From Nocardia sp. BMG51109 (lineage in GTDB: Bacteria; Actinomycetota; Actinomycetes; Mycobacteriales; Mycobacteriaceae): a stretch of DNA of 64,000 nt. Position numbers and translations under genes: made by a program. Positions 1 to 64,000 of the stretch are shown in pieces. The stretch lies in NCBI RefSeq assembly GCF_000526215.1, contig NZ_JAFQ01000004.1:3906001-3970000 (forward strand), written 5' to 3'. The notes beneath the pieces are model-generated. The model made no database searches and was not told the origin of the DNA. It saw only the letters and a list, made by a program, of their open reading frames with translations. How positions within the stretch are numbered: position 1 is the first letter of the stretch; each line of letters starts with the position of its first letter.

Positions 1-2
1 TC

Positions 3-656
3 GATCCGGTCATCACTGTGGCCGCGGACAAGCGGCAGGTGCGGGAGGCGGTCACCGGTGGGTATCGGTTCGACGTGGTCATCGCCGATCTGGTGTGGAA
101 CGATCCGGAGCTCGAATTCTCCTTCGACGGTCTCGATGTGGTGGACATGCTGGCCGACGCCGATCGGATGGCGCCGGTGCTGCTGGCGACGCAGGGGCAC
201 AGCATGGAGAACGATCTGCTGGACGAGGCGCGGCTGCGGCCGGAGGTCGTCGGCGTATTCGTGAAGGCGTCGGGCGTGAATCCGCTGTTGAACGCGTTGC
301 AGACGGCGGCGGTCGGGGAGCGTCAGCAGGGCGATGTGCGATACCGCGTGCCGCCGCTGTATGTGCTGTTCGACGGGCAGAAGGGATCCACCTCCGGTCG
401 GCTCGCGGGTGCCATCGCGGCGGGCCGGGCCTCGGACGCCCCGACCCTGGCGCGCGCAGCGAGCGTAGGCCTGAACACCGCCAACAAGGTGACCAGCCAC
501 TACCTGGGCCCGATCATCGTGCAGCGGCACGAGCACGACCCGAGGCTGCCGATGACCCTCGGCGCCGTCTACCGCTGGTGCGGGCTGCATGCCCGCTACC
601 TGACCAGCTGGTGCCGCCGCAACGGCCACGCCGACGTCCTCCGGCCGGTTGACTGA
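3..656 (+). CDS. Response-regulator-like protein with C-terminal HTH (5' truncated by window edge)
   Basis: The frame is open from the first bases of the window, and the codons before the first GTG (position 18) read DPVIT in frame, so the real start is very probably upstream. The visible part resembles a receiver fold: a candidate phospho-acceptor Asp in VVIADLVWND and a conserved-type Lys in GVFVKAS. The C-terminal half contains a LuxR-like helix-turn-helix (around DAPTLARAASVGLNTANKV) and then an extra tail of about 40 residues rich in Arg and Trp. Such proteins normally bind DNA under control of a partner kinase; no kinase is visible here. It converges on the ThiF-like gene with 37 bp between the stops. 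The family is a reasonable guess, the target is unknown. Confidence 0.6.
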   Translation, partial: DPVITVAADKRQVREAVTGGYRFDVVIADLVWNDPELEFSFDGLDVVDMLADADRMAPVLLATQGHSMENDLLDEARLRPEVVGVFVKASGVNPLLNALQTAAVGERQQGDVRYRVPPLYVLFDGQKGSTSGRLAGAIAAGRASDAPTLARAASVGLNTANKVTSHYLGPIIVQRHEHDPRLPMTLGAVYRWCGLHARYLTSWCRRNGHADVLRPVD

Positions 657-693
657 GGGCGCCGAGCGCGGCCGAAAGCCGTGAACCACACGA

Positions 694-1767
694 CTACCCG
701 TCAGCGCCGCGCAGGATGTCGTCGACGTCGACGCGGTATCGGCCGGACGGAAGCGTTCCGCCACAGGCGATGTAGCGAGCGGCGAGGGCGGCGAGGACAC
801 CCGCGAGGCTCGCCGCGGTCCCCAGCTGCGGCCAGGACGGCAGGGTCCGCCCGATCTGCGCGAGCGAATCCCTTGTGCGCGTGGTGATATCGCCACCGAC
901 GATCGCGGCCGCGAACTCCTGCCGACGCCGCCGATCCCGCAGGTCCGCCGACGGCACGTGCGCCAGATGCGCGGCCTTCCCGTGCCACAGCGGGTATTCC
1001 GGATCCAGATCGAACCGTTCCACGTCGAGAAAGGCGTTGTCGCCGTGGTCGGTGGCCATGACGACGGGGATGCCGCGGGAGCGGGCGCGCAGGCGGATGT
1101 CCACCTTCATCGCGAAATCGTCCATTTCCTCGATCAGCACGGTCAGCCGGTCGGTCCGGCCGAAGAACTCGTCGGCCGAGCGCGGCGTGTAACCGCCTGG
1201 GAAACCGGCGATCTCGCTGTACGGGTCCAGCTCCAGCACCCGCCGATGTGCCAGGGTCAGCTTCGGCTCGCCGAGATCGCACACGGAGGCGACGAGCCGG
1301 TTCAGGTTGGTGCACCCGAGGACGTCCGCGTCGGCGATCCGGAACCGGCTCGCACCGGTCAGCGCACAGGTCGTCAACGCCGCGGCGCCGACGCTGAGCC
1401 CGGCCACGCCGATCAGCGCCGTCGACCACCGCTGCTGTTCCTCCGAGGTCACCAGGACCCGGTTGCGTGCGGTCCGCAGCCGCCGGAAATGTTCGGGATC
1501 CGGCAGCCGCACGACCGTGCGACGCCAGGGATAGACGACGTAACGGGTCACTCGGTCGAGCGCCCGGCCGTCGGCGTGGGCATCCGCGACGTAGGCGGCG
1601 AGCCGCCGATCGGCCTCCGGGGTGCCCGCGGCCAGCGCCGGCCGATCCATGACGGCCAACTCCGGCAACGCGATCGGCCACGCATCGACCAGCCGGTATC
1701 CCGATTCCGGCCGCAGCAGCGCCGCGATCCGGTTCGCATCGGTGTCCGGGTGCAGGATCTCGATCAT
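694..1767 (-). CDS. ThiF/MoeB/E1-like adenylyltransferase family protein
   Basis: 357 residues starting at the ATG that overlaps the stop of the PaaK-like gene (ATGA), so the pair is translationally coupled. A Rossmann nucleotide-binding segment lies at residues 120-130 (IGVAGLSVGAA), followed by the E1-type acidic/Asn/Arg signature DADVLGCTNLNR at about 146-157. E1-like enzymes use this fold to adenylate a carboxyl terminus. The glycine-rich loop deviates from the usual GxGGLGS, and I see no C-terminal zinc-binding CxxC pairs or obvious catalytic Cys, so it may act on a small carboxylate rather than a ubiquitin-like protein. It could belong with actinobacterial ThiF proteins annotated as molybdopterin-related, but nothing here supports a molybdopterin role. 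Confidence 0.75.
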   Translation of the reverse strand: MIEILHPDTDANRIAALLRPESGYRLVDAWPIALPELAVMDRPALAAGTPEADRRLAAYVADAHADGRALDRVTRYVVYPWRRTVVRLPDPEHFRRLRTARNRVLVTSEEQQRWSTALIGVAGLSVGAAALTTCALTGASRFRIADADVLGCTNLNRLVASVCDLGEPKLTLAHRRVLELDPYSEIAGFPGGYTPRSADEFFGRTDRLTVLIEEMDDFAMKVDIRLRARSRGIPVVMATDHGDNAFLDVERFDLDPEYPLWHGKAAHLAHVPSADLRDRRRRQEFAAAIVGGDITTRTRDSLAQIGRTLPSWPQLGTAASLAGVLAALAARYIACGGTLPSGRYRVDVDDILRGADG

Positions 1768-3200
1768 GCGCGTGCTCCCGTCCACCGATGCTTGACCCCG
1801 AGGGGAAATTCGTTGCTGCCGAAGCGGTGCACGGTGACCACCGGCTCCGCGGCCGCCCCGAGCGTCCGGTGCAGGCGCCGGTACTCGATATTGGTGCCGA
1901 GCAGCGAGCCGACCACCGCGCGCCGCAGCACGGCCGGGAATCCGGACGACGGGCACGCCCCCGCCCGCAGCTCGACCCGCAGATGCAGGATCGGGTCGAG
2001 GTGCTCGCCGGTCTCGGTCGACAGGACGAACTTCCCACTCAGGCAACGCGACAGCGCGGGGTCCTCCAGCGCGGGCCGGATGTTGTCGGGGTAGATCTTG
2101 ACCGCGTAGAAGCTGGCCGCGACGTTGGTGCGCCGATGCAACGCCAGGAATCCGCACGAGCCCGTCGAGGTGGCGACCGGCAACCGATGCCCGTGTGCGC
2201 GCAGCACATCGGTGAGTTCGGCGGCGGACAGGATCGCGCCGACGTCGTTGTTCCGGTACCGGATCAGCGGAAGCGTCGTGTCGACGGTGAACAAGAACCT
2301 TCCCTCCGTATCGATCTCGGTGAAACGACGGTGCGGGTCGTACTCGACGAAGGTGGGCAGCACGCGGTCGCCGCCGAACAGCGCCTCGGCGAGCGCGCGG
2401 TCCGCGCCGGCCGCGCGGCGCACCGCGATCGTGGTCTCGGTCTCGCATCCCATGACACCGGCGTCGGCGGTGCCGTAGACGACGCAGACCTCGGCGGCGC
2501 GCCCCGGCTTCCCGATGCGTTCGAGGATGTGATCGCGCCACTGCTCGGTGACGGCCTCGCCGGCGAGCAGGATGCGTAGCTCCTGCCGCAGCACCTCATC
2601 GGGCGCCTGGTCCAGCACATCCTTGACCAGCGGCGGATAACCCGCCAGCACGACCTGGTCGTAATACGGTCCCAGCGTGGCGATGTCGTGCAGAATCGTC
2701 TCCGGCTCGATCCCGGGCGTGACGGTCGAGATCCGGTGGCCGTGGCAGCGCAGCGCCTGTGCCGCGGCATAGGTGTAGGTGCCACCGATCCAGTTGCCCA
2801 TCGCGAACCCGACGACCAGCAGTGTCGACCGCTCGTGCGTCCGGAAGGCGGGGCGGAAAACCCTGTCGTACAGGGTGATCGCGTCGGACTGCGAGGTCTC
2901 GTCCCGGGGCCAGTAGCTGGGCCGGCCGGTGGATCCCGAACTGCACGACCAGGTGCCGGCCCGGCCGGCGTCCCCGTGCCACAGCAGCATGTGCAGCGGA
3001 TATCGGTGCAGGTAGCCGGGTTTCGTCATCGGCGGCAGGGTCTCGTAGTCGTCGAGCGTGCGGACGGCCGCGGGGTCGACGTCGTGGCCGCGCAGGAACT
3101 CGGCGTACGCGGGCACCGAATCGGCGGCCGCGCGAAACGTTTTCAGCGCTCCGGTGAACCCGGGCCCGGGCGTGGTCGGTGACAGGGACGGTGCTGACAT
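1764..3200 (-). CDS. PaaK-like adenylate-forming enzyme (phenylacetate-CoA ligase family)
   Basis: 478 residues, normal for the family. The ANL P-loop SSGSTGRP is at residues 87-94, followed by YGTADAGVMGCE and an LIRYRNNDVG motif as in PaaK-type AMP ligases. These enzymes activate an aromatic or other carboxylic acid as acyl-AMP, usually for transfer to CoA. The gene starts a two-gene unit with the overlapping ThiF-like gene and is divergent from the STAND-WD40 gene, with 161 bp between the starts. Two different adenylating folds in one coupled operon is unusual and suggests activation of two carboxyl groups in one small pathway. The substrate cannot be read from sequence. Confidence 0.85.
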   Translation of the reverse strand: MSAPSLSPTTPGPGFTGALKTFRAAADSVPAYAEFLRGHDVDPAAVRTLDDYETLPPMTKPGYLHRYPLHMLLWHGDAGRAGTWSCSSGSTGRPSYWPRDETSQSDAITLYDRVFRPAFRTHERSTLLVVGFAMGNWIGGTYTYAAAQALRCHGHRISTVTPGIEPETILHDIATLGPYYDQVVLAGYPPLVKDVLDQAPDEVLRQELRILLAGEAVTEQWRDHILERIGKPGRAAEVCVVYGTADAGVMGCETETTIAVRRAAGADRALAEALFGGDRVLPTFVEYDPHRRFTEIDTEGRFLFTVDTTLPLIRYRNNDVGAILSAAELTDVLRAHGHRLPVATSTGSCGFLALHRRTNVAASFYAVKIYPDNIRPALEDPALSRCLSGKFVLSTETGEHLDPILHLRVELRAGACPSSGFPAVLRRAVVGSLLGTNIEYRRLHRTLGAAAEPVVTVHRFGSNEFPLGVKHRWTGARA

Positions 3201-3361
3201 CGGCCGGATCTCCTTACCGCACCCGGTGGCCGGCTCGGTGCGCGGCCTCGTCCGGGTGCCTCGAAAGAAGCGTCCGACCAGCGTGTATGGGGAACCAAGT
3301 AGTCAATACAGAGTCCATACGGCACACGCCGAGCCCTGGTCGTCCTCGATAGCATTCGAAG

Positions 3362-6300
3362 ATGACGAGCAGGCCCGGAGCACTTCCGGACCCCGCCGCG
3401 ATCTCCAACCGCACGGAGTTCGCGGCCGCGCTCACCCGCCTGCGCACCGATCGCCGGCTCACCGTCCGCCAGGTGGTCGAGCGGTCGGGATGTCTGCATG
3501 GCACGGTCAGCGGCTGGTTCGCCGGCTACCACGTGCCCACCGAGCCGAACGAGAAGATGTTCCGGGATGTGCTCGCGGCGTGCGGTATTCACGAGGCCGG
3601 CGCCCAGGACGAGTGGCTCGGCGCGGTGCGGCGTGTCCGCCCCACCACGGGGCGGCGCCGCGACCAGGGGCCCGTTCCGTATCGGGGACTGGAGTCGTTC
3701 GACAGTGCGGATGCCGAATGGTTCTTCGGGCGAACGGAACTGACCGACCAGGTGCGACGGCACGTCGACAGGCTCCGGCAGGGGCCGCGCTCGCCCCGGA
3801 TCCTCGTCGTGACGGGAGCGTCCGGCGCCGGCAAGTCGTCGCTGCTGCGCGCCGGCCTGGTCCCGGAGCTGCGGCGGACGGGAAGCACGGTGGCGGTGCA
3901 CGAGCCGGGTGCCTATCCGTTGCGGGCGTCGGCGATCGATCCGAACCCGGACGTCATCGTGATCGACCAGTTCGAAGAGATCTGGACGTTGTGCCAGGAC
4001 GCGGCACACCGGGCCGAGTTCCTGAACACGATCGCGGCGCCCACCGGTACGGTCCACGTGCTGGGGGTGCGCGCGGACTTCTACCGCCACGCCGCCGAGG
4101 AGCCCGTCCTGCACGACGCGCTCGCCCACCACACGATCCTGGTGGGGCCGCTGAGCCGGGAGGCGTTGCGCCGGGCGATCGTCGAACCGGCCCGGAAGGC
4201 GAACTGGTCGGTCGATGACGACCTCGTCCACCTGTTGCTGCTCGAACTGGCGCCCCGAGGTTCGGCCGACGCGCACGACAGCGGCGCACTGCCGCTGCTG
4301 TCCCACGCCCTCCTGCAGACCTGGCAGCTGGCCGGACGACGCCGGATGACCATCGCCGACTACAACGCGGCGGGCGGAATCACCGGCGCGATCGAGCAGA
4401 CCGCCGAGCGGGCGTATGCCGGGCTCACCGATGCCCAGCGGCAGATCGCCCGCCGGACCTTCCTCCGATTGCTCACCGTCGAGGAGGGCGCGACGACCCG
4501 CCGGCGGGTGCATCGGGCCGAGCTGTTCTTCGATCGCGACTCGGTCGCCGACGTCAACACCGTGATCGATCGGTTCGCCACCCAGCGCCTGCTGACGGTG
4601 GCGGAGGAATCCGTCGAGATCTCGCACGAGGCCCTGATCGGGGCGTGGTCGCGGCTGGGCCGGTGGGTGAGCCGCGACCGGGAGGGGCTGTCGGTGCATC
4701 GCCGGCTGACCCAGGCCACCCAGGTGTGGCTGGACAACGACCACGACCCCAGCGCGCTGCTCGGCCCGGTCCGGCTGGAGATCGTCCAGGAGTGGGCCCG
4801 GGCCGGCGGCCACGAACACGACCTCAACCGGCGCGAACGCGAATACATGTCGGCCAGCGCCGCATCCGTCGCCGAAACGGCCGCCCGGGAACGCCGACGT
4901 ACCCGGATTTTGCAGCGCATGGTCGCCGGGCTGGCGGCGGCACTGGTCGCGGCCAGTGCGCTGGCGGCGGTGGCGCTGGCGGCCCGGTCGGCCTCGGTCC
5001 AGGCCCGCGACGAGGCGATGTCCCGGCAGATCGCCGGTCAGGCGCAACGACTTCGGGAGACCGATCCGGCGGTCTCGGCGCAGCTGGCGCTGGCGGCCTT
5101 CCGGAAGAAGCCGACGCTGGAAGCCCGGTCGGCCCTGCTGGATTCGTCGGCCGTGCACACGCCGATCCGATTGCCCGGCCCGGAGGGCGGCACGCTGACC
5201 GCGACCGATGCGAGCGGAACGTTGCTGGCCGTAGGCAGATCCGACGGCGTCGTCGACCTCCACCGGTTGTCCGCGCCCGGGCATGCCGAACGCCGCACGC
5301 GACTGCCCGCGCCGCCCTCGGGCGGCTCGCTCACCGCCGTGACGATCGCCGCGGCGGCGCCGGTGCTCGCCACGGCCTTCCGGGAACGAATCGACCTGTG
5401 GGACATCGGCATCGCGGACGCACCGCGCCACCTGGCCACCGTGGCGACCATCGGCGCCGTGGGCGCCGCGGACTCCGGGTACCGCGGCGTCGCCCTGACT
5501 CCGGACGGCGGCTTTCTCGCGGCGGCAACGACGACCTCGCGGATAGCCCGCTGGGCGCTCACCGATCCGGTTCACCCCGCGCCGGCCGCCCCGCTCGATC
5601 TGCCCGCCGGCGCACCGACCGTCACCTTCAGCCCGGACGGCCGTGTGCTGGCGGCCGCCGGAAATGCTGGGGCCCTGCGCATGTGGCGGCACGATGGCAT
5701 CGACCCGGTCCTGCTGGCCGATCTGCCGCCCGACGGCTCGCCGTCGCAGGCGCTCGCGCTCCGATTCGGTCCCGACGGCACGACTCTGGCCGCACCCGGC
5801 CGCCCGAACGATGTGCGCCGCTGGGATGTTCGCGATCTGTCGAACCCGCTACCGCGGCCACCGCTGACCGGTTTCACCAGCTACGTGAACGACCTCGCCT
5901 TCAGCGCCGACGGTGCCCGCGTGGCCGCCGGCAGCTCCGACAACACGACGCGGGTATGGCGACTCGACACGGGACGACTGGAGATGCAACTGCCCAACCC
6001 GGCCGTCGTCGTCTCGGTCCAGTTCGCCGACAGCGGGCGGGCGCTGGTCACCGGCAGTATCGACGGGGCCGTACGGATCTGGCCGCTGCCCGGCCCGCTG
6101 TTGCGCGGCGCGGCGAGCGTGGTGTTCCAGACGCCGATCGACCGCACCGGCCGCACCGTGCTGGTCGGGACCGGCGCGGGAGACGGGCGCGCACACCTGT
6201 GGAACGTCGGAGATCCGGCGGCGCCGGCCGAATATGCCGAGTTACCAGTCGGACCGGACGAAAAGACCTGCGGCGCAGTCGCCTTGTCCTTCGGCGGCAC

Positions 6301-7141
6301 CGCGGCGGCGGTGGGGACACGGGCCGGGCGCGCCGTCGTCTACGACATCCGCGATCCAGCACATCCACACGTGCGCTCCACGATCGCTGCCGTCAACGGC
6401 GTCGTCGGCAGCATGGCCTTCACGCCGGACGCCACCCTGCTCGCGGTGGCCGGGCAGGACGATTCGGTTGTCACGCTGTGGGATACCGGCGACCTGTCCG
6501 CCCCGCGGCCGCTCGCCGCGCTACCGGTCGGCCCCGGACTGCCCAGCCTGGCCGCCTTCGACGCTACCGGCGGCTACCTCGCCGTCTCGACCTCCGACGA
6601 GAGGGTGCGCCTCTGGGATGTGCGCGACCGCGCGCACCCCAGCGAGCTGCCGAACCTCACGGGCTTCACCAACGACGTCGCCTCCGTGGCCTTCAGCCCC
6701 GACGGGCGGATGGTCGCCGCCGGGAGTAAGGACCACACCGTGCGCCTCTACGACCTGGCCGACATCCACACGCCCCGGACGTTCTCCGTTCTCGACGGCC
6801 CGGCCGACGGCATCATCTCCCTGAGCTTCAGCCCCGACGGCGACCGGCTCGTCGGCGGTGCCAGCGACAGCGGAGCCTGGGTCTGGGACATCGCCGACCC
6901 CCGGCGCCCGCACCGGGTCGCGACGCTGACGGCCTCGCCGGGCCGCGTGAACGACGCCGTCTACGGCCTGGACGGCCACAACCTGATCGGCGGCGGACCG
7001 GATGGCACCGTCCGGATCTGGACGACCGACCCCGACGCGATCGCCACCGACATCTGCCACAGCGGAACGGCTCTGCTCACCGACGCGGAATGGTCCCGCT
7101 ACCTCCCCGGCATCACGCCGCACGCCCTCTGCGGCGACTGA
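3362..7141 (+). CDS. HTH - STAND NTPase - transmembrane - WD40 repeat protein
   Basis: 1259 residues. Residues about 17-75 form an XRE-like helix-turn-helix (LTVRQVVERSGCLHGTVSGW). A novel-STAND NTPase follows, with Walker A GASGAGKSS at 152-160 and Walker B DVIVIDQFEEIW at 197-208. A hydrophobic segment (about 520-545) could span the membrane. The rest, from about 600 to the end, is a WD40 beta-propeller array with repeated FSPDG...AAGSxDxTVRLW-type blades. Members of this actinobacterial architecture are thought to be signal-sensing ATPase switches that assemble on ligand binding; some STAND proteins act in antiphage defence or secondary-metabolite control. ATG start, divergent from the PaaK-like operon. 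Partner and signal are unknown. Confidence 0.85.
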   Translation: MTSRPGALPDPAAISNRTEFAAALTRLRTDRRLTVRQVVERSGCLHGTVSGWFAGYHVPTEPNEKMFRDVLAACGIHEAGAQDEWLGAVRRVRPTTGRRRDQGPVPYRGLESFDSADAEWFFGRTELTDQVRRHVDRLRQGPRSPRILVVTGASGAGKSSLLRAGLVPELRRTGSTVAVHEPGAYPLRASAIDPNPDVIVIDQFEEIWTLCQDAAHRAEFLNTIAAPTGTVHVLGVRADFYRHAAEEPVLHDALAHHTILVGPLSREALRRAIVEPARKANWSVDDDLVHLLLLELAPRGSADAHDSGALPLLSHALLQTWQLAGRRRMTIADYNAAGGITGAIEQTAERAYAGLTDAQRQIARRTFLRLLTVEEGATTRRRVHRAELFFDRDSVADVNTVIDRFATQRLLTVAEESVEISHEALIGAWSRLGRWVSRDREGLSVHRRLTQATQVWLDNDHDPSALLGPVRLEIVQEWARAGGHEHDLNRREREYMSASAASVAETAARERRRTRILQRMVAGLAAALVAASALAAVALAARSASVQARDEAMSRQIAGQAQRLRETDPAVSAQLALAAFRKKPTLEARSALLDSSAVHTPIRLPGPEGGTLTATDASGTLLAVGRSDGVVDLHRLSAPGHAERRTRLPAPPSGGSLTAVTIAAAAPVLATAFRERIDLWDIGIADAPRHLATVATIGAVGAADSGYRGVALTPDGGFLAAATTTSRIARWALTDPVHPAPAAPLDLPAGAPTVTFSPDGRVLAAAGNAGALRMWRHDGIDPVLLADLPPDGSPSQALALRFGPDGTTLAAPGRPNDVRRWDVRDLSNPLPRPPLTGFTSYVNDLAFSADGARVAAGSSDNTTRVWRLDTGRLEMQLPNPAVVVSVQFADSGRALVTGSIDGAVRIWPLPGPLLRGAASVVFQTPIDRTGRTVLVGTGAGDGRAHLWNVGDPAAPAEYAELPVGPDEKTCGAVALSFGGTAAAVGTRAGRAVVYDIRDPAHPHVRSTIAAVNGVVGSMAFTPDATLLAVAGQDDSVVTLWDTGDLSAPRPLAALPVGPGLPSLAAFDATGGYLAVSTSDERVRLWDVRDRAHPSELPNLTGFTNDVASVAFSPDGRMVAAGSKDHTVRLYDLADIHTPRTFSVLDGPADGIISLSFSPDGDRLVGGASDSGAWVWDIADPRRPHRVATLTASPGRVNDAVYGLDGHNLIGGGPDGTVRIWTTDPDAIATDICHSGTALLTDAEWSRYLPGITPHALCGD

Positions 7142-7313
7142 CGAGCAATCCCACCCTCGGCAGGATCTTGCCGACCCGCCACCGCCCGGGACAGTCCTCT
7201 GCCGGCGGTGCGGCCGGTGCCGTGAATACCGGTATGCGACAGCGATTTCGGCACCGTCCACCCGTTCCGCGGGTTCTACTGTCTGCACCTCGATCTTCGA
7301 GAGGGAGACGGCA

Positions 7314-7472
7314 ATGGCAGAAATGTGTCCGCAGTGCGGCAAGCGAACCGATCTGGAGATCGGCGAGCGCGATCTCTTGGGCTGGCAGAAATACCGTTGC
7401 CTGGCTTGCGAATACGAGTGGAAGAGCACCAAACCGTTCGTGTGGCCGCCGGACCTCCGGCAGATATCGTGA
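7314..7472 (+). CDS. Small zinc-ribbon protein, 52 aa
   Basis: A short frame begins with ATG 4 bp after a purine-rich ribosome site (GAGAGGGAGACG, 7299-7310) and encodes 52 residues. Two CxxC knuckles (C5-C8 and C29-C32) separated by 20 residues form a typical rubredoxin-like zinc ribbon; the spacing and the tail WKSTKPFVWPP look like a genuine small protein. It lies 173 bp after the WD40 gene and converges on the transporter gene with 3 bp between the stops. Such ribbons bind nucleic acid or protein partners; no specific role can be assigned. The strong ribosome site and clean cysteine spacing are the reasons to call it a gene. Confidence 0.7.
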   Translation: MAEMCPQCGKRTDLEIGERDLLGWQKYRCLACEYEWKSTKPFVWPPDLRQIS

Positions 7473-7475
7473 GCA

Positions 7476-8762
7476 TTATCGCTGTGCCACAGCGTGATCC
7501 GGGCGGCGTGCCGAGACGCCCGGATCCTCCTCCGCGTGCAGGGTGAGGCTGACCAGGGCGGCGGCGAGGTAGAGGCCGACGAAGGTCCAGATCGCGATGC
7601 CCATGTGGGCGCTGCCGCCGACCAGGCCGGCGATGGCGGGACCCACGAATGCCGAGAGACCGGCGGCGAGGGTGTAGACCGCCAGGGCGCTGCCGGAGTC
7701 GGCCTTGCCCACGACGGCCGGCACCAGGGCGGTCAGCGGGACGAATCCGGCCAGCCCGATACCGAATACGGCCCAGCACAGCAGCGTCACAACGAAATTG
7801 GGACCGACCGCGAGCGGCACGTAGTACAGCAGCAGCGCGCCCACCGCGCACATCACGCAGCCGAACCAGGTCACCGTCCGCCGCCAGCCGAACCGGTCGC
7901 CGACGATCCCGAACACCAGGTTGGCGAAGACGTTGGCGGTGTAGACGCACGTGACCAGCAGCAGGTATTCGCTCTGCTCGAATCCGATCGTGTCGGTGAA
8001 GAAGATCGGCGCGACCACGAACAGGGCGAAGTTGGGCGCCGTATTCACCAGCCGGACGAAAGCGCCTGCGGTGACGCGGGGTTCGCGCCAGAGGATGGTG
8101 ATGCCGCGCGCCAGTTCGCGCACCGGCGAACCGCCCTCGGGCGCGGTCGGACCGGCATGCCGCAGGTCCCGCACGCCGATCAGGGCACAGGCCGCGCCGA
8201 GAGCCACGAGACCGAGCCCGACCCAGAAGGTGCCGTACTCGCCCACGACCGGGATGCTCGCGCCGGCCACCAGCGATCCGAGGGTCGGCAGCCCGGCGCC
8301 GAAAGCGAACCAGAACCAGCCGACGGAGGTTCCGCGCTGATGTGCCGGTGCCGCGGAGTTGATCCAGACCAGGAATGCGTAGGCGAAGAACGGATATCCG
8401 ATGCCGCGCAGCCCGTAGATCACGGTGACGAACAGTTCGGAGCCGCTCGGAATCGCCAGGGCCAGCAAGACCGCTTCGAGCACCGCCCACGCGATCGCGC
8501 CGGCCAGCATCACCCGCCGCGGTCCGAACACCGCCGACAGCGTTCCGGCCAGCCACGAGCCGACGGCGACGAAGATCCCGTAGACGCTCACGGCCATCGC
8601 GACGCGGTTCTCGGCGAACCCCTCGTCGACGAGGTAGGGCGACAGGTAGTTGCTCTCGACGCCGTCCCCGATCATGAACAGCAGGACGCCCGCGTAACCC
8701 CAGAGCAGCGGTGCCGGCAGCCCGAGTCGATCGACGAGCGCGGCGGTTTTTTCGGACAGCAT
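7476..8762 (-). CDS. MFS transporter, RbtT/DalT/CsbX-like (polyol/sugar uptake)
   Basis: 428 residues from the ATG at 8762, which has a good ribosome site (GAAGGGA) just upstream; longer in-frame starts lack one and add a low-complexity head. About twelve hydrophobic segments are visible. The N-terminal GDGVESNYLSPYLVDEGF and the loop FGPRRVM are typical of the pentitol/CsbX branch of the major facilitator superfamily. It is the last gene of a minus-strand arm (aldolase, FGGY kinase, transporter) with 49 bp to the kinase, so it probably imports the substrate of that kinase across the cytoplasmic membrane. The subfamily call rests on memory of the family and on the sugar-kinase context; the exact substrate is unknown. 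Confidence 0.8.
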   Translation of the reverse strand: MLSEKTAALVDRLGLPAPLLWGYAGVLLFMIGDGVESNYLSPYLVDEGFAENRVAMAVSVYGIFVAVGSWLAGTLSAVFGPRRVMLAGAIAWAVLEAVLLALAIPSGSELFVTVIYGLRGIGYPFFAYAFLVWINSAAPAHQRGTSVGWFWFAFGAGLPTLGSLVAGASIPVVGEYGTFWVGLGLVALGAACALIGVRDLRHAGPTAPEGGSPVRELARGITILWREPRVTAGAFVRLVNTAPNFALFVVAPIFFTDTIGFEQSEYLLLVTCVYTANVFANLVFGIVGDRFGWRRTVTWFGCVMCAVGALLLYYVPLAVGPNFVVTLLCWAVFGIGLAGFVPLTALVPAVVGKADSGSALAVYTLAAGLSAFVGPAIAGLVGGSAHMGIAIWTFVGLYLAAALVSLTLHAEEDPGVSARRPDHAVAQR

Positions 8763-8811
8763 GAGCTTCCCTTCGACGGTGAAGGTGGGATGTTCGGGTC
8801 GGGATCGGTTG

Positions 8812-10149
8812 CTAGGGCACGGGTGCCGGGGCGTACGCGAGCGTGGTGGCGGGGTCGGGAGACCAGCCGAGTGCGCGCGCGGCCAGCAGGGCCGCACCCG
8901 CGGCGGTGGTTTCGGGCTCGGTGATCACGGTGACGGGCCGGCCGGTGACGGCCTGTTTGATCTCGATCCAGCCGTGCGAACGGGCCCAGCCGCCGGCGGT
9001 GAAGACCCGGGATCGGTCCGGCACGAGAGCCGAAATGTCCTGTACCGCTTGGTTGCCGAGCGCCGCCAGCGCGCCGAGGACGGCGGAGGCGCGCGAGGTG
9101 GGCGCGGCGGGGGCGTCGGCCGTATACCGCGGCCGGGCCCCGCCGGCGGCCCCCGGCCGGAACGTTCCGGACGACAGATACCCGTCGGGTGGGAGCGCAC
9201 CGCTGATCATCTGCTGGAGCGCGGCGGCCACGGCGGGATCCTGCGATGCCCATTCGACGTTGCGCGCCAGTTCCTCCACGCGCAGCAGCGTGCTGCCGGT
9301 GCTGCCGATACCGGGTGCGGTGTCGATCCCCTCACCCGCCGAGATAATCGACATAGACTGCGCCACAACGACTTCCGCGGTGCCCATCGAGTCGAGAACC
9401 GCGCCGGGGCTGAGCCGGTCGACGCCCCAGCCGCCGATCGGATGGTCGTGGCCACCGGCCACGACGACGGCCTGGGCGGCGAGCACCCCGGCGTCGCGCA
9501 GGCGCTCCGAGCGGAGCGGGCCCACGATGTCACCGGCGCGCAGCACGGCCGGCAGCAGGCCGGGGGAGCCGAGCGTCGCGCGCACCCGGTCCTCGGCCCA
9601 GGTGCGGCCGCGCACCTGCCAGGCCGCCGTGCGGGCGGCCAGCGTGTCGCTCATGAAGTCCACCCCGGACCAGCGGCACGACGCGAAATCCGTCAGCGCC
9701 AGCCAGGTTTTCGCGCGTTCGGCACCCGGCCGCCGCGCCGCCCAGGCCCAGCCGACCAGCGTGCGCGCGGCGTCGGTGACGACGCCGAGGCCGGCGGCGG
9801 GCGACAGTTCGGGCTCCAGTTCGTGGAACAGTGCTGTACGGCGCGGATCGAACCAGGCGAGCGCCGCGTCGAGCGGGTGCCCGTCCTCGTCGACCAGGAC
9901 GCCGTCCTCGCCGACCCCGGCCGCGCAGACCGCCACGGCGGCGAGCTCGCCCCCGCACGCCTCGATCACCAGCTCCTCGAACAGCTCGAACAGGACCATG
10001 GCATCGATGGACACCTCGCCGGTGCGGCGCGGCGTCGGCCGCCGCACCCGCGCCACGATGTGCCCCGCGGCATCCAGGGCCACGACCTTGACATTGGTGC
10101 TGCCCACATCCGCTCCCAGCACCACGTCCCGCCTACCCACGCTCGTCAC
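8812..10149 (-). CDS. FGGY-family carbohydrate kinase
   Basis: 445 residues. The phosphate-1 motif LGADVGSTNVKVV (11-23) and the C-terminal adenosine-side motif AGGWARSHGW identify the ASKHA/FGGY fold, which phosphorylates sugars or polyols with ATP. It is somewhat short for the family (about 480-520) but both lobes appear present. It starts 15 bp after the aldolase stop and precedes the transporter, so uptake, phosphorylation and aldol cleavage are encoded in one transcript. A ketose or polyol is the likely substrate; a LsrK-like role in processing a phosphorylated signalling sugar is possible because FGGY kinases also pair with DeoC/LacD-type enzymes there, but there is no LsrB/LsrA-like transporter here. 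Confidence 0.85.
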   Translation of the reverse strand: MTSVGRRDVVLGADVGSTNVKVVALDAAGHIVARVRRPTPRRTGEVSIDAMVLFELFEELVIEACGGELAAVAVCAAGVGEDGVLVDEDGHPLDAALAWFDPRRTALFHELEPELSPAAGLGVVTDAARTLVGWAWAARRPGAERAKTWLALTDFASCRWSGVDFMSDTLAARTAAWQVRGRTWAEDRVRATLGSPGLLPAVLRAGDIVGPLRSERLRDAGVLAAQAVVVAGGHDHPIGGWGVDRLSPGAVLDSMGTAEVVVAQSMSIISAGEGIDTAPGIGSTGSTLLRVEELARNVEWASQDPAVAAALQQMISGALPPDGYLSSGTFRPGAAGGARPRYTADAPAAPTSRASAVLGALAALGNQAVQDISALVPDRSRVFTAGGWARSHGWIEIKQAVTGRPVTVITEPETTAAGAALLAARALGWSPDPATTLAYAPAPVP

Positions 10150-10164
10150 CTCCCTCGCTGGACC

Positions 10165-10947
10165 TCAGTCGGTGAACGTGACATTCCGCGTGCGGGTCGC
10201 GATCTCGTCGAGCACCTTCTCGGCCTCGTTTCGCGGGCGCTGCCAGATGTTGCGTCCGACGATCACGCCGCGGGCACCAGACCGGATGGTCTGTGCCACC
10301 GCGTCCACCGTATCGGCCGGGTCCCCGGACAGCGGGCCGCCCGCGATGACCAGCGGCACCTTCAGCTCCTCGACCAGGCGGCGGGTGCGCTCCTCGCCGG
10401 GGAATGCGATCTTGATGATGTGCGCGCCGAGGTCGTAGGCGATCCGGGCGATCTTCTCCTCCTCCTCGATCACCTCCGGGGTGCGCGGCGCGCCGATCAG
10501 CACCGGCTCGAGCACGAGCGGGATGTCCCAGGCGTCGCAGGCCGTCACGACCCTGCCCACCCGCTCGCACAGCTCGGCCCGCTCGGCCCGGGAGATGTTC
10601 CACGGGAACAGCATCTTGACCGCGTCGACGCCCATCCGGACCGCCTCCTCGACGGTGGTGATCAGGCGGTGCGCGCCGCCGCCGTCGAGCTGGGTGACGT
10701 CGTAATAGGTGTCGATGGTCAGCACGCGGGTCAGGTGCGGGTGCCGGGCGAAGAATCGCTCGGTCTGCTTCACCTGGCCGGGTGTCATCATGAAGCCCGT
10801 GACGTCGTGGCTGCCCCAGGATTCGAACGGGGCCGACGGGGTCTCCAGGCCCTCGATGCGGTCGAAGATCAGGCCGTGGTCGACGGGCATGATGATTGCT
10901 GCGCGGTCGCTGGGTAGCGTCCGCCGCATCCGGTACTCCATGGACAT
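10165..10947 (-). CDS. DeoC/LacD (DhnA-type) class I aldolase family protein
   Basis: 260 residues if started at the ATG at 10947; a GTG at 10959 would add four residues. I prefer 10947 because a candidate -10 (TACAAT, 10979-10974 on the minus strand) leaves almost no leader for the GTG. The protein has the TIM-barrel family signature IIMPVDHG near the N-terminus and the presumed Schiff-base lysine in HIIKIAFPG. Relatives are class I fructose-bisphosphate or tagatose-type aldolases and LsrF-like thiolases. First gene of the aldolase-kinase-transporter arm; probably cleaves the phosphorylated sugar to dihydroxyacetone phosphate, or to dihydroxyacetone for the neighbouring DhaK/DhaL. Which reaction is unresolved. 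Confidence 0.8.
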   Translation of the reverse strand: MSMEYRMRRTLPSDRAAIIMPVDHGLIFDRIEGLETPSAPFESWGSHDVTGFMMTPGQVKQTERFFARHPHLTRVLTIDTYYDVTQLDGGGAHRLITTVEEAVRMGVDAVKMLFPWNISRAERAELCERVGRVVTACDAWDIPLVLEPVLIGAPRTPEVIEEEEKIARIAYDLGAHIIKIAFPGEERTRRLVEELKVPLVIAGGPLSGDPADTVDAVAQTIRSGARGVIVGRNIWQRPRNEAEKVLDEIATRTRNVTFTD

Positions 10948-10973
10948 CCACGGCCCCACTCTCTGCTGTCGGA

Positions 10974-11022
10974 ATTGTACGTACAGAGAAGAGTTGTACG
11001 TACAGACTGTACTGTCCGTACA
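10974..11022. promoter_or_regulatory. Divergent promoter with repeated GTAC operators
   Basis: The 13-mer TTGTACGTACAGA occurs twice, at 10975-10987 and 10994-11006, 19 bp apart; each contains the perfect palindrome TGTACGTACA. A third, spaced inverted repeat TGTAC-N5-GTACA follows at 11008-11022. The sites fill the gap between the divergent aldolase and DhaK genes and overlap a candidate minus-strand -10 (TACAAT at 10979-10974). The core matches the GntR-superfamily operator type (for example the AraR box core TTGTACGTACAA), and a GntR/UTRA regulator is encoded at 13119-13883. Control of both arms by that regulator is inference. Confidence 0.75.
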
Positions 11023-11073
11023 TTAGAACCTAGGGTGGGTCCGGTCAACAGCTGATCGAAGGAGAACAGCACC

Positions 11074-12069
11074 GTGCGCCGTCAGATCCGCAACCGGCCC
11101 GAAGACGCCACCGACGAGGCGTTGGAGGGTCTCGCGCTCACCCATCCGGCACTGATCGCCTACGACCGGCAGGCCGGCATAGTCACCCGGGCCACGCCGG
11201 CCCGGGACAAGGTCGGCCTGGTCTCCGGCGGCGGCTCCGGCCACGAACCCCTGCACGCGGGCTTCGTCGGGGCGGGCATGCTCGATGTCGCGGTGCCCGG
11301 CGCGATCTTCGCCAGCCCCACCGCGCTGCAGGTGCACGAGGGCACCGTCGCCGCCGACTCCGGCCGCGGAGTCGTGCAGATCGTCAAGAACTACACCGGC
11401 GATGTGCTCAACTTCCAGATCGCCGAGGAACTCGCCGGTGACGACGCCGTCGTGACCGAGTCCGTCCTCGTCGACGACGATCTGGCCACCCAGACCGACG
11501 AGGACACGCCCGGCCGGCGCGGCACCGCGGCGGTGCTGGCGGTGGAGAAGATCTGCGGCGCGAGCGCCGAGGCCGGCGCCGGACTGCGCGAGGTCGCCGA
11601 GCTGGGCCGCCGCGTCGCCCGCAACGCCCGCACGCTCGGCTTCGCGCTGAGTGCCGGGACCCACCCCGGCGCCACCGATCCGGCGTTCACCCTCGCCGAC
11701 GACGAGGTCGAGCTGGGCGTCGGCATCCACGGCGAGCGCGGCACCGGGCGGATTCCGTTCGCCGACGCCGACTCGCTCGTCGCGCAGGTGATCGACCCGC
11801 TGATCGGCGAATTGAGCCTGGCGCGTGGCTCATCGGTCGTCGCGATCGTCAACGGCCTCGGCGGCACCTACCCGATCGAACTCGGGATCGCCGCCCGCGC
11901 GGTGCACCGGCGATTGTCCGATCGCGGTGTCTCCGTTGCCCGTTCGCTCGTCGGCAGCTACGTGACCTCGCTCGATATGGTCGGGCTGTCGGTGACGCTG
12001 CTGCCCGCCGACGCCGATCTGCTGCCGCTGTGGGACGCGCCCGTGCGCACGCCCGCCCTGACCTGGTGA
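11074..12069 (+). CDS. dhaK: Dihydroxyacetone kinase subunit DhaK
   Basis: 331 residues, GTG start with an AAGGAGAA ribosome site 7 bp upstream. The ligand loop GGGSGHEP is at 52-59 and the histidine that binds dihydroxyacetone covalently is H219 in VGIHGERG, as in characterised DhaK (His218 in E. coli). DhaK holds the substrate while DhaL supplies nucleotide. Only DhaL follows, 11 bp downstream; no PTS-type DhaM is present, so either a DhaM is encoded elsewhere or ATP is used directly. The related L-erythrulose and tetrulose kinases have the same fold, so the true substrate may be another short ketose from the divergent aldolase arm. Confidence 0.92.
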   Translation: MRRQIRNRPEDATDEALEGLALTHPALIAYDRQAGIVTRATPARDKVGLVSGGGSGHEPLHAGFVGAGMLDVAVPGAIFASPTALQVHEGTVAADSGRGVVQIVKNYTGDVLNFQIAEELAGDDAVVTESVLVDDDLATQTDEDTPGRRGTAAVLAVEKICGASAEAGAGLREVAELGRRVARNARTLGFALSAGTHPGATDPAFTLADDEVELGVGIHGERGTGRIPFADADSLVAQVIDPLIGELSLARGSSVVAIVNGLGGTYPIELGIAARAVHRRLSDRGVSVARSLVGSYVTSLDMVGLSVTLLPADADLLPLWDAPVRTPALTW

Positions 12070-12080
12070 GGGGACCCGCC

Positions 12081-12749
12081 ATGACCGATACACGACTGAC
12101 CTCCGGATTCGGCCGTCGCTGGGTCGAATCCCTGTCCGCGACGTTCCGCGACCGCACCGACGTGCTCGCCGACCTCGACCGCCGTTCCGGGGACGGGGAT
12201 TTCGGCACCAATATCGCCACGGCCATGCGCCGCGCGCAGGCGAATATCGAGGGCGAGGCGCCGCAGGACTACACCGGTTGGCTGACCGCGGTGTCGCGCG
12301 GATTTCTCGGCACCGGGGGCACCAGCGGCCCGCTGTTCGGCATGTTCTTCCGGGACCTGGCGCGCTGCGCGGAGGGCTCGGAACCCACGCTGGCGGAGCT
12401 GTCCGCCGGACTGAGCGCGGGTCTCGCGACGGTGCAGCGCTACGGCAAGGCCGAGGTGGGGCACAAGACCATGGTGGATGCGCTCGGCCCCGCCGCCCGC
12501 ACACTGGAATCGCTGGTCGCGACGGAGACCGCCCCCGCCGAGGCATTGGCGGCGACGGCCCGCGCGGCGGTCGACGGCGCGCTGAGCACCGCCGAGATGC
12601 GCGCCAAGCGCGGCCGCGCGAGTTATGTCGGCGACGTGGCGCGCGGCGTGCTGGACCCGGGTGCGGCCGCGGCGGCGCTGGTGCTCCAGTCGGCGGCCGC
12701 GGCGGTCGACGCAGCGCCCGCGGCGCTGGATACCGCCTGGCTGGGCTGA
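12081..12749 (+). CDS. dhaL: Dihydroxyacetone kinase subunit DhaL
   Basis: 222 residues from the ATG at 12081, preceded by GAGGGG 11 bp after the DhaK stop; an in-frame upstream start would overlap dhaK and has no ribosome site. The nucleotide/magnesium motif DGDFGTN (from residue 38) and the GTGGTSGPL segment are the DhaL hallmarks, and VGHKTMVDAL follows as in the family. It phosphorylates the ketone bound by DhaK, giving a triose (or related) phosphate for glycolysis. Length is normal (about 210). It forms a two-gene transcript with dhaK under the divergent GTAC operator region. Confidence 0.92.
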   Translation: MTDTRLTSGFGRRWVESLSATFRDRTDVLADLDRRSGDGDFGTNIATAMRRAQANIEGEAPQDYTGWLTAVSRGFLGTGGTSGPLFGMFFRDLARCAEGSEPTLAELSAGLSAGLATVQRYGKAEVGHKTMVDALGPAARTLESLVATETAPAEALAATARAAVDGALSTAEMRAKRGRASYVGDVARGVLDPGAAAAALVLQSAAAAVDAAPAALDTAWLG

Positions 12750-13118
12750 TCCGGGCCCATCTGGCCGCGTGCTCGGACCACGCCGCGGTGGAGCGGGAGA
12801 CGGCGCGTTCGGTGATCGAGGCCGATTTCTCCGAGCGACCCGGGTGGGAGGTCCTGGTCGATACGCTGGCCGGCGGTCCGTACCGTACGGACGGCTAGAC
12901 TCGGGGCGCTTGTCCCGGCCATCCCGGTGAGCCGGTACGGCAACGGGCGTCCGTCGTTCGGATCTGGTCGTTCCAGCGTGTTTCGGACGGAACTGCTGGT
13001 GCGGCGTAGTTGGCAGCAGCATGGATCCCGCGGAACACGCCGGGACGACCGGCGGGGCACGCCCGGACGACGAGCGGGAGGCCGGCTGCCGGCGCAAGAC
13101 CAGGAGGGAGCACGCACA
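12750..13118. other. 369-bp gap: possible short coding remnant and a perfect spaced palindrome
   Basis: Directly after the DhaL stop, the +2 frame stays open to a stop at 12898 and would read a plausible globular stretch (SVIEADFSERPGWEVLV and around it, roughly 48 codons). It has no convincing start codon or ribosome site, so it looks like a remnant or chance frame. The palindrome GTCCGTAC-C-GTACGGAC lies at 12876-12892. From 12900 to 13100 I see no gene; the last 18 bases carry the strong ribosome site of the GntR gene. Confidence 0.4.
12876..12892. promoter_or_regulatory. Palindrome GTCCGTAC-N-GTACGGAC (candidate operator)
   Basis: Two perfect 8-base arms with one base between. The half-site GTCCGTAC also occurs at 11014-11021 in the divergent aldolase/DhaK promoter. 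It lies 227 bp before the GntR start, so it may be an autoregulatory operator of that regulator. Function is inferred from symmetry and the shared half-site only. Confidence 0.45.
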
Positions 13119-13883
13119 GTGGTGGCCACCGAGACGATCGATCGGCAGTCGTCGACCCCGTACTACCAGCAGCTGTTCGCGGCGTTGGAACGGCGGCTGG
13201 CCACCGGGGCGATCGGCCGGGGGGAGCGGCTCCCGAGCGAGAACGAGCTGTGCAACGAATTCGGGCTGTCCCGCGCCACGGTTCGGCAGGCGCTCCAGCT
13301 GCTCGAGTCGCGTGGGCTGGCGACGCGGGTGCCCGGCCGCGGCGTGTTCGCCAGCGAACCCAGCGCGGAACGCGGCTGGGTGATCCAGGGCCCGGAAGGG
13401 TTCCTGGAGAACGCGATCGGTCACCAGAACCGCGCGGTCCGGACCACGGTGCTGAGCCACGGCCCGGCGATCCTGCCCGATTACGCGTGCCGCGCGCTGA
13501 CGGTGCCGGAGAACACCGCGGGCTTCGAGCTGATCCGGCTGCGGTCGTTGGACGGCGTCCCGGCGCTCTACAGCATCAACTACAGCCCGCCCGCCCTCGT
13601 CCCGGTCGTCGCCTCGGCCCACGAGGTGCTCGCGGGACGGGCCTCGCTCAGCGAACTCCTCGCCGGCGCCGGCTACACCCTCGGCGGCGCCCACCGCGCC
13701 ATTCACGCCGTCACCCCGGAGCCGAACATCGCGGCCGCCCTGGAGATCTCGCCGACCACGCCGGTTCTGCACGTCCGCTCCACCTCGTGGACGTCCGGCG
13801 GCGACCGCTACGACGTCTACGACACCTGGGTCCGCAGCGACGTCGTGCCGCTCGAGGTGAACGTCGACACCACCGGCCGGTGA
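13119..13883 (+). CDS. GntR-family transcriptional regulator with UTRA domain
   Basis: 254 residues. The GTG at 13119 is chosen because AGGAGGGAG (13102-13110) sits 8 bp upstream; a second GTG follows immediately, and the longer frame upstream has no ribosome site. Residues about 10-75 are a winged helix with the family hallmark LPSENELCNEFGLSRATVRQ; the rest is a UTRA ligand-binding domain of the HutC type (ILPDYACRALTVPENT, LSELLAGAGYTLG). Such proteins usually repress sugar genes until a phosphorylated sugar binds. The GTAC-rich palindromes at 10974-11022 and 12876-12892 are the obvious candidate targets. Gluconokinase follows 174 bp downstream. Confidence 0.88.
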   Translation: MVATETIDRQSSTPYYQQLFAALERRLATGAIGRGERLPSENELCNEFGLSRATVRQALQLLESRGLATRVPGRGVFASEPSAERGWVIQGPEGFLENAIGHQNRAVRTTVLSHGPAILPDYACRALTVPENTAGFELIRLRSLDGVPALYSINYSPPALVPVVASAHEVLAGRASLSELLAGAGYTLGGAHRAIHAVTPEPNIAAALEISPTTPVLHVRSTSWTSGGDRYDVYDTWVRSDVVPLEVNVDTTGR

Positions 13884-13928
13884 ACGTGCCCGGGGAGGAG
13901 GCCGCCAGGGGCATCAGCAGCGACGAAT

Positions 13929-13947
13929 ACCCCTGCGGTGCAGGGGT
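13929..13947 (+). terminator. Hairpin after the GntR gene (possible terminator)
   Basis: ACCCCTGC-GGT-GCAGGGGT: a perfect 8-bp stem with a 3-base loop, 46 bp after the GntR stop. Only three T residues follow the stem base, so it is a weak intrinsic terminator at best; a role as an attenuator before gluconokinase is also possible. Confidence 0.4.
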
Positions 13948-14057
13948 TTCCACCTGTGGTCGACGGTCGTTCCCGGGAATCTTGCCGTGTTGCCGCACGA
14001 GGGTCGATCCGTGCTCTCGGGTGGGGCGTGGTTCCCTCCCGGCGAACAGGGTCTTTC

Positions 14058-14606
14058 ATGAGTAGTGGCCGGCGGCCCTATCTAGTGGTGATGGGCGTGA
14101 CGGGGTGCGGGAAGACGACGATCGCGCGCAGGGTTGCCGATCTGTTGTCGCTGGAGTTCCTGGACGCCGACAGCCTGCATCCGCAGTCGAACATCGACAA
14201 GATGACCGCGGGTACCCCGCTCACCGATGCCGACCGGGCGCCGTGGCTCGAGGCGGTGCGCGCCGCGATGCGGTCACGGGGGAGCGGATGCGTGGTCGCC
14301 TGCTCCGCACTGCGCCGCTGGTATCGAGACGTGCTGCGGGATGTGCCGGAACCGGTCGCGTTCGTCCACCTCGACGGCGATCCCGCCACGATCCGGTCGC
14401 GGATATCCTCCCGCAGCGGCCATTTCATGCAGCCCGCCCTGCTCGACTCGCAGCTGGACCTGCTGGAGCCCCTCGAACCGGACGAACCCGGAATCGTGCT
14501 GGACATATCTCATGCACCGGACGAAATTGCCCGGGCAGCAGTCGAATTCGCCCGGACGTGCCGGACCGGAGAGCGGCGTGGCCACACCGGTGACGATCAG
14601 CTGTAG
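14058..14606 (+). CDS. Gluconokinase (GntK-type shikimate-kinase-like P-loop kinase)
   Basis: 182 residues from the ATG at 14058, typical length for small gluconokinases. The Walker A GVTGCGKTT is at 13-21; FLDADSLHPQSNIDKMTAG and the ACSALRRWYRDVLR segment are the gluconokinase signatures. It phosphorylates D-gluconate to 6-phosphogluconate in the cytoplasm, feeding the pentose phosphate pathway. It follows the GntR regulator and extends the carbohydrate cluster, although no gluconate permease lies in the window. The 3' end overlaps the convergent methyltransferase by 10 bp. Confidence 0.88.
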   Translation: MSSGRRPYLVVMGVTGCGKTTIARRVADLLSLEFLDADSLHPQSNIDKMTAGTPLTDADRAPWLEAVRAAMRSRGSGCVVACSALRRWYRDVLRDVPEPVAFVHLDGDPATIRSRISSRSGHFMQPALLDSQLDLLEPLEPDEPGIVLDISHAPDEIARAAVEFARTCRTGERRGHTGDDQL

Positions 14607-15241
14607 TGCGAGGTGACGCTGTCCTGCCCGGTGTAGTTCGGGCCGGCATGATCGTCCGCACCGAGATACCGCCAGTCCCAGTGCAGTGGGGCGTTTCCGG
14701 TCCGGGTAAGTCGATGCTGCCGGGCATTGTGGTGGAATCCGTTGCGACGCAACGCAGCTGCCAGCTTCCGCCCGAGCGGTGCGCCATCTGCCCGCCGGAT
14801 TGAGGAGGCATCGAAGTTGGCGGCGAACAACCCGTCGGCGCCGAGCCAGGACGTCATCCGGGTCAGCGCGGCGAGTTTGTCGCCGACGTAATGCAGCATG
14901 TGGACGGCGGTGACGAGATCCACCGGCTTGTCCGGTTCCCAGGCCGACACCGACCCGACGACCAGATCGACTCCGGCGCAAGCTGGTCCGAAGTAGCCGA
15001 CGAGATCCAGGCCGATGGTCTCGACATGTCCGGGCAGTGACCGGGCCGCGTCGGCCAGGGCTCGCCCGCTACCGCATCCCACGTCCACCCACCGCTGCGG
15101 CGCCGGCCGTGCCGCCAGCCAGGCCGCCGGGTCGAACCCGAGTTCACGACGGTACGCCGGCAGCCCGCGCCCGCGGTTCATCTCGGAGTTGGCCACCACC
15201 GCACTGCGTTCCAAACGAAGGTCGTCCAGGAACTCGCTCAC
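14597..15241 (-). CDS. Class I SAM-dependent methyltransferase
   Basis: 214 residues. The SAM-binding motif I is RWVDVGCGSGRAL, followed by an acidic strand end (IGLDLVGYFG) and a motif II-like region (VDLVTAVHMLHYVGD). The last third (NGFHHNARQHRLTRTG and after) is not recognisable. It overlaps gluconokinase by 10 bp at its 3' end, and its 5' end abuts a decayed flavin monooxygenase fragment on the same strand; the two may once have formed a tailoring pair. The substrate cannot be inferred. Confidence 0.8.
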   Translation of the reverse strand: MSEFLDDLRLERSAVVANSEMNRGRGLPAYRRELGFDPAAWLAARPAPQRWVDVGCGSGRALADAARSLPGHVETIGLDLVGYFGPACAGVDLVVGSVSAWEPDKPVDLVTAVHMLHYVGDKLAALTRMTSWLGADGLFAANFDASSIRRADGAPLGRKLAAALRRNGFHHNARQHRLTRTGNAPLHWDWRYLGADDHAGPNYTGQDSVTSHYS

Positions 15242-15287
15242 ACCGACATCCTGCCCCGGCGAGCACGCCGCCGCGACCTCGCACCGG

Positions 15288-15655
15288 GGCCCGCGCTTGT
15301 CGTTTACGTATTTCGGGGCGCATCGCCTCCTCCCAGGCGCCGAGAGCTGTGCGGAGGCCGCCCTCGTGTGCTGCGATGGTGGCGCCGAGCCGGTCCGCGC
15401 CGTCGAGGGCGAGCGCCGCGCCGTAGCCGGCGAAAACGGTGACGCACCATGCCGCGTCGCCGAGCAGGACCACGCGGCCGCGGCTCCAGCGGTCCATCAC
15501 GATCTGGCCGACCGAGTCGAAATAGGCGTCGGCAGGGTTCTCCGCGAGTTGGTGGAGAGCGTCGGCGACCCCTCCGCCGAGATCCCCGGACGCGCGGGTC
15601 GAGATCGGTGCCCGGCTCGGTGTATCCGAGCAGGCGGCGCGGAAGCGGTTCGCTC
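15288..15655 (-). pseudogene. Remnant of an FAD-dependent monooxygenase (C-terminal part)
   Basis: On the minus strand the frame reads VMDRWSRGRVVLLGDAAW and then AGYGAALALDGADRL and AWEEAMRPEIRKRQ, the unmistakable C-terminal FAD-binding signature (GD motif) of PHBH-type aromatic monooxygenases. The N-terminal two thirds, including the dinucleotide-binding GxGxxG, are missing. A second homologous-looking stretch just upstream (RRLLGYTEPGTDLDPRV) is in a different frame, which indicates at least one frameshift. After RKRQARA the frame runs on into unrelated sequence. The remnant fills the gap between the methyltransferase and the erythromycin-esterase-like gene. Confidence 0.7.
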
Positions 15656-15672
15656 CGTGCGGGTTGCCGCTC

Positions 15673-16626
15673 TCAGCGATCGAGGAGGTGAGCGGGCGTC
15701 ACCTCGTGGTGGTGGACGATGAGGTCGAACCATTCGGCGAACGCTCCACCGGAAAGGTGGTACGCGGCATCGTTGTCGGGGTCGTACACGGGTCCGATCA
15801 CCCGCGTTCTGGTGAGTTGCCGCAGCCAGGTCCGCACCGGATCGTCGGCGGGCGCGCGCAGATCCAGCAGGTAGGTGTCCACGCCGGCATCACCGAGTGC
15901 GGACTCGGCGAATTCCGTTGGCGGCGAGGGAGACCTGTAGGATGCCGTCGACCCGTGATCGTAGGTGAGCCCCACCGAGAGGTAGCCGGAACCGAAATGC
16001 TGCCGCAGGAAACTGCCGGCATTGCGATGAGTGATCTCCTCCCCGCCGGAGGCGATGCCGCGTGCCGCGGCGTTGGCGGTATGGGCCGTCCCACCCCAGT
16101 AGACCAGCTTGTCCCCGGTGTGCTCGTGCCACTGAATGACGTTCTCCGCCAACATCCGTTCGATCACATCGAGAGCCCCGGTCTGCGCGGTGACATACCG
16201 AGCGGGCTCGGGGTGGGCGATCCGGACGGGATCGGCGGGATGTCGCCGGTTGTAACCGCGTAACCAGGTGACGACATCGACCAGTTCCTCGGTGCGCCAG
16301 AAGGATCGAGCATTACCCATCAACGCTCGCGGATCGCCGACCCCCTTGCGTACGTACGCATCGATCGCGGCACTGGCCGCGTCATCACCTTCCAGCACGA
16401 AGCTACGAAACCTCATGTGCTCCACGAGAAATCGCAGTATCCGGTGAGCGACCACAGAAAGCTCGTGCGTATCGCGTGCCGCCACACCGAGCGCCACGAC
16501 GCTTGCCTCACCCACCATGTCCCGCAGAGGCTCCAGGTCGGCCAGCGGCGCATCCGGATCCAACGTATCCAACGGCCTAGCGTTCCGCTCAACCCACCTT
16601 GTCACGGCCTTGATCGAAGTTGTCAT
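15673..16626 (-). CDS. Erythromycin-esterase-like family protein
   Basis: 317 residues, shorter than the roughly 400 of EreA/EreB-type enzymes. The N-terminal pattern SVVALGVAARDTHELSVVAH, followed by a segment ending SFVLEGDD, corresponds to the His/Glu-bearing region of the family, although the usual GE(A/S)xHGxxE is modified. KLVYWGGTAHTANAA matches the second His-containing motif. Family members hydrolyse lactone esters of macrolides, but many homologues act in unknown ester hydrolysis, so resistance should not be assumed. A perfect inverted repeat at 16641-16660, just upstream of the start, suggests single-gene regulation. Confidence 0.75.
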   Translation of the reverse strand: MTTSIKAVTRWVERNARPLDTLDPDAPLADLEPLRDMVGEASVVALGVAARDTHELSVVAHRILRFLVEHMRFRSFVLEGDDAASAAIDAYVRKGVGDPRALMGNARSFWRTEELVDVVTWLRGYNRRHPADPVRIAHPEPARYVTAQTGALDVIERMLAENVIQWHEHTGDKLVYWGGTAHTANAAARGIASGGEEITHRNAGSFLRQHFGSGYLSVGLTYDHGSTASYRSPSPPTEFAESALGDAGVDTYLLDLRAPADDPVRTWLRQLTRTRVIGPVYDPDNDAAYHLSGGAFAEWFDLIVHHHEVTPAHLLDR

Positions 16627-16979
16627 GCGCCCACCTTGCTACCTGAACCAAAGTTCAGGTCAACGGCGGGAACCGCGACCAGCGTGCCGGCGTCCTGCCA
16701 ACACGCACCCGTCGGCAAGGGCGACCATTCGACGGAAGTCCCGAACATGCACAGGGCGCCCCAACACACCGGTACCCGGTTGGACGGCCGGCTACCAGGA
16801 AGTTTGGGCGGAGTTGTACGAGAGGCGAAATCCCTCAGTTCCTGGGCGGCGTCGTTTCAGATCCCATGCCTCGGATCGACCGGTGAACGGTGGGGATTGG
16901 TCGCGCACCGGCATGGGCGAGCGTTCCGCGACGGTGAAACCGGTGGTATGAACGGCGCCAGTATGGTTACAGTCGGTCG
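16627..16979. other. 353-bp divergent intergenic region
   Basis: Between the divergent esterase-like and methyltransferase genes. It holds the inverted repeat at 16641-16660. From 16661 to 16979 open frames exist on both strands, but none has a ribosome site or recognisable protein features, and no strong promoter or hairpin stands out. Confidence 0.5.
16641..16660. promoter_or_regulatory. Perfect inverted repeat upstream of the erythromycin-esterase-like gene
   Basis: ACCTGAAC-CAAA-GTTCAGGT, with two 8-base arms, lies 15-34 bp before the ATG. Read on the minus strand, TTGACC overlaps its left end as a possible -35, so the palindrome would sit in the promoter spacer, as for MerR-type or TetR-type operators. 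No such regulator is encoded nearby. Confidence 0.55.
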
Positions 16980-17708
16980 GTGCCGGATGCGATCTTCGCC
17001 CATTCCCGTCTCGCGGCGATCTACGACGAGTTCGAGGGTGGCCGTGAGGATCTGGACCTCTACGTGAGCATCGCCGACGAATTGGGTGCCGAGGTTGTGC
17101 TCGATGTAGGTTGCGGGACAGGAATTCTCGCCGTGCTATTGGCGCGCACCGGCAGAACGGTAGTGGCCATCGACCCGGCCGCAGCGTCGCTGGAGGCCGC
17201 GAAGACAAAGCAGGCGCCGCCCGGGATCACCTGGTTGCACGGACAAGCCGCGGATCTCCCAGAGGCGTGTGCCGACCTTGCGGTCATGACCGGCAACGTG
17301 GCACAGGTTTTCCTCACCGACGACGACTGGGCCGATGCGCTCGACAGCATCCACCGCGCCCTCCGGCGCGGCGGTCGTCTCGTGTTCGAGACCAGGCGTC
17401 CGGAGCGCCGTGCCTGGGAGGACTGGGCCGTCGGCGCAGCGTCGGCGGTTCGGGACATTCCGGGCACAGGACGGGTGGAACAACGCCTGGAAGTCACCGC
17501 GGTGAACCTTCCGTTCGTCTCGTTTCGGCACACGTACACCTTCGCCGCGGACGGCGCCGTCGTCATATCGGACTCGACGCTGCGGTTCCGTGAGCGCACG
17601 GACATCGAATCGGACCTGATAAGACACGGTTACATGGTCCGGGACGTCCGGGACGCTCCCGATCGTCCCGGACGCGAGTATGTATTCGTTGCCCAGGCAA
17701 CGCCGTGA
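16980..17708 (+). CDS. Class I SAM-dependent methyltransferase (small-molecule type)
   Basis: 242 residues from a GTG with no clear ribosome site; it is the first start in the homologous frame. Motif I VVLDVGCGTGILAVLLA is about 40 residues in, with the ribose-binding acidic residue in VVAIDPA and motif II AADLPEACADLAVMTGNV. A C-terminal beta-rich extension (FRHTYTFAADGAVVISDST) is common in SAM methyltransferases related to UbiE/MerR-linked groups. It stands alone: divergent from the esterase-like gene and followed by 344 bp without a gene. Substrate unknown. Confidence 0.82.
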   Translation: MPDAIFAHSRLAAIYDEFEGGREDLDLYVSIADELGAEVVLDVGCGTGILAVLLARTGRTVVAIDPAAASLEAAKTKQAPPGITWLHGQAADLPEACADLAVMTGNVAQVFLTDDDWADALDSIHRALRRGGRLVFETRRPERRAWEDWAVGAASAVRDIPGTGRVEQRLEVTAVNLPFVSFRHTYTFAADGAVVISDSTLRFRERTDIESDLIRHGYMVRDVRDAPDRPGREYVFVAQATP

Positions 17709-18052
17709 AACAGGCCGCGACTTCGCTTACGTCATCCCCGAAACATCCTGGACAGCAGCGAGTCTCGCCCTGGCGACCGCGCGACAGGCGAATTATCGGG
17801 CGTTTGGACGACCGGATCTCGGTGTCAGTGGAGGGCCAGCTCCCAGGCCTCCAGCGGGGGTTCGCCCGGTGGATAACGACCGGTGCAGTAGCCCCGGCAG
17901 CCCCCGCGCTGAGATGCACCGACATACTGCCGACCATAGCGGGAGAGGTCGTGGCGATCGGCAGCGGCGACGTTCAGGTGATCCGGGTGTGCCGTTGCCG
18001 GCGCTGACCGGTGTCGGTTATCGCGAGCGGCAGGGCGCATCGGCCGCTCGGC
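17709..18052. other. 344-bp region without a supported gene
   Basis: Open frames of 70-120 codons occur on both strands, but they are Arg/Pro-rich with no start signals, as expected for random high-GC DNA. I see no tRNA-like cloverleaf, repeat or strong hairpin here. Confidence 0.5.
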
Positions 18053-19534
18053 TCAGGCTGCATCGCCGGCGGTGCGGGTGGGTAGCCACCGTCGGTGTTG
18101 TGCGCGTTCGTCTTCGTTGCGCCGGTGAATGCGGGCCAGGACCTCCGCGAGTAGTTCGTTGGCGTGGTGGCGGTGGTTGAGCCGCGGGATCTGCTGCGGG
18201 TCGACATGGACCGGCGCGATCCACGCCGTACGCCCCGGGTACCGTGAATCCGGGCCCTGCACAACGGTTTTCCAGCCGCCGGGCCCGTCGTGGATCAGTG
18301 CGTGGCAAGCATCGCACGCCAGGGTCAGATTCTCGATATCCGTCGCGCCACCCCTGCGGTGCTCGTGCACATGGTGCACTGCGGACAGGCTCGCCGGGGC
18401 ATCGCAGCCGGGTCGTGAGCAGCCGTGCAGGGTGGCGATCAACGCCAGCCGCTGAGCCGGGGACGCGAGGCGTTTGGTGCGGCCGAGGTGTAGTGGCAGT
18501 CCGGCGTGGTCGAACACCGCCAGGAACGGCTGGGACCGCTCCGCGAGTGCGAGGGCCTTGCTCATCGGGACGGTGCCGCCGGTCGCGGTGGTCGCCACCC
18601 CGGCAGCCTGTTCGACCTCGTCGACGGACATCGTCAGGATCGCCGTGACCGGCACGCCGCGGTGGGCGCCCAGCCGGTCGGCGAACACACCCGACGACAG
18701 CAAGGCGTGGAGCGCATCATGATTTCGCTGCGCGGCCGAACGGCGGTCACGAGACGCGGCGTCGGCCAGGACCCGCGGGTCGGCGTGGTCGATGTCGATG
18801 GCCGGACTGTCGGGATCATCCGGGTTGCAGGCGCCGGGCCGGGCGTATTTGGCCAGTAGCGGGTCCAGCAATGCTCGCAGTACCGGATCGATCTCCCCGT
18901 GGATCGGGCTCATCCCGTCCGGCCGCTGCCGGCCGATGGTGATCGCCCGCCTGCGGGCCCGGTCCAGATCGGTGCTCATGCGGCCGTCGGGATCCAGATG
19001 GGCGAGGATACGATCGCCGACCTTCCCGATATCGTCCGGTGATCCGGTGCGGGCGAACTCTGCGAGGATCTGCTCGGCGGCCTCTCGCTCCTCGGGGCCG
19101 ACTCCGCGTGGGATGCGGTTCATCACGGCCACTATTCCGCGCACGTGATCGGTCGAGATCTCTCCGGATTCCAGGGCGTGCGCGGTGTGCGGCAGCGGCG
19201 GATCGATCGGTTCGCCCGCCATGTCGTGCGGGGTGCCCACCCACAACGCTCGATGTACCCGGGAGCCGGCGTCGGCACTGTTCAGCCGCAAGGTTTCGAT
19301 CAAGAACTTCTTGATCGACTTCGACCCGAACCGGGCCGGCAACGACCGCTCGTTCGCCTCCACCAAGAGCCTGTGCTGCACCGCGGTCAGTATCCGCGCG
19401 CACTTCTCGATATCGCGCATCATCTCGACCACGTCGTCGTCGGACAGGGGCGTCAACGGCATCTCGAGCACGCCGGTGACTGCGGCATGCAGCGGGCCCG
19501 AGTCCCGCTCCTCGATTCCCCCGCTCGAAGACAT
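18053..19534 (-). CDS. 13E12/DUF222-type HNH endonuclease-like protein
   Basis: 493 residues from the ATG at 19534; in-frame sequence upstream has no plausible start. The N-terminal DUF222 region spans about residues 20-330. The HNH nuclease core lies near 368-415, with zinc knuckles CSRPGCD and CDACHALIH flanking the catalytic-type HHVHEH. Members of this family are abundant repeats in mycobacteria and nocardiae; their biological role is unsettled, though SOS control is documented for several M. tuberculosis members. The start codon sits inside a near-consensus SOS box (19525-19540). No phage or mobile-element genes flank it. Confidence 0.88.
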   Translation of the reverse strand: MSSSGGIEERDSGPLHAAVTGVLEMPLTPLSDDDVVEMMRDIEKCARILTAVQHRLLVEANERSLPARFGSKSIKKFLIETLRLNSADAGSRVHRALWVGTPHDMAGEPIDPPLPHTAHALESGEISTDHVRGIVAVMNRIPRGVGPEEREAAEQILAEFARTGSPDDIGKVGDRILAHLDPDGRMSTDLDRARRRAITIGRQRPDGMSPIHGEIDPVLRALLDPLLAKYARPGACNPDDPDSPAIDIDHADPRVLADAASRDRRSAAQRNHDALHALLSSGVFADRLGAHRGVPVTAILTMSVDEVEQAAGVATTATGGTVPMSKALALAERSQPFLAVFDHAGLPLHLGRTKRLASPAQRLALIATLHGCSRPGCDAPASLSAVHHVHEHRRGGATDIENLTLACDACHALIHDGPGGWKTVVQGPDSRYPGRTAWIAPVHVDPQQIPRLNHRHHANELLAEVLARIHRRNEDERAQHRRWLPTRTAGDAA

Positions 19535-19540
19535 GTTCGA
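19525..19540. promoter_or_regulatory. LexA-type SOS box overlapping the HNH start codon
   Basis: TCGAAG-ACAT-GTTCGA matches the mycobacterial SOS box TCGAAC-N4-GTTCGA at 11 of 12 fixed positions. Read on the gene's strand, the ATG falls in the 4-base spacer (TCGAAC-ATGT-CTTCGA), so LexA binding would block initiation directly. This agrees with the known LexA control of M. tuberculosis 13E12 genes. Confidence 0.75.
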
Positions 19541-19748
19541 AACATTACCGCGAAATCCATCCCGGCAACAGCCTCGCATCCATCTGATACCAACGTCTTC
19601 ACACTGGACGGATAGGCGAAAACGGCACGTCCGCAACATAACCCGGATACGCCCCTGGGCGTTCGATGCGACCGGCCCGGTCAAGTATTCCTTGCTCGTG
19701 CCCGGAGGGCGCATGGCTGACGTTCGGCCGTGGCCGGGCCCGAGAGTT

Positions 19749-20963
19749 TCAGCGCGCCGCCCGCATTCCGAGGAACTCCCGCGCTTCGGCCACCTTCGCA
19801 TGTGGACGCACGGTCGTGGCGATCTCGTTCAGCCGCCCCTGCAACCGAGCGGATGCCAGGTCTGTGATGGTTGTGAACGTTTCGGTCAGCAGTGTGCAGG
19901 CTTGCGCGAGGTCGCCACTCCGGACGAGGTTGTGAGCCAGATGGAGTTGCCATGACGCGCGCTCGCGCGGCCACGCGGAGGAGCAGCCGATCGCCTGTTG
20001 CAGGTGGGCCGTTGCCGCCGTGTGGTCGCCGAGCCGCATGTGGGCTTTGCCCGAGACGCCGCTCATCTGGGCCTGCGGCAGGTAGACCCAGTCCGGATCG
20101 AATCCGCGGGTGGATTCGTACGCGCGGAACGCTCTCGAGAGGGCGTCCACCGTCTCGGTGCGGTCGCCCCGGGCTCCGTGGGCTTCGGCCTCGCGGAGTG
20201 CCATGAGCGCCCGCAACTTCGGCCCCCCTCGGTGCAGTGCGGCGCGGGAGGCCGCTCGGGCGTACTGCACGGCCAGCCGGTCTCCGTTCGTATTCGACCC
20301 GAACCTGTTGACCATCAGGTGGCTGGCGTTACCGAAGGCGTGCGCGGCTGCGATGCCGTCGTTTGCGGCAGTGGCGGTTTGGGCTGCTTCGGTGTAGTAG
20401 CGGGCGGCACTGTCCGGATGCCCGGAGTCGTAGTGTATCCAGCCCGCCGCGATCATCGTCTCGGCAGTGACAGCGGCGAGTTCCCTCCCGACGGCATCGC
20501 TGTAGCTGCCCACGTTGAGGAGATGCTGGGTATAGCGGACCTGTCCAGCCGCCACCCCGCGCAGGCGGTCGCCGCCTATGACCAGATCGAGATCGTGGAT
20601 CTGGTTGACGCTGTCGGTGATTGCCGCGACGTCGGCGGCACCCACTCTTATCGGCGACGCCGAGACGGTACCGGCCGCCGACGCACCCGCGGCCAAGCCC
20701 CCGGCGCCGACCGCGCCGGCTCTGAAGAATTCGCGTCGTCTCACGTCCGCCTCCTCTTCATCCGCCACCACCAGTATGTCAAGCGGAACGCCGAGGGCGC
20801 GGGCTACGCGACGCAGCGTGCGGATGTCGTGGACAGCCGGACCGTCGTGTTCGAGCTGGGAGACGGCCGGTTGCGTGAGGTAGAGGAGCGCGGCCAGCTC
20901 GGACTGGGTCATACCGATGGATTTCCGGATGCGGCGGATAACCTCCCCGGTCGTCATGTGCAT
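19749..20963 (-). CDS. XRE-type regulator with TPR-like C-terminal region
   Basis: 404 residues from the ATG at 20963 (an ATG two codons later is an alternative). Residues about 5-65 are an XRE helix-turn-helix (IGMTQSELAALLYLTQPAVS). Next comes a short segment with a twin-arginine-like look (RRREFFRAGAVGAGGLAAG), which in this family sits mid-protein and is not a secretion signal by position. The rest is alpha-helical and TPR-like (GWIHYDSGHPDSAARYYTEA, KAHMRLGDHTAATAHL). This architecture is common in actinomycete regulators tied to secondary metabolism and development. It lies 90 bp downstream of the terpene synthase on the same strand and may be cotranscribed with it. Confidence 0.82.
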   Translation of the reverse strand: MHMTTGEVIRRIRKSIGMTQSELAALLYLTQPAVSQLEHDGPAVHDIRTLRRVARALGVPLDILVVADEEEADVRRREFFRAGAVGAGGLAAGASAAGTVSASPIRVGAADVAAITDSVNQIHDLDLVIGGDRLRGVAAGQVRYTQHLLNVGSYSDAVGRELAAVTAETMIAAGWIHYDSGHPDSAARYYTEAAQTATAANDGIAAAHAFGNASHLMVNRFGSNTNGDRLAVQYARAASRAALHRGGPKLRALMALREAEAHGARGDRTETVDALSRAFRAYESTRGFDPDWVYLPQAQMSGVSGKAHMRLGDHTAATAHLQQAIGCSSAWPRERASWQLHLAHNLVRSGDLAQACTLLTETFTTITDLASARLQGRLNEIATTVRPHAKVAEAREFLGMRAAR

Positions 20964-21053
20964 CGTGTCGGCCCCCGTGCTCGGAATGAACACACATTCT
21001 GTGGGCCGCGGATTGTTCGTTCGAGCAGACGGCACTTCGGCCGAACTCGGATA

Positions 21054-22142
21054 TCAGGCCAATGGGCTGGAGTCGACACTCGACGGTGCGTTCTCTTCGG
21101 TGGCCGGTCGGCTGTCCCGGTTGTGGTGGCGTCCGCTGATTCGGTGCCACTCCAGGCTGCCTCGCATCCAGTTCCGCAATCCGCCGAGGTAGCGGGACAG
21201 TTCCGGGGAGGCGGTGCGGGCCACCGTGCGTTCCTGCCGAAGATAGCGTCGCATGCCGCGGTTGTGGATGGCGATGGTCTCGCGTATGCCGCGTTCCACG
21301 GGCCACCCGTGGTGGATGGCGAGCAGTGCCGGGAGGTTGTAGGCGTCGGAGCCGGTCGCGCTCTCCTTGGCGGCCGAATACAGGTCGTTCACGTGGATGA
21401 TCAGCGACGAGGCGGCCAGGGTCAGCGCCCGTACGTCGGGGTCGTCGTAGGTCGGGGCCGGGAGCTCGTAGCCGGCCACGACATCGATCAGCGCGAAGCA
21501 GGAAATGGCACCGTTGAATCGGCGCTGTGCCAGGTACTCCGACGGCGTGGGTGTATATCCCGTGGTCTGCCAGGACTTCTCGCCCGCCATCGCCAAGCAC
21601 ATCGCCGTGGTTTCGCGGCGCAGGCGACCGAGTTGGGCCGGGGAGGCGACCGTGCTCGCGTGCCGGACGACTTCCCTGACCGCCGCCGTCACGGGATCGC
21701 CTCGAACGCTCCGCTCCACGTGCCGGTCCGTGCCCGATCCGGGTTGCGTTTCGAGCGCGTTCAGGACACCTGCGAGCCTGGCCCCGGCTCGTTCGGGAGT
21801 GGCTCCCTCGATCTCCTCGTCGCAGTAGTGGTCATCGATTCCGAAAGCGGCCGCGATATTCTCGGCCGCGAGCCGCAAACGGTCCTCGTTCCGCGCGTCC
21901 GGATGCACCATGGCCGCAAAGGTTCCGAGGTGAAATGCGCTCACCTCGTCCGCCTGCCCCGGGAACAGGCCGATTCGCCCGGTCCAGCCCAGCACGTGCT
22001 CGTCGACCCGTTCCGCGAGTTCAGCGGCCGAGGCGAACGCGAAGGGACACAGGACGTCTCCGGCTGTGCCCCCGGTCGGCGAACCGCCCACGACCTCGCC
22101 CCTTTCGAACCCCTCGGGTATCCAGCTTCGAGCGAGACGCAC
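21054..22142 (-). CDS. Class I terpene synthase
   Basis: 362 residues, normal for bacterial sesquiterpene/diterpene cyclases. The aspartate-rich metal motif is DDHYCDEE (103-110) and the NSE triad is NDLYSAAKE (252-260), both intact. The usual C-terminal RY pair is replaced: WHRISGRHH has His where Tyr is normal. These enzymes ionise a linear prenyl diphosphate with Mg2+ and cyclise it. No prenyl-diphosphate synthase or P450 is adjacent, so precursor supply must come from elsewhere; only the XRE-TPR regulator follows. The product cannot be predicted from sequence alone. Confidence 0.85.
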   Translation of the reverse strand: MRLARSWIPEGFERGEVVGGSPTGGTAGDVLCPFAFASAAELAERVDEHVLGWTGRIGLFPGQADEVSAFHLGTFAAMVHPDARNEDRLRLAAENIAAAFGIDDHYCDEEIEGATPERAGARLAGVLNALETQPGSGTDRHVERSVRGDPVTAAVREVVRHASTVASPAQLGRLRRETTAMCLAMAGEKSWQTTGYTPTPSEYLAQRRFNGAISCFALIDVVAGYELPAPTYDDPDVRALTLAASSLIIHVNDLYSAAKESATGSDAYNLPALLAIHHGWPVERGIRETIAIHNRGMRRYLRQERTVARTASPELSRYLGGLRNWMRGSLEWHRISGRHHNRDSRPATEENAPSSVDSSPLA

Positions 22143-22280
22143 GACCGGCCGAGCCCACTGGGCGCATGAACGCTATGCGTCCGGCGAATGCTGTAGGGGG
22201 ACTGGGTATTCGGTGACGGGTTGATCGGGGACGCTACCGGCCGGACGACTGCCGGATCGGCCCGCCGATGGATGGACGTC

Positions 22281-22640
22281 TCAGTTGTCGTCGTCCACCC
22301 CGACATTCAGTACCGCGCCGGTGTCGGCGTCGATTCGTACCTCGTGTTCGATCCCGTCCGGTGTCGTCAGATCGACCTCCCATTCCGGACGGCCCCGGTC
22401 GTGGTCGAGGTCGGCGCCGGTGACGGTGCCGCCGGGTACTGCCGCCAGTGCCGCGTCGATGGCCTGCTGCCTGCCGATCGTCGATGGAACGATCTCGGCA
22501 ACGTGCGCCTGGGAGCGGTAGTCGAGCGGAGACCCCGAGGTGATAGCGGTGGCGAGTGCGGTGGAACCGGTGATGACGGCCGCGGTGGCGGCGCCGGCGA
22601 GCAGCCAGCGCACGCCTTTTCGACGGATGAGAACTGTCAC
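22281..22640 (-). CDS. Small exported PepSY-domain protein
   Basis: 119 residues. The N-terminus (RRKGVRWLLAGAATAAVITG) is a basic stretch plus hydrophobic core consistent with a signal peptide or single membrane anchor. A single PepSY domain follows: IGRQQAIDAALAAVPGG, then WEVDLTTPDGIEHEVRIDADTGAVL. PepSY domains are thought to inhibit or sense proteases at the cell envelope. Direct CTGAAG repeats spaced about one helical turn lie 59-85 bp upstream of the ATG, the arrangement bound by OmpR-type response regulators, which commonly control such genes. No two-component genes lie nearby. Confidence 0.8.
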   Translation of the reverse strand: MTVLIRRKGVRWLLAGAATAAVITGSTALATAITSGSPLDYRSQAHVAEIVPSTIGRQQAIDAALAAVPGGTVTGADLDHDRGRPEWEVDLTTPDGIEHEVRIDADTGAVLNVGVDDDN

Positions 22641-22698
22641 GGTGACCTCTCCCGAACAGGTATCGACGGAATATGCCGACCATGGTCGCGAGAGGTAC

Positions 22699-22725
22699 CT
22701 GAAGGTGCGCTGAAGACGCCTGAAA
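22699..22725. promoter_or_regulatory. Three CTGAAR direct repeats (candidate OmpR-type regulator site)
   Basis: CTGAAG at 22699, CTGAAG at 22710 and CTGAAA at 22720 are spaced 11 and 10 bp apart, followed by CTTCAG at 22730, which also makes a small CTGAA-N6-TTCAG inverted repeat. The site is upstream of the PepSY gene and downstream of DUF475, so a minor contribution to transcript termination is possible too. Confidence 0.5.
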
Positions 22726-22757
22726 TTTACTTCAGAAACACCTTCGAACCGGGAGCG

Positions 22758-23879
22758 TCACATGCTGTCCGAGGCGAGAGGGACAGGGGTTTCGGTGGTG
22801 CTCCGGGCGATTCGTCGGTTGCGCCGCACCGAGGATATGAACGACCAGCCGATCAGGACGACGCCGGCGAGGCCGGTGATCACCTCGTTGATCTCGTACC
22901 GGATGGTGACCAGCAGGAGTATCGCGAGCGCGCCGATCGCGTAGTGGGCGCCGTGCTCGAGGTACACGTAGTCGTCCAGGGTGCCCTGGCGGACCAGGTA
23001 GACGGTGAGCGACCGAACGTACATGGCGCCGATGCCGAGGCCGAGCGCCATCAGGACGATGTCGTTGGTGACGGCGAAGGCGCCGATGACGCCGTCGAAG
23101 GAGAAGGAGGCGTCGAGGACCTCGAGGTAGAGGAACATGACGAACGCTGCCTTGCCCGCGAGGGCCACGGCCGGGCGCGGCTTGCCGGTGCGCTGGGCCT
23201 CGAGTTCGCGTGTCTCTTCGTCTTCGAGGCGGCTTTCGAAGAAGCCGGACAGGCCGCCGACGATGAGATAGGTGATCAGGCCCGCGGCACCCGCGATCAG
23301 CACGGTCGTCTGCTTGTCGGCGTGGCCGATGTGCTGGTGGGCGTGCGGCGCGAAGGCTGTTGCGGCGATGAGCAATACGATCAGTGCGAGGCAGAGCGAC
23401 AGGGCGTTGATCTTGCCCAGTTTGGCGATCGGCCGCTCGATCCAGCGGAGCCACTGGATCTCCCGCTCCTGAAACAGGAAGTCGATGAAGATCATCAGCA
23501 GGAACATGCCGCCGAAGGCCGCGATGGTCGGGTGCGCGTCGGTCACCAGCTGCTGGTAGCGGTCGGGCTGGTCGACGGCGAGGCGGACCGCCTCGACCGG
23601 TCCCGTCCCGGCGCTGACGGCGACGACCACGACGGGGAAGATCAGGCGCATGCCGAATACGGCGATCAGCACGCCGATGGTGAGGAAGATCTTCTGCCAG
23701 AAGGCGTTCATCTTCTTCAGGACTCCGGCGTTGACCGCCGCGTTGTCGAACGACAGCGAGATCTCCAGGACGGCGAGGATCGCGACGACCCCGAATGCGG
23801 TCCAGCCGCCGTAGAATGCCGCTGCGATCAGGCCGAGCACGGTGATCGCGAAGGACCAGCCGAACGTTCTCAGAATCAT
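22758..23879 (-). CDS. DUF475 / TerC-like integral membrane protein
   Basis: 373 residues from the ATG at 23879, with GGATGAG just upstream; an in-frame ATG at 23933 would add 18 polar residues and has no site. Many transmembrane helices are visible. The two diagnostic acidic motifs, LEISLSFDNAAVNAGVL near the N-terminus and LEVLDASFSFDGVIGAF in the second half, mark the TerC/DUF475 group, linked to tellurite resistance operons and, for TerC relatives, to metal (manganese) handling. A His-rich loop (APHAHQHIGHADKQ) between helices could bind metal. No other ter genes are nearby. The exact role is unknown. Confidence 0.85.
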   Translation of the reverse strand: MILRTFGWSFAITVLGLIAAAFYGGWTAFGVVAILAVLEISLSFDNAAVNAGVLKKMNAFWQKIFLTIGVLIAVFGMRLIFPVVVVAVSAGTGPVEAVRLAVDQPDRYQQLVTDAHPTIAAFGGMFLLMIFIDFLFQEREIQWLRWIERPIAKLGKINALSLCLALIVLLIAATAFAPHAHQHIGHADKQTTVLIAGAAGLITYLIVGGLSGFFESRLEDEETRELEAQRTGKPRPAVALAGKAAFVMFLYLEVLDASFSFDGVIGAFAVTNDIVLMALGLGIGAMYVRSLTVYLVRQGTLDDYVYLEHGAHYAIGALAILLLVTIRYEINEVITGLAGVVLIGWSFISSVRRNRRIARSTTETPVPLASDSM

Positions 23880-24421
23880 GGGCTCATCCTTCGTCGGGGT
23901 GAGTGCGGCAACCTCGGGGTGTGAGTGCGGCATCCGGTGTCGGCGGATCCGGATCCGGATCGCCGGGTACGCAAAACGGCAGCGGCAGGTGGGCGCCGAT
24001 ACGCATCGTGTAATACGCGGTCAGGTGAGGCAGGGCGTTGTCGTGGTTCGTGTCGCCGTCGTGGTTCGTGTCGCCGAGGCACGAGACCGCCGCCGTGTGA
24101 GTGGACTGCGGGTACTCGTCGGCGTCGGCGGCGGGCCGGGCCCGGCAGCATGCGGGGTGCAGAATGCCTCCTCGGTGGGCACGGCCGTCGATGTGCTTGC
24201 CCCGTACGTCCGTTCGGGGCAGTTCGTCCGTATCGATTATGCCCGCTGCTAACGGTTCTCGGTGTCGCTCCGGGGCACAGCCTCGCACCGGGGTGCGGCA
24301 ATCGCCGTCCCGCCGACCGAGACCGCGCTTTTCGGAACGGCATCCGGTAACCGAGTGCCGCCGTGCGGGCTGCTCGACCGGGCCGGGGCGTGCTCAGTAT
24401 GGAACACGCCGGCGGCGTCGT
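23880..24421. other. 542-bp region without a supported gene; contains a tandem repeat
   Basis: It lies between the DUF475 start and the 3' end of the SLOG-like gene. An 18-bp unit is tandemly duplicated at 24040-24075. A minus-strand frame ends exactly at the DUF475 ribosome site, but its sequence is Asp/Pro-rich low complexity without a convincing start. The upstream promoter of DUF475 is presumably here; no strong consensus was recognised. Confidence 0.45.
24040..24075. repeat. 18-bp perfect tandem duplication
   Basis: GTCGTGGTTCGTGTCGCC occurs twice head to tail (24040-24057 and 24058-24075). No coding frame is assigned here. It may be a replication-slippage product or a regulatory repeat upstream of DUF475. 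Confidence 0.85.
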
Positions 24422-25402
24422 TCAGATCGGGTCCGGGGTGGTGTGGAGGCCGAGGTGGTGGGTGATCAGGTCCAGGGCCGCCCGGATGGCGGTTTCGTGG
24501 TCGGTGTCGGCGAGTGCGTGGTGGGCGCCGGGGTCGAAGGTGGGGCCGGGTTCGCGGGTCAGCCAGTACTCCTGAGCGGTTCCGCCTGTGAAAGCCAGTG
24601 GGACGACCGGGATTTCGGCCTCGTCGGCGATGCGCGCCTCGGTGGCGGTGCCGGCCCCGCCACCGAACAGGATGACCAGCCGGCTCCGGCGGATCATCTC
24701 GTGGCGGGCCTCGTCGAGGGTCTTGTCGAGGAATTCGAGTGTGCCGAAGTTCCTCTGGACGGGCGCCGGGCGGCGGGAGGTGGTGCGGCGGAACAGGGTC
24801 AGCCGGTCGGGGGTGTAATGGGTGTGGGCCTGCAGGGTTTCCGCCATGGCGTAACCGGTTTCGAGCGCGGGCCTGGAGGCCATGACGAGGAGGCTGACCG
24901 GCAGTTGGGCGAGCGTGCGGCCGAGCAGGCCGGCGACCGGGTTCCACCGCGGATCGGTGTAGTTGCCGCCCAGGAAGATCGGGGTGTCGGCCCTGGCGCG
25001 GTAGGCGCGGGCGAGGCCGGAGGCGAGCTGCGCCAGGATCCGGTAGCGGTAGGTCTTGAACTGGTGGTCGGAGCAGCCGCGATCGTGCTCGCGGACGTAC
25101 TTGAGACGCTCCGTGACGTTCTTGCCGACCAACCCCGGCTCGGAGGCCAGCAGCACCTGAGCGAGCCGCCGGCCGGCCGAATCGGGTATCCCGGCAATCT
25201 GCGAATGTAACTGGCCGACAACCCATTCGGCGATCAGATCGCGGTAGCCCGGTAGCTCGAGCTGCGGCTTCCCGACGAGGGCGACCAGGACGTCGTCCAT
25301 GGCCAGCATGGCTTCGACCGACAGTTCTCGTGCTCTGCGGCCGTAACTCTCCAGCGCCTGATGCAACGGTGTGCGGATCCGCGATGACGTCATGGCCACC
25401 AT
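24422..25402 (-). CDS. SLOG/LOG-like Rossmann-fold nucleotide-binding protein
   Basis: 326 residues from the ATG at 25402; the ATG at 25393 is an alternative with a slightly better purine-rich leader. Residues about 140-280 look like a SLOG/LOG-type domain: IFLGGNYTDPRW (142-153), SRPALETGYA (176-185) and the phosphate-binding loop GGGAGTATE (247-255) with its trailing acidic residue. Such domains bind nucleotides or nucleotide-derived signals, and LOG enzymes cleave nucleoside monophosphates. The N-terminal 140 residues are helical and not recognised. It is on the same strand as the four-gene operon upstream, separated by 338 bp, so a functional link to its nucleoside hydrolase is plausible but not shown. 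Confidence 0.6.
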   Translation of the reverse strand: MVAMTSSRIRTPLHQALESYGRRARELSVEAMLAMDDVLVALVGKPQLELPGYRDLIAEWVVGQLHSQIAGIPDSAGRRLAQVLLASEPGLVGKNVTERLKYVREHDRGCSDHQFKTYRYRILAQLASGLARAYRARADTPIFLGGNYTDPRWNPVAGLLGRTLAQLPVSLLVMASRPALETGYAMAETLQAHTHYTPDRLTLFRRTTSRRPAPVQRNFGTLEFLDKTLDEARHEMIRRSRLVILFGGGAGTATEARIADEAEIPVVPLAFTGGTAQEYWLTREPGPTFDPGAHHALADTDHETAIRAALDLITHHLGLHTTPDPI

Positions 25403-25740
25403 GATTACGCGGGTTTCAGCACACTGTCCGCTTGTCGGGAGCAAATCATCCACAATCCCCCGAACTTTGCCACCTGTGCTTCGGCGCGCGGGTTTGTAAT
25501 GTCGGGATCGACAGGTGCCGGAGGCGTCACGTGTGCGGGGACTCCGCCGCCGGTTGGTCGTCGGAATCCCTTTCGGAGAGAAGGGAAGTGGCAGTACTGT
25601 GGGCAGACACCGTCGACCCGTCGGACTCGTGGAACGAATGACTTCGCTGCTGTGGGTCCCGGTCGCCGCGGCGGTTGCGGTGATCGTGATCCGGCGGCTG
25701 CGTGACGCGACCGGTTACCGGGGTGAGTGGGCGTATGGCA
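25403..25740. other. 338-bp gap between the SLOG-like gene and the nucleoside hydrolase
   Basis: It holds most of a possible 37-codon plus-strand frame (25638-25751). The remainder has no supported gene; it presumably includes the promoter of the SLOG-like gene, which reads leftwards. No clear hairpin terminator for the four-gene operon was found. Confidence 0.4.
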
Positions 25741-25751
25741 TCAGGGCGTGA
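25638..25751 (+). CDS. Possible single-span membrane micropeptide, 37 aa
   Basis: Starting at the ATG at 25638, the frame encodes one hydrophobic segment (LLWVPVAAAVAVIVI) followed by basic and aromatic residues. This is a typical small membrane protein layout, but the ribosome site is weak, and the frame overlaps the 3' end of the convergent nucleoside hydrolase by 11 bp. It may be chance. Confidence 0.25.
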   Translation: MTSLLWVPVAAAVAVIVIRRLRDATGYRGEWAYGIRA

Positions 25752-26742
25752 GCAGGTCGGCCAGCCAGGTGCGGAAGGCGGGGTAGTCGGCGCGGCCGGA
25801 GACCCAGAGCGGGCTTCCGCCGGCGTCGGCGGACATGCGGGCGTCCTCGGCGAGAGTGAGACGGCGGCGGCCGAAGTCGACGAAGGGCAATTGCAGGGCC
25901 GCGGTGAGGGCGAGCGGATCGTGCTGCATGCTCCTGGGGTGGAATCGCCGGAACCACCGGTCCAGGTGGGCGGTCAGCAGCGCCGCCCAGGCGGGCGAGC
26001 CCGGTTCGGCCAGCGACTTGTAGACGGCCGTGTCGGCGTCCACGGCGGTCTCGTCGGTGAAGGTGATGTCGGACAGCACGAGTTGCAGGGCCGGCACGGT
26101 GTCGACGACGTGGCGGGCGGCGGCGGGGTCGAGCCGGAAATTGTGCTCGGCGCGCCGGGGATCGCGATAGTTGATGGCCCCGCCCATCTGAGTGACCACC
26201 AGGCGCCGGGCCAGTTCCGGTGCGCGGCGCAGGATTTCGGCGAGGTTGGTCAGCGGTCCCATGCCGACCCAGCGGACCGGCCCGTCGGTGGCGGCGCAGA
26301 CGGTGCGCACCGCGTCGAGCACATCGGTCGGCTGGCGCGGCACGTCGTCGGGGACGAGATCGTCGACGACGTAGTAGCGGTTGTTGCCGAGATCCGCGCC
26401 GGCGACGACGGGGATGTCCTGCCGGTCGAGCAGGTCGAGCAGGTGGCGAGCGAATCGTGCCCGCCCGCCGTGGTTTTCGTCGGTGGTGAGCACGAGGGCG
26501 AGTTCGGGTGCGCCGCGGGCGGCACAGGCGATGGCCAGGGCGTCGTCGGGGTCGCCGCCGATATCGGTGTCGATGATGAGCGGGGTGCCCCGGACCGGCG
26601 GGGGCGGCGGCCCGTCGCCGCGGAGGCGTTCCGCCAGCGGGCCGAAGCCGAGATCGGCGTAGCGCTCGGCGAATCCGGGCAGGGATCCCGACGCCGATTC
26701 GAACGTTTCGTCGGCGTCCTCGTTATCGATGTCACCCATCAT
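25741..26742 (-). CDS. Inosine-uridine-preferring-type nucleoside hydrolase family protein
   Basis: 333 residues from the ATG at 26742 (ATGATGGGTGA overlaps the preceding gene's stop; the next codon is also ATG), with GAGAGGAG upstream. The calcium/ribose signature DTDIGGDPDDALA is at 58-70, EHNFRLDPAAA supplies the substrate loop, and a late HDPLAL carries the last metal Asp. The core is intact, so hydrolysis of an N-ribosidic bond is expected. The roughly 50-residue acidic N-terminal extension is unusual. As the last gene of an operon with a HerA-like ATPase, it may act on a nucleotide or nucleoside signal rather than in simple salvage; that is inference. Confidence 0.85.
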   Translation of the reverse strand: MMGDIDNEDADETFESASGSLPGFAERYADLGFGPLAERLRGDGPPPPPVRGTPLIIDTDIGGDPDDALAIACAARGAPELALVLTTDENHGGRARFARHLLDLLDRQDIPVVAGADLGNNRYYVVDDLVPDDVPRQPTDVLDAVRTVCAATDGPVRWVGMGPLTNLAEILRRAPELARRLVVTQMGGAINYRDPRRAEHNFRLDPAAARHVVDTVPALQLVLSDITFTDETAVDADTAVYKSLAEPGSPAWAALLTAHLDRWFRRFHPRSMQHDPLALTAALQLPFVDFGRRRLTLAEDARMSADAGGSPLWVSGRADYPAFRTWLADLLTP

Positions 26743-28924
26743 CGGCTCCTCTCGACTGCGGGTACTGTCGGTGGAAATCTGCGACATACGTCTTCTTGTC
26801 GTCCGGCGAGCCGAGCCACGGATAATCGCGCCACGCGGAGGCCGCCGCCGTGTCGTCGAGCCCCGCACGGTCGACCGCGGTACGCAGGTCGGCGAGTTCT
26901 CCGCCGGAGCGTGGCACGAACGAATCCATGAGTTCGGCGAACGCGGGGTCGGTACTTCCGGTGCCTGTTACCCATGATCGCACCTGTCGTGCGAAGTTTT
27001 CTGCCTTCCCGGACAGTTCACCGCGCGAGTCGCCGCCGGCGTCGCGCAGGTCGGCGACGTAGCGGGCGTAGTTGGCGACGGCGAGTTGGCCGGCGTCCAT
27101 GACCGCGAGCCGCACCGCGGCGTCGGTGTAGTCCTGGGAGACCACGGCGGGGTCCAGCCGGTCCAACCGCGGGGATTCCGGCTGCCGGATCGGTCGGCCG
27201 TCCTCGTCGTAGCCCCGGGTCTTCCCCATCGAGCCGCGCAGGATGTGCTCGATCGTCAGGACGGCATCCTTCTCCGTGAAGATCGCGAAAGGACTGTCCG
27301 GTGCGGTCGCGTCGCCGGCGGAGGCGTCGGCGGGGAGATGGAGGGCGTGCCCGGTCTTGCTGTCGGGATGCGGGTCGCCGCGGGCCTGTCCCAGGAACAG
27401 GTAGTGGCCGTGGACGTTGAGGTCGGGGTAGAGGGCCGTCAGCAATTCTTGGACCGTGCCTTTGAAACTGGAGTCGACGATGATCACGTCGGCGCCGGGC
27501 GTGGCGACGGGGACGCCACGAGATTCCACGTGGTTGGTCAGGCGGGCCCTGGCTCCGGGGATCTCTTCCGGGTCGACATCGGTCCGGGTGGCGCGGAAGG
27601 GCGCGAGCTCGTCGAAGGTGCGCCCGGTGTGGGTTTCCACATCCTGGACCGCAGCGTCGGCTCGTGCCCGCGGGACGGCGATGAGGGTGCAGTGGGAGTC
27701 GAAGAGGTTTCGGTCGAGCTCGTAGGCGGCCAGCGCGAGGCTGTCGCCGTCGCGGCTCACGAAGGCGATGACGGTGCCGGGCGCCTTGGCGAGGTGTTCC
27801 CGGCAGGCGTCGAGTATGCGTTCGGTGTAAGCGGTGATGAACGGTGCGTGATTGTCGGCGACCACGTCGTAGGCCCTCTCGACCGCGGCGATCGCGTCCG
27901 GGGCGTCGATACCGTGCCCGGCGCAGATGGCGTCGATACCCTGCCGCCGGCGCTCTGCGGCCTCGGCCTGTAGCCGTGCATCGAGCGTTTCCGGGGCGGC
28001 CGGGAGATCGGGTATGCCTGGTGCCGAAGAGGTTTCGAATGCCTCGGTCCGGGGGCCGGGTTCGTCGGCCGTTGCCGAACGGATTTCCGCCGTGTCGGCG
28101 TGCGGCTGGAATTCGCCCGCCGTTTTCGGAGGGGTTTCCGCGGTCTCGCCAGGGTGGGCCGGATCCTCGTCGGCCCTCATTGTCGAATCGGAGGCAGCCG
28201 CTTCGCGTTCCGGCTCGGGGATTCCGTCTGCCGTTGTGGCCGACCGGGTTGCAGCGGGCTCCTGCTGACCCCAGGGCGTGTCGGCTGCTGCCGCGGAGCT
28301 TTCTGTTTCGTCTCGGGGCGCGTGTTCCCCGTCAGCCGTTGGCGTCGAGCGGGATTCGACCGTTCGGTGTTGCGACGTGGAGGTGTTGTCGGCCGTAGTG
28401 GCCGAGGCGATGCCGGCAGCGTTGTGCTGGACTTCGGATTCTTCGATTGCCGCCGAACGACTTCCGGTGGATCTGCGCTGATCCTCGGGTTCGTCGCCCG
28501 TTACCGAGCCAATTTCACCGCTCTCGTGCCGGGCGGTGGATTCATCGGCGTTCCCGCCTGGCTCGAGCTCGATACCGCCGGGGCGGCCATCGTGGTGGAG
28601 TTGGCTGACAGCTCCGGGATCGTCAGCAGGAGAGCCGGTTCGGATGTGCCCCGCGGGTTCGGCATCGGTCGGTCCGCGGGTTCGCTCCCCCTCATCCGCA
28701 TGGGAGTGGGCGGTACGGTCGCTCGCTTGCTCCGCCGGTCCGGGGAGATCGAGCCCGAGTAGGCGTTCGCTGTCGTTGAGGGCTGCGTCAGGCCTGCGAC
28801 CGGCTGGGCTCGCGGTGTTTCGCCGAGCGACCTCGGCGTCGCTGCCGGGTCGATCCTGCGAGGTCTCCGGCGGCGTCGCGGCGGCCTCGCGCGGGTCCGG
28901 GGGAGGTTGGCCGTCGATGCTCAT
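26732..28924 (-). CDS. Large protein with disordered N-terminus and HAD/phosphoribosyltransferase-like core
   Basis: 730 residues, starting at an ATG that overlaps the stop of the HerA-like gene (ATGA). Residues 1 to about 320 are low complexity, rich in Glu, Ala, Thr, Asp and Ser, and probably disordered. The core begins near a helical segment (LQAEAAERRRQGIDAI) and contains FVSRDGDSLAL (about 385-396) and VIIVDSSFKGTVQELL (about 478-492). This pairing recalls the SRDG and VDxGWxGT-like motifs of HAD-type hydrolases associated with glycan genes (COG5610-like), and the second motif also resembles a PRPP-binding loop. Neither assignment is certain. The C-terminal 200 residues are helical and unrecognised. 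Confidence 0.55.
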   Translation of the reverse strand: MSIDGQPPPDPREAAATPPETSQDRPGSDAEVARRNTASPAGRRPDAALNDSERLLGLDLPGPAEQASDRTAHSHADEGERTRGPTDAEPAGHIRTGSPADDPGAVSQLHHDGRPGGIELEPGGNADESTARHESGEIGSVTGDEPEDQRRSTGSRSAAIEESEVQHNAAGIASATTADNTSTSQHRTVESRSTPTADGEHAPRDETESSAAAADTPWGQQEPAATRSATTADGIPEPEREAAASDSTMRADEDPAHPGETAETPPKTAGEFQPHADTAEIRSATADEPGPRTEAFETSSAPGIPDLPAAPETLDARLQAEAAERRRQGIDAICAGHGIDAPDAIAAVERAYDVVADNHAPFITAYTERILDACREHLAKAPGTVIAFVSRDGDSLALAAYELDRNLFDSHCTLIAVPRARADAAVQDVETHTGRTFDELAPFRATRTDVDPEEIPGARARLTNHVESRGVPVATPGADVIIVDSSFKGTVQELLTALYPDLNVHGHYLFLGQARGDPHPDSKTGHALHLPADASAGDATAPDSPFAIFTEKDAVLTIEHILRGSMGKTRGYDEDGRPIRQPESPRLDRLDPAVVSQDYTDAAVRLAVMDAGQLAVANYARYVADLRDAGGDSRGELSGKAENFARQVRSWVTGTGSTDPAFAELMDSFVPRSGGELADLRTAVDRAGLDDTAAASAWRDYPWLGSPDDKKTYVADFHRQYPQSRGADDG

Positions 28925-31746
28925 GGACCACCTCGCGTGGTGTCGTCCGGTGCGGGCAGCTCCGGTGCGGGCAGTAGAGCCAGCGGCCACCGCATCAGTC
29001 CGTGCAGGTGGGCGGTGGCGTGGCGCAATCGTTGTTCGATCGAGGGGGCGCGGCTGAGCCGGTCGATCGTGGTCGCGAGCAGGCCGGGTTCGGGGCCGGT
29101 CACGATGCGCGGGTCGGCCCAGTTGTCCGGATGGGCGTGCAGCATGTCGCGCTGTTCGGCGAGGGTGTCGCCGGGCAGGTGGAGCCCGCGCTTCGCCCAC
29201 GCGGTGGTGTCCGGATGCGGCCGATCCGCGGGCAGCGTCTCGTCGCGCAGTGCCTGTTCGACGTCGACCCACCGGTAACGCCCGGCCTGCCAACGAGTTT
29301 CGTCGTCGGCGCAGGATGCGGGCAGGCAGTGCAATGCGGCGGCGGCAACCTCGTCCAAGTGGTCGATGAGTTCTTCGGGCGGAAAATAGGCGACCAGCCC
29401 GGTGTAGCGGTGGCCGACCGCGGTGCGGAGGCGGTGGCCGACGGCCTCGGTGAGGATCGCCGGTTCGATCCGGGCGATCCACGTCGTGAGCCAGTCGGGG
29501 TCCGGGCGCGGGCCGGGGCGTCCGACGAGGTGCGCGATCACCGTGAGCTCGGTCCACAGGGTCAGGCGGGGGTCGTCGGCGAGCGAGTGGGCACGGTGCA
29601 GATCCCGCAGCGCCAAGGGCGTTTCGCGCGGTGCGGGGAACAGCGCCGGCGTCGGGCCGGGGTGGCGTGCCTCGCGTGTCTCGCCGAGCGGGATGTCGAT
29701 GCGGACCGGGCGGTCCATGCCGTCGGTGAAGACGACCGCGCGGCCGGGCGGCAGCGACACGATGTGCCGGGATTGGGCCGGGCCGAGATTCATGGTGGCG
29801 CCGACGAGATCGCGGTCCTCGGCGGCGGGGAGGCGGTGCACGATCTTGAGCGCGGTGTTCTTGACGACATCGGGCGTGATCTTGCTGGGGATCTGCTCGG
29901 CGACGACGATTCCTTCGCCGTAGGCGCGGATTTCGGCCAGCAGGGCGGTGAACAGCTCCACCGCGTGCGCGGACTGGCTGCCGGGTTCCGCCCGGCGCAG
30001 CAGCCGGTGGGCCTCCTCGAGGACGGTGACGTGCGCCAGTCCGGCCGAGCGGTCGGTGCGGTGGGTGCGCAGGTGCTCGGCGATGCGGATGAGGACCGCG
30101 CCGATGAGGAAGGCCTTGTCGGCGTCGGTGCCGATGTCCTCGATCTCGATGACGGTGTCGGTGGCCAGCAGGGCGGCGGTGTCGAGGCGGTAGCGCCCGT
30201 CGAAGAAGCGGCCGGGCGTGCCCAGGCGCAGCGATCCGAGCCGCACGTCGATGAAACCCCGGACGTTGTCGGTGATTTCGCGGCCGTAGCCGATGGTGTC
30301 GACCACCGCGAGGGCCGTGCTCCGAAGGTCGCCCAGGGTCGGATAGCGGGGTGTCCGGCCGGGGCGGCGGGGTGCGCCGACGACGGTGTCCCAGCCGAGG
30401 TCGGTGTAGCAGCGGGTCAACGCGTGCGACAGCACCTGCGGGAACGGTTCGACGGCGTCGAAGGAGGCGAGGAACAGGGCGCGGATGAGGTCGATGTGGG
30501 TTTGCAGCGGGAACCCGGGTTCGGGTTCGAGGGGGTTGATTCCGGCGGGGACGCTGTCGGGGTCGCCGGGCCGGATCACCGTGACGGGTGCCCCGGTGCG
30601 GCCGGCCATGGCGGCGTATTCGGCCTTGGCCGGCTCGATGACCAGCCATGGAATTCCGGCGGTGTGCAGGTGCTCGAGCAGGTGCCGCACGGTTTGGGAT
30701 TTGCCGGATCCGGTTGCGCCGGCGACGAATCCGTGCCGGTTGAGGGTGTCGCGGGTGACGGTGAACCGATGGACGGGCGCATCGGCGGAGTCGAGGACGG
30801 TGCCGAGGTCGATATCGCCGTCGTGTTCGGGCGTCAGGTCGAACTCGGCCGCCTCGACCATGCGGATGCCGGGTAGTTCCCGGCGCGGCGGTCGGGCCAG
30901 TTCGGCGAGGAGTTCGGTATCGGCCAGGAAGGGGGAGCGGGTGTCGGCGCCGGTGACCGGTGCCGCCAGCGTCTCGGCGAGACCGGCCGCCGCCGGATGC
31001 GGGGTGAGCAGGTAGGGGAGATCGTCGAGATCGGCCGCGCTGCACAGCAGTCCGGCCGCTCGATGGGTGCCGGCGAGGTCGTCGCCGCCGACGAGCACGT
31101 GCGCGTTCCACACACCGCAGGCACGTGCCCGGGTCAGCTCGCGGTACCGGAATTCGCCGCGCTGCACGGCGATTCGGGCAGGCTCGGAGTCCTCGCGGGC
31201 ACGCCACAGCGGCAGCTGCACTTCCAGTTCGGCCAGTTCCTCGTCGACTCGGGCGGGCGGAACGGGGGAGGCCACGACGAGCCATACGAATCTGCCCGGC
31301 AGGTGAGTGATGTAGTCCTCGAAGCCGCCGCGCCGGGGGCGGCCCGCCGCGGAGCCGGGTGTCGGCAGCCACAGGGAATCGGCGCGACCGGTGCACCGTA
31401 TCCAGACGGGCATCCGTTCCCACTGCGTCACCACCGATTCCGTGGGCACGGCCCGGGCCGTGGCCCCCGGCGGAAACAGCATCCGGTCCGCGTCGCGGCC
31501 GGCTATCGACGGAAACCGGGGGTCGCCGCCGACCAGCACTCGGATCCGGCCGTCGGCGCCGATCCGGTCCCAGGCCACCGCCAAGGAGCACTCGGTGCCG
31601 GTGAGACACAGCGTTGCGTGGGCCGCGGTGAGTGCGGCGAATACGGCGACGCGCTGGTGCCGTGCCTGCCGGTCCGCCGGCCGGTCGCCGTCGGGGGGTG
31701 GCGACGGAATGGTCCGGATCTGGTGAAAACCCAAGCCGCTCAACAT
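28921..31746 (-). CDS. HerA/VirB4-type ATP-binding protein (DUF87-like)
   Basis: 941 residues; the ATG overlaps the stop of the upstream gene (ATGTTGA). Walker A GATGSGKSQ lies at about 338-347 and Walker B HVTVLEEAHRLL at about 570-580; the sensor-like segment EIRAYGEGIVVAEQIPSKI follows, as in HerA/FtsK-superfamily DNA-translocating or conjugative ATPases. The N-terminal 300 residues resemble an ATPase-associated barrel/linker region, and the C-terminal 250 residues are family-specific. It probably forms hexamers that pump DNA or protein, powered by ATP. Partners are expected among the overlapping genes: the two-TM protein before it and the HAD-like protein and nucleoside hydrolase after it. 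Confidence 0.85.
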   Translation of the reverse strand: MLSGLGFHQIRTIPSPPPDGDRPADRQARHQRVAVFAALTAAHATLCLTGTECSLAVAWDRIGADGRIRVLVGGDPRFPSIAGRDADRMLFPPGATARAVPTESVVTQWERMPVWIRCTGRADSLWLPTPGSAAGRPRRGGFEDYITHLPGRFVWLVVASPVPPARVDEELAELEVQLPLWRAREDSEPARIAVQRGEFRYRELTRARACGVWNAHVLVGGDDLAGTHRAAGLLCSAADLDDLPYLLTPHPAAAGLAETLAAPVTGADTRSPFLADTELLAELARPPRRELPGIRMVEAAEFDLTPEHDGDIDLGTVLDSADAPVHRFTVTRDTLNRHGFVAGATGSGKSQTVRHLLEHLHTAGIPWLVIEPAKAEYAAMAGRTGAPVTVIRPGDPDSVPAGINPLEPEPGFPLQTHIDLIRALFLASFDAVEPFPQVLSHALTRCYTDLGWDTVVGAPRRPGRTPRYPTLGDLRSTALAVVDTIGYGREITDNVRGFIDVRLGSLRLGTPGRFFDGRYRLDTAALLATDTVIEIEDIGTDADKAFLIGAVLIRIAEHLRTHRTDRSAGLAHVTVLEEAHRLLRRAEPGSQSAHAVELFTALLAEIRAYGEGIVVAEQIPSKITPDVVKNTALKIVHRLPAAEDRDLVGATMNLGPAQSRHIVSLPPGRAVVFTDGMDRPVRIDIPLGETREARHPGPTPALFPAPRETPLALRDLHRAHSLADDPRLTLWTELTVIAHLVGRPGPRPDPDWLTTWIARIEPAILTEAVGHRLRTAVGHRYTGLVAYFPPEELIDHLDEVAAAALHCLPASCADDETRWQAGRYRWVDVEQALRDETLPADRPHPDTTAWAKRGLHLPGDTLAEQRDMLHAHPDNWADPRIVTGPEPGLLATTIDRLSRAPSIEQRLRHATAHLHGLMRWPLALLPAPELPAPDDTTRGGP

Positions 31747-33539
31747 GATGCCGCCGTCGCGGTGCGTGGTGCGGCGGCGACCCGATCGAGCAGCGCGATC
31801 CCGGGATTGCAGTCGCCGGCGACGACCCGCCGCCCGTGCCCTTCGTTTTCCACCCAGACGAACGCCGTCGCCGGCAGCGACTGGAACGTCGTCGGCTCCA
31901 CCAGGTACTCGTAGGCGCGCGCCCAGGTACGTCCGGTCGACGTGTTCTCCGCGCGCGACCAGCTGGTGGTCTGTGACCAGGTGGCCGCCCGGGAGTGGGA
32001 GTCCGAGCTGCCGGCCGACGTCGGTGCATAGTTGTCGGTGACAGTGGAGGTCACCGAATCACCGGTGGTGTCGGAGATTCCGTCGGTGAAGCTGCGGCCG
32101 ATCTGCTCGGTCAGCTGCGACAGCACGAATCTGTGCCCGCGGCCGACGAAGTCGGCGGCGGCCGCGGCCTCGGCGGCGTTTCCCAGCCGCATCAACAGCG
32201 CCGCGCTGCCGGCGGCGCCGAGCAGCTGCGTGTGCTCGCCGCGCAGATGCTCGGACATGGTAATCAGCCGCAGCCCGGCGCGGCCGGTGTGCCGGGCCAG
32301 CGCCTCCAACTGCTCGGTGTCGAGGCGATCGGCGCCCGCGACGACCACGGCGCCCGGCGTGGCCGCGGCGCCGGCCCGGACCTCGTGCATCGTCCGGGCG
32401 AAGACGAGCCCGTCGAGCAGGTGTTTGCGGCGCGCGTTCGGGTCGGCGGTCGCGACGACGCGCAGACCTGCCCGGGGCCGGACCGGTTCGAGCGTGGCGG
32501 CGGCGGGCAGGTCGCCGAGCAGGCGCAGCGCCGCGGTCAGGAATCGCAGCTCCTCCTCGGCGAGCGAGCCGAGGGTTTCGGTGATCCGGTTCAGCCGGCG
32601 GATCTCGTTGCCGGACAAGCTGTTGTGCCGCTCGGTGTCGAAGGTGCGGCGCAGCACCGACAGACCGGCCGCGATCCGCCGGAAGGTCCGCGGTGGTTCG
32701 AGGCAGTCGTGCACGGCCTCGACCAGCTCGGCGTCCACCGCATGGACTCGTGCCGCATCCGGTGGCGAGCCCCGCATCGCGGCCAGGACCTCGGCCACCA
32801 TCTCGCCGGCCTGTGCGGAGGGCAGATCCGCGACACCGACCACGCCGTCGCGCGGCACGCGGTCCACTCGCACGCCGTAGCCGACCGTACCGGCCAGCGT
32901 CGCCAGTTCCGCCGCCACGCCGCGCTCGGTGAAATCCAGGATCAGCACCGTCGAACCGGTCGACAACAGCGAAAGGCCCAGTGTGGCAAGCAGGCTCGAC
33001 CAGCCGTCGGCCGTGCCGCCGAATACCGTCACCTGGTTCCAGTCCCGCTCGGGTTGCACCGGATACCACCGCACCGCCGCCGCGAGCCGCTCCTGCTCGC
33101 GCCGGTCATGCTCGGCGACTTGGGATTTCCACCGATTCATCGCCGTCTCGAACCGGCTCCATTCCTCGGCCGCCCGTGTCTCGTGCAACCGGCGAGCGGT
33201 GGCGTATTGCATTCCCGCGAGGGCGGACCACGCGGCGACCGGCGCCAGTACCACGCCGGCCGCCACCGGCCACCACGCCAGCCCCCACGAGGCGGCCAGC
33301 ACCGTCGCGAACGCCGCCGTGAGCACCCCGGCGCCCAGCATCAGCGGGATCCCGCGCACCCGCCCGCGAAACCGTTCGAGACTCCGCGGCTCCGCGAACC
33401 CCAGCCATTGCGGGGCGCAATCGTGCACAGGACTCGGCGCCGGCGGTGCGGGAACGACATATTCCCAGCCCCACCGTTCCCGCGCACCCAGTAGACGGGC
33501 CGCAAGCTGGTGATTGCCCACCATCGACAACTGATCCAC
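31740..33539 (-). CDS. Two-TM membrane protein with P-loop-like degenerate domain
   Basis: 599 residues from a GTG with GGGGGA 6 bp upstream. Two transmembrane helices lie at about 64-84 and 88-108, followed by a charged helical, probably coiled stretch (112-155). The following domain has strand-loop order like a RecA-fold ATPase, but the expected Walker A is only GGTADGWSS (174-182); a Walker-B-like TVLILDFT is at 197-204. A conjugative coupling-protein-like arrangement (membrane anchor plus ATPase fold) is suggested, with catalysis lost or transferred to the next gene. The C-terminal 100 residues are Ser/Thr-rich. First gene of the four-gene unit; its family was not recognised. Confidence 0.6.
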   Translation of the reverse strand: MDQLSMVGNHQLAARLLGARERWGWEYVVPAPPAPSPVHDCAPQWLGFAEPRSLERFRGRVRGIPLMLGAGVLTAAFATVLAASWGLAWWPVAAGVVLAPVAAWSALAGMQYATARRLHETRAAEEWSRFETAMNRWKSQVAEHDRREQERLAAAVRWYPVQPERDWNQVTVFGGTADGWSSLLATLGLSLLSTGSTVLILDFTERGVAAELATLAGTVGYGVRVDRVPRDGVVGVADLPSAQAGEMVAEVLAAMRGSPPDAARVHAVDAELVEAVHDCLEPPRTFRRIAAGLSVLRRTFDTERHNSLSGNEIRRLNRITETLGSLAEEELRFLTAALRLLGDLPAAATLEPVRPRAGLRVVATADPNARRKHLLDGLVFARTMHEVRAGAAATPGAVVVAGADRLDTEQLEALARHTGRAGLRLITMSEHLRGEHTQLLGAAGSAALLMRLGNAAEAAAAADFVGRGHRFVLSQLTEQIGRSFTDGISDTTGDSVTSTVTDNYAPTSAGSSDSHSRAATWSQTTSWSRAENTSTGRTWARAYEYLVEPTTFQSLPATAFVWVENEGHGRRVVAGDCNPGIALLDRVAAAPRTATAASC

Positions 33540-33879
33540 GACATCCCCCGGAGAAATTTCAGGCGTGGCGACACTGAAACCGGCACCGACAGAATAAGAG
33601 CCGACTGCTATTTCACCGTCGAATCGTTACCGAATAGCAGCCTTACCGGGCGGGCGATGTGCGTGCATCAGGACGGTCCGGAGAATATTGCGACTAGCTA
33701 CGAGTTGTCTTGTGGCGCAGCGCTGTCCGCAGAGTTCGACCCCACATGGATAAACGGGGTCGATCCATCGGTTAGCTGATATTGCAATTCTTGTCGCTGG
33801 AGTTACCGCTGTGTTCTCGTTCGGTGGTAACGCCTGTTCGCTCGTTTGTACGCCGGGCGTGCGTGCGGCCGGACGATGG
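33540..33879. other. 340-bp promoter region with two inverted repeats
   Basis: This is the region upstream of the four-gene operon and downstream of the SARP gene. It contains CTGCTATT-N20-AATAGCAG (33606-33641) and CGACCCC-N12-GGGGTCG (33737-33762). The second lies 118 bp after the SARP stop and could end that transcript, but it lacks a T run. The first sits 67 bp before the operon's GTG and is a candidate operator. No gene is supported here. Confidence 0.5.
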
Positions 33880-35838
33880 CTATGGCCGTATCCCGTTGCA
33901 CCGGGCCACCCGCTGGGCGCGGTCGGACGCTCGGGGCGATGCTTCGGTGCGGTCGAGGTCGGCGAGGTGGTTCAGGGTCGCGGCGTAATCTTTCACCAGG
34001 TTGTGGAAGCGGTAGTGTTCGGGCACAACCTGTTCCAGTAGATGGATGTCGACGAGGGCCTCCAGGATCTGTTCGGCGGCGTCGACCTCGATATCGGCCA
34101 GCGCGGCTGCGGTGTGGACGTCGAAGTCGCGGGTCGGGTGCAGGCCCAGCAGCCGGAACACGCGTCGCTGATCGCCCGGCAGGTTCTGGAAGCCGGCGGT
34201 GAGCGCGGCCGATACGCTGCGGGACCCCGCCGACAGGTGCGCGAGCCGACGGCCGGGTCGCCGAAGCCGCTCGGCCAATCGTTCGATGGGCCAGACCGGA
34301 CGCGCGCGGAGCCGGCCGGCGGCGATCCGGATCGCGAGCGGGAGACAGCCGCACAGCCGAACGGTTTCCTCCATCGCATCGGGCTCTGTCAGGACTCGGT
34401 GGTCATCGACGATGGTGGCGAACAGCGCCGCGGCGTCCTCGCGCGAAAGAACGTCCAGCGACAGGGTTTTGGAGACTTCCAGGTCGACCAGCCGGCGCCG
34501 GCTGGTGATCAGGACCAGGCAGTCGGGCGTGCCGGGCAGCAGCGGCCGAACCTGGTCGGCGTCGGCCACGTTGTCGAGGACGAGGAGCACCGAACGAGAA
34601 GCGATCCTGGTGCGCCACAATGCCGCTCGGGCGTCCACGTCCGGCGGTATCGACTCGCTCGGCACTCCGGTGGCACGTAACAGCCTGTCCAGCGCCACCA
34701 TCGGTTCGACGGGTGCGCTCTCCGCGGCATGCCCGTGCAGGTCGAGGTAGAGCTGGGCGTCGGGGTAGCGGCTGCTGAGCCGATGGGCCGCGCGGATCGC
34801 CAGCGTCGTCTTACCGACGCCGGCCATGCCATCGATCGCCTGGACCAGCACGGTCCGGCGGGCCTCCCGCGGGGGTACGTCGGCGAGCAGACTGCGCAAC
34901 TCCGCGCTCCGGCCGGTGAAGTCCGCGATGTCGCCGGGAAGCTGATTGCGGCTCCTGCCCGAGAGGATCCCCTCGCCGGGCTGTCCGGCCTCGACTGCGG
35001 TCGAAACCGCTCCACCGCAGTCCGATTCGTCTCGGCGGGTGGCTGTTCGCGAGGTCGCGTCGGCCGGCGGATCGATCTCGTCGCGCAGGATCCGCTGATG
35101 TAGTTCGCGCAGTTCGCGGCCCGGCTCGATGCCCACTTCGTCGACCAGCCGGCGCTGCGCGTCCTGGAAGACCATCAGGGCCTCCGCCTGGCGGCCGCAG
35201 TGGTAGAGGCCGAGCATGAGCAGCGTCCGGAGCCGCTCCTGCAGCGGGTACGAGGCGACCAGCGGAACGAGGTCCGCGACCGCGTCGGCATGCCGTCCGC
35301 GGGCGAGCTTGATCTCGGCACGGTGTTCGAGAGCGGTGAGGTACTTCTCCTGCAATCGGCGGCGTTCGTTCTCGACGAGCGGGCCCGCCAGGCCGCTGAA
35401 CGGCTCACCACGCCACAGTGCCAGCGCGGCATCGGTATGGGCGGCCGCTGCCGTGAGGTCGTCGTCGCGCAGGCATCGTTCGGCTGTCGCAATACGTTGG
35501 TCGAAGGCGACGAAATCCGATAAGGACGGGTCGCCGCGCAGTACATAACCCGTCTCGGCCCATACCAGAGCGGATTCCGACACATTACATACCTTGCGTT
35601 GTGCCAAGGCCCGCCGGAGGCGGCTGACATAGGTCTGCACGCCGTTGCGTGCGTCGCCCGGTGGGTGTTGGCCCCACACCGCGTCGACGATGGTATTCAC
35701 CGTTACCAGATGGTTCATCGCCAGCAGCAGTGCCACGAGCACCGCTTGTTGTTTCGCCGGTCCCAGCTCGATTTCACGGTCGTCCCGCCACGCCGTGAAC
35801 GAACCGAGCACGCCGTATCTGATCTGGGGTTGCGCCAT
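33880..35838 (-). CDS. SARP-family activator with BTAD and NB-ARC domains
   Basis: 652 residues from the ATG at 35838, preceded by AGGAGGG. Residues about 1-95 form an OmpR-like winged helix (VLGSFTAWRDDREIELGP, VWGQHPPGDARNGVQTYVSRLR). A BTAD/TPR domain follows to about 245, then an NB-ARC ATPase with Walker A GMAGVGKTT at 337-345 and LLVLDNV as Walker B. This is the AfsR/DnrI class of pathway activators, common in actinomycete secondary-metabolite clusters. It is divergent from the NRPS genes with 460 bp between starts, so it is the probable cluster-situated activator. The TPR array of full-length AfsR is missing, which is usual for shorter members. Confidence 0.88.
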   Translation of the reverse strand: MAQPQIRYGVLGSFTAWRDDREIELGPAKQQAVLVALLLAMNHLVTVNTIVDAVWGQHPPGDARNGVQTYVSRLRRALAQRKVCNVSESALVWAETGYVLRGDPSLSDFVAFDQRIATAERCLRDDDLTAAAAHTDAALALWRGEPFSGLAGPLVENERRRLQEKYLTALEHRAEIKLARGRHADAVADLVPLVASYPLQERLRTLLMLGLYHCGRQAEALMVFQDAQRRLVDEVGIEPGRELRELHQRILRDEIDPPADATSRTATRRDESDCGGAVSTAVEAGQPGEGILSGRSRNQLPGDIADFTGRSAELRSLLADVPPREARRTVLVQAIDGMAGVGKTTLAIRAAHRLSSRYPDAQLYLDLHGHAAESAPVEPMVALDRLLRATGVPSESIPPDVDARAALWRTRIASRSVLLVLDNVADADQVRPLLPGTPDCLVLITSRRRLVDLEVSKTLSLDVLSREDAAALFATIVDDHRVLTEPDAMEETVRLCGCLPLAIRIAAGRLRARPVWPIERLAERLRRPGRRLAHLSAGSRSVSAALTAGFQNLPGDQRRVFRLLGLHPTRDFDVHTAAALADIEVDAAEQILEALVDIHLLEQVVPEHYRFHNLVKDYAATLNHLADLDRTEASPRASDRAQRVARCNGIRP

Positions 35839-36298
35839 GGACAAAGCCCTCCTGAACCATGTGCTGCCGATCCAGCATAGGCCGCGCGACCCCCCGTTCG
35901 GCCCAAGCACACACCCCTTCCTCGAGCCAAGAAAGATTGGTGTAGCCTCACCCTGGTCTGACCAGCTATTTGCGCATGAGTACAGCGTTGGTCACGCAGG
36001 CTGGGACACCCTGGTCGGGTGTATGACTACACGACCGGGGGACCCCGATTTCCGGGACAATCGAAAAAGCCTCCGCTTCACAATAGCTCATCTGATTACG
36101 GTCGCCTGTTCAAGCCCGAGCTCGATCATGTCGATCACGCGGCGTATCGGCTGACCCGCCGCGTCGCCGTACTGCCGCGCGCTGCGGTCGGGGATGTCAC
36201 CCATGCGGGGTCGGAGTGGCCGGCGGGTGCGACGCAGGTCGACGCCGAGGTCTGTCCGTAGGTACCACCGCCGAGATGACACCTGAGGAAGCTTCGCC
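35839..36298. promoter_or_regulatory. 460-bp divergent promoter region between SARP and NRPS
   Basis: Direct copies of TGGTC occur at 35954, 35989 and 36012; the first is part of a palindrome TGGTC-T-GACCA (35954-35964), and CCCTGGTC is repeated at 35951 and 36009. SARP proteins bind direct repeats near the -35, so these are candidate activator sites. A ribosome site (GAGGAAG, 36282-36288) precedes the NRPS ATG. An open frame of 80 codons on the plus strand shows no protein character. Confidence 0.45.
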
Positions 36299-39200
36299 AT
36301 GCCATTCGGTAACACATCCCCGTTGCGCGGTCCGACGGCGATTCAGAAAGAGTTGTGGATAGCGCACGAACTGTCGGATGTTCCCAACAACTGCGTCGTA
36401 TACATCGATATCCGCGCAGATCTGGACACGGAGTGTTTCATCGCGGCTGTGCGGCACGTGTTCGGCGAGTCGGAGCCGCTCAGGGTGAACTTCGTCCGGG
36501 GTGCCGACGGCCCGGTGATGGTCGAGCGTGACATCGGGGACTGGATGCCGATACACGTGGATCTCACCGAGAAGCCGGACCCGGTGGCGGCCGCCTTCGA
36601 CTATATGTCCGGTGAACGGGAGCGGAGTTTCGATCTGGAGCGCGATTCACTGTTGCGAGTCGCACTACTCGAGCTGGGCGACGGACACCACCTCGTGTCG
36701 ACGTGTTTCCATCACATCATCATGGACGGCGTCGGCGTCGTCGCGTGGGCCCAGCGAGTTCTCGACGTGTACCATACGTCGAGGGCGGGAATTCCCCTCG
36801 AGTCGTCCGGATTCGCGCGCATCGAGGATATCGCCGACAGCGATGATTTCTATCGGCTGCATCAGCAGGACGTGGATCGTGATTACTGGCGGGGTCGGAT
36901 CCCCGCCGGGATCGATCGGCTGAGGCTTCCCGGACACGCCGATGCCGGCGCGGAGCCGGGGCGCATCGGTTGTACACGCGAATTCTCCGGTACGGATCTG
37001 GACGATGTGGCGAACGCCGCGCAATCGATCGGCGTCAGACTTCCGTATCTGCTGATGTCGGTAGCGGCCGCCGTTGTCCGGCGTTACGCGCAACGGGACG
37101 AATTCTGCGTGCAGATACCGGTTTCCAACCGTGCCGGTATCGCCCGGGGTACGCCGTGTCAACTTTCGGACAACATTCCCCTCCTGATAGATGCGAGCCG
37201 TGACCTGTCGCTGGCGGGCCTGGCCGCAGGAATCGGCGAAAGCATATCCGACGCCAAGGGGCACCTGCGGTACGGGATGGCGAATATCCGGCGAGACTCG
37301 AGAATGTCATCCACCGATGATCAACCACTCGGTCCGGTCGTCAATGTCATGTCGTTCTTCGGCGCCTTGAGGATGACCGGCGGCACGGCCGATCTCCAGG
37401 TCTTCTCGGCCGGTAACAATGGAGATCTGTCGATCGTGTTCTCGTATGAGAAGCGGTCGGACCGCGGTATTTTCCTGCGCGTGGAGGGGGATTCTCGGCT
37501 GTATACCGACGATGATCTCCACCGCTATCTCGAATCGACTGCTCGCTGCTTGCGACAGGCGATATCCGACCCGGGCGTCCCGATCGGGTCGGTGGATGTT
37601 CTCGGCGCCGATCGCCGGCTGGTGGTGGAGGCGTGGAACGACACGGCGGTGCCGGTCGACCCGGAGGCGACGGTGGTGGGGTTGTTCGAGGACCGGGTGA
37701 ACCGGGAACCGGACGCGGTGGCGGTGGTGTCCGGTGCGCTGGAGCTCTCGTATCGCCGGCTGAACGAGTGCGCGGATCGTATCGCCCGGGCCCTGACGGC
37801 GTACGGGGTGCGCTCGGACGATGTCGTCGCGGTGGCACTGCCCAAGTCGGCGGAGCTGGTCGTCGGGATGCTGGCGGTGCTGAAGGCCGGTGGCGCGTAT
37901 CTGCCGATCGATCCCGCCCATCCCGCGGACCGGCTGGCGTTCGTCCTCGACGATGCCGCCCCCGTTGCCGTCCTCACCGACGCTGCGACGTCGAAAACGC
38001 TGCCGGACATCGGCGTACCCCTTCTGCTCGTCGACGAGGGCGGTGCGGAACCGTCCGTTGTCGCGTCGCCGACTCCGCCGCGGCCCGGCAATCTCGCGTA
38101 CCTGATGTACACCTCCGGGTCCACCGGCAGGCCGAAGGGCGTCGCCGTCACCCACCGCAATGTGGCCTCGCTTTTCCAGGGCGTCGCCCGGTGGTGCGAA
38201 TTCCGTCCCGATGACGTCTGGGCCTGGTGTCATTCGCCGGCATTCGACTTTTCCGTCTGGGAGATCTGGGGTGCGCTCCTGCACGGCGGCAGGCTCGTCG
38301 TCGTGCCGTGGGACGTGGTGCGCACCCCCGCGCAGCTGTGGGACCTGGTGGTCGACGCCGGAGTGACGATTCTCAATCAGACCCCTTCGGCCTTCCGCGC
38401 ACTGGCGGAAGCTCGGTCGGTCGCCGGTACTACCGATTCCGCTCTGCGTACGGTGATATTCGGCGGGGAGGCGCTGCGGCATACGCATCTGCGGCCCTGG
38501 TATTCGCCCGGTGGTGCGAGTCCGGCTCTGGTCAATATGTATGGGATCACCGAAACCACGGTGCATGTGACAAAGCTGGACGTGCATCCGGAGCATGGCG
38601 CTCGGGGTGGTAGCCCGATCGGGTCCCCGCTGGGGAATATGCGGGCGTACGTGCTGGATTCGTGGTTGATGCCGGTTCCGGTGGGGGTGGCCGGGGAGTT
38701 GTACGTCGCCGGTGCGCAGCTGGCGCGGGGATATCACGGCCGGGCGGGGCTGACCGCTGTGCGGTTCGTTGCTGATCCGTTCGATTCGGCCGGTGGCCGG
38801 TTGTATCGCACGGGTGATGTGGCGCGGTGGAATGCCGGCGGGCAGTTGGAGTTCGTGGGCCGGGCCGATGATCAGGTGAAGATTCGTGGTTTCCGGGTCG
38901 AGCCCGGTGAGGTGGAAAGTGCCCTGGCTCAGCATCCTTCGGTGTCGCAGGCGGTCGTGGTGGTACGAGCCGACGGCGATGACGGCGATGACCGGTTGAT
39001 CGGTTACGTGGTCACCGATCGCGCGAGCGGGAATGGGCCCGATGGTGCGGAGGTGCGGCGGTTCGCCGCCGAGCGGTTGCCGGATTTCCTGGTGCCGGCG
39101 GTGGTGACGGTGATCGAGTCGGTGCCGTTGACCGCGAACGGGAAGGTGGATCGTGGGGCGCTGCCGAATCCGGAGTGGGTGTCCTCGGCGCGGTACCGGG

Positions 39201-39440
39201 TGCCCGGGACGACTCGGGAACGGGTATTGGCCGAGTTGTTCGGCGAGGTTCTGGGCCTGGAGCGGGTCGGCGCGGAGGACAGTTTCTTCGAACTGGGCGG
39301 CCATTCTCTGTCCGCCACTCGTCTGATCAGCAGAATCCGGTCGGCGCTGGGGGTCGAGGTCCCGATCCGGACGGTTTTCGATGCTCCGACGCCGGCACGG
39401 CTGGCGACTCGGCTGGATGCCGGTGTGCGGGTGCGTCCGA
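36299..39440 (+). other. NRPS module 1: starter C - A(Thr) - T
   Basis: The C domain (HHIIMDG, residues 138-144) is divergent from the other C domains. A-domain binding-pocket residues extracted by alignment to GrsA positions are D-F-W-N-I-G-M-V-H plus the invariant Lys, identical to the published threonine code. The carrier Ser is S1003. With no preceding module, the likely reaction is N-acylation of threonine, giving a lipopeptide head. Confidence 0.85.
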
Positions 39441-42400
39441 TGCTGCGGGCCCGGCCGCGGCCGGCTGTGGTTCCGTTGTCGTTCGCGCAGCGGCGACTGT
39501 GGTTCATCCACCGGTTGGAGGGTCCCTCCGCCACGTACAACATTCCGCTGGTCGTGCGGTTGACGGGCGCGTTCGACGAGTCGGCTTTCGTGGCAGCGGT
39601 CGGAGATGTCGTCGCCCGGCACGAAAGTCTGCGCACGGTCTTCGCCGAGGCCGGCGGTGAGCCGGAGCAGCGCGTACTCGACGTCGACAGCGTCGAGGCG
39701 CCGGTGACCGTCACCGACGTGGATCCCGTGGACGGCGAGGCGGCGGTCGCCGGGGCCGCGCGGTACCGGTTCGACCTCGCCACTCGGATTCCGCTCCGGG
39801 CCAGCGTGTTTCGGTGTGGTGCCGACGAGTGCGCGCTGGTGCTGCTGATGCATCACATTGCCGGTGACGGGTGGTCGGCGGCGGCGTTGTTGCGGGATGT
39901 GTCGGTGGCGTACGCGGCTCGTGTCGAAGGCCGGGCGCCGGAGTGGGAGCCGTTGCCGGTGCAGTATGTGGATTACACGTTGTGGCAGCGGGAGTTGCTG
40001 GGATCGTCTGCCGATCCGGGCAGTGTGCTGTCTCGGCAGTTCGAGTATTGGCGTCGTGAGCTGGCCGGGTTGCCGGAGCAGCTGCGGTTGCCGACGGATC
40101 GGCCTCGTCCGCGGGTGGCCGGTTACGGCGGGGACATGGTGTTGTTCGGCATCGATCCTGGAACGCGTGCCGCGGTGGAGCGGCTGGCTGTCGACGAGGG
40201 TGCGACGGTGTCGATGGTGTTGCAGTCGGCGTTGGCGGTGCTGCTGTTCAAACTCGGTGCGGGAGAAGATATTCCGATCGGTGCGCCGATCGCGGGCCGT
40301 ACCGATGAGGCCCTGGCCGATCTGGTGGGGTTCTTCGTCAATACGTGGGTGTTGCGCGCGAGCGTAACTCCGGGGGCGTCGTTCGCCGATGTCGTGGGTC
40401 AGGTGCGGTCGAAGGCGTTGGCGGCGTACGAGAATCAGGACGCGCCGTTCGAGCTGCTGGTCGAGTTGCTCAACCCGGCCCGGTCCGCGGCACACCACCC
40501 GTTGTTCCAGGTCTTGCTGGATTTTCAGCCCGACGCCCTGTCCGCACTGGAACTGCCGGACGTCCGGGTCGAGGCACGTCCGCCGGTCACCACGACCTCA
40601 CGATTCGATCTGACCTTCAGCCTCGGCGAGGGCCCCGCCTCGGCCGGGTGGAACGGATTCATCGAGTACGCAACGGATCTGTTCGATCGGTCCACCGTCG
40701 AGGCGATGGCGGCGCGGTTGGCACGGATCCTGCGGGTGGTGGCGGCGGATCCCCGGCTGCCCGTGGGGTCGATCGATGTGCTCGATACCGACGAACGCGA
40801 GCGGATGCTGTATCGCTGGAACGACACCGCGGCCGGAGTCGACGACGGCACCGTCCTCGGACTCTTCCGGGCACAGGCGGCCCGGACGCCGGACGCCGTC
40901 GCGGTGATCCGCGACGACACCGAGATGTCGTATCGGGAGCTGGATATCCGGGCCGAGCGACTGGCGCGCGCACTGTGTTCTCATGGGGTTGGTCCGGACA
41001 CCGTTGTCGCGGTGGCCTTGCCGCGGTCGGTGGAGTTGATCGTGGCGCTGCTGGGGGTGTGGAAGGCGGGCGGTGGGTATCTGCCGATCGACCCGGCCTA
41101 CCCCTCGGATCGGCTGGCGCTCGTCCTCGCCGACGCGGCACCGGTCGTCGTCGTGACCGATACCGGGACCGCAAAGCTGTTGTCCCACACCACGACACGA
41201 CTACTCTGCCTCGACGCATCCGATATCGGCGATGCCGGTCCCGGCCCGGCCGTCGCCGTGCGGCCGCAGAACCTGGCGTACGTGATGTACACGTCGGGTT
41301 CGACCGGTGTGCCGAAAGGCGTTGCGATAACGCATCGTAACGCGCTTAACCTGGTCTCCCGGGAATGGTCGATCGGTCCCGGCGAACGGGTGCTGGTGCA
41401 TTCCTCGATCGGCTTCGATGCCTCGACCTACGAGATCTGGCCCGCGCTCACCGGTGGTGGCGCCTTGGTGCTGGCCGGTGAACAGCGATCGGATCCCGCC
41501 GAGATCGTCCGGCTGGTGGAGTCACGATCGGTGACCAGGATGTTTTCGACACCCGCGTTGCTGTCGGTACTGCTCGACCGGGTGGAAGCATTGCCCGGCA
41601 ACCCCTTCCGGAGTCTGGCCCAGGTGGTTGCGGGCGGTGCGGAACTGTCCTCGGCGGTGGTGCGCCGACTGAGGTCCGTGTGCGCCGGTGCGGAGGTGGT
41701 CAACGGTTACGGCCCGACGGAAACCACGGTGTTCGCGACGGTGTTCGCGGCCGACGCCTCCTCGGAGGGGGATGCGTCGGTGCCGATCGGGTCTCCGCTG
41801 GGGAATATGCGGGTGTACGTGCTGGATTCGTGGTTGATGCCGGTTCCGGCCGGCGTTCCGGGGGAGCTGTATGTGGCCGGCGCGCAGTTGGCGCGGGGTT
41901 ATCGCGGTCGGGCGGGTTCGACTGCTGCGAGGTTTGTGGCTGATCCGTTCGATTCGGCTGGCGGCCGGTTGTATCGCACGGGTGATGTGGTGCGGTGGGA
42001 CGCCGGTGGGCAGTTGGAGTTTGTGGGTCGTGCCGATGATCAGGTGAAGGTCCGTGGTTTCCGGGTCGAGCCGGGCGAGGTGGAATCTGTTCTGGGGCAG
42101 CATCCTTCGGTGTCGCAGGCGGTGGTGACAGCGCGTGATCTCGATACGGGAGACGAACAGCTGATCGGGTATGTCGTCCCGGACCGCACTGCCTCGGCCG
42201 AGGGCGCCGAGGATGCGGCCGGGACCGATCTCGATGGCTCGGACGTGCGGCGCTGGGTGGCCGAGCGGCTGCCGGACTTCATGGTGCCGGCGGTGGTGAT
42301 GGTGGTCGAGTCGGTGCCGTTGACAGCGAACGGGAAGGTGGATCGTCAGGGCCTACCGATTCCGGAGTTCGCGTCGCCGGTGGAATACCGGGCGCCGGGT

Positions 42401-45400
42401 AGTGAACAGGAGCGGGTCCTGGCGGAGTTGTTCGCCGAAGTTCTCGGGCGTGACCGGGTGGGGGTCGACGACGGCTTCTTTGCGTTGGGTGGTCATTCGT
42501 TGCTGGCTACTCGACTGGTCAGTCGAATCCGCGCGGTGCTGGGAGTCGAGGTCCCGATTCGGACGATCTTCGACGCTCCTACGGTGGCGCAGTTGGTGAC
42601 TCGGCTGGATGCCGGTGTCCGGGTGCGTCCGATGTTGTCGGCCCGTCGGCGTCCGGATGTGGTTCCGTTGTCTTTCGCGCAGCGGAGGTTGTGGTTCATT
42701 CACCGGCTGGAGGGGCCCTCCGCGACGTACAACATGGCGTTGGCGGTGCGATTGCGCGCGGCGGATATGCCGGCGTTGACCGCCGCGGTCCGCGACGTCG
42801 CTGCCCGGCACGAAAGTCTGCGCACGCTCTTCGCGGCCGCGGAGGGTGTGCCGTCGCAGCGGGTGCTCGATGCCACGACCGTCGAAGTGCCGGTGACGGT
42901 GAGCGACATCGATATCGCCGAGCTGGACGCGGCCGTGACGGCAGCGGCGCGATACAAGTTCGATCTGTCGTCGGAAATTCCCCTGCGCACCACTGTATTT
43001 CGCTACAGCACCGACGAGTGCGTACTGGTGTTGCTGATACACCACATCGCCGGTGACGGGTGGTCGTTGACTCCGTTGTTGCGGGATTTGTCGGTGGCGT
43101 ACACGGCTCGTCTCGAGGGCCGCGCACCGGGGTGGGCACCGTTGCCGGTGCAGTATGTGGATTACACGCTGTGGCAGCGGGAGTTGCTGGGGTCGTCTGC
43201 CGATCCGGGGAGTGTGTTGTCGCGTCAGTTCGAGTACTGGCGGGGCGAGCTGGAGGGGTTGCCGGAACAATTGCGGTTGCCGACGGATCGGCCGCGTCCG
43301 CGGGCGGCGAGCTATGGCGGGGACGCGGTGGTGTTCGCTATCGACCGGGATGTTCGTGTCGCGGTGGAACGTTTGGCTGCTGATGCGGGTGCGACGGTCT
43401 CGATGGTGTTGCAATCGGCATTGGCGGTTCTGCTGTTCAAAATTGGTGCGGGGGAGGATATTCCGATCGGTGCGCCGATTGCCGGGCGTACCGATGAGGC
43501 CCTGAACGATCTGGTGGGGTTCTTCGTCAATACGTGGGTATTGCGTGCGGGCGTGACGGCCGGGGCGTCGTTCGCCGATGTCGTGGGTCAGGTGCGGGCG
43601 AAGGCTCTGGCGGCGTACGAGAATCAGGACGTTCCGTTCGAGTTGTTGGTGGAGTTGCTGAATCCGGTTCGTTCGGCGGCGCATCATCCGCTGTTCCAGG
43701 TGTCGCTGGCATTCCAGAACAATGCCTTGCCGGTCCTGGAGTTGCCGGGGGTGGGAATCGAGCCCTACCCGGCGTGGACCGCGACGTCGCGGTTCGACCT
43801 GTTCTTCAATATCGCGGATGCCCCCTCCGGTCGGGAGTGGAGCGGGTTCGTCGAGTACGCGACCGAGTTGTTCGATCGGTCCACGGTCGAGGAGATGGTG
43901 GACCGGTTGGTGCGGATCTTGCGGCGGGTGGTGTCGGATCCCGAACTGCCCGTGGGTGCGATCGATGTTCTCGGCGGGGACGAGCGCGAGCTGGTGTTGC
44001 GTCGGTGGAACGCGACTGCCGTACCGGTGGATTCGGATCTCACCGTGGTCGGCTTGTTCGAGGCGCGGGTTGCGGCGGCGCCGGATGCGGTCGCGGTGGT
44101 CTGCGGTGATGCGGAGCTGTCGTATCGAGAGCTCGATGCGCGGGCGGATCGGCTTGCGCGGGTGCTGATCTCGCATGGGGTCGGGCCGGACGTGATTGTC
44201 GCGGTCGCACTGCCGAGGTCTGCGGAACTCTTGGTGGCGTTGTTGGGTGTGTTGAAGGCCGGGGGTGGGTATCTGCCGATCGATCCGGCGTATCCCTCCG
44301 ATCGGTTGGCGTTCATTCTCGCGGACGCTGAGCCGGTGGTGGTCGTGACCGGCACGGATACCGCGAAGCTGTTGCCTTGCACTGCGATTCCCCACCTCTA
44401 TCTCGACACACTCGACAGCGGCGATACGAGCGCGCATGGCCGGTCCGCGGCCGTGCGGCCGGAGAATTTGGCGTACCTGATCTACACCTCGGGATCGACG
44501 GGGGTGCCGAAAGGTGTTGGTATCACGCACCGCAACGTCGTGAATCTGGTGTCACAGGCGTGGTCGGCAGGCGCCGGGGATCGCGTGCTGGTGCATTCGT
44601 CGGTGGCGTTCGATGCGTCGACGTACGAGATCTGGCCTGCCCTGTGTGGTGGTGCGGTATTGGTCGTCGCGGGTGAGCAGCGTTCGGATCCGGTGGAAAT
44701 CGTGCGGTTGGTCGAGTCTCGGTCGGTGACGAAGCTGTTCGCGACGCCGGCATTGTTGTCGGCCCTGGTCGACCATGTGGAATCGTTGCCGGACAATCCT
44801 TTCCGGAGCATCGAGCAGGTGAACACCGGTGCTGACGCGCTCAGCGCCGGTCTGGTGGAGGCGGTGCGGTCTACATGGACAGGTGTTCGCATCGATAACC
44901 TCTATGGCCCCACCGAGGCGACGGTCGATGTGACGGCGTCGGTTGTGCCGGAGACGGTGTCCGGTGTGGTGCCGATCGGCGCTCCGGTGGCCAATACGCG
45001 GGTGTACGTGCTGGATTCGTGGTTGACGCCGGTTCCGGTCGGTGTTGCGGGGGAGTTGTATGCGGCCGGTGCCCAGTTGGCGCGGGGGTATCACGGCCGC
45101 ACCGGTTCGACCGCGGCGCGGTTCGTTGCCGATCCGTTCGGTCCGGCCGGTGGCCGGTTGTATCGCACGGGTGATGTGGTGCGGTGGAATTCCGACGGGC
45201 AGTTGGAGTTCGTGGGTCGGGCCGATGATCAGGTGAAGATCCGTGGTTTCCGGGTCGAACCCGGTGAGGTGGAATCCGTTCTGGGGCAGCATCCTTCGGT
45301 GTCGCAGGCGGTCGTGACAGCGCGTGACGCCGGACCCGGAGACAAGCAGCTCGTCGGTTATGTGGTCCCCGACAGGTCCGGCCCGGCCGTGGGGGAGGAC

Positions 45401-48400
45401 GAGTTGGTGGGGCAGTGGCGCCGGGTGTACGACACCCTGTATTCGGGTGCCGAGGACGGCGGTGACAGCCCGGGAAGGAATGGGATCGCGGCCGGGTTCG
45501 GCGCGGATTTCGGTGGGTGGAACAGCAGTTACACCGGGGCCCGGATTCCGGTGGAGCAGATGCGGGAATGGCGGGCCGTGACCGTCGACCGTATCCGGGA
45601 GTTGCGGCCACGGCGTGTGCTGGAGATCGGCGTGGGCTCGGGGTTGCTGTTGTCGCAGTTGGCCTCTCACTGCGACGAGTATTGGGCGACGGATTTCTCC
45701 GCCGCGACCGTCACGACGCTGCGGCGGCAGCTGGGTGAGCTGGACGTGGAGTGGGCGGATCGTGTGGTGCTGAGTGTGCGGACCGCTGATGATATCGATG
45801 GTTTGCCGGAGGGCTATTTCGACACCGTGGTGTTGAATTCGGTCGTCCAGTACTTCCCGGGGCAGGAGTATCTGCGCAGGGTTCTCGAGCGGGTGCTGCG
45901 GGTGCTGGTTCCCGGTGGCGTGGTGTTCGTCGGTGATGTGCGGAATCTGGCTCTGCTGGAGGAGTTCACCACGGCGGTGCAGATCGCGCGCAACGGCGGT
46001 GATGATCCGGCGGCGGTGGGCGATCGGGTCCGCAGAGATATCGCGGCCGAACAAGAACTGTTGCTGGCGCCGGAGTACTTCGTGGGATTGTGCCGCGCGG
46101 CAACCGGGTTCGGTGCGGTGGATATCCGGCTCAAGCGCGGGCATTCGGTCAACGAGCTGACCAGGTACCGCTACGACGTGGTGTTGTACACGTCCGCGGT
46201 GACGCCGGTCGCTGTCGCCGACGTGCCGAAAGTGGAGTTCCGCGACAGGGATCGGTTGCGCGGGCTCCTTCGGGATCGGAATTCCGGCTGTCTCCGTGTC
46301 ACCGGGATCCCGCACGCCGGGCTCATCGGTGAAGTCGAAGCCGCCCACCGGATACGGACCGGCCGCCCCGGTGACACGTCGGACCCCCTCGGGATCGCTT
46401 TCGAAGGAATACTCGACGACCCCGCCGACCGGGCCGGCGCGGCACTGTTGCCCGAAGACCTGCACGTGCTGGGAGAGCGATTCGGGTATTCCACCGCGGT
46501 CACCTGGTCGGCGGAGCCGGATCGTATGGACGCGGTCTTCCTCGACGCCGCCGCCACCGACGGTCGACCATTGGCAGCCGTGTACGCGGCCTCCGCCCCT
46601 GTGGACGATCCCGCCGCCTACGCCAACAATCCGCGGGCCGGTCTGCTGGCGGCCGATGTGCGCCGGTTCGCCGGTGATCGGCTGCCGGAATTCATGGTGC
46701 CCGCGGTCGTGATGGTGGTCGAGTCGCTGCCGTTGACGGCGAGCGGAAAGCTGGATCGGCAGGCGCTGCCGGACCCGGAGTTCGTCTCCTCGACGGAATA
46801 CCGCGCGCCGGGCACCGTGCAGGAACAACAGTTGGCCGAGTTGTTCGCGGAGGTACTGGGGCTCGACCGGGTCGGTGTGGACGACGGTTTCTTCGCGTTG
46901 GGTGGTCATTCGTTGCTGGCTACTCGGTTGGTCAGTCGTATTCGGGCGGTATTGGGTGTCGAGGTGCCGATTCGGACGGTTTTCGATGCTCCGACGGTGG
47001 CGCAGTTGGCGACTCGATTGGATGCCGGTGTTCGGGTGCGTCCGATGTTGTCGGCCCGTCGGCGTCCGGACATGGTTCCGTTGTCATTTGCGCAGCGGCG
47101 ATTGTGGTTCATGCATCGGCTGGAGGGACCCTCCGCCACCTACAACATTGCGGTGGCCGTGCGATTGACGGGCGTATTCGACGAAGCGGCATTCGCGGCC
47201 GCGATCGGTGACCTCGTGGCGCGCCACGAGAGCCTGCGCACGCTCTTCGCGGCCGCGGACGGGGTGCCGTCGCAGCGGGTGCTCGATGCCGGCGGCGTCG
47301 AGGTTCCGGTCACCGTCGGCGAGGTGAATCCCGGCGAGGTGGACTCGGCGGTGACCGAGTCGGTGCGGTACCGGTTCGATCTCTCCTCGGAGATTCCCTT
47401 ACGCGCCGGCGTATTTCGCTGTGGCGAAGACGAGTGCGTGCTGGTGCTGTTGATTCACCACAGTGCCGGCGACGGGTGGTCGATGGCGCCGTTGCTGCGA
47501 GATCTGGCCATGGCGTATACCGCCCGCCTCGAAGGACGCGCACCGGGGTGGGCGCCGTTGCCGGTGCAGTATGTGGATTACACGCTGTGGCAGCGGGAGC
47601 TGCTGGGGTCGTCCGACGATCCGGACAGTGTGTTGTCGCGGCAGTTCGAGTACTGGCGGGGCGAGTTGGCCGGATTGCCGGAGCAGTTGCGGTTGCCGAC
47701 GGATCGGCCGCGCCCGCGCGTGGCGAGTTACGGCGGGGACATGGTGCTGTTCGACATCGATGTCGAGACTCGGCTGGCGGTGGAGCGGTTGGCTGCCGGT
47801 GCGGGTGCGACGGTGTCGATGGTGTTGCAGTCGGCGTTGGCGGTGTTGTTGTTCAAACTCGGTGCGGGAGAGGATATTCCGATCGGGGCGCCGATCGCCG
47901 GCCGCACCGATGAAGCCTTGGCCGATCTGGTGGGGTTCTTCGTCAATACGTGGGTGCTGCGGACCGAGATCGTTCCGGCGGCGTCTTTCCTGGAGGTCGT
48001 GGAACAGGTCAGGGCGAAGGCGCTGGCGGCGTACGAGAATCAGGATGTCCCGTTCGAGTTGCTGGTGGAGTTGCTGAATCCGGTTCGTTCGGCGGCGCAT
48101 CATCCGCTGTTCCAGGTGTCGCTGGCGTTTCAGAACAACACCCTGCCCACCCTCGAATTGCCGGGGGTCCGCGTCGAGCCCTATCCCGCGTCCACCGCGA
48201 CGTCACGGCTCGACTTGTTCTTCAATATCACCGACACCCCGGCGGGCCGCGAGTGGAGCGGGCTCGTCGAGTACGCGACCGAATTGTTCGATCGGCCCAC
48301 CGTCGAGACGATGACGGCCAGGTTCCTGCGGATACTCCGGTCGATCGTGTCGGACCCGGGCGCACCGGTGGGCTCGCTGGATATCCTCGAGGACGGCGAA

Positions 48401-51400
48401 CGCGATCTGGTGTTGCGCCGATGGAACGAGACCACTGCCGATATCTCCGGCACCGGCGTCGTCGGACTGTTCCGGGAACAGGTCGCTCGGACCCCGGATG
48501 CGGTAGCCGTCGTCTGCGCCGACGTCGAATTGACGTACCGGGCCCTGGACGATCGAGCGAATCGGCTCGCGCAGATCCTGGTCTCGCAGGGAGTCGGCCC
48601 CGACACGGTGGTCGCCGTGGCGCTGCCGCGGTCGGCGGAGCTGATCGTGGCGGTGGTAGCGGTGTTGAAAGCCGGCGGCGGGTATCTGCCCATCGATCCG
48701 GCATATCCCGCGGATCGGCTGGCATTCATTCTCGCCGACGCGGCCCCGGCCGTGGTCGTCACCGACTCCGCCACCACAAAGCTGTTGCCTCCCAGCCAAA
48801 TACCACATATCTGTCTGGATACGGCCGATCCCGGCGCTGCGGACGGTCCGGGACGAACTCCCTCGGTACGTCCGCAGAATGTGGCGTACGTGATCTATAC
48901 CTCGGGTTCCACCGGCCTCCCGAAAGGCGTTGCGGTCACCCACGGCAATGTGGTGAATCTGATCGCTCAGGCCTGGTCGACCGGTCCCGGAGATCGCGTG
49001 CTGGTGCATACGTCGGTGGCGTTCGACGCGTCGACCTATGAGATCTGGCCCGCCCTGTGCGGGGGCGCCGCATTGATTGTCGCGGACGGGCAGCGGTCGG
49101 ATCCCGCGGAGATCACCCGGCTGATCGAGGATCGGTCGGTCACGAAGATGTTCGCGACGCCACCCCTGCTGTCGGCGTTGGCCGATCACGTCGAATCCCT
49201 GCCCGGCGAACCTCTGCGGACGCTGAGACGAATCATCGTCGGCGGCGCCGAACTGACGGCGGACGTCGTGCGCAAACTGACGGCGAAATACGCAGGCGCT
49301 CAGGTCATGAACGGATACGGCCCCACCGAGACGACGGCGTGTGTGACCGACCACGACGTGGTGGGTGACGTCGACGGTGCCGTTCCGATCGGACGCCCGC
49401 TGGGGAATGTGCGGGTGTTCGTGCTGGATTCGTGGTTGATGCCGGTCCCGGCGGGCGTGGCCGGCGAATTGTATGTCGCCGGTGCGCAGGTGGCGCGAGG
49501 CTATCGGGGACGGGCCGGATCGACCGCGGCCAGGTTCGTGGCCGACCCGTTCGATCCGGACGGCGGCCGGTTGTATCGCACCGGTGATGTGGTGCGGTGG
49601 AATGCGGCGGGCCGGCTGGAGTTCGTGGGCCGGGCCGACGATCAGGTGAAGATCCGGGGGTTCCGGGTCGAACCGGGCGAGGTCGAAACCGCCCTGGCTC
49701 GACATCCCTCGGTGTCGCAGGCGGTCGTGGTGGTGCGCGAAATTGCCACCGGCGGAACACAGTTGATCGGGTACGTGGTGGCCGACCGGTCCGGGGCGGT
49801 CGTGGACGAAGACGAACTCGTGGGGCAGTGGCGTCGAGTATATGACGATTTGTCTGCCGGGAACGGTGCCCGAGCCGTGCGGGACGAGGCCGCGCTGGGT
49901 GCCGATTTCGGCGGCTGGAACAGCAGTTACACCGGAGCGGCGATCCCCCTGGAGCAGATGCGGGAGTGGCGGGAGACCACGGTCGAGCGCATCCGGGAAC
50001 TGAGCCCGTCGCGTGTGCTGGAGATCGGTGCGGGTTCGGGACTGTTGCTGTCGCAGTTGGCCCCCGACTGCGAAGAGTATTGGGCGACAGACTTTTCCGC
50101 CGCCACCATCGACACACTCCGGCAACGGTTGGACGGGGTCGATGCCGGGTGGGCCGACCACGTATTCACGAGTGTCCGGGCGGCGGACGATTCCGACGGG
50201 CTGCCCGCGGGATATTTCGACACCGTGGTGTTGAATTCCGTCGTCCAGTACTTCCCCGGTGAGAAATACCTCCGCAGGGTCCTCGAACAGGTGCAGCGGC
50301 TGCTGGCTCCCGGTGGTGCGGTGTTCGTCGGCGACGTGCGGAACCTGGCTCTGCTGGAGGAGTTCACCACCGCGGTGCAGATCACCCGCTACGGTGCCGA
50401 TGATCCCGGCGTCGTCCGGGAAGGTGTGCGCCGCAACGTCTTCGCCGAACAGGAGCTGCTGGTGGCACCCGAGTACTTCCCGGCTTCGTGTCGCGCGGGG
50501 CTGGGGTTCGATGCGGTCGATGTCCGGCTGAAGCGCGGGTATTCGGTGAACGAGCTGAGCCGATACCGCTACGACGTCGTGCTGCGCAAGGCTCCGACGG
50601 ATCCGCTGTCGGTCGCCGATGTGCCGAAAGCCGAATTCCGCGACGGTGATCGGCTGCGGACGCTCTTGCGAGCCGGCCGGCCCGGCGGCATTCGTGTCAC
50701 CGGTATCCCGCACGCCGGCCTGGTCGGCGAGATCGACGCCGCTCACCGAATACGGCGGGGGCAGTCCCTTTCCGAGCGGCGAACCGACTCGCTCGCAGCG
50801 GGTTTCGAAGGAGTGCTCGACGCCGACCCGGCACGGGCCGGCGGCGTGCTGCCCGAAGACCTGCATGTGCTGGGGCGACAACTCGGATACGTCACCGCGG
50901 TCACCTGGTCCGCGGCGCCGGATCGGATGGACGCGGTCTTCGTTCCTGCGGCGACGGTGCAGGACCGGCCGCTGACCGACGTATACGCGACGTCGGCCGC
51001 GGTCGGTGATCCGGCGGCGTACGTCAACAGTCCTCAGGACGCCCTGCTGCCCGCGGCAGTGCGCGGGTTCGTGGCCGAGCGGTTGCCGGATTTCATGGTG
51101 CCGGCGGTGGTCATGGTCATCGAGTCGGTGCCGTTGACGGCGAACGGGAAAGTGGACCGTGGGAAGTTGCCGGTCCCGGAGTTCGCGTCGGCGGCCGAGT
51201 ATCGGGCTCCGAGCAGCGAGCGTGAGCGGGTCCTGGCCCAGGTTTTCGCCGAGATCCTGGGGCGTGACCGGGTCGGGGTGGACGACAATTTCTTTGCGCT
51301 GGGCGGTCATTCGTTGCTGGCTACCCGTCTGGCCAGTCGTATCCGGGCGGTGCTGGGGGTCGAGGTCCCGATCCGGGTGATGTTCGAGGCGCCCACCGTC

Positions 51401-51487
51401 GCTCAACTCGCACACAGCTGGGACCGGCTGGCTCCGTCCCGCCGGCCGGCCCTGCGCAAGATGAATCGAGAGGTGGGGCTGCCGTGA
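36299..51487 (+). CDS. Four-module nonribosomal peptide synthetase with starter C domain and two N-methyltransferases
   Basis: 5062 residues, domain order C-A-T, C-A-T, C-A(MT)-T, C-A(MT)-T. The ATG has GAGGAAG upstream. C active sites: HHIIMDG (138), HHIAGDG (1185, 2248) and HHSAGDG (3720). Adenylation cores (YTSGSTG) are at 604, 1664, 2729 and 4200. Carrier-protein serines are S1003, S2067, S3538 and S5005, all in GGHS. SAM sites VLEIGxGSG lie at 3107 and 4573, inside the third and fourth A domains. The N-terminal C domain differs from the others and has no upstream partner, so it probably acylates the first residue. The end overlaps the next NRPS gene (GTGA). No docking helix or thioesterase is visible at the end. 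Confidence 0.95.
39466..42620 (+). other. NRPS module 2: C - A - T
   Basis: C motif HHIAGDG at residue 1185; A core at 1664; carrier Ser S2067. Binding-pocket residues read D-A-Y-F-V-G-G-V-F, a hydrophobic set most like branched-chain codes (compare Val DAFWIGGTFK), but not an exact match to any code I know. Substrate is inferred only as hydrophobic. Confidence 0.75.
42655..47030 (+). other. NRPS module 3: C - A(N-MT) - T
   Basis: C motif at 2248; A core at 2729. An N-methyltransferase (about residues 3033-3290, VLEIGVGSG at 3107) is inserted before the A-domain C-terminal part, followed by the usual methyltransferase-linked linker ([17 protein letters not shown]). Pocket residues: D-A-Y-F-N-G-L-V-D. 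The polar Asn and Asp, with the L-V-D ending known from serine codes, suggest a polar residue, delivered N-methylated. Carrier Ser S3538. Confidence 0.75.
47070..51430 (+). other. NRPS module 4: C - A(N-MT) - T
   Basis: C motif is HHSAGDG (3720), with Ser replacing the usual Ile; the catalytic second His and Asp-Gly are intact. A core at 4200, N-methyltransferase SAM site VLEIGAGSG at 4573, carrier Ser S5005. Pocket residues: D-A-Y-F-I-G-G-A-C, hydrophobic type like module 2. The product residue should be N-methylated. Confidence 0.75.
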
Positions 51488-54400
51488 TTCCGTTGTCGTT
51501 TGCCCAGCGCCGGTTGTGGTTCATCCACCGGGTCGAGGGCCCCTCCGCCACGTACAACATGCCGGTGGCGATCCGGTTGACGGGCGCGTTCGACGCCTCG
51601 GCGTTCGCGGCCGCGGTCGGTGACGTCGTGGCGCGGCACGAGAGCCTGCGCACGATCTTCGTCGAGGTCGACGGCGTGCCCGCCCAGCAGGTGCTCGACG
51701 CCGGCAGCGTCGAGCCGCCGGTGACGATCGTCGACGTGCCGCCCGCGGAGCTGGACGCGACGGTCGCCGAGGCGGCGCGGTACCGATTCGATCTCTCGAC
51801 TCGGATACCTATCCGCGTCACGGTAATGCGTTGCGGCACAGACGACTATGTCGTGCTGCTGCTGATCCACCACATCGCCGGCGACGGCTGGTCCATGGCG
51901 CCGCTGTTGCGGGACCTGTCGGTGGCCTATACGGCTGGTGTCGAAGGCCGTGTGCCGGAGTGGGAACCGTTGCCGGTGCAGTATGTGGATTACACGCTCT
52001 GGCAGCGGGAATTGCTGGGGTCGTCCGACGATCGGGACAGCGTGGTGTCCCAGCAGTTCGAGTACTGGCGTCGTGAGCTGGCCGGATTGCCGGAGCAGCT
52101 GCGGTTGCCGACCGACCGGCCTCGTCCGCGGGTGGCGAGTCACGACGGGGATGTCGTGGTGTTCGCCATCGAGCGGGATGTTCGTGCCGCGGTGGAGCGG
52201 CTGGCTTCCGGTTCGGGTGCCACGGTCTCGATGGTGTTGCAGTCGGCGTTGGCGGTGCTGCTGTTCAAACTCGGTGCGGGAGAGGATATCCCGATCGGAG
52301 CGCCGATCGCGGGCCGTACCGATGAGGACTTGAACGATCTGGTCGGATTCTTCGTCAATACGTGGGTGTTGCGGACCGAAGTCGTTCCGGCGGCGGCCTT
52401 CCGCGAGATCGTGGGTCGGGTCAGGGCGAAAGCGCTGGCCGCGTACGAGAATCAGGATATTCCGTTCGAGCTGCTGGTCGAGTTGCTGAACCCGGCCCGC
52501 TCCGCCGCGCACCATCCGCTGTTCCAGGTACTGCTGAGCTTCCAGAACAACGCCGTGCCCACCCTGGAACTGCCGGGGGTGGCGCTCGAACCCTATGCCC
52601 TGGATATGAGGACGTCACGATTCGATCTGTCGTTCAATATCGGCGATACGCCGGGCGGATGGGACGTGCACATCGAGTACGCGACGGATCTGTTCGACAG
52701 GTCCACCGTCGAGACGATGGCGGCGCGATGGGCGCGGATCCTGCGGCTGGTGGTGTCGGATCCGGATGCGGCGGTGGGGTCGATCGACGTTCTCGACACC
52801 GACGAACGTGACCTGGTACTGCGCCGGTGGAACGAGACGGCCCTCGAGGTTCCGGACCGCACGGTGGTGGGGCTGTTCGAGGCGCGGGTTGCGGCTGTGC
52901 CGGATGCGGTCGCGGTGGTCAGCGGTGACACGGAGGTGACGTATCGGGAGCTCGATGCCCGGGCGGCCTGCTTGGCGCGGGTTCTGGTGTCGCGTGGGGT
53001 GGGGCCGGATGCGGTTGTGGCGGTGGCGTTGCCGAGATCTGCGGATTTGTTGGTGGCGTTGGTGGGTGTGTTGAAGGCCGGGGGTGGGTATCTGCCGATC
53101 GATCCGGCGTATCCCTCCGATCGGTTGGCGTTCATTCTCGCGGATGCTGAGCCGGTGGTGGTCGTGACCGACGCGGATATCGCGAAGTTGCTGCCCTGCA
53201 CCACGATTCCTCACTGTCATCTCGACACGCTCGATGTCGGCGAGGTGAACGGTGTCGGCTCGGCGGTCGTGCGGCCGGGGAATCTGGCGTACCTGATTTA
53301 TACCTCCGGTTCGACGGGTGTGCCGAAAGGCGTTGGTATCACTCACCGCAACGTGGTGAGTCTGGTGTCTCAGGCGTGGTCGGCGGGAGTCGGGGATCGG
53401 GTGCTGGTGCATTCGTCGGTGGCGTTCGACGCGTCGACGTACGAGATCTGGCCTGCCCTGTGCGGTGGTGCGACGTTGGTGGTGGCGGGCGAGCAGCGCT
53501 CGGACCCGGCCGAGATCGTGCGGTTGGTGGAGTCTCGGTCGGTGACGAAGCTGTTCGCGACACCGGCCTTGTTGTCGGCGTTGGTCGATCACCTGGAGTC
53601 GTTGCCGGGCAATGCCTTCGAGAGTGTCGGGCAGGTGAACACCGGTGCCGACGCGCTCGGTGCCGGTCTGGTGGACGCGGTGCGGTCCAGGTGCGGGGAC
53701 TTGCGGATCGACAACCTCTATGGCCCTACCGAGGCGACGGTCGATGTGACGGCGCTGGTCGTGCCGGAGACGGTGTCCGGTGTGGTGCCGATCGGTGCCC
53801 CGGTGGCCAATACGCAGGCGTACGTGCTGGATTCGTGGTTGACGCCGGTTCCGGTCGGCGTTCCGGGGGAACTGTATGTGGCAAGTGCGCAGTTGGCGCG
53901 GGGCTATCACGGCCGCGCGGCGTCGACTGCGGCGAGGTTTGTGGCTGATCCGTTCGATTCGGTCGGTGGCCGGTTGTATCGCACGGGTGATGTGGTGCGG
54001 TGGAATGCGTCGGGTCTGTTGGAGTTCGTGGGCCGGGCCGATGATCAGGTGAAGATCCGTGGTTTCCGGGTCGAGCCCGGTGAGGTGGAAAACCTACTGG
54101 CGCAGCATCCTTCGGTGTCCCGAGCGGTGGTGACAGCGCATGACGCAGCCGGTGACAAACAGCTGATCGGGTACGTGGTTCCCGACCGGACCGGCTCGGC
54201 GGGGCGCAACGGGTCCGCGGATGGTGGCGATCTCGACGGCTCGGAGGTGCGGCGTTGGGTGGGTGAGCGGTTGCCGGACTTCATGGTCCCGGCGGTGGTG
54301 ATGGTGGTCGATTCGGTGCCGTTGACGGCGAACGGGAAGGTGGACCGTCGGGGGTTGCCGGTTCCGGAGTTCTCGTCATCGGTGGAGTACCGGGCGCCGG

Positions 54401-54620
54401 GTAGCGAGCAGGAACGGGCCCTGGCCGAGGTGTTCGCCGAGATCTTGGGGCGTGACCGGGTCGGTGTGGACGACAATTTCTTTGCGTTGGGTGGCCATTC
54501 GCTGTTGGCTACACGGTTGGTCAGTCGTATTCGGGCGGTGCTGGGTGTCGAGGTGCCGATCCGGACGGTTTTCGACGCTCCGACGGTGGCGCAGTTGGTG
54601 ACTCGGCTGGATGCCGGTGT
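51484..54620 (+). other. NRPS module 5: C - A - T
   Basis: C motif HHIAGDG at residue 129; A core at 606; carrier Ser S1006 in GGHS. Pocket residues D-A-Y-F-N-G-L-V-D are identical to module 3, so the same amino acid is expected, here without methylation because no methyltransferase is inserted. Confidence 0.75.
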
Positions 54621-57600
54621 CCGGGTGCGTCCGATGCTGCGCGCCCGGCCACGCCCGGATGTGGTTCCGCTGTCGTTCGCGCAACGGAGGCTGTGGTTCA
54701 TCCACTGGTTGGAGGGGCCCGCCGCCACCTACAACATGCCGGTGACCGCTCGGCTGCACGGCACGCTCGATGTCCCGGCGTTCGCGGCCGCGGTCGGTGA
54801 CCTGGTGGCGCGGCACGAGAGCCTGCGCACGATCTTCGTCGACACCGAGGGAACGCCCGCCCAGCGTGTGCTCGACGCAGGGAGCGTCGAGGCGCCGGTG
54901 ACCGTGGCCGATGTGGATCCCGATCACGTCGATGCGGCGGTGGCGGAAGCGGTGCGGTACGGGTTCGATCTGTCGTCGGAAATTCCCGTGCGCACCACTG
55001 TATTTCGCCACGGCGAGAATGAATGCGTACTGGTACTGCTGATACACCACATTGCCGGAGACGGTTGGTCGGCGGCGGCGTTGTTGCGGGATCTGTCGGT
55101 GGCGTACACAGCTCGTGTCGAAGGCCGGGCGCCGGAGTGGGAGCCGTTGTCGGTGCAGTACGTGGATTACACACTGTGGCAGCGGGAACTGCTCGGGTCG
55201 TCCGACGATCCGGGCAGCGTGCTGTCTCGGCAGTTCGAGTACTGGCGTCGTGAGCTGGCCGGGTTGCCGGAGCAGCTGCGGTTGCCGATGGATCGGCCCC
55301 GCCCGCGGGTGGCGAGCCATGACGGGGATGTCGTGGTGTTCGCCATCGACCCGGATGTTCGTGTCGCGGTGGAACGTTTGGCTGCCGCCGAGGGTGCGAC
55401 GGTCTCGATGGTGTTGCAGTCCGCGCTGGCGGTACTGCTGTTCAAACTCGGTGCGGGGGAGGATATTCCGATCGGGTCTCCGATCGCCGGGCGTACCGAT
55501 GAAGCCCTGAACGACTTGGTCGGGTTCTTCGTCAATACGTGGGTGTTGCGCGCGAACCTGACTCCGGGGGAGTCGTTCGCCGATGTTGTCGGCCAGGTCA
55601 GGGCAAAAGCGCTGGCGGCCTACGAGAATCAGGACGTTCCGTTCGAGTTGCTGGTGGAGTTGCTGAACCCGGTTCGTTCGGCGGCATATCATCCGCTGTT
55701 CCAGGTGTCGCTGGCGTTCCAGAACAACACCCTGCCCACCCTCGAGCTTCCGGGGGTGGGGATCGAGCCTTGTCCAGCCGCTACCGCGACGTCGCGGTTC
55801 GACCTGTTCTTCAATATCGCCGACGCCCCCGCCGGTCGGGAGTGGAGCGCGCTCGTCGAGTACGCGACCGAGTTGTTCGATCGGTCCACGGTCGAGGCGA
55901 TGGCCGCGCGGTGGGTGTGCTTGCTCCGGTCGGTCGTCTCGGCCCCGGACGCTCCGGTCGGATCGATCGATGTGCTCGTCCGCGACGAACGGGAACAGGT
56001 GTTGCGCCGGTGGAACGACACCACCGCGGAAGTCCTCGACACTACGTTGACCGAGTTGTTCGAGGCGCGGGTCGCGGCAACCCCGGATGCGCTCGCGGTC
56101 GTCTGCGGCGACACGGAGCTGACCTACCGAGTTCTGGATGCTCGGGCGGATCGGCTTGCACGCGAACTGATCTCGCGGGGCGTCGGCCCCGATACGGTGG
56201 TCGCGGTGGTTCTGCCGAGGTCGGTCGGGCTGCTCGTGGCGTTCGCGGGTGTGTTGAAGGCCGGTGGTGCGTATCTGCCGATCGATCCGGCGTATCCCTC
56301 GGATCGGCTGGCATTCATGCTCGCCGACGCGGCCCCCGCCGCGGTCGTGACCGACTCGGCGACCGCGAAACTCTTGCCCGACACCGCGATACCGCACCTC
56401 GATATCGACTCGTCCGGCATCGACGGCACGCGCGACATCAACGACGTGCGGGACCGGAGCGGTTCGAACCGGACCCTCGCGGTGCGGCCGGAGAACTTGG
56501 CGTACGTGATTTATACGTCGGGTTCGACGGGTGTGCCGAAAGCTGTTGGGGTTACGCATCGCAACGTGGTGAACCTGGTGTCCCAGGCGTGGTCGGTCTG
56601 TCCTGGGGATCGGGTGCTGGTGCATTCGTCGGTAACGTTCGATGCGTCGGCGTACGAGATGTGGCCTGCCCTGTGTGGTGGTGCGGTGCTGGTTGTCGCG
56701 GGTGAGCAGCGGTGGGACCCGGCCGAGATCGTGCGATTGGTGGAGTCTCGGTCGGTGACGAGGTTGTTCGCGACGCCACCGCTGTTGTCGGCGCTGCTCG
56801 ATCACGTGGAGTCCGTGCCCGGTGAGCCTTTGCGATCCCTGACGCGGGTTCTTGCCGGTGGCGCCGAGGTGACGGCGGCGGTTGTTCGAAGGCTGTCTGC
56901 GCAGTGCGCCGGTGTTCGGGTCGTGAACGGCTACGGTCCCACCGAGACGACGGTGTGTGTGACCGATTATGAGGTTGCGGGGGATGCGGAGGGTGTCGTT
57001 CCGATCGGATGCCCGTTGGGGAATGTGCGGGTGTTCGTGTTGGATTCGTGGTTGACGCCGGTTCCGCTGGGCGTGGCCGGTGAGTTGTATGTGGCCGGTG
57101 TGCAGTTGGCTCGGGGGTATCGGGGTCGGGCGGCGTTGACCGCGGCGAGGTTTGTTGCCGACCCGTTCGATCCGGCCGGTGGTGGTCGGCTGTATCGCAC
57201 GGGTGATGTGGTGCGGTGGAGTTCGGGTGGGTTGCTGGAGTTCGTGGGTCGTGCCGATGATCAGGTGAAGGTGCGTGGTTTCCGGGTCGAGCCGGGCGAG
57301 GTGGAATCGACTCTGGCACAGCATCCTTCGGTGCGGCAGGCCGTGGTGGTGGCCCGCGAGACCGATTCCGGTGACAAGCAGTTGATCGGGTACGTGGCCG
57401 CCGGCAGGCCCGAGCCGGCCCAGAACGGCGCGGAACTCGACGGCTCGGAGATGCGTCGGTGGCTGGCCGAGCGGTTGCCGGACTTCATGGTGCCCGCAGC
57501 GGTGACGGTGATCGAGTCGGTGCCGTTGACGGCGAACGGGAAAGTGGACCGTGGGAAGTTGCCGGTTCCGGAGTTCGCGTCGCCGGTGGGGTACCGGGCG

Positions 57601-60600
57601 CCGGGTACCGAGTGCGAACGGGTGCTGGCGGAGTTGTTCGCCGAGGTCCTGGGCGTGGAACGGGTGGGTGTGGACGATGGCTTCTTCGAGTTGGGCGGGG
57701 ACAGCATTCGTTCGATCCAGGTGGTGTCGCGGGCGCGGGCATCGGGTGTCGTGCTGAGTCCGCGGCAGGTGTTCGAATGCCGGACGGTGGCGGCGTTGGC
57801 CGCGGTGGCCGTCGAGCGTGAGCCGGTGGCCGCGTTGGCCGACGACGGGGCGGGCTGGATGCCGTTGTTACCGGCCGCTCGGTTCGTGCGCGAGTTCGGT
57901 GGCGGTTTCGAGCGTTTCAACCAGTCGATGGTGCTGGATCTGCCCGTGGGTGTGGATCGGGCCGATCTGGTGGCGACGTTGACGGCGGTGATCGATCGCC
58001 ATGATGTGTTGCGGGCGCGGCTGGTTGACGACGCGCGGGGTGCCGGGCTCGATATCGCGCCGGTGGGGGCGGTCGATGTGGATCGATTGCTGCATCGCGT
58101 CGAGTCGGCCGAGGCGGGTGCGATCGGCCCGGAGCTCGAGGCAGCGGTCGCCCGGTTGGCCCCGGCGGCGGGCGTGATGGCGCAGTTCGTGTGGTTCGAT
58201 GCCGGGCCGGCGCGGGCGGGCCGATTGGCGATCGTGGCGCATCATCTGGTGGTCGACGGCGTGTCCTGGCGAATCCTGTTGCCCGACTTGGCATCCGCGT
58301 GGCAACGGGTATCGTCCGGTGGCACTTCCGAAGCGGCGGCGGAGACGCCGCCGAGGACCGGCACGTCGATGGGACAGTGGGCGCGGAGGCTGGTCGAGCA
58401 GGCGTCCGCACCGGAACTGGTGGAGCAGTTGCCCTGGTGGCGTTCGGTTCTCGACGGGCCCGATCCGATGCTGGGCTCTCGGCCGCTGGATCCGGCGGTC
58501 GATGTGATGGGGACCGTGGACTCGGTGGTCGTCGAGGTTCCCCCGACGGTGACCGAGGCGTTGTTGACGACGCTGCCCGCGGTCTTCCACGGCGGGGTCG
58601 AGGACGGGTTGCTGGCGGCGCTCGCGGTGGCGGTGGCGCACCGGCGTCGAATCAGAGGTGCGCCCGAGGAATCGGTGCTGATCCGAGCGGAGGGCCACGG
58701 GCGCGAGGAGGAGATCGTTCCCGGCGCCGACCTGTCGCACACCGTCGGCTGGTTCACGAGCGTGTTCCCGGTGCGGTTGCGTGCTGCCGCGGAGTCGTGG
58801 GACGAGATCTGCGCGGGTGGTCCGGCGGCGGGGGTTCTGGTCAAGTCGGTGAAGGAGCAGTTGCGTGCGGTTCCGGGTAAGGGGCTCGGGTTCGGGTTGT
58901 TGCGGTACCTGAATCCGGAAACCGCTGCTGTGCTACAAGGGTTTTCGACCGGTCAGATCGGTTTCAACTACCTGGGCCGGTTCACGTCGGCGGATCTTCT
59001 GCCGCAGCGGCTGCAAGGAGCCGGCTGGACCCCGTCCCGCGACGGTGCGGGATCCGCCGCGGCACCGGACCCGGCAATGCCGGCCATGTCGGTACTGGAC
59101 ATCACCATGATGGTGGTCGACACCGACAAAGGTCCGGTATTGCGAGCGCTATTCGCGGCACCCACCGGAGTGCTGGAGACGACCGAGGCGGAGAGTCTCG
59201 CCCGGTCGTGGCGGGACGCGGTCGGAGGCTTGGCCGAGCACGCCTCGATGCAGGGTGCGGGTGGCCGGACGCCGTCGGATTTCGGGTTGGTGCGGCTGGA
59301 GCAGGGGGAGATCGAGGTATTCGAGGGCCGCTATCCGGGGTTGCTGGATGTGTGGCCGTTGACCTCGATGCAGTCCGGGTTGTTGTTCCATCGGGCGATG
59401 GCGGGCAACGGTTTCGACGCCTATCACATGCAGGTGGTGTTCGGATTTGCCGGGCGGGTGGATCCGGCCCGGATGCGAGCGGCCGGTCAAGGGTTACTGA
59501 ACCGGTATGCGAATCTCCGGGTCGGATTCACCGACGATGCTCGCGGTGTCCCGGTTCAGGTAGTTGTCGAGAATGTCGAATTGCCCTGGCGTGTGGTGGA
59601 TTTGCGTGATCTGGACGAGGTGGATCGCGGTGTGGCGTTGGAGCGGTTGCTGGTCGAGGATCGCGATGCGCATTTCGATGTGGCCGTTCCGCCGTTGTTG
59701 CGGTTCATGCTCGTGGTGCTGACGGAGCAGCGGTCGGAATTGGTGTTCACCGCGCATCACGCACTGCTGGACGGCTGGTCGTTGCCACTGCTGATGAAGG
59801 ACTTGTTGCTCCTGTACGGCTCCGGCGGTGCCGCCTTGCCGCCGGTGCCCGATTACCGGGAGTTCCTGAAGTGGTTGGGCCGCCAGGATTTTCACGCCGG
59901 TGTGGAGGCGTGGATCGAGGAACTCGAAGGGGTGGGGGAACCCACCCTGCTCGCCGGCGCGGCCGGCAACGCCGATGGCGCCGCCCGGCCCGGAGTCGAG
60001 CGGGTCGAGGTGCCGTTGACAGCGGAGACGGCCTCGGCACTGAGCAGGAGGACCGGCGCACTCGGGGTCACGCTGAACACCATCGTGCAGGCAGCATGGG
60101 GCATTCTGCTGGGCGCGTCGACCGGTCGTCGTGATGTGGTTGCCGGTGCGACTGTTTCGGGTCGTCCGCCCGCGATCGCGGGTGTGGATTCGATGGTGGG
60201 GCTGTTCATCAATACCGTGCCCGTGCGCGTGCGGTTCGGGCCTCACGACACCCTCGGCGGCCTGCTGACAAGCCTGCAAGCCCGGCAGGCTGCCTTGCTG
60301 GATCATCATCATGTCGGCTTGAGCGATATTCATCAGGCGGTCGGTCTCGGCGTCCTGTTCGACACGCTCATCGGTTTCGAGTCGTACCCCGTCGACCGGA
60401 CCGGGATCGCCGACGCCCTCACGGCCGGCGGCATCGCCCTCACCGACCTGCGCCCTGAAGCACCCACGCACTATCCCCTGACGGTCGTTGCGGGCGCCGC
60501 GCCCGATCTGGAACTGCGACTCGAATATCGCACCGACGTCTTCGATCGGTCCGCGGTCGAGGCGATGGCGGATCGGCTGGTGCGGATTCTGCGGCAGGTG

Positions 60601-63600
60601 GTGTCGGATCCGGGTGTCGCGGTCGGTTCCATCGATGTTCTCGGTGCGGACGAGCGCGAGTTGGTGTTGCGCCGGTGGAACGAGACGGCTCTGGAGGTGC
60701 CCGACGCCACGGTGGTCGACTTGTTCGAGGCGCGGGCCGCCGCGAACCCGGAGGCGATCGCTGTGGTTTGTGGCGATGCGGAGGCGTCGTACCGAGAGCT
60801 CGAGGCCCGGGCGGATCTGCTTGCGCGGGTGCTGATCTCGCGTGGCGTCGAGCCGGACTCGGTTGTCGCGGTGGCGTTGCCGCGGTCGGTGGAGCTGATT
60901 GTGGCGTTGCTCGCCGTGTTGAAGGCCGGTGGCGGGTATCTGCCGATCGATCCGGCGTATCCCTCGGATCGGCTCGCGTTCATTCTGGCCGACGCGGCCC
61001 CGGTGGCTCTCGTGACCGACTCTACTACCGTAAAACTGTTGCCGCACAATGCTATATCGCAGGTCTGCCTCGATGCCCTCGAGGTGACCGGCGCAGAGAA
61101 CCGGACCGGCCTCGATCCGCTCGCCAGGGTCCGGCCCGAGAATCTGGCGTACGTGATCTATACCTCGGGGTCGACGGGTGTACCGAAAGGTGTTGGTATC
61201 ACTCACCGCAACGTGGTGAACCTGATCACCCAGGCGTGGTCGGTGGGCACCGAGGACCGGGTGCTGGTGCATTCGTCGGTGGCGTTCGACGCGTCGACGT
61301 ACGAGATGTGGCCCGCATTGTGCGGCGGCGCGACCGTGGTGGTGGCGGGCGAGCTGCGTTCGGATCCGGCGGAGATCGCGCGACTGGCCGAGTCGTGGTC
61401 GGTCACGAAACTGTTCGCGACGCCGCCGTTGTTGTCGGCATTGGCCGATCACCTGAAGTCGCTGCCGGGCAATGCCTTCGAGAGCGTCACCCAGGTGAAC
61501 ACCGGAGCCGACTCGCTCCCCGCAGAACTCGTGGACGCCATCCGAACCGCGTGCCCGGGTACTCGGGTCGACAATCTCTACGGCCCGACCGAGGCGACGG
61601 TCGACGTCACGGCGCTGGTCGTGCCCGAGGCGGTAGCGGGTGCCGTGGTTCCGATCGGTGCCCCCGTGGCCAATACCCGGGTGTACGTGTTGGATCCGTG
61701 GCTGGCACCGGTCCCGGTGGGGGTCCGGGGAGAGCTGTATGTAGCGGGCGCACAGTTGGCGCGAGGGTATCGCGGACGGGCGGGATTGACCGCGGCGAGG
61801 TTTGTTGCCGACCCGTTCGATCCGGCCGGTGGCCGGTTGTATCGCACGGGTGATGTGGTGCGGTGGAATGCCGGTGGACAGTTGGAGTTCGTGGGTCGTG
61901 CCGATGATCAGGTGAAGGTGCGTGGTTTCCGGGTCGAGCCGGGTGAGGTGGAATCTGTTCTGGGGCAGCATCCTTCGGTGTCACAAGCCGTCGTGACAGC
62001 CCGTGACGGCGGCAGCGGCGGCAAGCAGCTGATCGGCTACGTAGTTCCCGGCCCCGCCTGCGACGGCCTCGCGGGCGCGGCAGAACTCGACGGGGTACAG
62101 GTCCGTGAGTTCGTCTCGGAGCGGTTGCCCGACTTCATGGTGCCCGCGGCGGTGATGGTGATCGAATCGGTGCCGTTGACCGCGAACGGGAAGGTGGACC
62201 GAAAAGCGCTGCCGGAGCCGGAGTTCGGCTCACCGGCGGGGTACCGGGCGCCGCGGTCGGACGTCGAGCGAGCATTGGCGGGAGCGTTCGCCGAGGTCCT
62301 GGGTGTGGACCGGGTGGGTGTGGACGACGGTTTCTTCGAGCTGGGCGGGGACAGCATTCGGTCGATCCAGGTGGTGTCGCGGGCACGGGCGCTGGGTGTC
62401 GTGGTCAGCCCGCGTGAGGTGTTCGAGTGCCGGACGGTCGCGGCGCTGGCGGCGGTGGCCGACGGGCGCGGCGTGGGTTCGGCGCTGGAAGAGTTGGCCG
62501 GTGCCGGCGTGGGGTGGATGCCGTTGCTGCCGGTGGCGCGGTTCGTGCGTGAGTTGGGTGCCGGTTTCGAGCGTTTCGGTCAGTCGATGGTGCTGGATCT
62601 GCCGGTGGGTGTGCATCGGGCGGATCTGGTGGCGACGTTGACGGCGGTGATGCATCGTCACGATGCGTTGCGGGCGCGGTTGGTCGACGACGACCGGGGT
62701 GCGGGCCTCGATGTCGCACCGGCGGAGGCGGTGGATGTCGGGCAGTTGGTGCGGCGCATCGAGATTGCCGGTCCCCGGCAAGAAGTCGGCGTGATCGGCT
62801 CGGAGCTGGAGGCGGCGGTCGCTCGGTTGGCCCCGGCGTCCGGGGTGATGGTGCAGTTCGTCTGGTTCGATCCGGGGCCCGAACGAGCCGGCCGGCTGGG
62901 GATCGTCGCGCATCATCTGGTGGTCGACGGTGTGTCGTGGCGGATTCTGTTGCCCGACTTGGCCTCCGCGTGGCAGGCGGGGTCGGCGTCGGCCTTGGCG
63001 GCGACAGGGACGTCGATGCGCCGGTGGGCGCACGGGCTGGCCGAAGAAGCGAACCGGCCGGACCGGGTGGCGGAGTTGTCGTGGTGGCGTTCGGTTCTCG
63101 ACGGGCCCGATCCCGTCTTGGGTAGCAGGGCATTGGATCCGGTCACCGATGTCATGGGGACCGTGGACTCCGTGGTCGTCGAGGTGCCTGCCGACGTGAC
63201 CGAGGCGTTGCTGACGACCCTGCCCGCGGTGTTCCACGGCGGGGTCGAGGACGGGTTGCTGGCGGCCTTGACCGCCGCGGTGACTCGCCGGCGTCACGCG
63301 CGCGGTGTGGATGAGGAATCGGTGCTGATCCGATTGGAGGGCCACGGTCGCGAGGAAGACACCGTGCCCGGCGCCGATCTGTCGAACACCGTGGGCTGGT
63401 TCACCAGCATGTTCCCCGTACGGTTGCGCGCAGCGGCGACGGAGTGGGATCAGCTGTGCGCGGGTGGTCCGGCGGCGGGGGTTCTGGTCAAGTCGGTGAA
63501 GGAGCAGTTGCGTGCGGTTCCGGGTAAGGGGATCGGGTTCGGGTTGTTGCGGTATCTGAATCCGGAGACCGCTGTTGTGCTGCAAGGTTTTTCGACCGGA

Positions 63601-64000
63601 CAGATAGGCTTCAACTATCTCGGCAGGTTCACCTCGGCGGATCTTCTGCCGCAACGACTGCAAGGAGCCGGCTGGACACCCGCGGTCGATGCGGAACAGC
63701 TGATCACGCCCTCGGATCCGGCGTTGTCGGCGATGCCCGCGATGTCGGCGCTGACTGTGAACGCGATGGTGATCGACACCGGCGAGGGGCCGGTATTGCA
63801 GGCGGTGTTCGCCGCACCTGCGGGCGTGCTGGGGCGGGCCGAGGTGGAGGATCTGGCCGGGCTGTGGCGGGACGCGGTGGCGGGCTTGGCCCGGCACGCG
63901 GCGACTTCGGGCGCGGGCGGCCGGACGCCGTCGGATTTTGCGCTGGTAGAGCTGGGGCAGGGGGATATTGAGGTGTTGGAGGGGCGCTATCCGGGGTTGG
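51484..64000 (+). CDS. Nonribosomal peptide synthetase, at least three modules with two epimerases (3' truncated by window edge)
   Basis: It starts at the GTG of GTGA, overlapping the stop of the first NRPS, and opens directly with the C-domain motif [10 protein letters not shown], so it has no N-terminal docking extension. 4172 residues are visible and the frame is open to the window end. Order: C-A-T, C-A-T-E, C-A-T-E, C... C motifs lie at residues 129, 1188 and 2758; A cores at 606, 1677 and 3226; carrier serines S1006 (GGHS), S2074 and S3624 (GGDS, the form that precedes epimerases). E-domain [10 protein letters not shown] lies at 2253 and 3810. Motif positions stay in one frame throughout. 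Confidence 0.92.
54658..59230 (+). other. NRPS module 6: C - A - T - E
   Basis: C motif at 1188; A core at 1677; GGDS carrier Ser S2074; epimerase with [10 protein letters not shown] at 2253. Pocket residues: D-A-Y-F-L-G-G-V-C, hydrophobic type. The residue should be incorporated in D form. The A4 region reads FDASAYEMW, a small variation from the other modules. Confidence 0.75.
59275..63900 (+). other. NRPS module 7: C - A - T - E
   Basis: The C domain begins with [14 protein letters not shown] and HHALLDG at 2758, the form that accepts a D-residue donor, as expected after an epimerase. A core at 3226; carrier Ser S3624; epimerase [10 protein letters not shown] at 3810. Pocket residues D-A-Y-F-N-G-L-V-D match modules 3 and 5, so the same polar residue in D form is expected. 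Confidence 0.75.
63945..64000 (+). other. NRPS module 8: start of another C domain, cut by the window edge
   Basis: After the second epimerase, the sequence repeats the linker seen before module 7 ([13 protein letters not shown]), which there leads into a C domain. The synthetase therefore continues to at least an eighth module. Confidence 0.7.

Follow-up and report, generated by a model that had tools for sequence, protein, structure and literature searches.

The window, i.e. the whole analysed stretch of 64,000 nucleotides from Nocardia sp. BMG51109 (contig NZ_JAFQ01000004.1), carries an operon of four overlapping genes on the minus strand. Gene A (31740..33539) encodes a predicted membrane-anchored pseudo-ATPase of 599 aa with VirB4/TrwB/HerA fold, gene B (28921..31746) a HerA-type motor ATPase of 941 aa with intact Walker motifs, gene C (26732..28924) a protein of 730 aa and gene D (25741..26742) a member of the nucleoside-hydrolase family of about 333 aa. 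As originally predicted, all three junctions overlap: A and B by the 7 bases ATGTTGA (31740-31746), B and C by ATGA (28921-28924) and C and D by ATGATGGGTGA (26732-26742). Since relatives begin with MGD, the second ATG (26739) is the more probable start of D, which would give a C/D overlap of 8 bases. A SLOG-like gene (24422..25453, minus strand; 343 aa, motif GGGAGTATE) follows 287 bases downstream of D as fifth gene of the cassette.

The cassette is conserved yet accessory; in the order A-B-C-D-SLOG it was complete in six of 98 genomes of the same genus. The original prediction of a dedicated system depended on the four genes staying together, and A to D were adjacent in all six genus genomes with a close B; locus L023 held C, D and the SLOG-like gene without B. 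A and B occurred without C in three genomes of the genus (G022, G054 and G060) and in most A-B loci surveyed, and C-D pairs were also detected without A-B. The fixed complex of all four proteins that had been proposed is not supported by these findings. A TerC-like gene was recognised by eye at 22758-23933. A Ter-type stress operon was rejected, because by eye no such gene lay beside the other cassettes examined. BTAD regulators adjoin A and, in L030 and L161, C genes that stand alone.

Two hydrophobic segments near the N-terminus of A (residues 64-82 and 92-110) were predicted to form a transmembrane hairpin (64-110), in line with its earlier description as membrane protein. Its Walker A motif is degenerate (GGTADGWS), residues 478-538 form a disordered stretch rich in Ser and Thr, and the C-terminus is conserved. 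The fold is of VirB4/TrwB type, i.e. that of type IV secretion and coupling. B, formerly designated as HerA-like, exceeded the cutoffs of the Pfam models HerA_C (34.2 bits, cutoff 22) and DUF87 (30.3 bits, cutoff 23.2). Among the matches listed, the Walker A pattern was present in 79 of 79 relatives of B and (E/D)EAH in 75 of 79; a transmembrane segment was predicted in none of six sequences. The idea that A and B are a split form of the NCBIfam protein ser_rich_anae_1 was dropped, because only B matched this model well (2.3e-10) and the match of A (0.0085) was confined to its Ser-rich stretch. A was found in all 32 genomes with B. Of the 43 places with B, 39 have A within 6 kb, in 37 cases on the same strand; neither count is corrected for kinship. 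The survey of A-B loci took in 80 of 279 B loci. Comparison of relatives shows A and B as a conserved pair of FtsK/HerA-superfamily proteins, with A as degenerate, predicted membrane-anchored member and B as intact, soluble motor.

The open reading frame picked after B started -4, -1, -8 or -11 from the B end at 42 of 73 loci, which is an upper guide, since the picker favoured these offsets. Cargo candidates were scanned at loci other than the six Nocardia C-type loci, the Actinomadura-type loci, L081 and L089. Among these 46 candidates 12 Pfam families were identified, all occurring in toxins or RHS proteins, two of which (RelA_SpoT and Peptidase_C2) are known outside toxins too; the WXG100 family was not among the 12. 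The matches include RHS-repeat shells, CdiA_C, DddA and YwqJ domains, which are known from toxins acting between cells. At least 33 of the 46 candidates had no Pfam match at 1e-3. The cargoes of L116, L119 and L145 had none at 0.05, and that of L054 showed a weak match to the non-toxin family Peptidase_S26 (0.0011) below the cutoff. For the genes upstream of A, used as control (43 of 44 picked, without that of L042), 77 families were obtained with no toxin family among the 25 listed. The gene following the cargo belonged to a named immunity family in five of 29 cases (Imm49 three times, Imm1, YezG); 32 had been picked, but those of L045, L053 and L078 went into the cargo count. On plasmid pSCL4 of S. 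clavuligerus, A and B are followed by an ADP-ribosyltransferase (PF03496, 2.1e-24).

Like leaders with unlike C-termini were found among 24 hand-picked pairs of cargoes. This applies to L116, the second A-B locus of the window's own genome, and L060 (N-terminal z 20.6, C-terminal z -0.9), to L053/L054 (17.0 and -1.1), L070/L071 (35.9 and -1.5), L080/L115 (38.0 and 3.1) and L082/L115 (24.1 and -0.2), and also to L057/L054. The same leader with unrelated C-termini was thus seen for the A-B family, not with the leader of C itself, which resembled no other leader in four pairs (z -1.1 to 1.6). An EM motif search for a shared cargo signal in 47 leaders recovered only the start MS-x-D, partly imposed by the ATGA overlap; a 12-wide motif scored 171.7 compared with 146-153 for shuffles, which were given fewer starts, and no coherent motif emerged. 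In the Actinomadura group, at least 12 loci within L085-L113 carry third genes of 573-654 aa that resemble one another, and other picks in this group were not gene-like. Thus, A-B may serve a different purpose there. The only third gene scanned (L087) had no Pfam match and a DUF5955 neighbour. Overall, comparison shows a swappable gene that overlaps B at its 3' end and whose protein has a predicted disordered leader and a variable, often toxin-type C-terminus; in some loci an immunity-type gene comes next.

Gene C consists of a leader of about 313 residues (27986..28924), delimited by composition and rich in Pro, Ser, Thr and acidic residues, and a catalytic part of 417 aa (26735..27985), a CriT/PRTase-fold (phospho)ribosyltransferase domain predicted to be a toxin. 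I, L, V, M, F, W, Y and C make up 9% of the first ~310 residues, consistent with the disorder predicted originally. Many relatives have leaders of similar composition, a common cargo architecture of A-B loci. C had no match in Pfam, NCBIfam or PADLOC. Its structure model matched the CriT ribosyltransferase part of Bcs3 (7shg) and not the phosphatase of Bcs3; by sequence the similarity to 7shg was marginal (E 0.77). The HAD fold assigned originally was rejected, since the matching half is the ribosyltransferase and no HAD protein was among the matches listed. Motifs of C had at first also suggested a resemblance to capsule HAD/GT proteins. Signature residues of the C domain are R78 D79, R106, D171 (followed by xxxx GT), Q179 and E246, with R78/D79 kept in 16 of 16 covered domains and D171 in 17 of 17. 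In Bcs3 (PMC10299916), the Arg-Asp pair of loop 1 is R679/D680 and the acid of loop 3 is E818; the equivalence to these residues follows from motif order and not from residue-level superposition.

The predicted toxin domain of C is reused in other delivery systems, as it was found inside a giant protein with WXG100_2 and ADP-ribosyltransferase and as relic in a Scabin-like/Gln_amidase protein. At L158 a C-D pair comes after GT4-conflict and HAD genes; thus C need not always be exported. The terms GT4, PRTase, phosphoribosyl and nucleoside hydrolase do not occur in the paper on NTP-dependent conflict systems (PMC7159879). No relative of C was detected in the scan of viral contigs.

The predicted nucleoside hydrolase D was verified with 102.1 bits for Pfam IU_nuc_hydro (cutoff 34.2; 5.9e-29). 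The enzyme-specific NCBIfam hydrolase models were not reached (best RihA, 48.7 bits, cutoff 433). The sites DTDIGGDPDD and QHD are intact, and most aligned copies keep the active site. Overlapping C, D occupies the immunity slot; its family is not a named immunity family. D was located beside C in seven Nocardia cassettes (one without B), two T7SS-type loci and two plasmid pairs, as well as in four of six further class loci. At eight of the 17 places with C in Nocardia, D is absent from the vicinity; most of these C domains are divergent, but one has 37% identity. In L023 and L158 D looks inactive, though the neighbouring C keeps its signature. This disfavours purely enzymatic immunity, and immunity by binding is favoured, in at least some cases. 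A grouping of D with ordinary salvage enzymes would have spoken against a dedicated system; D fell outside the sampled ordinary hydrolases of Nocardia, but was joined by two lone hydrolases (G069 and G086:C4), and the two T7SS-linked D proteins form a branch of their own. The SLOG-like gene carries a GGGxGT motif and scored below the cutoffs of STALD (18.2 bits, cutoff 24) and LDcluster4 (16 bits, cutoff 26.3). Originally noted as a downstream neighbour, it belongs to the cassette, being present in six of six full cassettes.

Taken together, the operon of the window is probably a polymorphic-toxin operon with A-B as export motor, C as toxin and D as immunity protein. A-B would bind the leader of the cargo and export the toxin, either to the outside or into a neighbouring cell, by analogy to the FtsK/HerA-type ATPases of type IV and type VII secretion systems. 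C would be the toxin of the window, whose CriT/PRTase-fold domain may, judging from the model, transfer (5-phospho)ribosyl from PRPP to some target in the attacked cell. The cognate immunity protein would be D, which would either reverse ribosylation by its ribohydrolase site or bind C, and the SLOG-like protein might be a further protective factor or a sensor for a ribosyl-nucleotide product. C seems to be a new enzyme that adds ribose, and D an antidote that removes it; the operon appears to be one example of the many toxin loci of actinobacteria in which two conserved membrane-motor genes precede an exchangeable toxin gene and its antidote.

Alternatively, the operon could act in intracellular phage defence by abortive infection: A-B would sense phage DNA and free C, whereupon the cell stops, D and the SLOG-like protein would restrain C beforehand, and toxin swapping would reflect an arms race within one cell. 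B partially matched HerA-type models of PADLOC (best mad8, 2.9e-16; HerA, 3.2e-16; no curated cutoff), the distribution of the cassette is patchy and C-D pairs occur without A-B. Thoeris uses SLOG as nucleotide sensor, as described in a passage of PMC9503650. However, no PADLOC model matched A, C or D, and B remained far below the NCBIfam cutoffs for HerA_antiphage (49.5 bits, cutoff 800) and HerA_antiphage_2 (14.5 bits, cutoff 850). The intercellular families among the cargoes, the predicted membrane anchor of A and the common leader with differing C-terminus, a hallmark of delivered polymorphic toxins, also argue against this function, which we consider unlikely. Two weak relatives of B were found in phages. 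The originally suggested antiphage pair of HerA and a nucleotide-degrading effector is likewise not supported: the gene after B is exchangeable, in other species it belongs to toxin families, and some of these genes have immunity families beside them. What holds of the original interpretation is a conserved conflict-type operon, now including the SLOG-like gene, outside the named systems tested.

Somewhat more doubtful still is a pathway of small-molecule or glycan ribosylation, formed by C, D and the SLOG-like protein (PRPP ribosyltransferase and N-ribohydrolase) with A-B merely in front. The folds nearest to C are polysaccharide-making, the L158 pair follows glycosyltransferase and HAD genes, and the active site is intact in most aligned copies of D. 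Nevertheless, C fills the cargo slot of A-B and is found inside or fused to toxin-domain proteins, two loci pair a dead D with a C of intact signature, and the glycosyltransferase of L158 is a GT4-conflict member. A DNA-transfer module (conjugation or type IV coupling) carrying the toxin as maintenance cassette is very improbable: A has the VirB4/TrwB fold and relatives of B occur on 39 of 72,556 plasmid records (6 typed conjugative, 12 mobilizable), but 21 of the 39 are non-mobilizable, the annotation of three plasmid loci shows neither a relaxase nor any further conjugation gene beside A-B, B is far under the NCBIfam cutoffs for VirB4, TraD and TraG, and A matches none of them.

Beyond the probable polymorphic-toxin operon of the window, we tentatively propose, at somewhat less than even confidence, that A-B forms a minimal, hitherto undescribed machine for the export of polymorphic toxins in Actinomycetes, composed of a dead membrane-anchored and a live HerA/VirB4-type ATPase. 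In the same proposal, C would found a class of PRPP-dependent ribosyltransferase toxins with antidotes of nucleoside-hydrolase fold, and this class would recur in A-B loci, in giant toxins of T7SS type and in gene pairs on plasmids. If true, Streptomyces, Nocardia, Amycolatopsis and relatives would possess a further delivery route for antibacterial toxins, resembling a secretion motor in stripped-down form, and many 'hypothetical' genes after HerA-like ATPases would become toxin-immunity pairs. The predicted activity, PRPP ribosylation as a weapon countered by a nucleoside-hydrolase fold, did not appear in the search listings of open-licence papers.

The A-B loci share with the polymorphic toxin systems, as described in parts of Zhang et al. 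2012 (PMC3482391), a conserved trafficking part, a variable C-terminal toxin, in some loci an immunity-type gene downstream, and toxin domains shared among delivery systems. In contrast, its four passages on 'HerA' or 'FtsK' name only T7SS and T4SS ATPases and no pair of dead and live stand-alone HerA-type proteins; the terms 'phosphoribosyltransferase' and 'nucleoside hydrolase' have no occurrence in the first 300,000 characters of its text. C resembles CriT-type PRPP ribofuranosyltransferases (Bcs3, CriT passages of PMC10299916; 7shg) in its fold, in the Arg-Asp pair of loop 1, in the acid of loop 3 and in its helical bundles. It differs from them in that no HAD phosphatase domain was found in C, in its context of disordered leaders and giant proteins instead of capsule loci and in its pairing with nucleoside hydrolases. 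From type VII EccC and type IV VirB4/VirD4 ATPases, A and B are distinguished by scores far under the curated cutoffs (T7SS_EccC_a in the NCBIfam scan, 13.2 bits, cutoff 509.15), by being two separate genes and by cargo matches without WXG100 family. The HerA-Sir2 and HerA-DUF4297 antiphage complexes also combine a HerA-family motor with a neighbouring effector gene, and B partly matches HerA of PADLOC; they lack the extra pseudo-ATPase A and the exchangeable toxin-type genes with immunity genes, and the window matches none of the known effector models. Tre1/Tri1 and DarT/DarG are ADP-ribosyltransferase toxins with hydrolase immunity. In the window the donor would be PRPP instead of NAD and the immunity protein would have a nucleoside-hydrolase fold, but if the model holds, the transfer of a ribosyl-containing group would equally be countered by a glycohydrolase-type partner.

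The arrangement of four minus-strand genes with three overlapping junctions put forward in the original prediction was confirmed in the sequence of Nocardia sp. BMG51109 (G000; genome of 8.79 Mb, with the window on contig C4 of 8.53 Mb). Scans with Pfam, NCBIfam and PADLOC profiles bore out the assignment of B as a HerA-family ATPase, and D was recovered as a nucleoside hydrolase, as had been proposed, of the IU type. The gene downstream of D is SLOG-like as suspected, but its scores lie below the curated cutoffs. In the same three collections no convincing match was obtained for A, the predicted membrane-anchored pseudo-ATPase, and none at all for C, the predicted toxin. An AfsR-like BTAD/NB-ARC regulator adjoins A (33880-35910); BTAD-like genes were also observed beside lone C genes at loci L030 and L161. 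Two giant open frames adjoining the operon (36299-51487 and 51484-64000) are nonribosomal peptide synthetases by eye.

For the relatives, gene starts were computed with a simple caller whose training set was five loci, one of them the window. Of 98 genomes of the genus, 14 carry the C domain (17 places), ten carry B and eight the SLOG gene; for B and for SLOG one match each is weak (G019 at 162 bits and G083 at 80.7 bits, respectively). The full A-B-C-D-SLOG cassette is present in six (G000, G036, G085, G086, G092 and G094), the five others sharing 45-60% identity with the window in A and 61-71% in B. At a seventh locus (L023, in G094) C, D and SLOG are kept, but A is reduced to a piece and B is missing. 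C occurs without B in eight genomes of the genus, B without C in G022, G054 and G060. In the species collection the cassette was also detected in N. macrotermitis (L036) and N. gamkensis (L037). Relatives of B were seen on Lactococcus plasmids (five records) and some other non-actinobacterial plasmids of the plasmid collection.

Judged by sequence comparison, the gene after B is a cargo. For 73 of the 80 listed A-B loci the picker chose an open reading frame immediately downstream of B. Of these frames 42 begin -4, -1, -8 or -11 from the end of B, a number aided by the picker's preference for these offsets, and outside the Actinomadura group many open with a leader rich in Pro, Glu, Asp, Ser and Thr. 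The Pfam scan comprised 46 candidates from 44 loci; L081, L089, the loci of Actinomadura type and the six Nocardia loci of C type did not enter it. Matches at 1e-3 fell in twelve families, covering at most 13 of the 46 proteins: RHS_repeat, DUF6531, YwqJ, CdiA_C_tRNase and RelA_SpoT twice each, besides Endonuclea_NS_2, DddA-like, Gln_amidase, CdiA_C, TEN_YD-shell, RHS and Peptidase_C2, with RelA_SpoT in L057 and Peptidase_C2 below their own Pfam cutoffs. All twelve are familiar from toxins or RHS proteins; RelA_SpoT and Peptidase_C2 occur elsewhere too. As a control, 43 genes from upstream of A were scanned; they hit 77 families, and the 25 of these that were listed (sigma factors, DUF4190, P450 and similar) include no toxin family. 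For the cargoes of L116, L119 and L145 no Pfam match was found. In the annotation of S. clavuligerus pSCL4 a hypothetical protein (A by its place) is followed by an ATP-binding protein (B), an ADP-ribosyltransferase (PF03496, 2.1e-24) and a second hypothetical protein. At least 12 loci of the Actinomadura group depart from the cargo picture. By eye, two tandem cargo-like genes follow one A-B pair in L045, L046 and L098.

Immunity families turned up in the scan of 29 fourth genes, those after the cargo: Imm49 in three cases, Imm1 and YezG in one each. The set also has LtrA, a kinase and HTH proteins, which are probably mere neighbours. An endonuclease is paired with YezG in L040 and DddA with Imm1 in L056, and in L048 Imm49 follows a cargo that has no Pfam match.

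A relative of D stands beside C in seven Nocardia cassettes (L023 counted) and in two T7SS-type loci. It is the seventh gene after the giant in L120 and the fifth after a frame truncated by the contig end in L124, which is assigned to the T7SS type from the likeness of its neighbours to those of L120. D is nearby at nine of the 17 Nocardia C places and lacking nearby at eight. Nine of the 11 D-like matches of at least 400 bits in the genus occur with C, the next match having 321 bits. In two plasmid C-D pairs (Pseudonocardia pBCI2-2, Streptomyces sp. NBC_00134) the hydrolase comes first and is 54-55% identical to D. Among six further C loci, non-self matches from 394 genomes of the class, four have a D relative (L158, L159, L160 and L163, of which L159 and L160 are close relatives); none was found at L161 or at the fragment L162. 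In a tree of 31 hydrolases the cassette D proteins join those of G069 and G086:C4 (fork support 91/82) and the T7SS-locus pair is placed elsewhere, hence D is not one clean clade. Of the D relatives found next to C, only those of L023 (the same place as L018) and L158 have lost the active site. C keeps its own signature at both places, which suggests that D can remain a partner after catalysis has gone, in the manner of an immunity protein that acts by binding. Two nucleoside-hydrolase relatives without C were observed at G086:C4:89000-108900 (L122), where genes in their vicinity resemble, by eye, those for methyltransferases and P450s; a third hydrolase match lies just past this stretch at G086:C4:109278.

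Some large Nocardia open frames also contain the C domain (L027, L028, L031, L032, L034 and L035); three of them were scanned. The frame of L027 (3979 aa) has an N-terminal WXG100_2 (3.2e-15), ADP-ribosyltransferase exotoxin domains (1.3e-19) and C at 1575-2039; that of L034 has a Gln_amidase toxin domain and Peptidase_M3, and that of L031 matched DNA-binding HTH families instead of toxin domains. Locus L163 has a C relic, lacking the middle part and with it the PRPP loop, joined in one protein to Scabin-like and Gln_amidase toxin domains; a D relative comes after it. The operon at 1865-6805 of L158 encodes a GT4-conflict glycosyltransferase (7.5e-102), a HAD_SAK_2 protein, a catalytically dead nucleoside hydrolase and an intact C, and is perhaps a separate conflict system.

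From their fold and the behaviour of FtsK/HerA relatives, A and B would grip the disordered leader of C and drive C across the membrane. C would ribosylate something essential in the target cell and, to go by position, pairing and chemistry, D in the producer cell, perhaps with SLOG, may block or reverse this action. The whole A-B-C-D account is drawn from comparison; the usual habitats of toxin families, Tre1/Tri1 and DarT/DarG belong to its general background. No A-B cargo system or PRPP-transferase toxin was recognised among the open-licence PubMed Central papers that the literature searches listed.

The genome of the window has a second A-B locus near 8.32 Mb (L116, G000:C4:8318000-8337500) with A at 3042-4961, B at 5024-7957, a 577-aa cargo at 7954-9687 that differs from that of the window's own operon, and a 108-aa gene. 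By eye, its flanks contain transposase-like remnants and, at 3-488, 12070-12843 and 16600-17070, three rlmN-like fragments that are truncated; L116 is possibly an insertion at rlmN. For 24 hand-picked cargo pairs the N-terminal and C-terminal parts were compared by shuffle z. The leader of the window's C is like none of four leaders compared (z -1.1 to 1.6). Other pairs are alike at both ends (e.g. L080/L082) or at neither (e.g. L040/L043). The cargo of L116 shares its leader (z 20.6) but not its C-terminus (z -0.9) with that of L060, apparently one record with L118. The same holds for L053/L054 (17.0 and -1.1), L070/L071 (35.9 and -1.5), L080/L115 (38.0 and 3.1) and L082/L115 (24.1 and -0.2), and the opposite for L079/L115 (2.5 and 40.7) and L060/L119 (2.8 and 77.9). 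A common leader with a differing C-terminus is what classically marks out polymorphic toxins.
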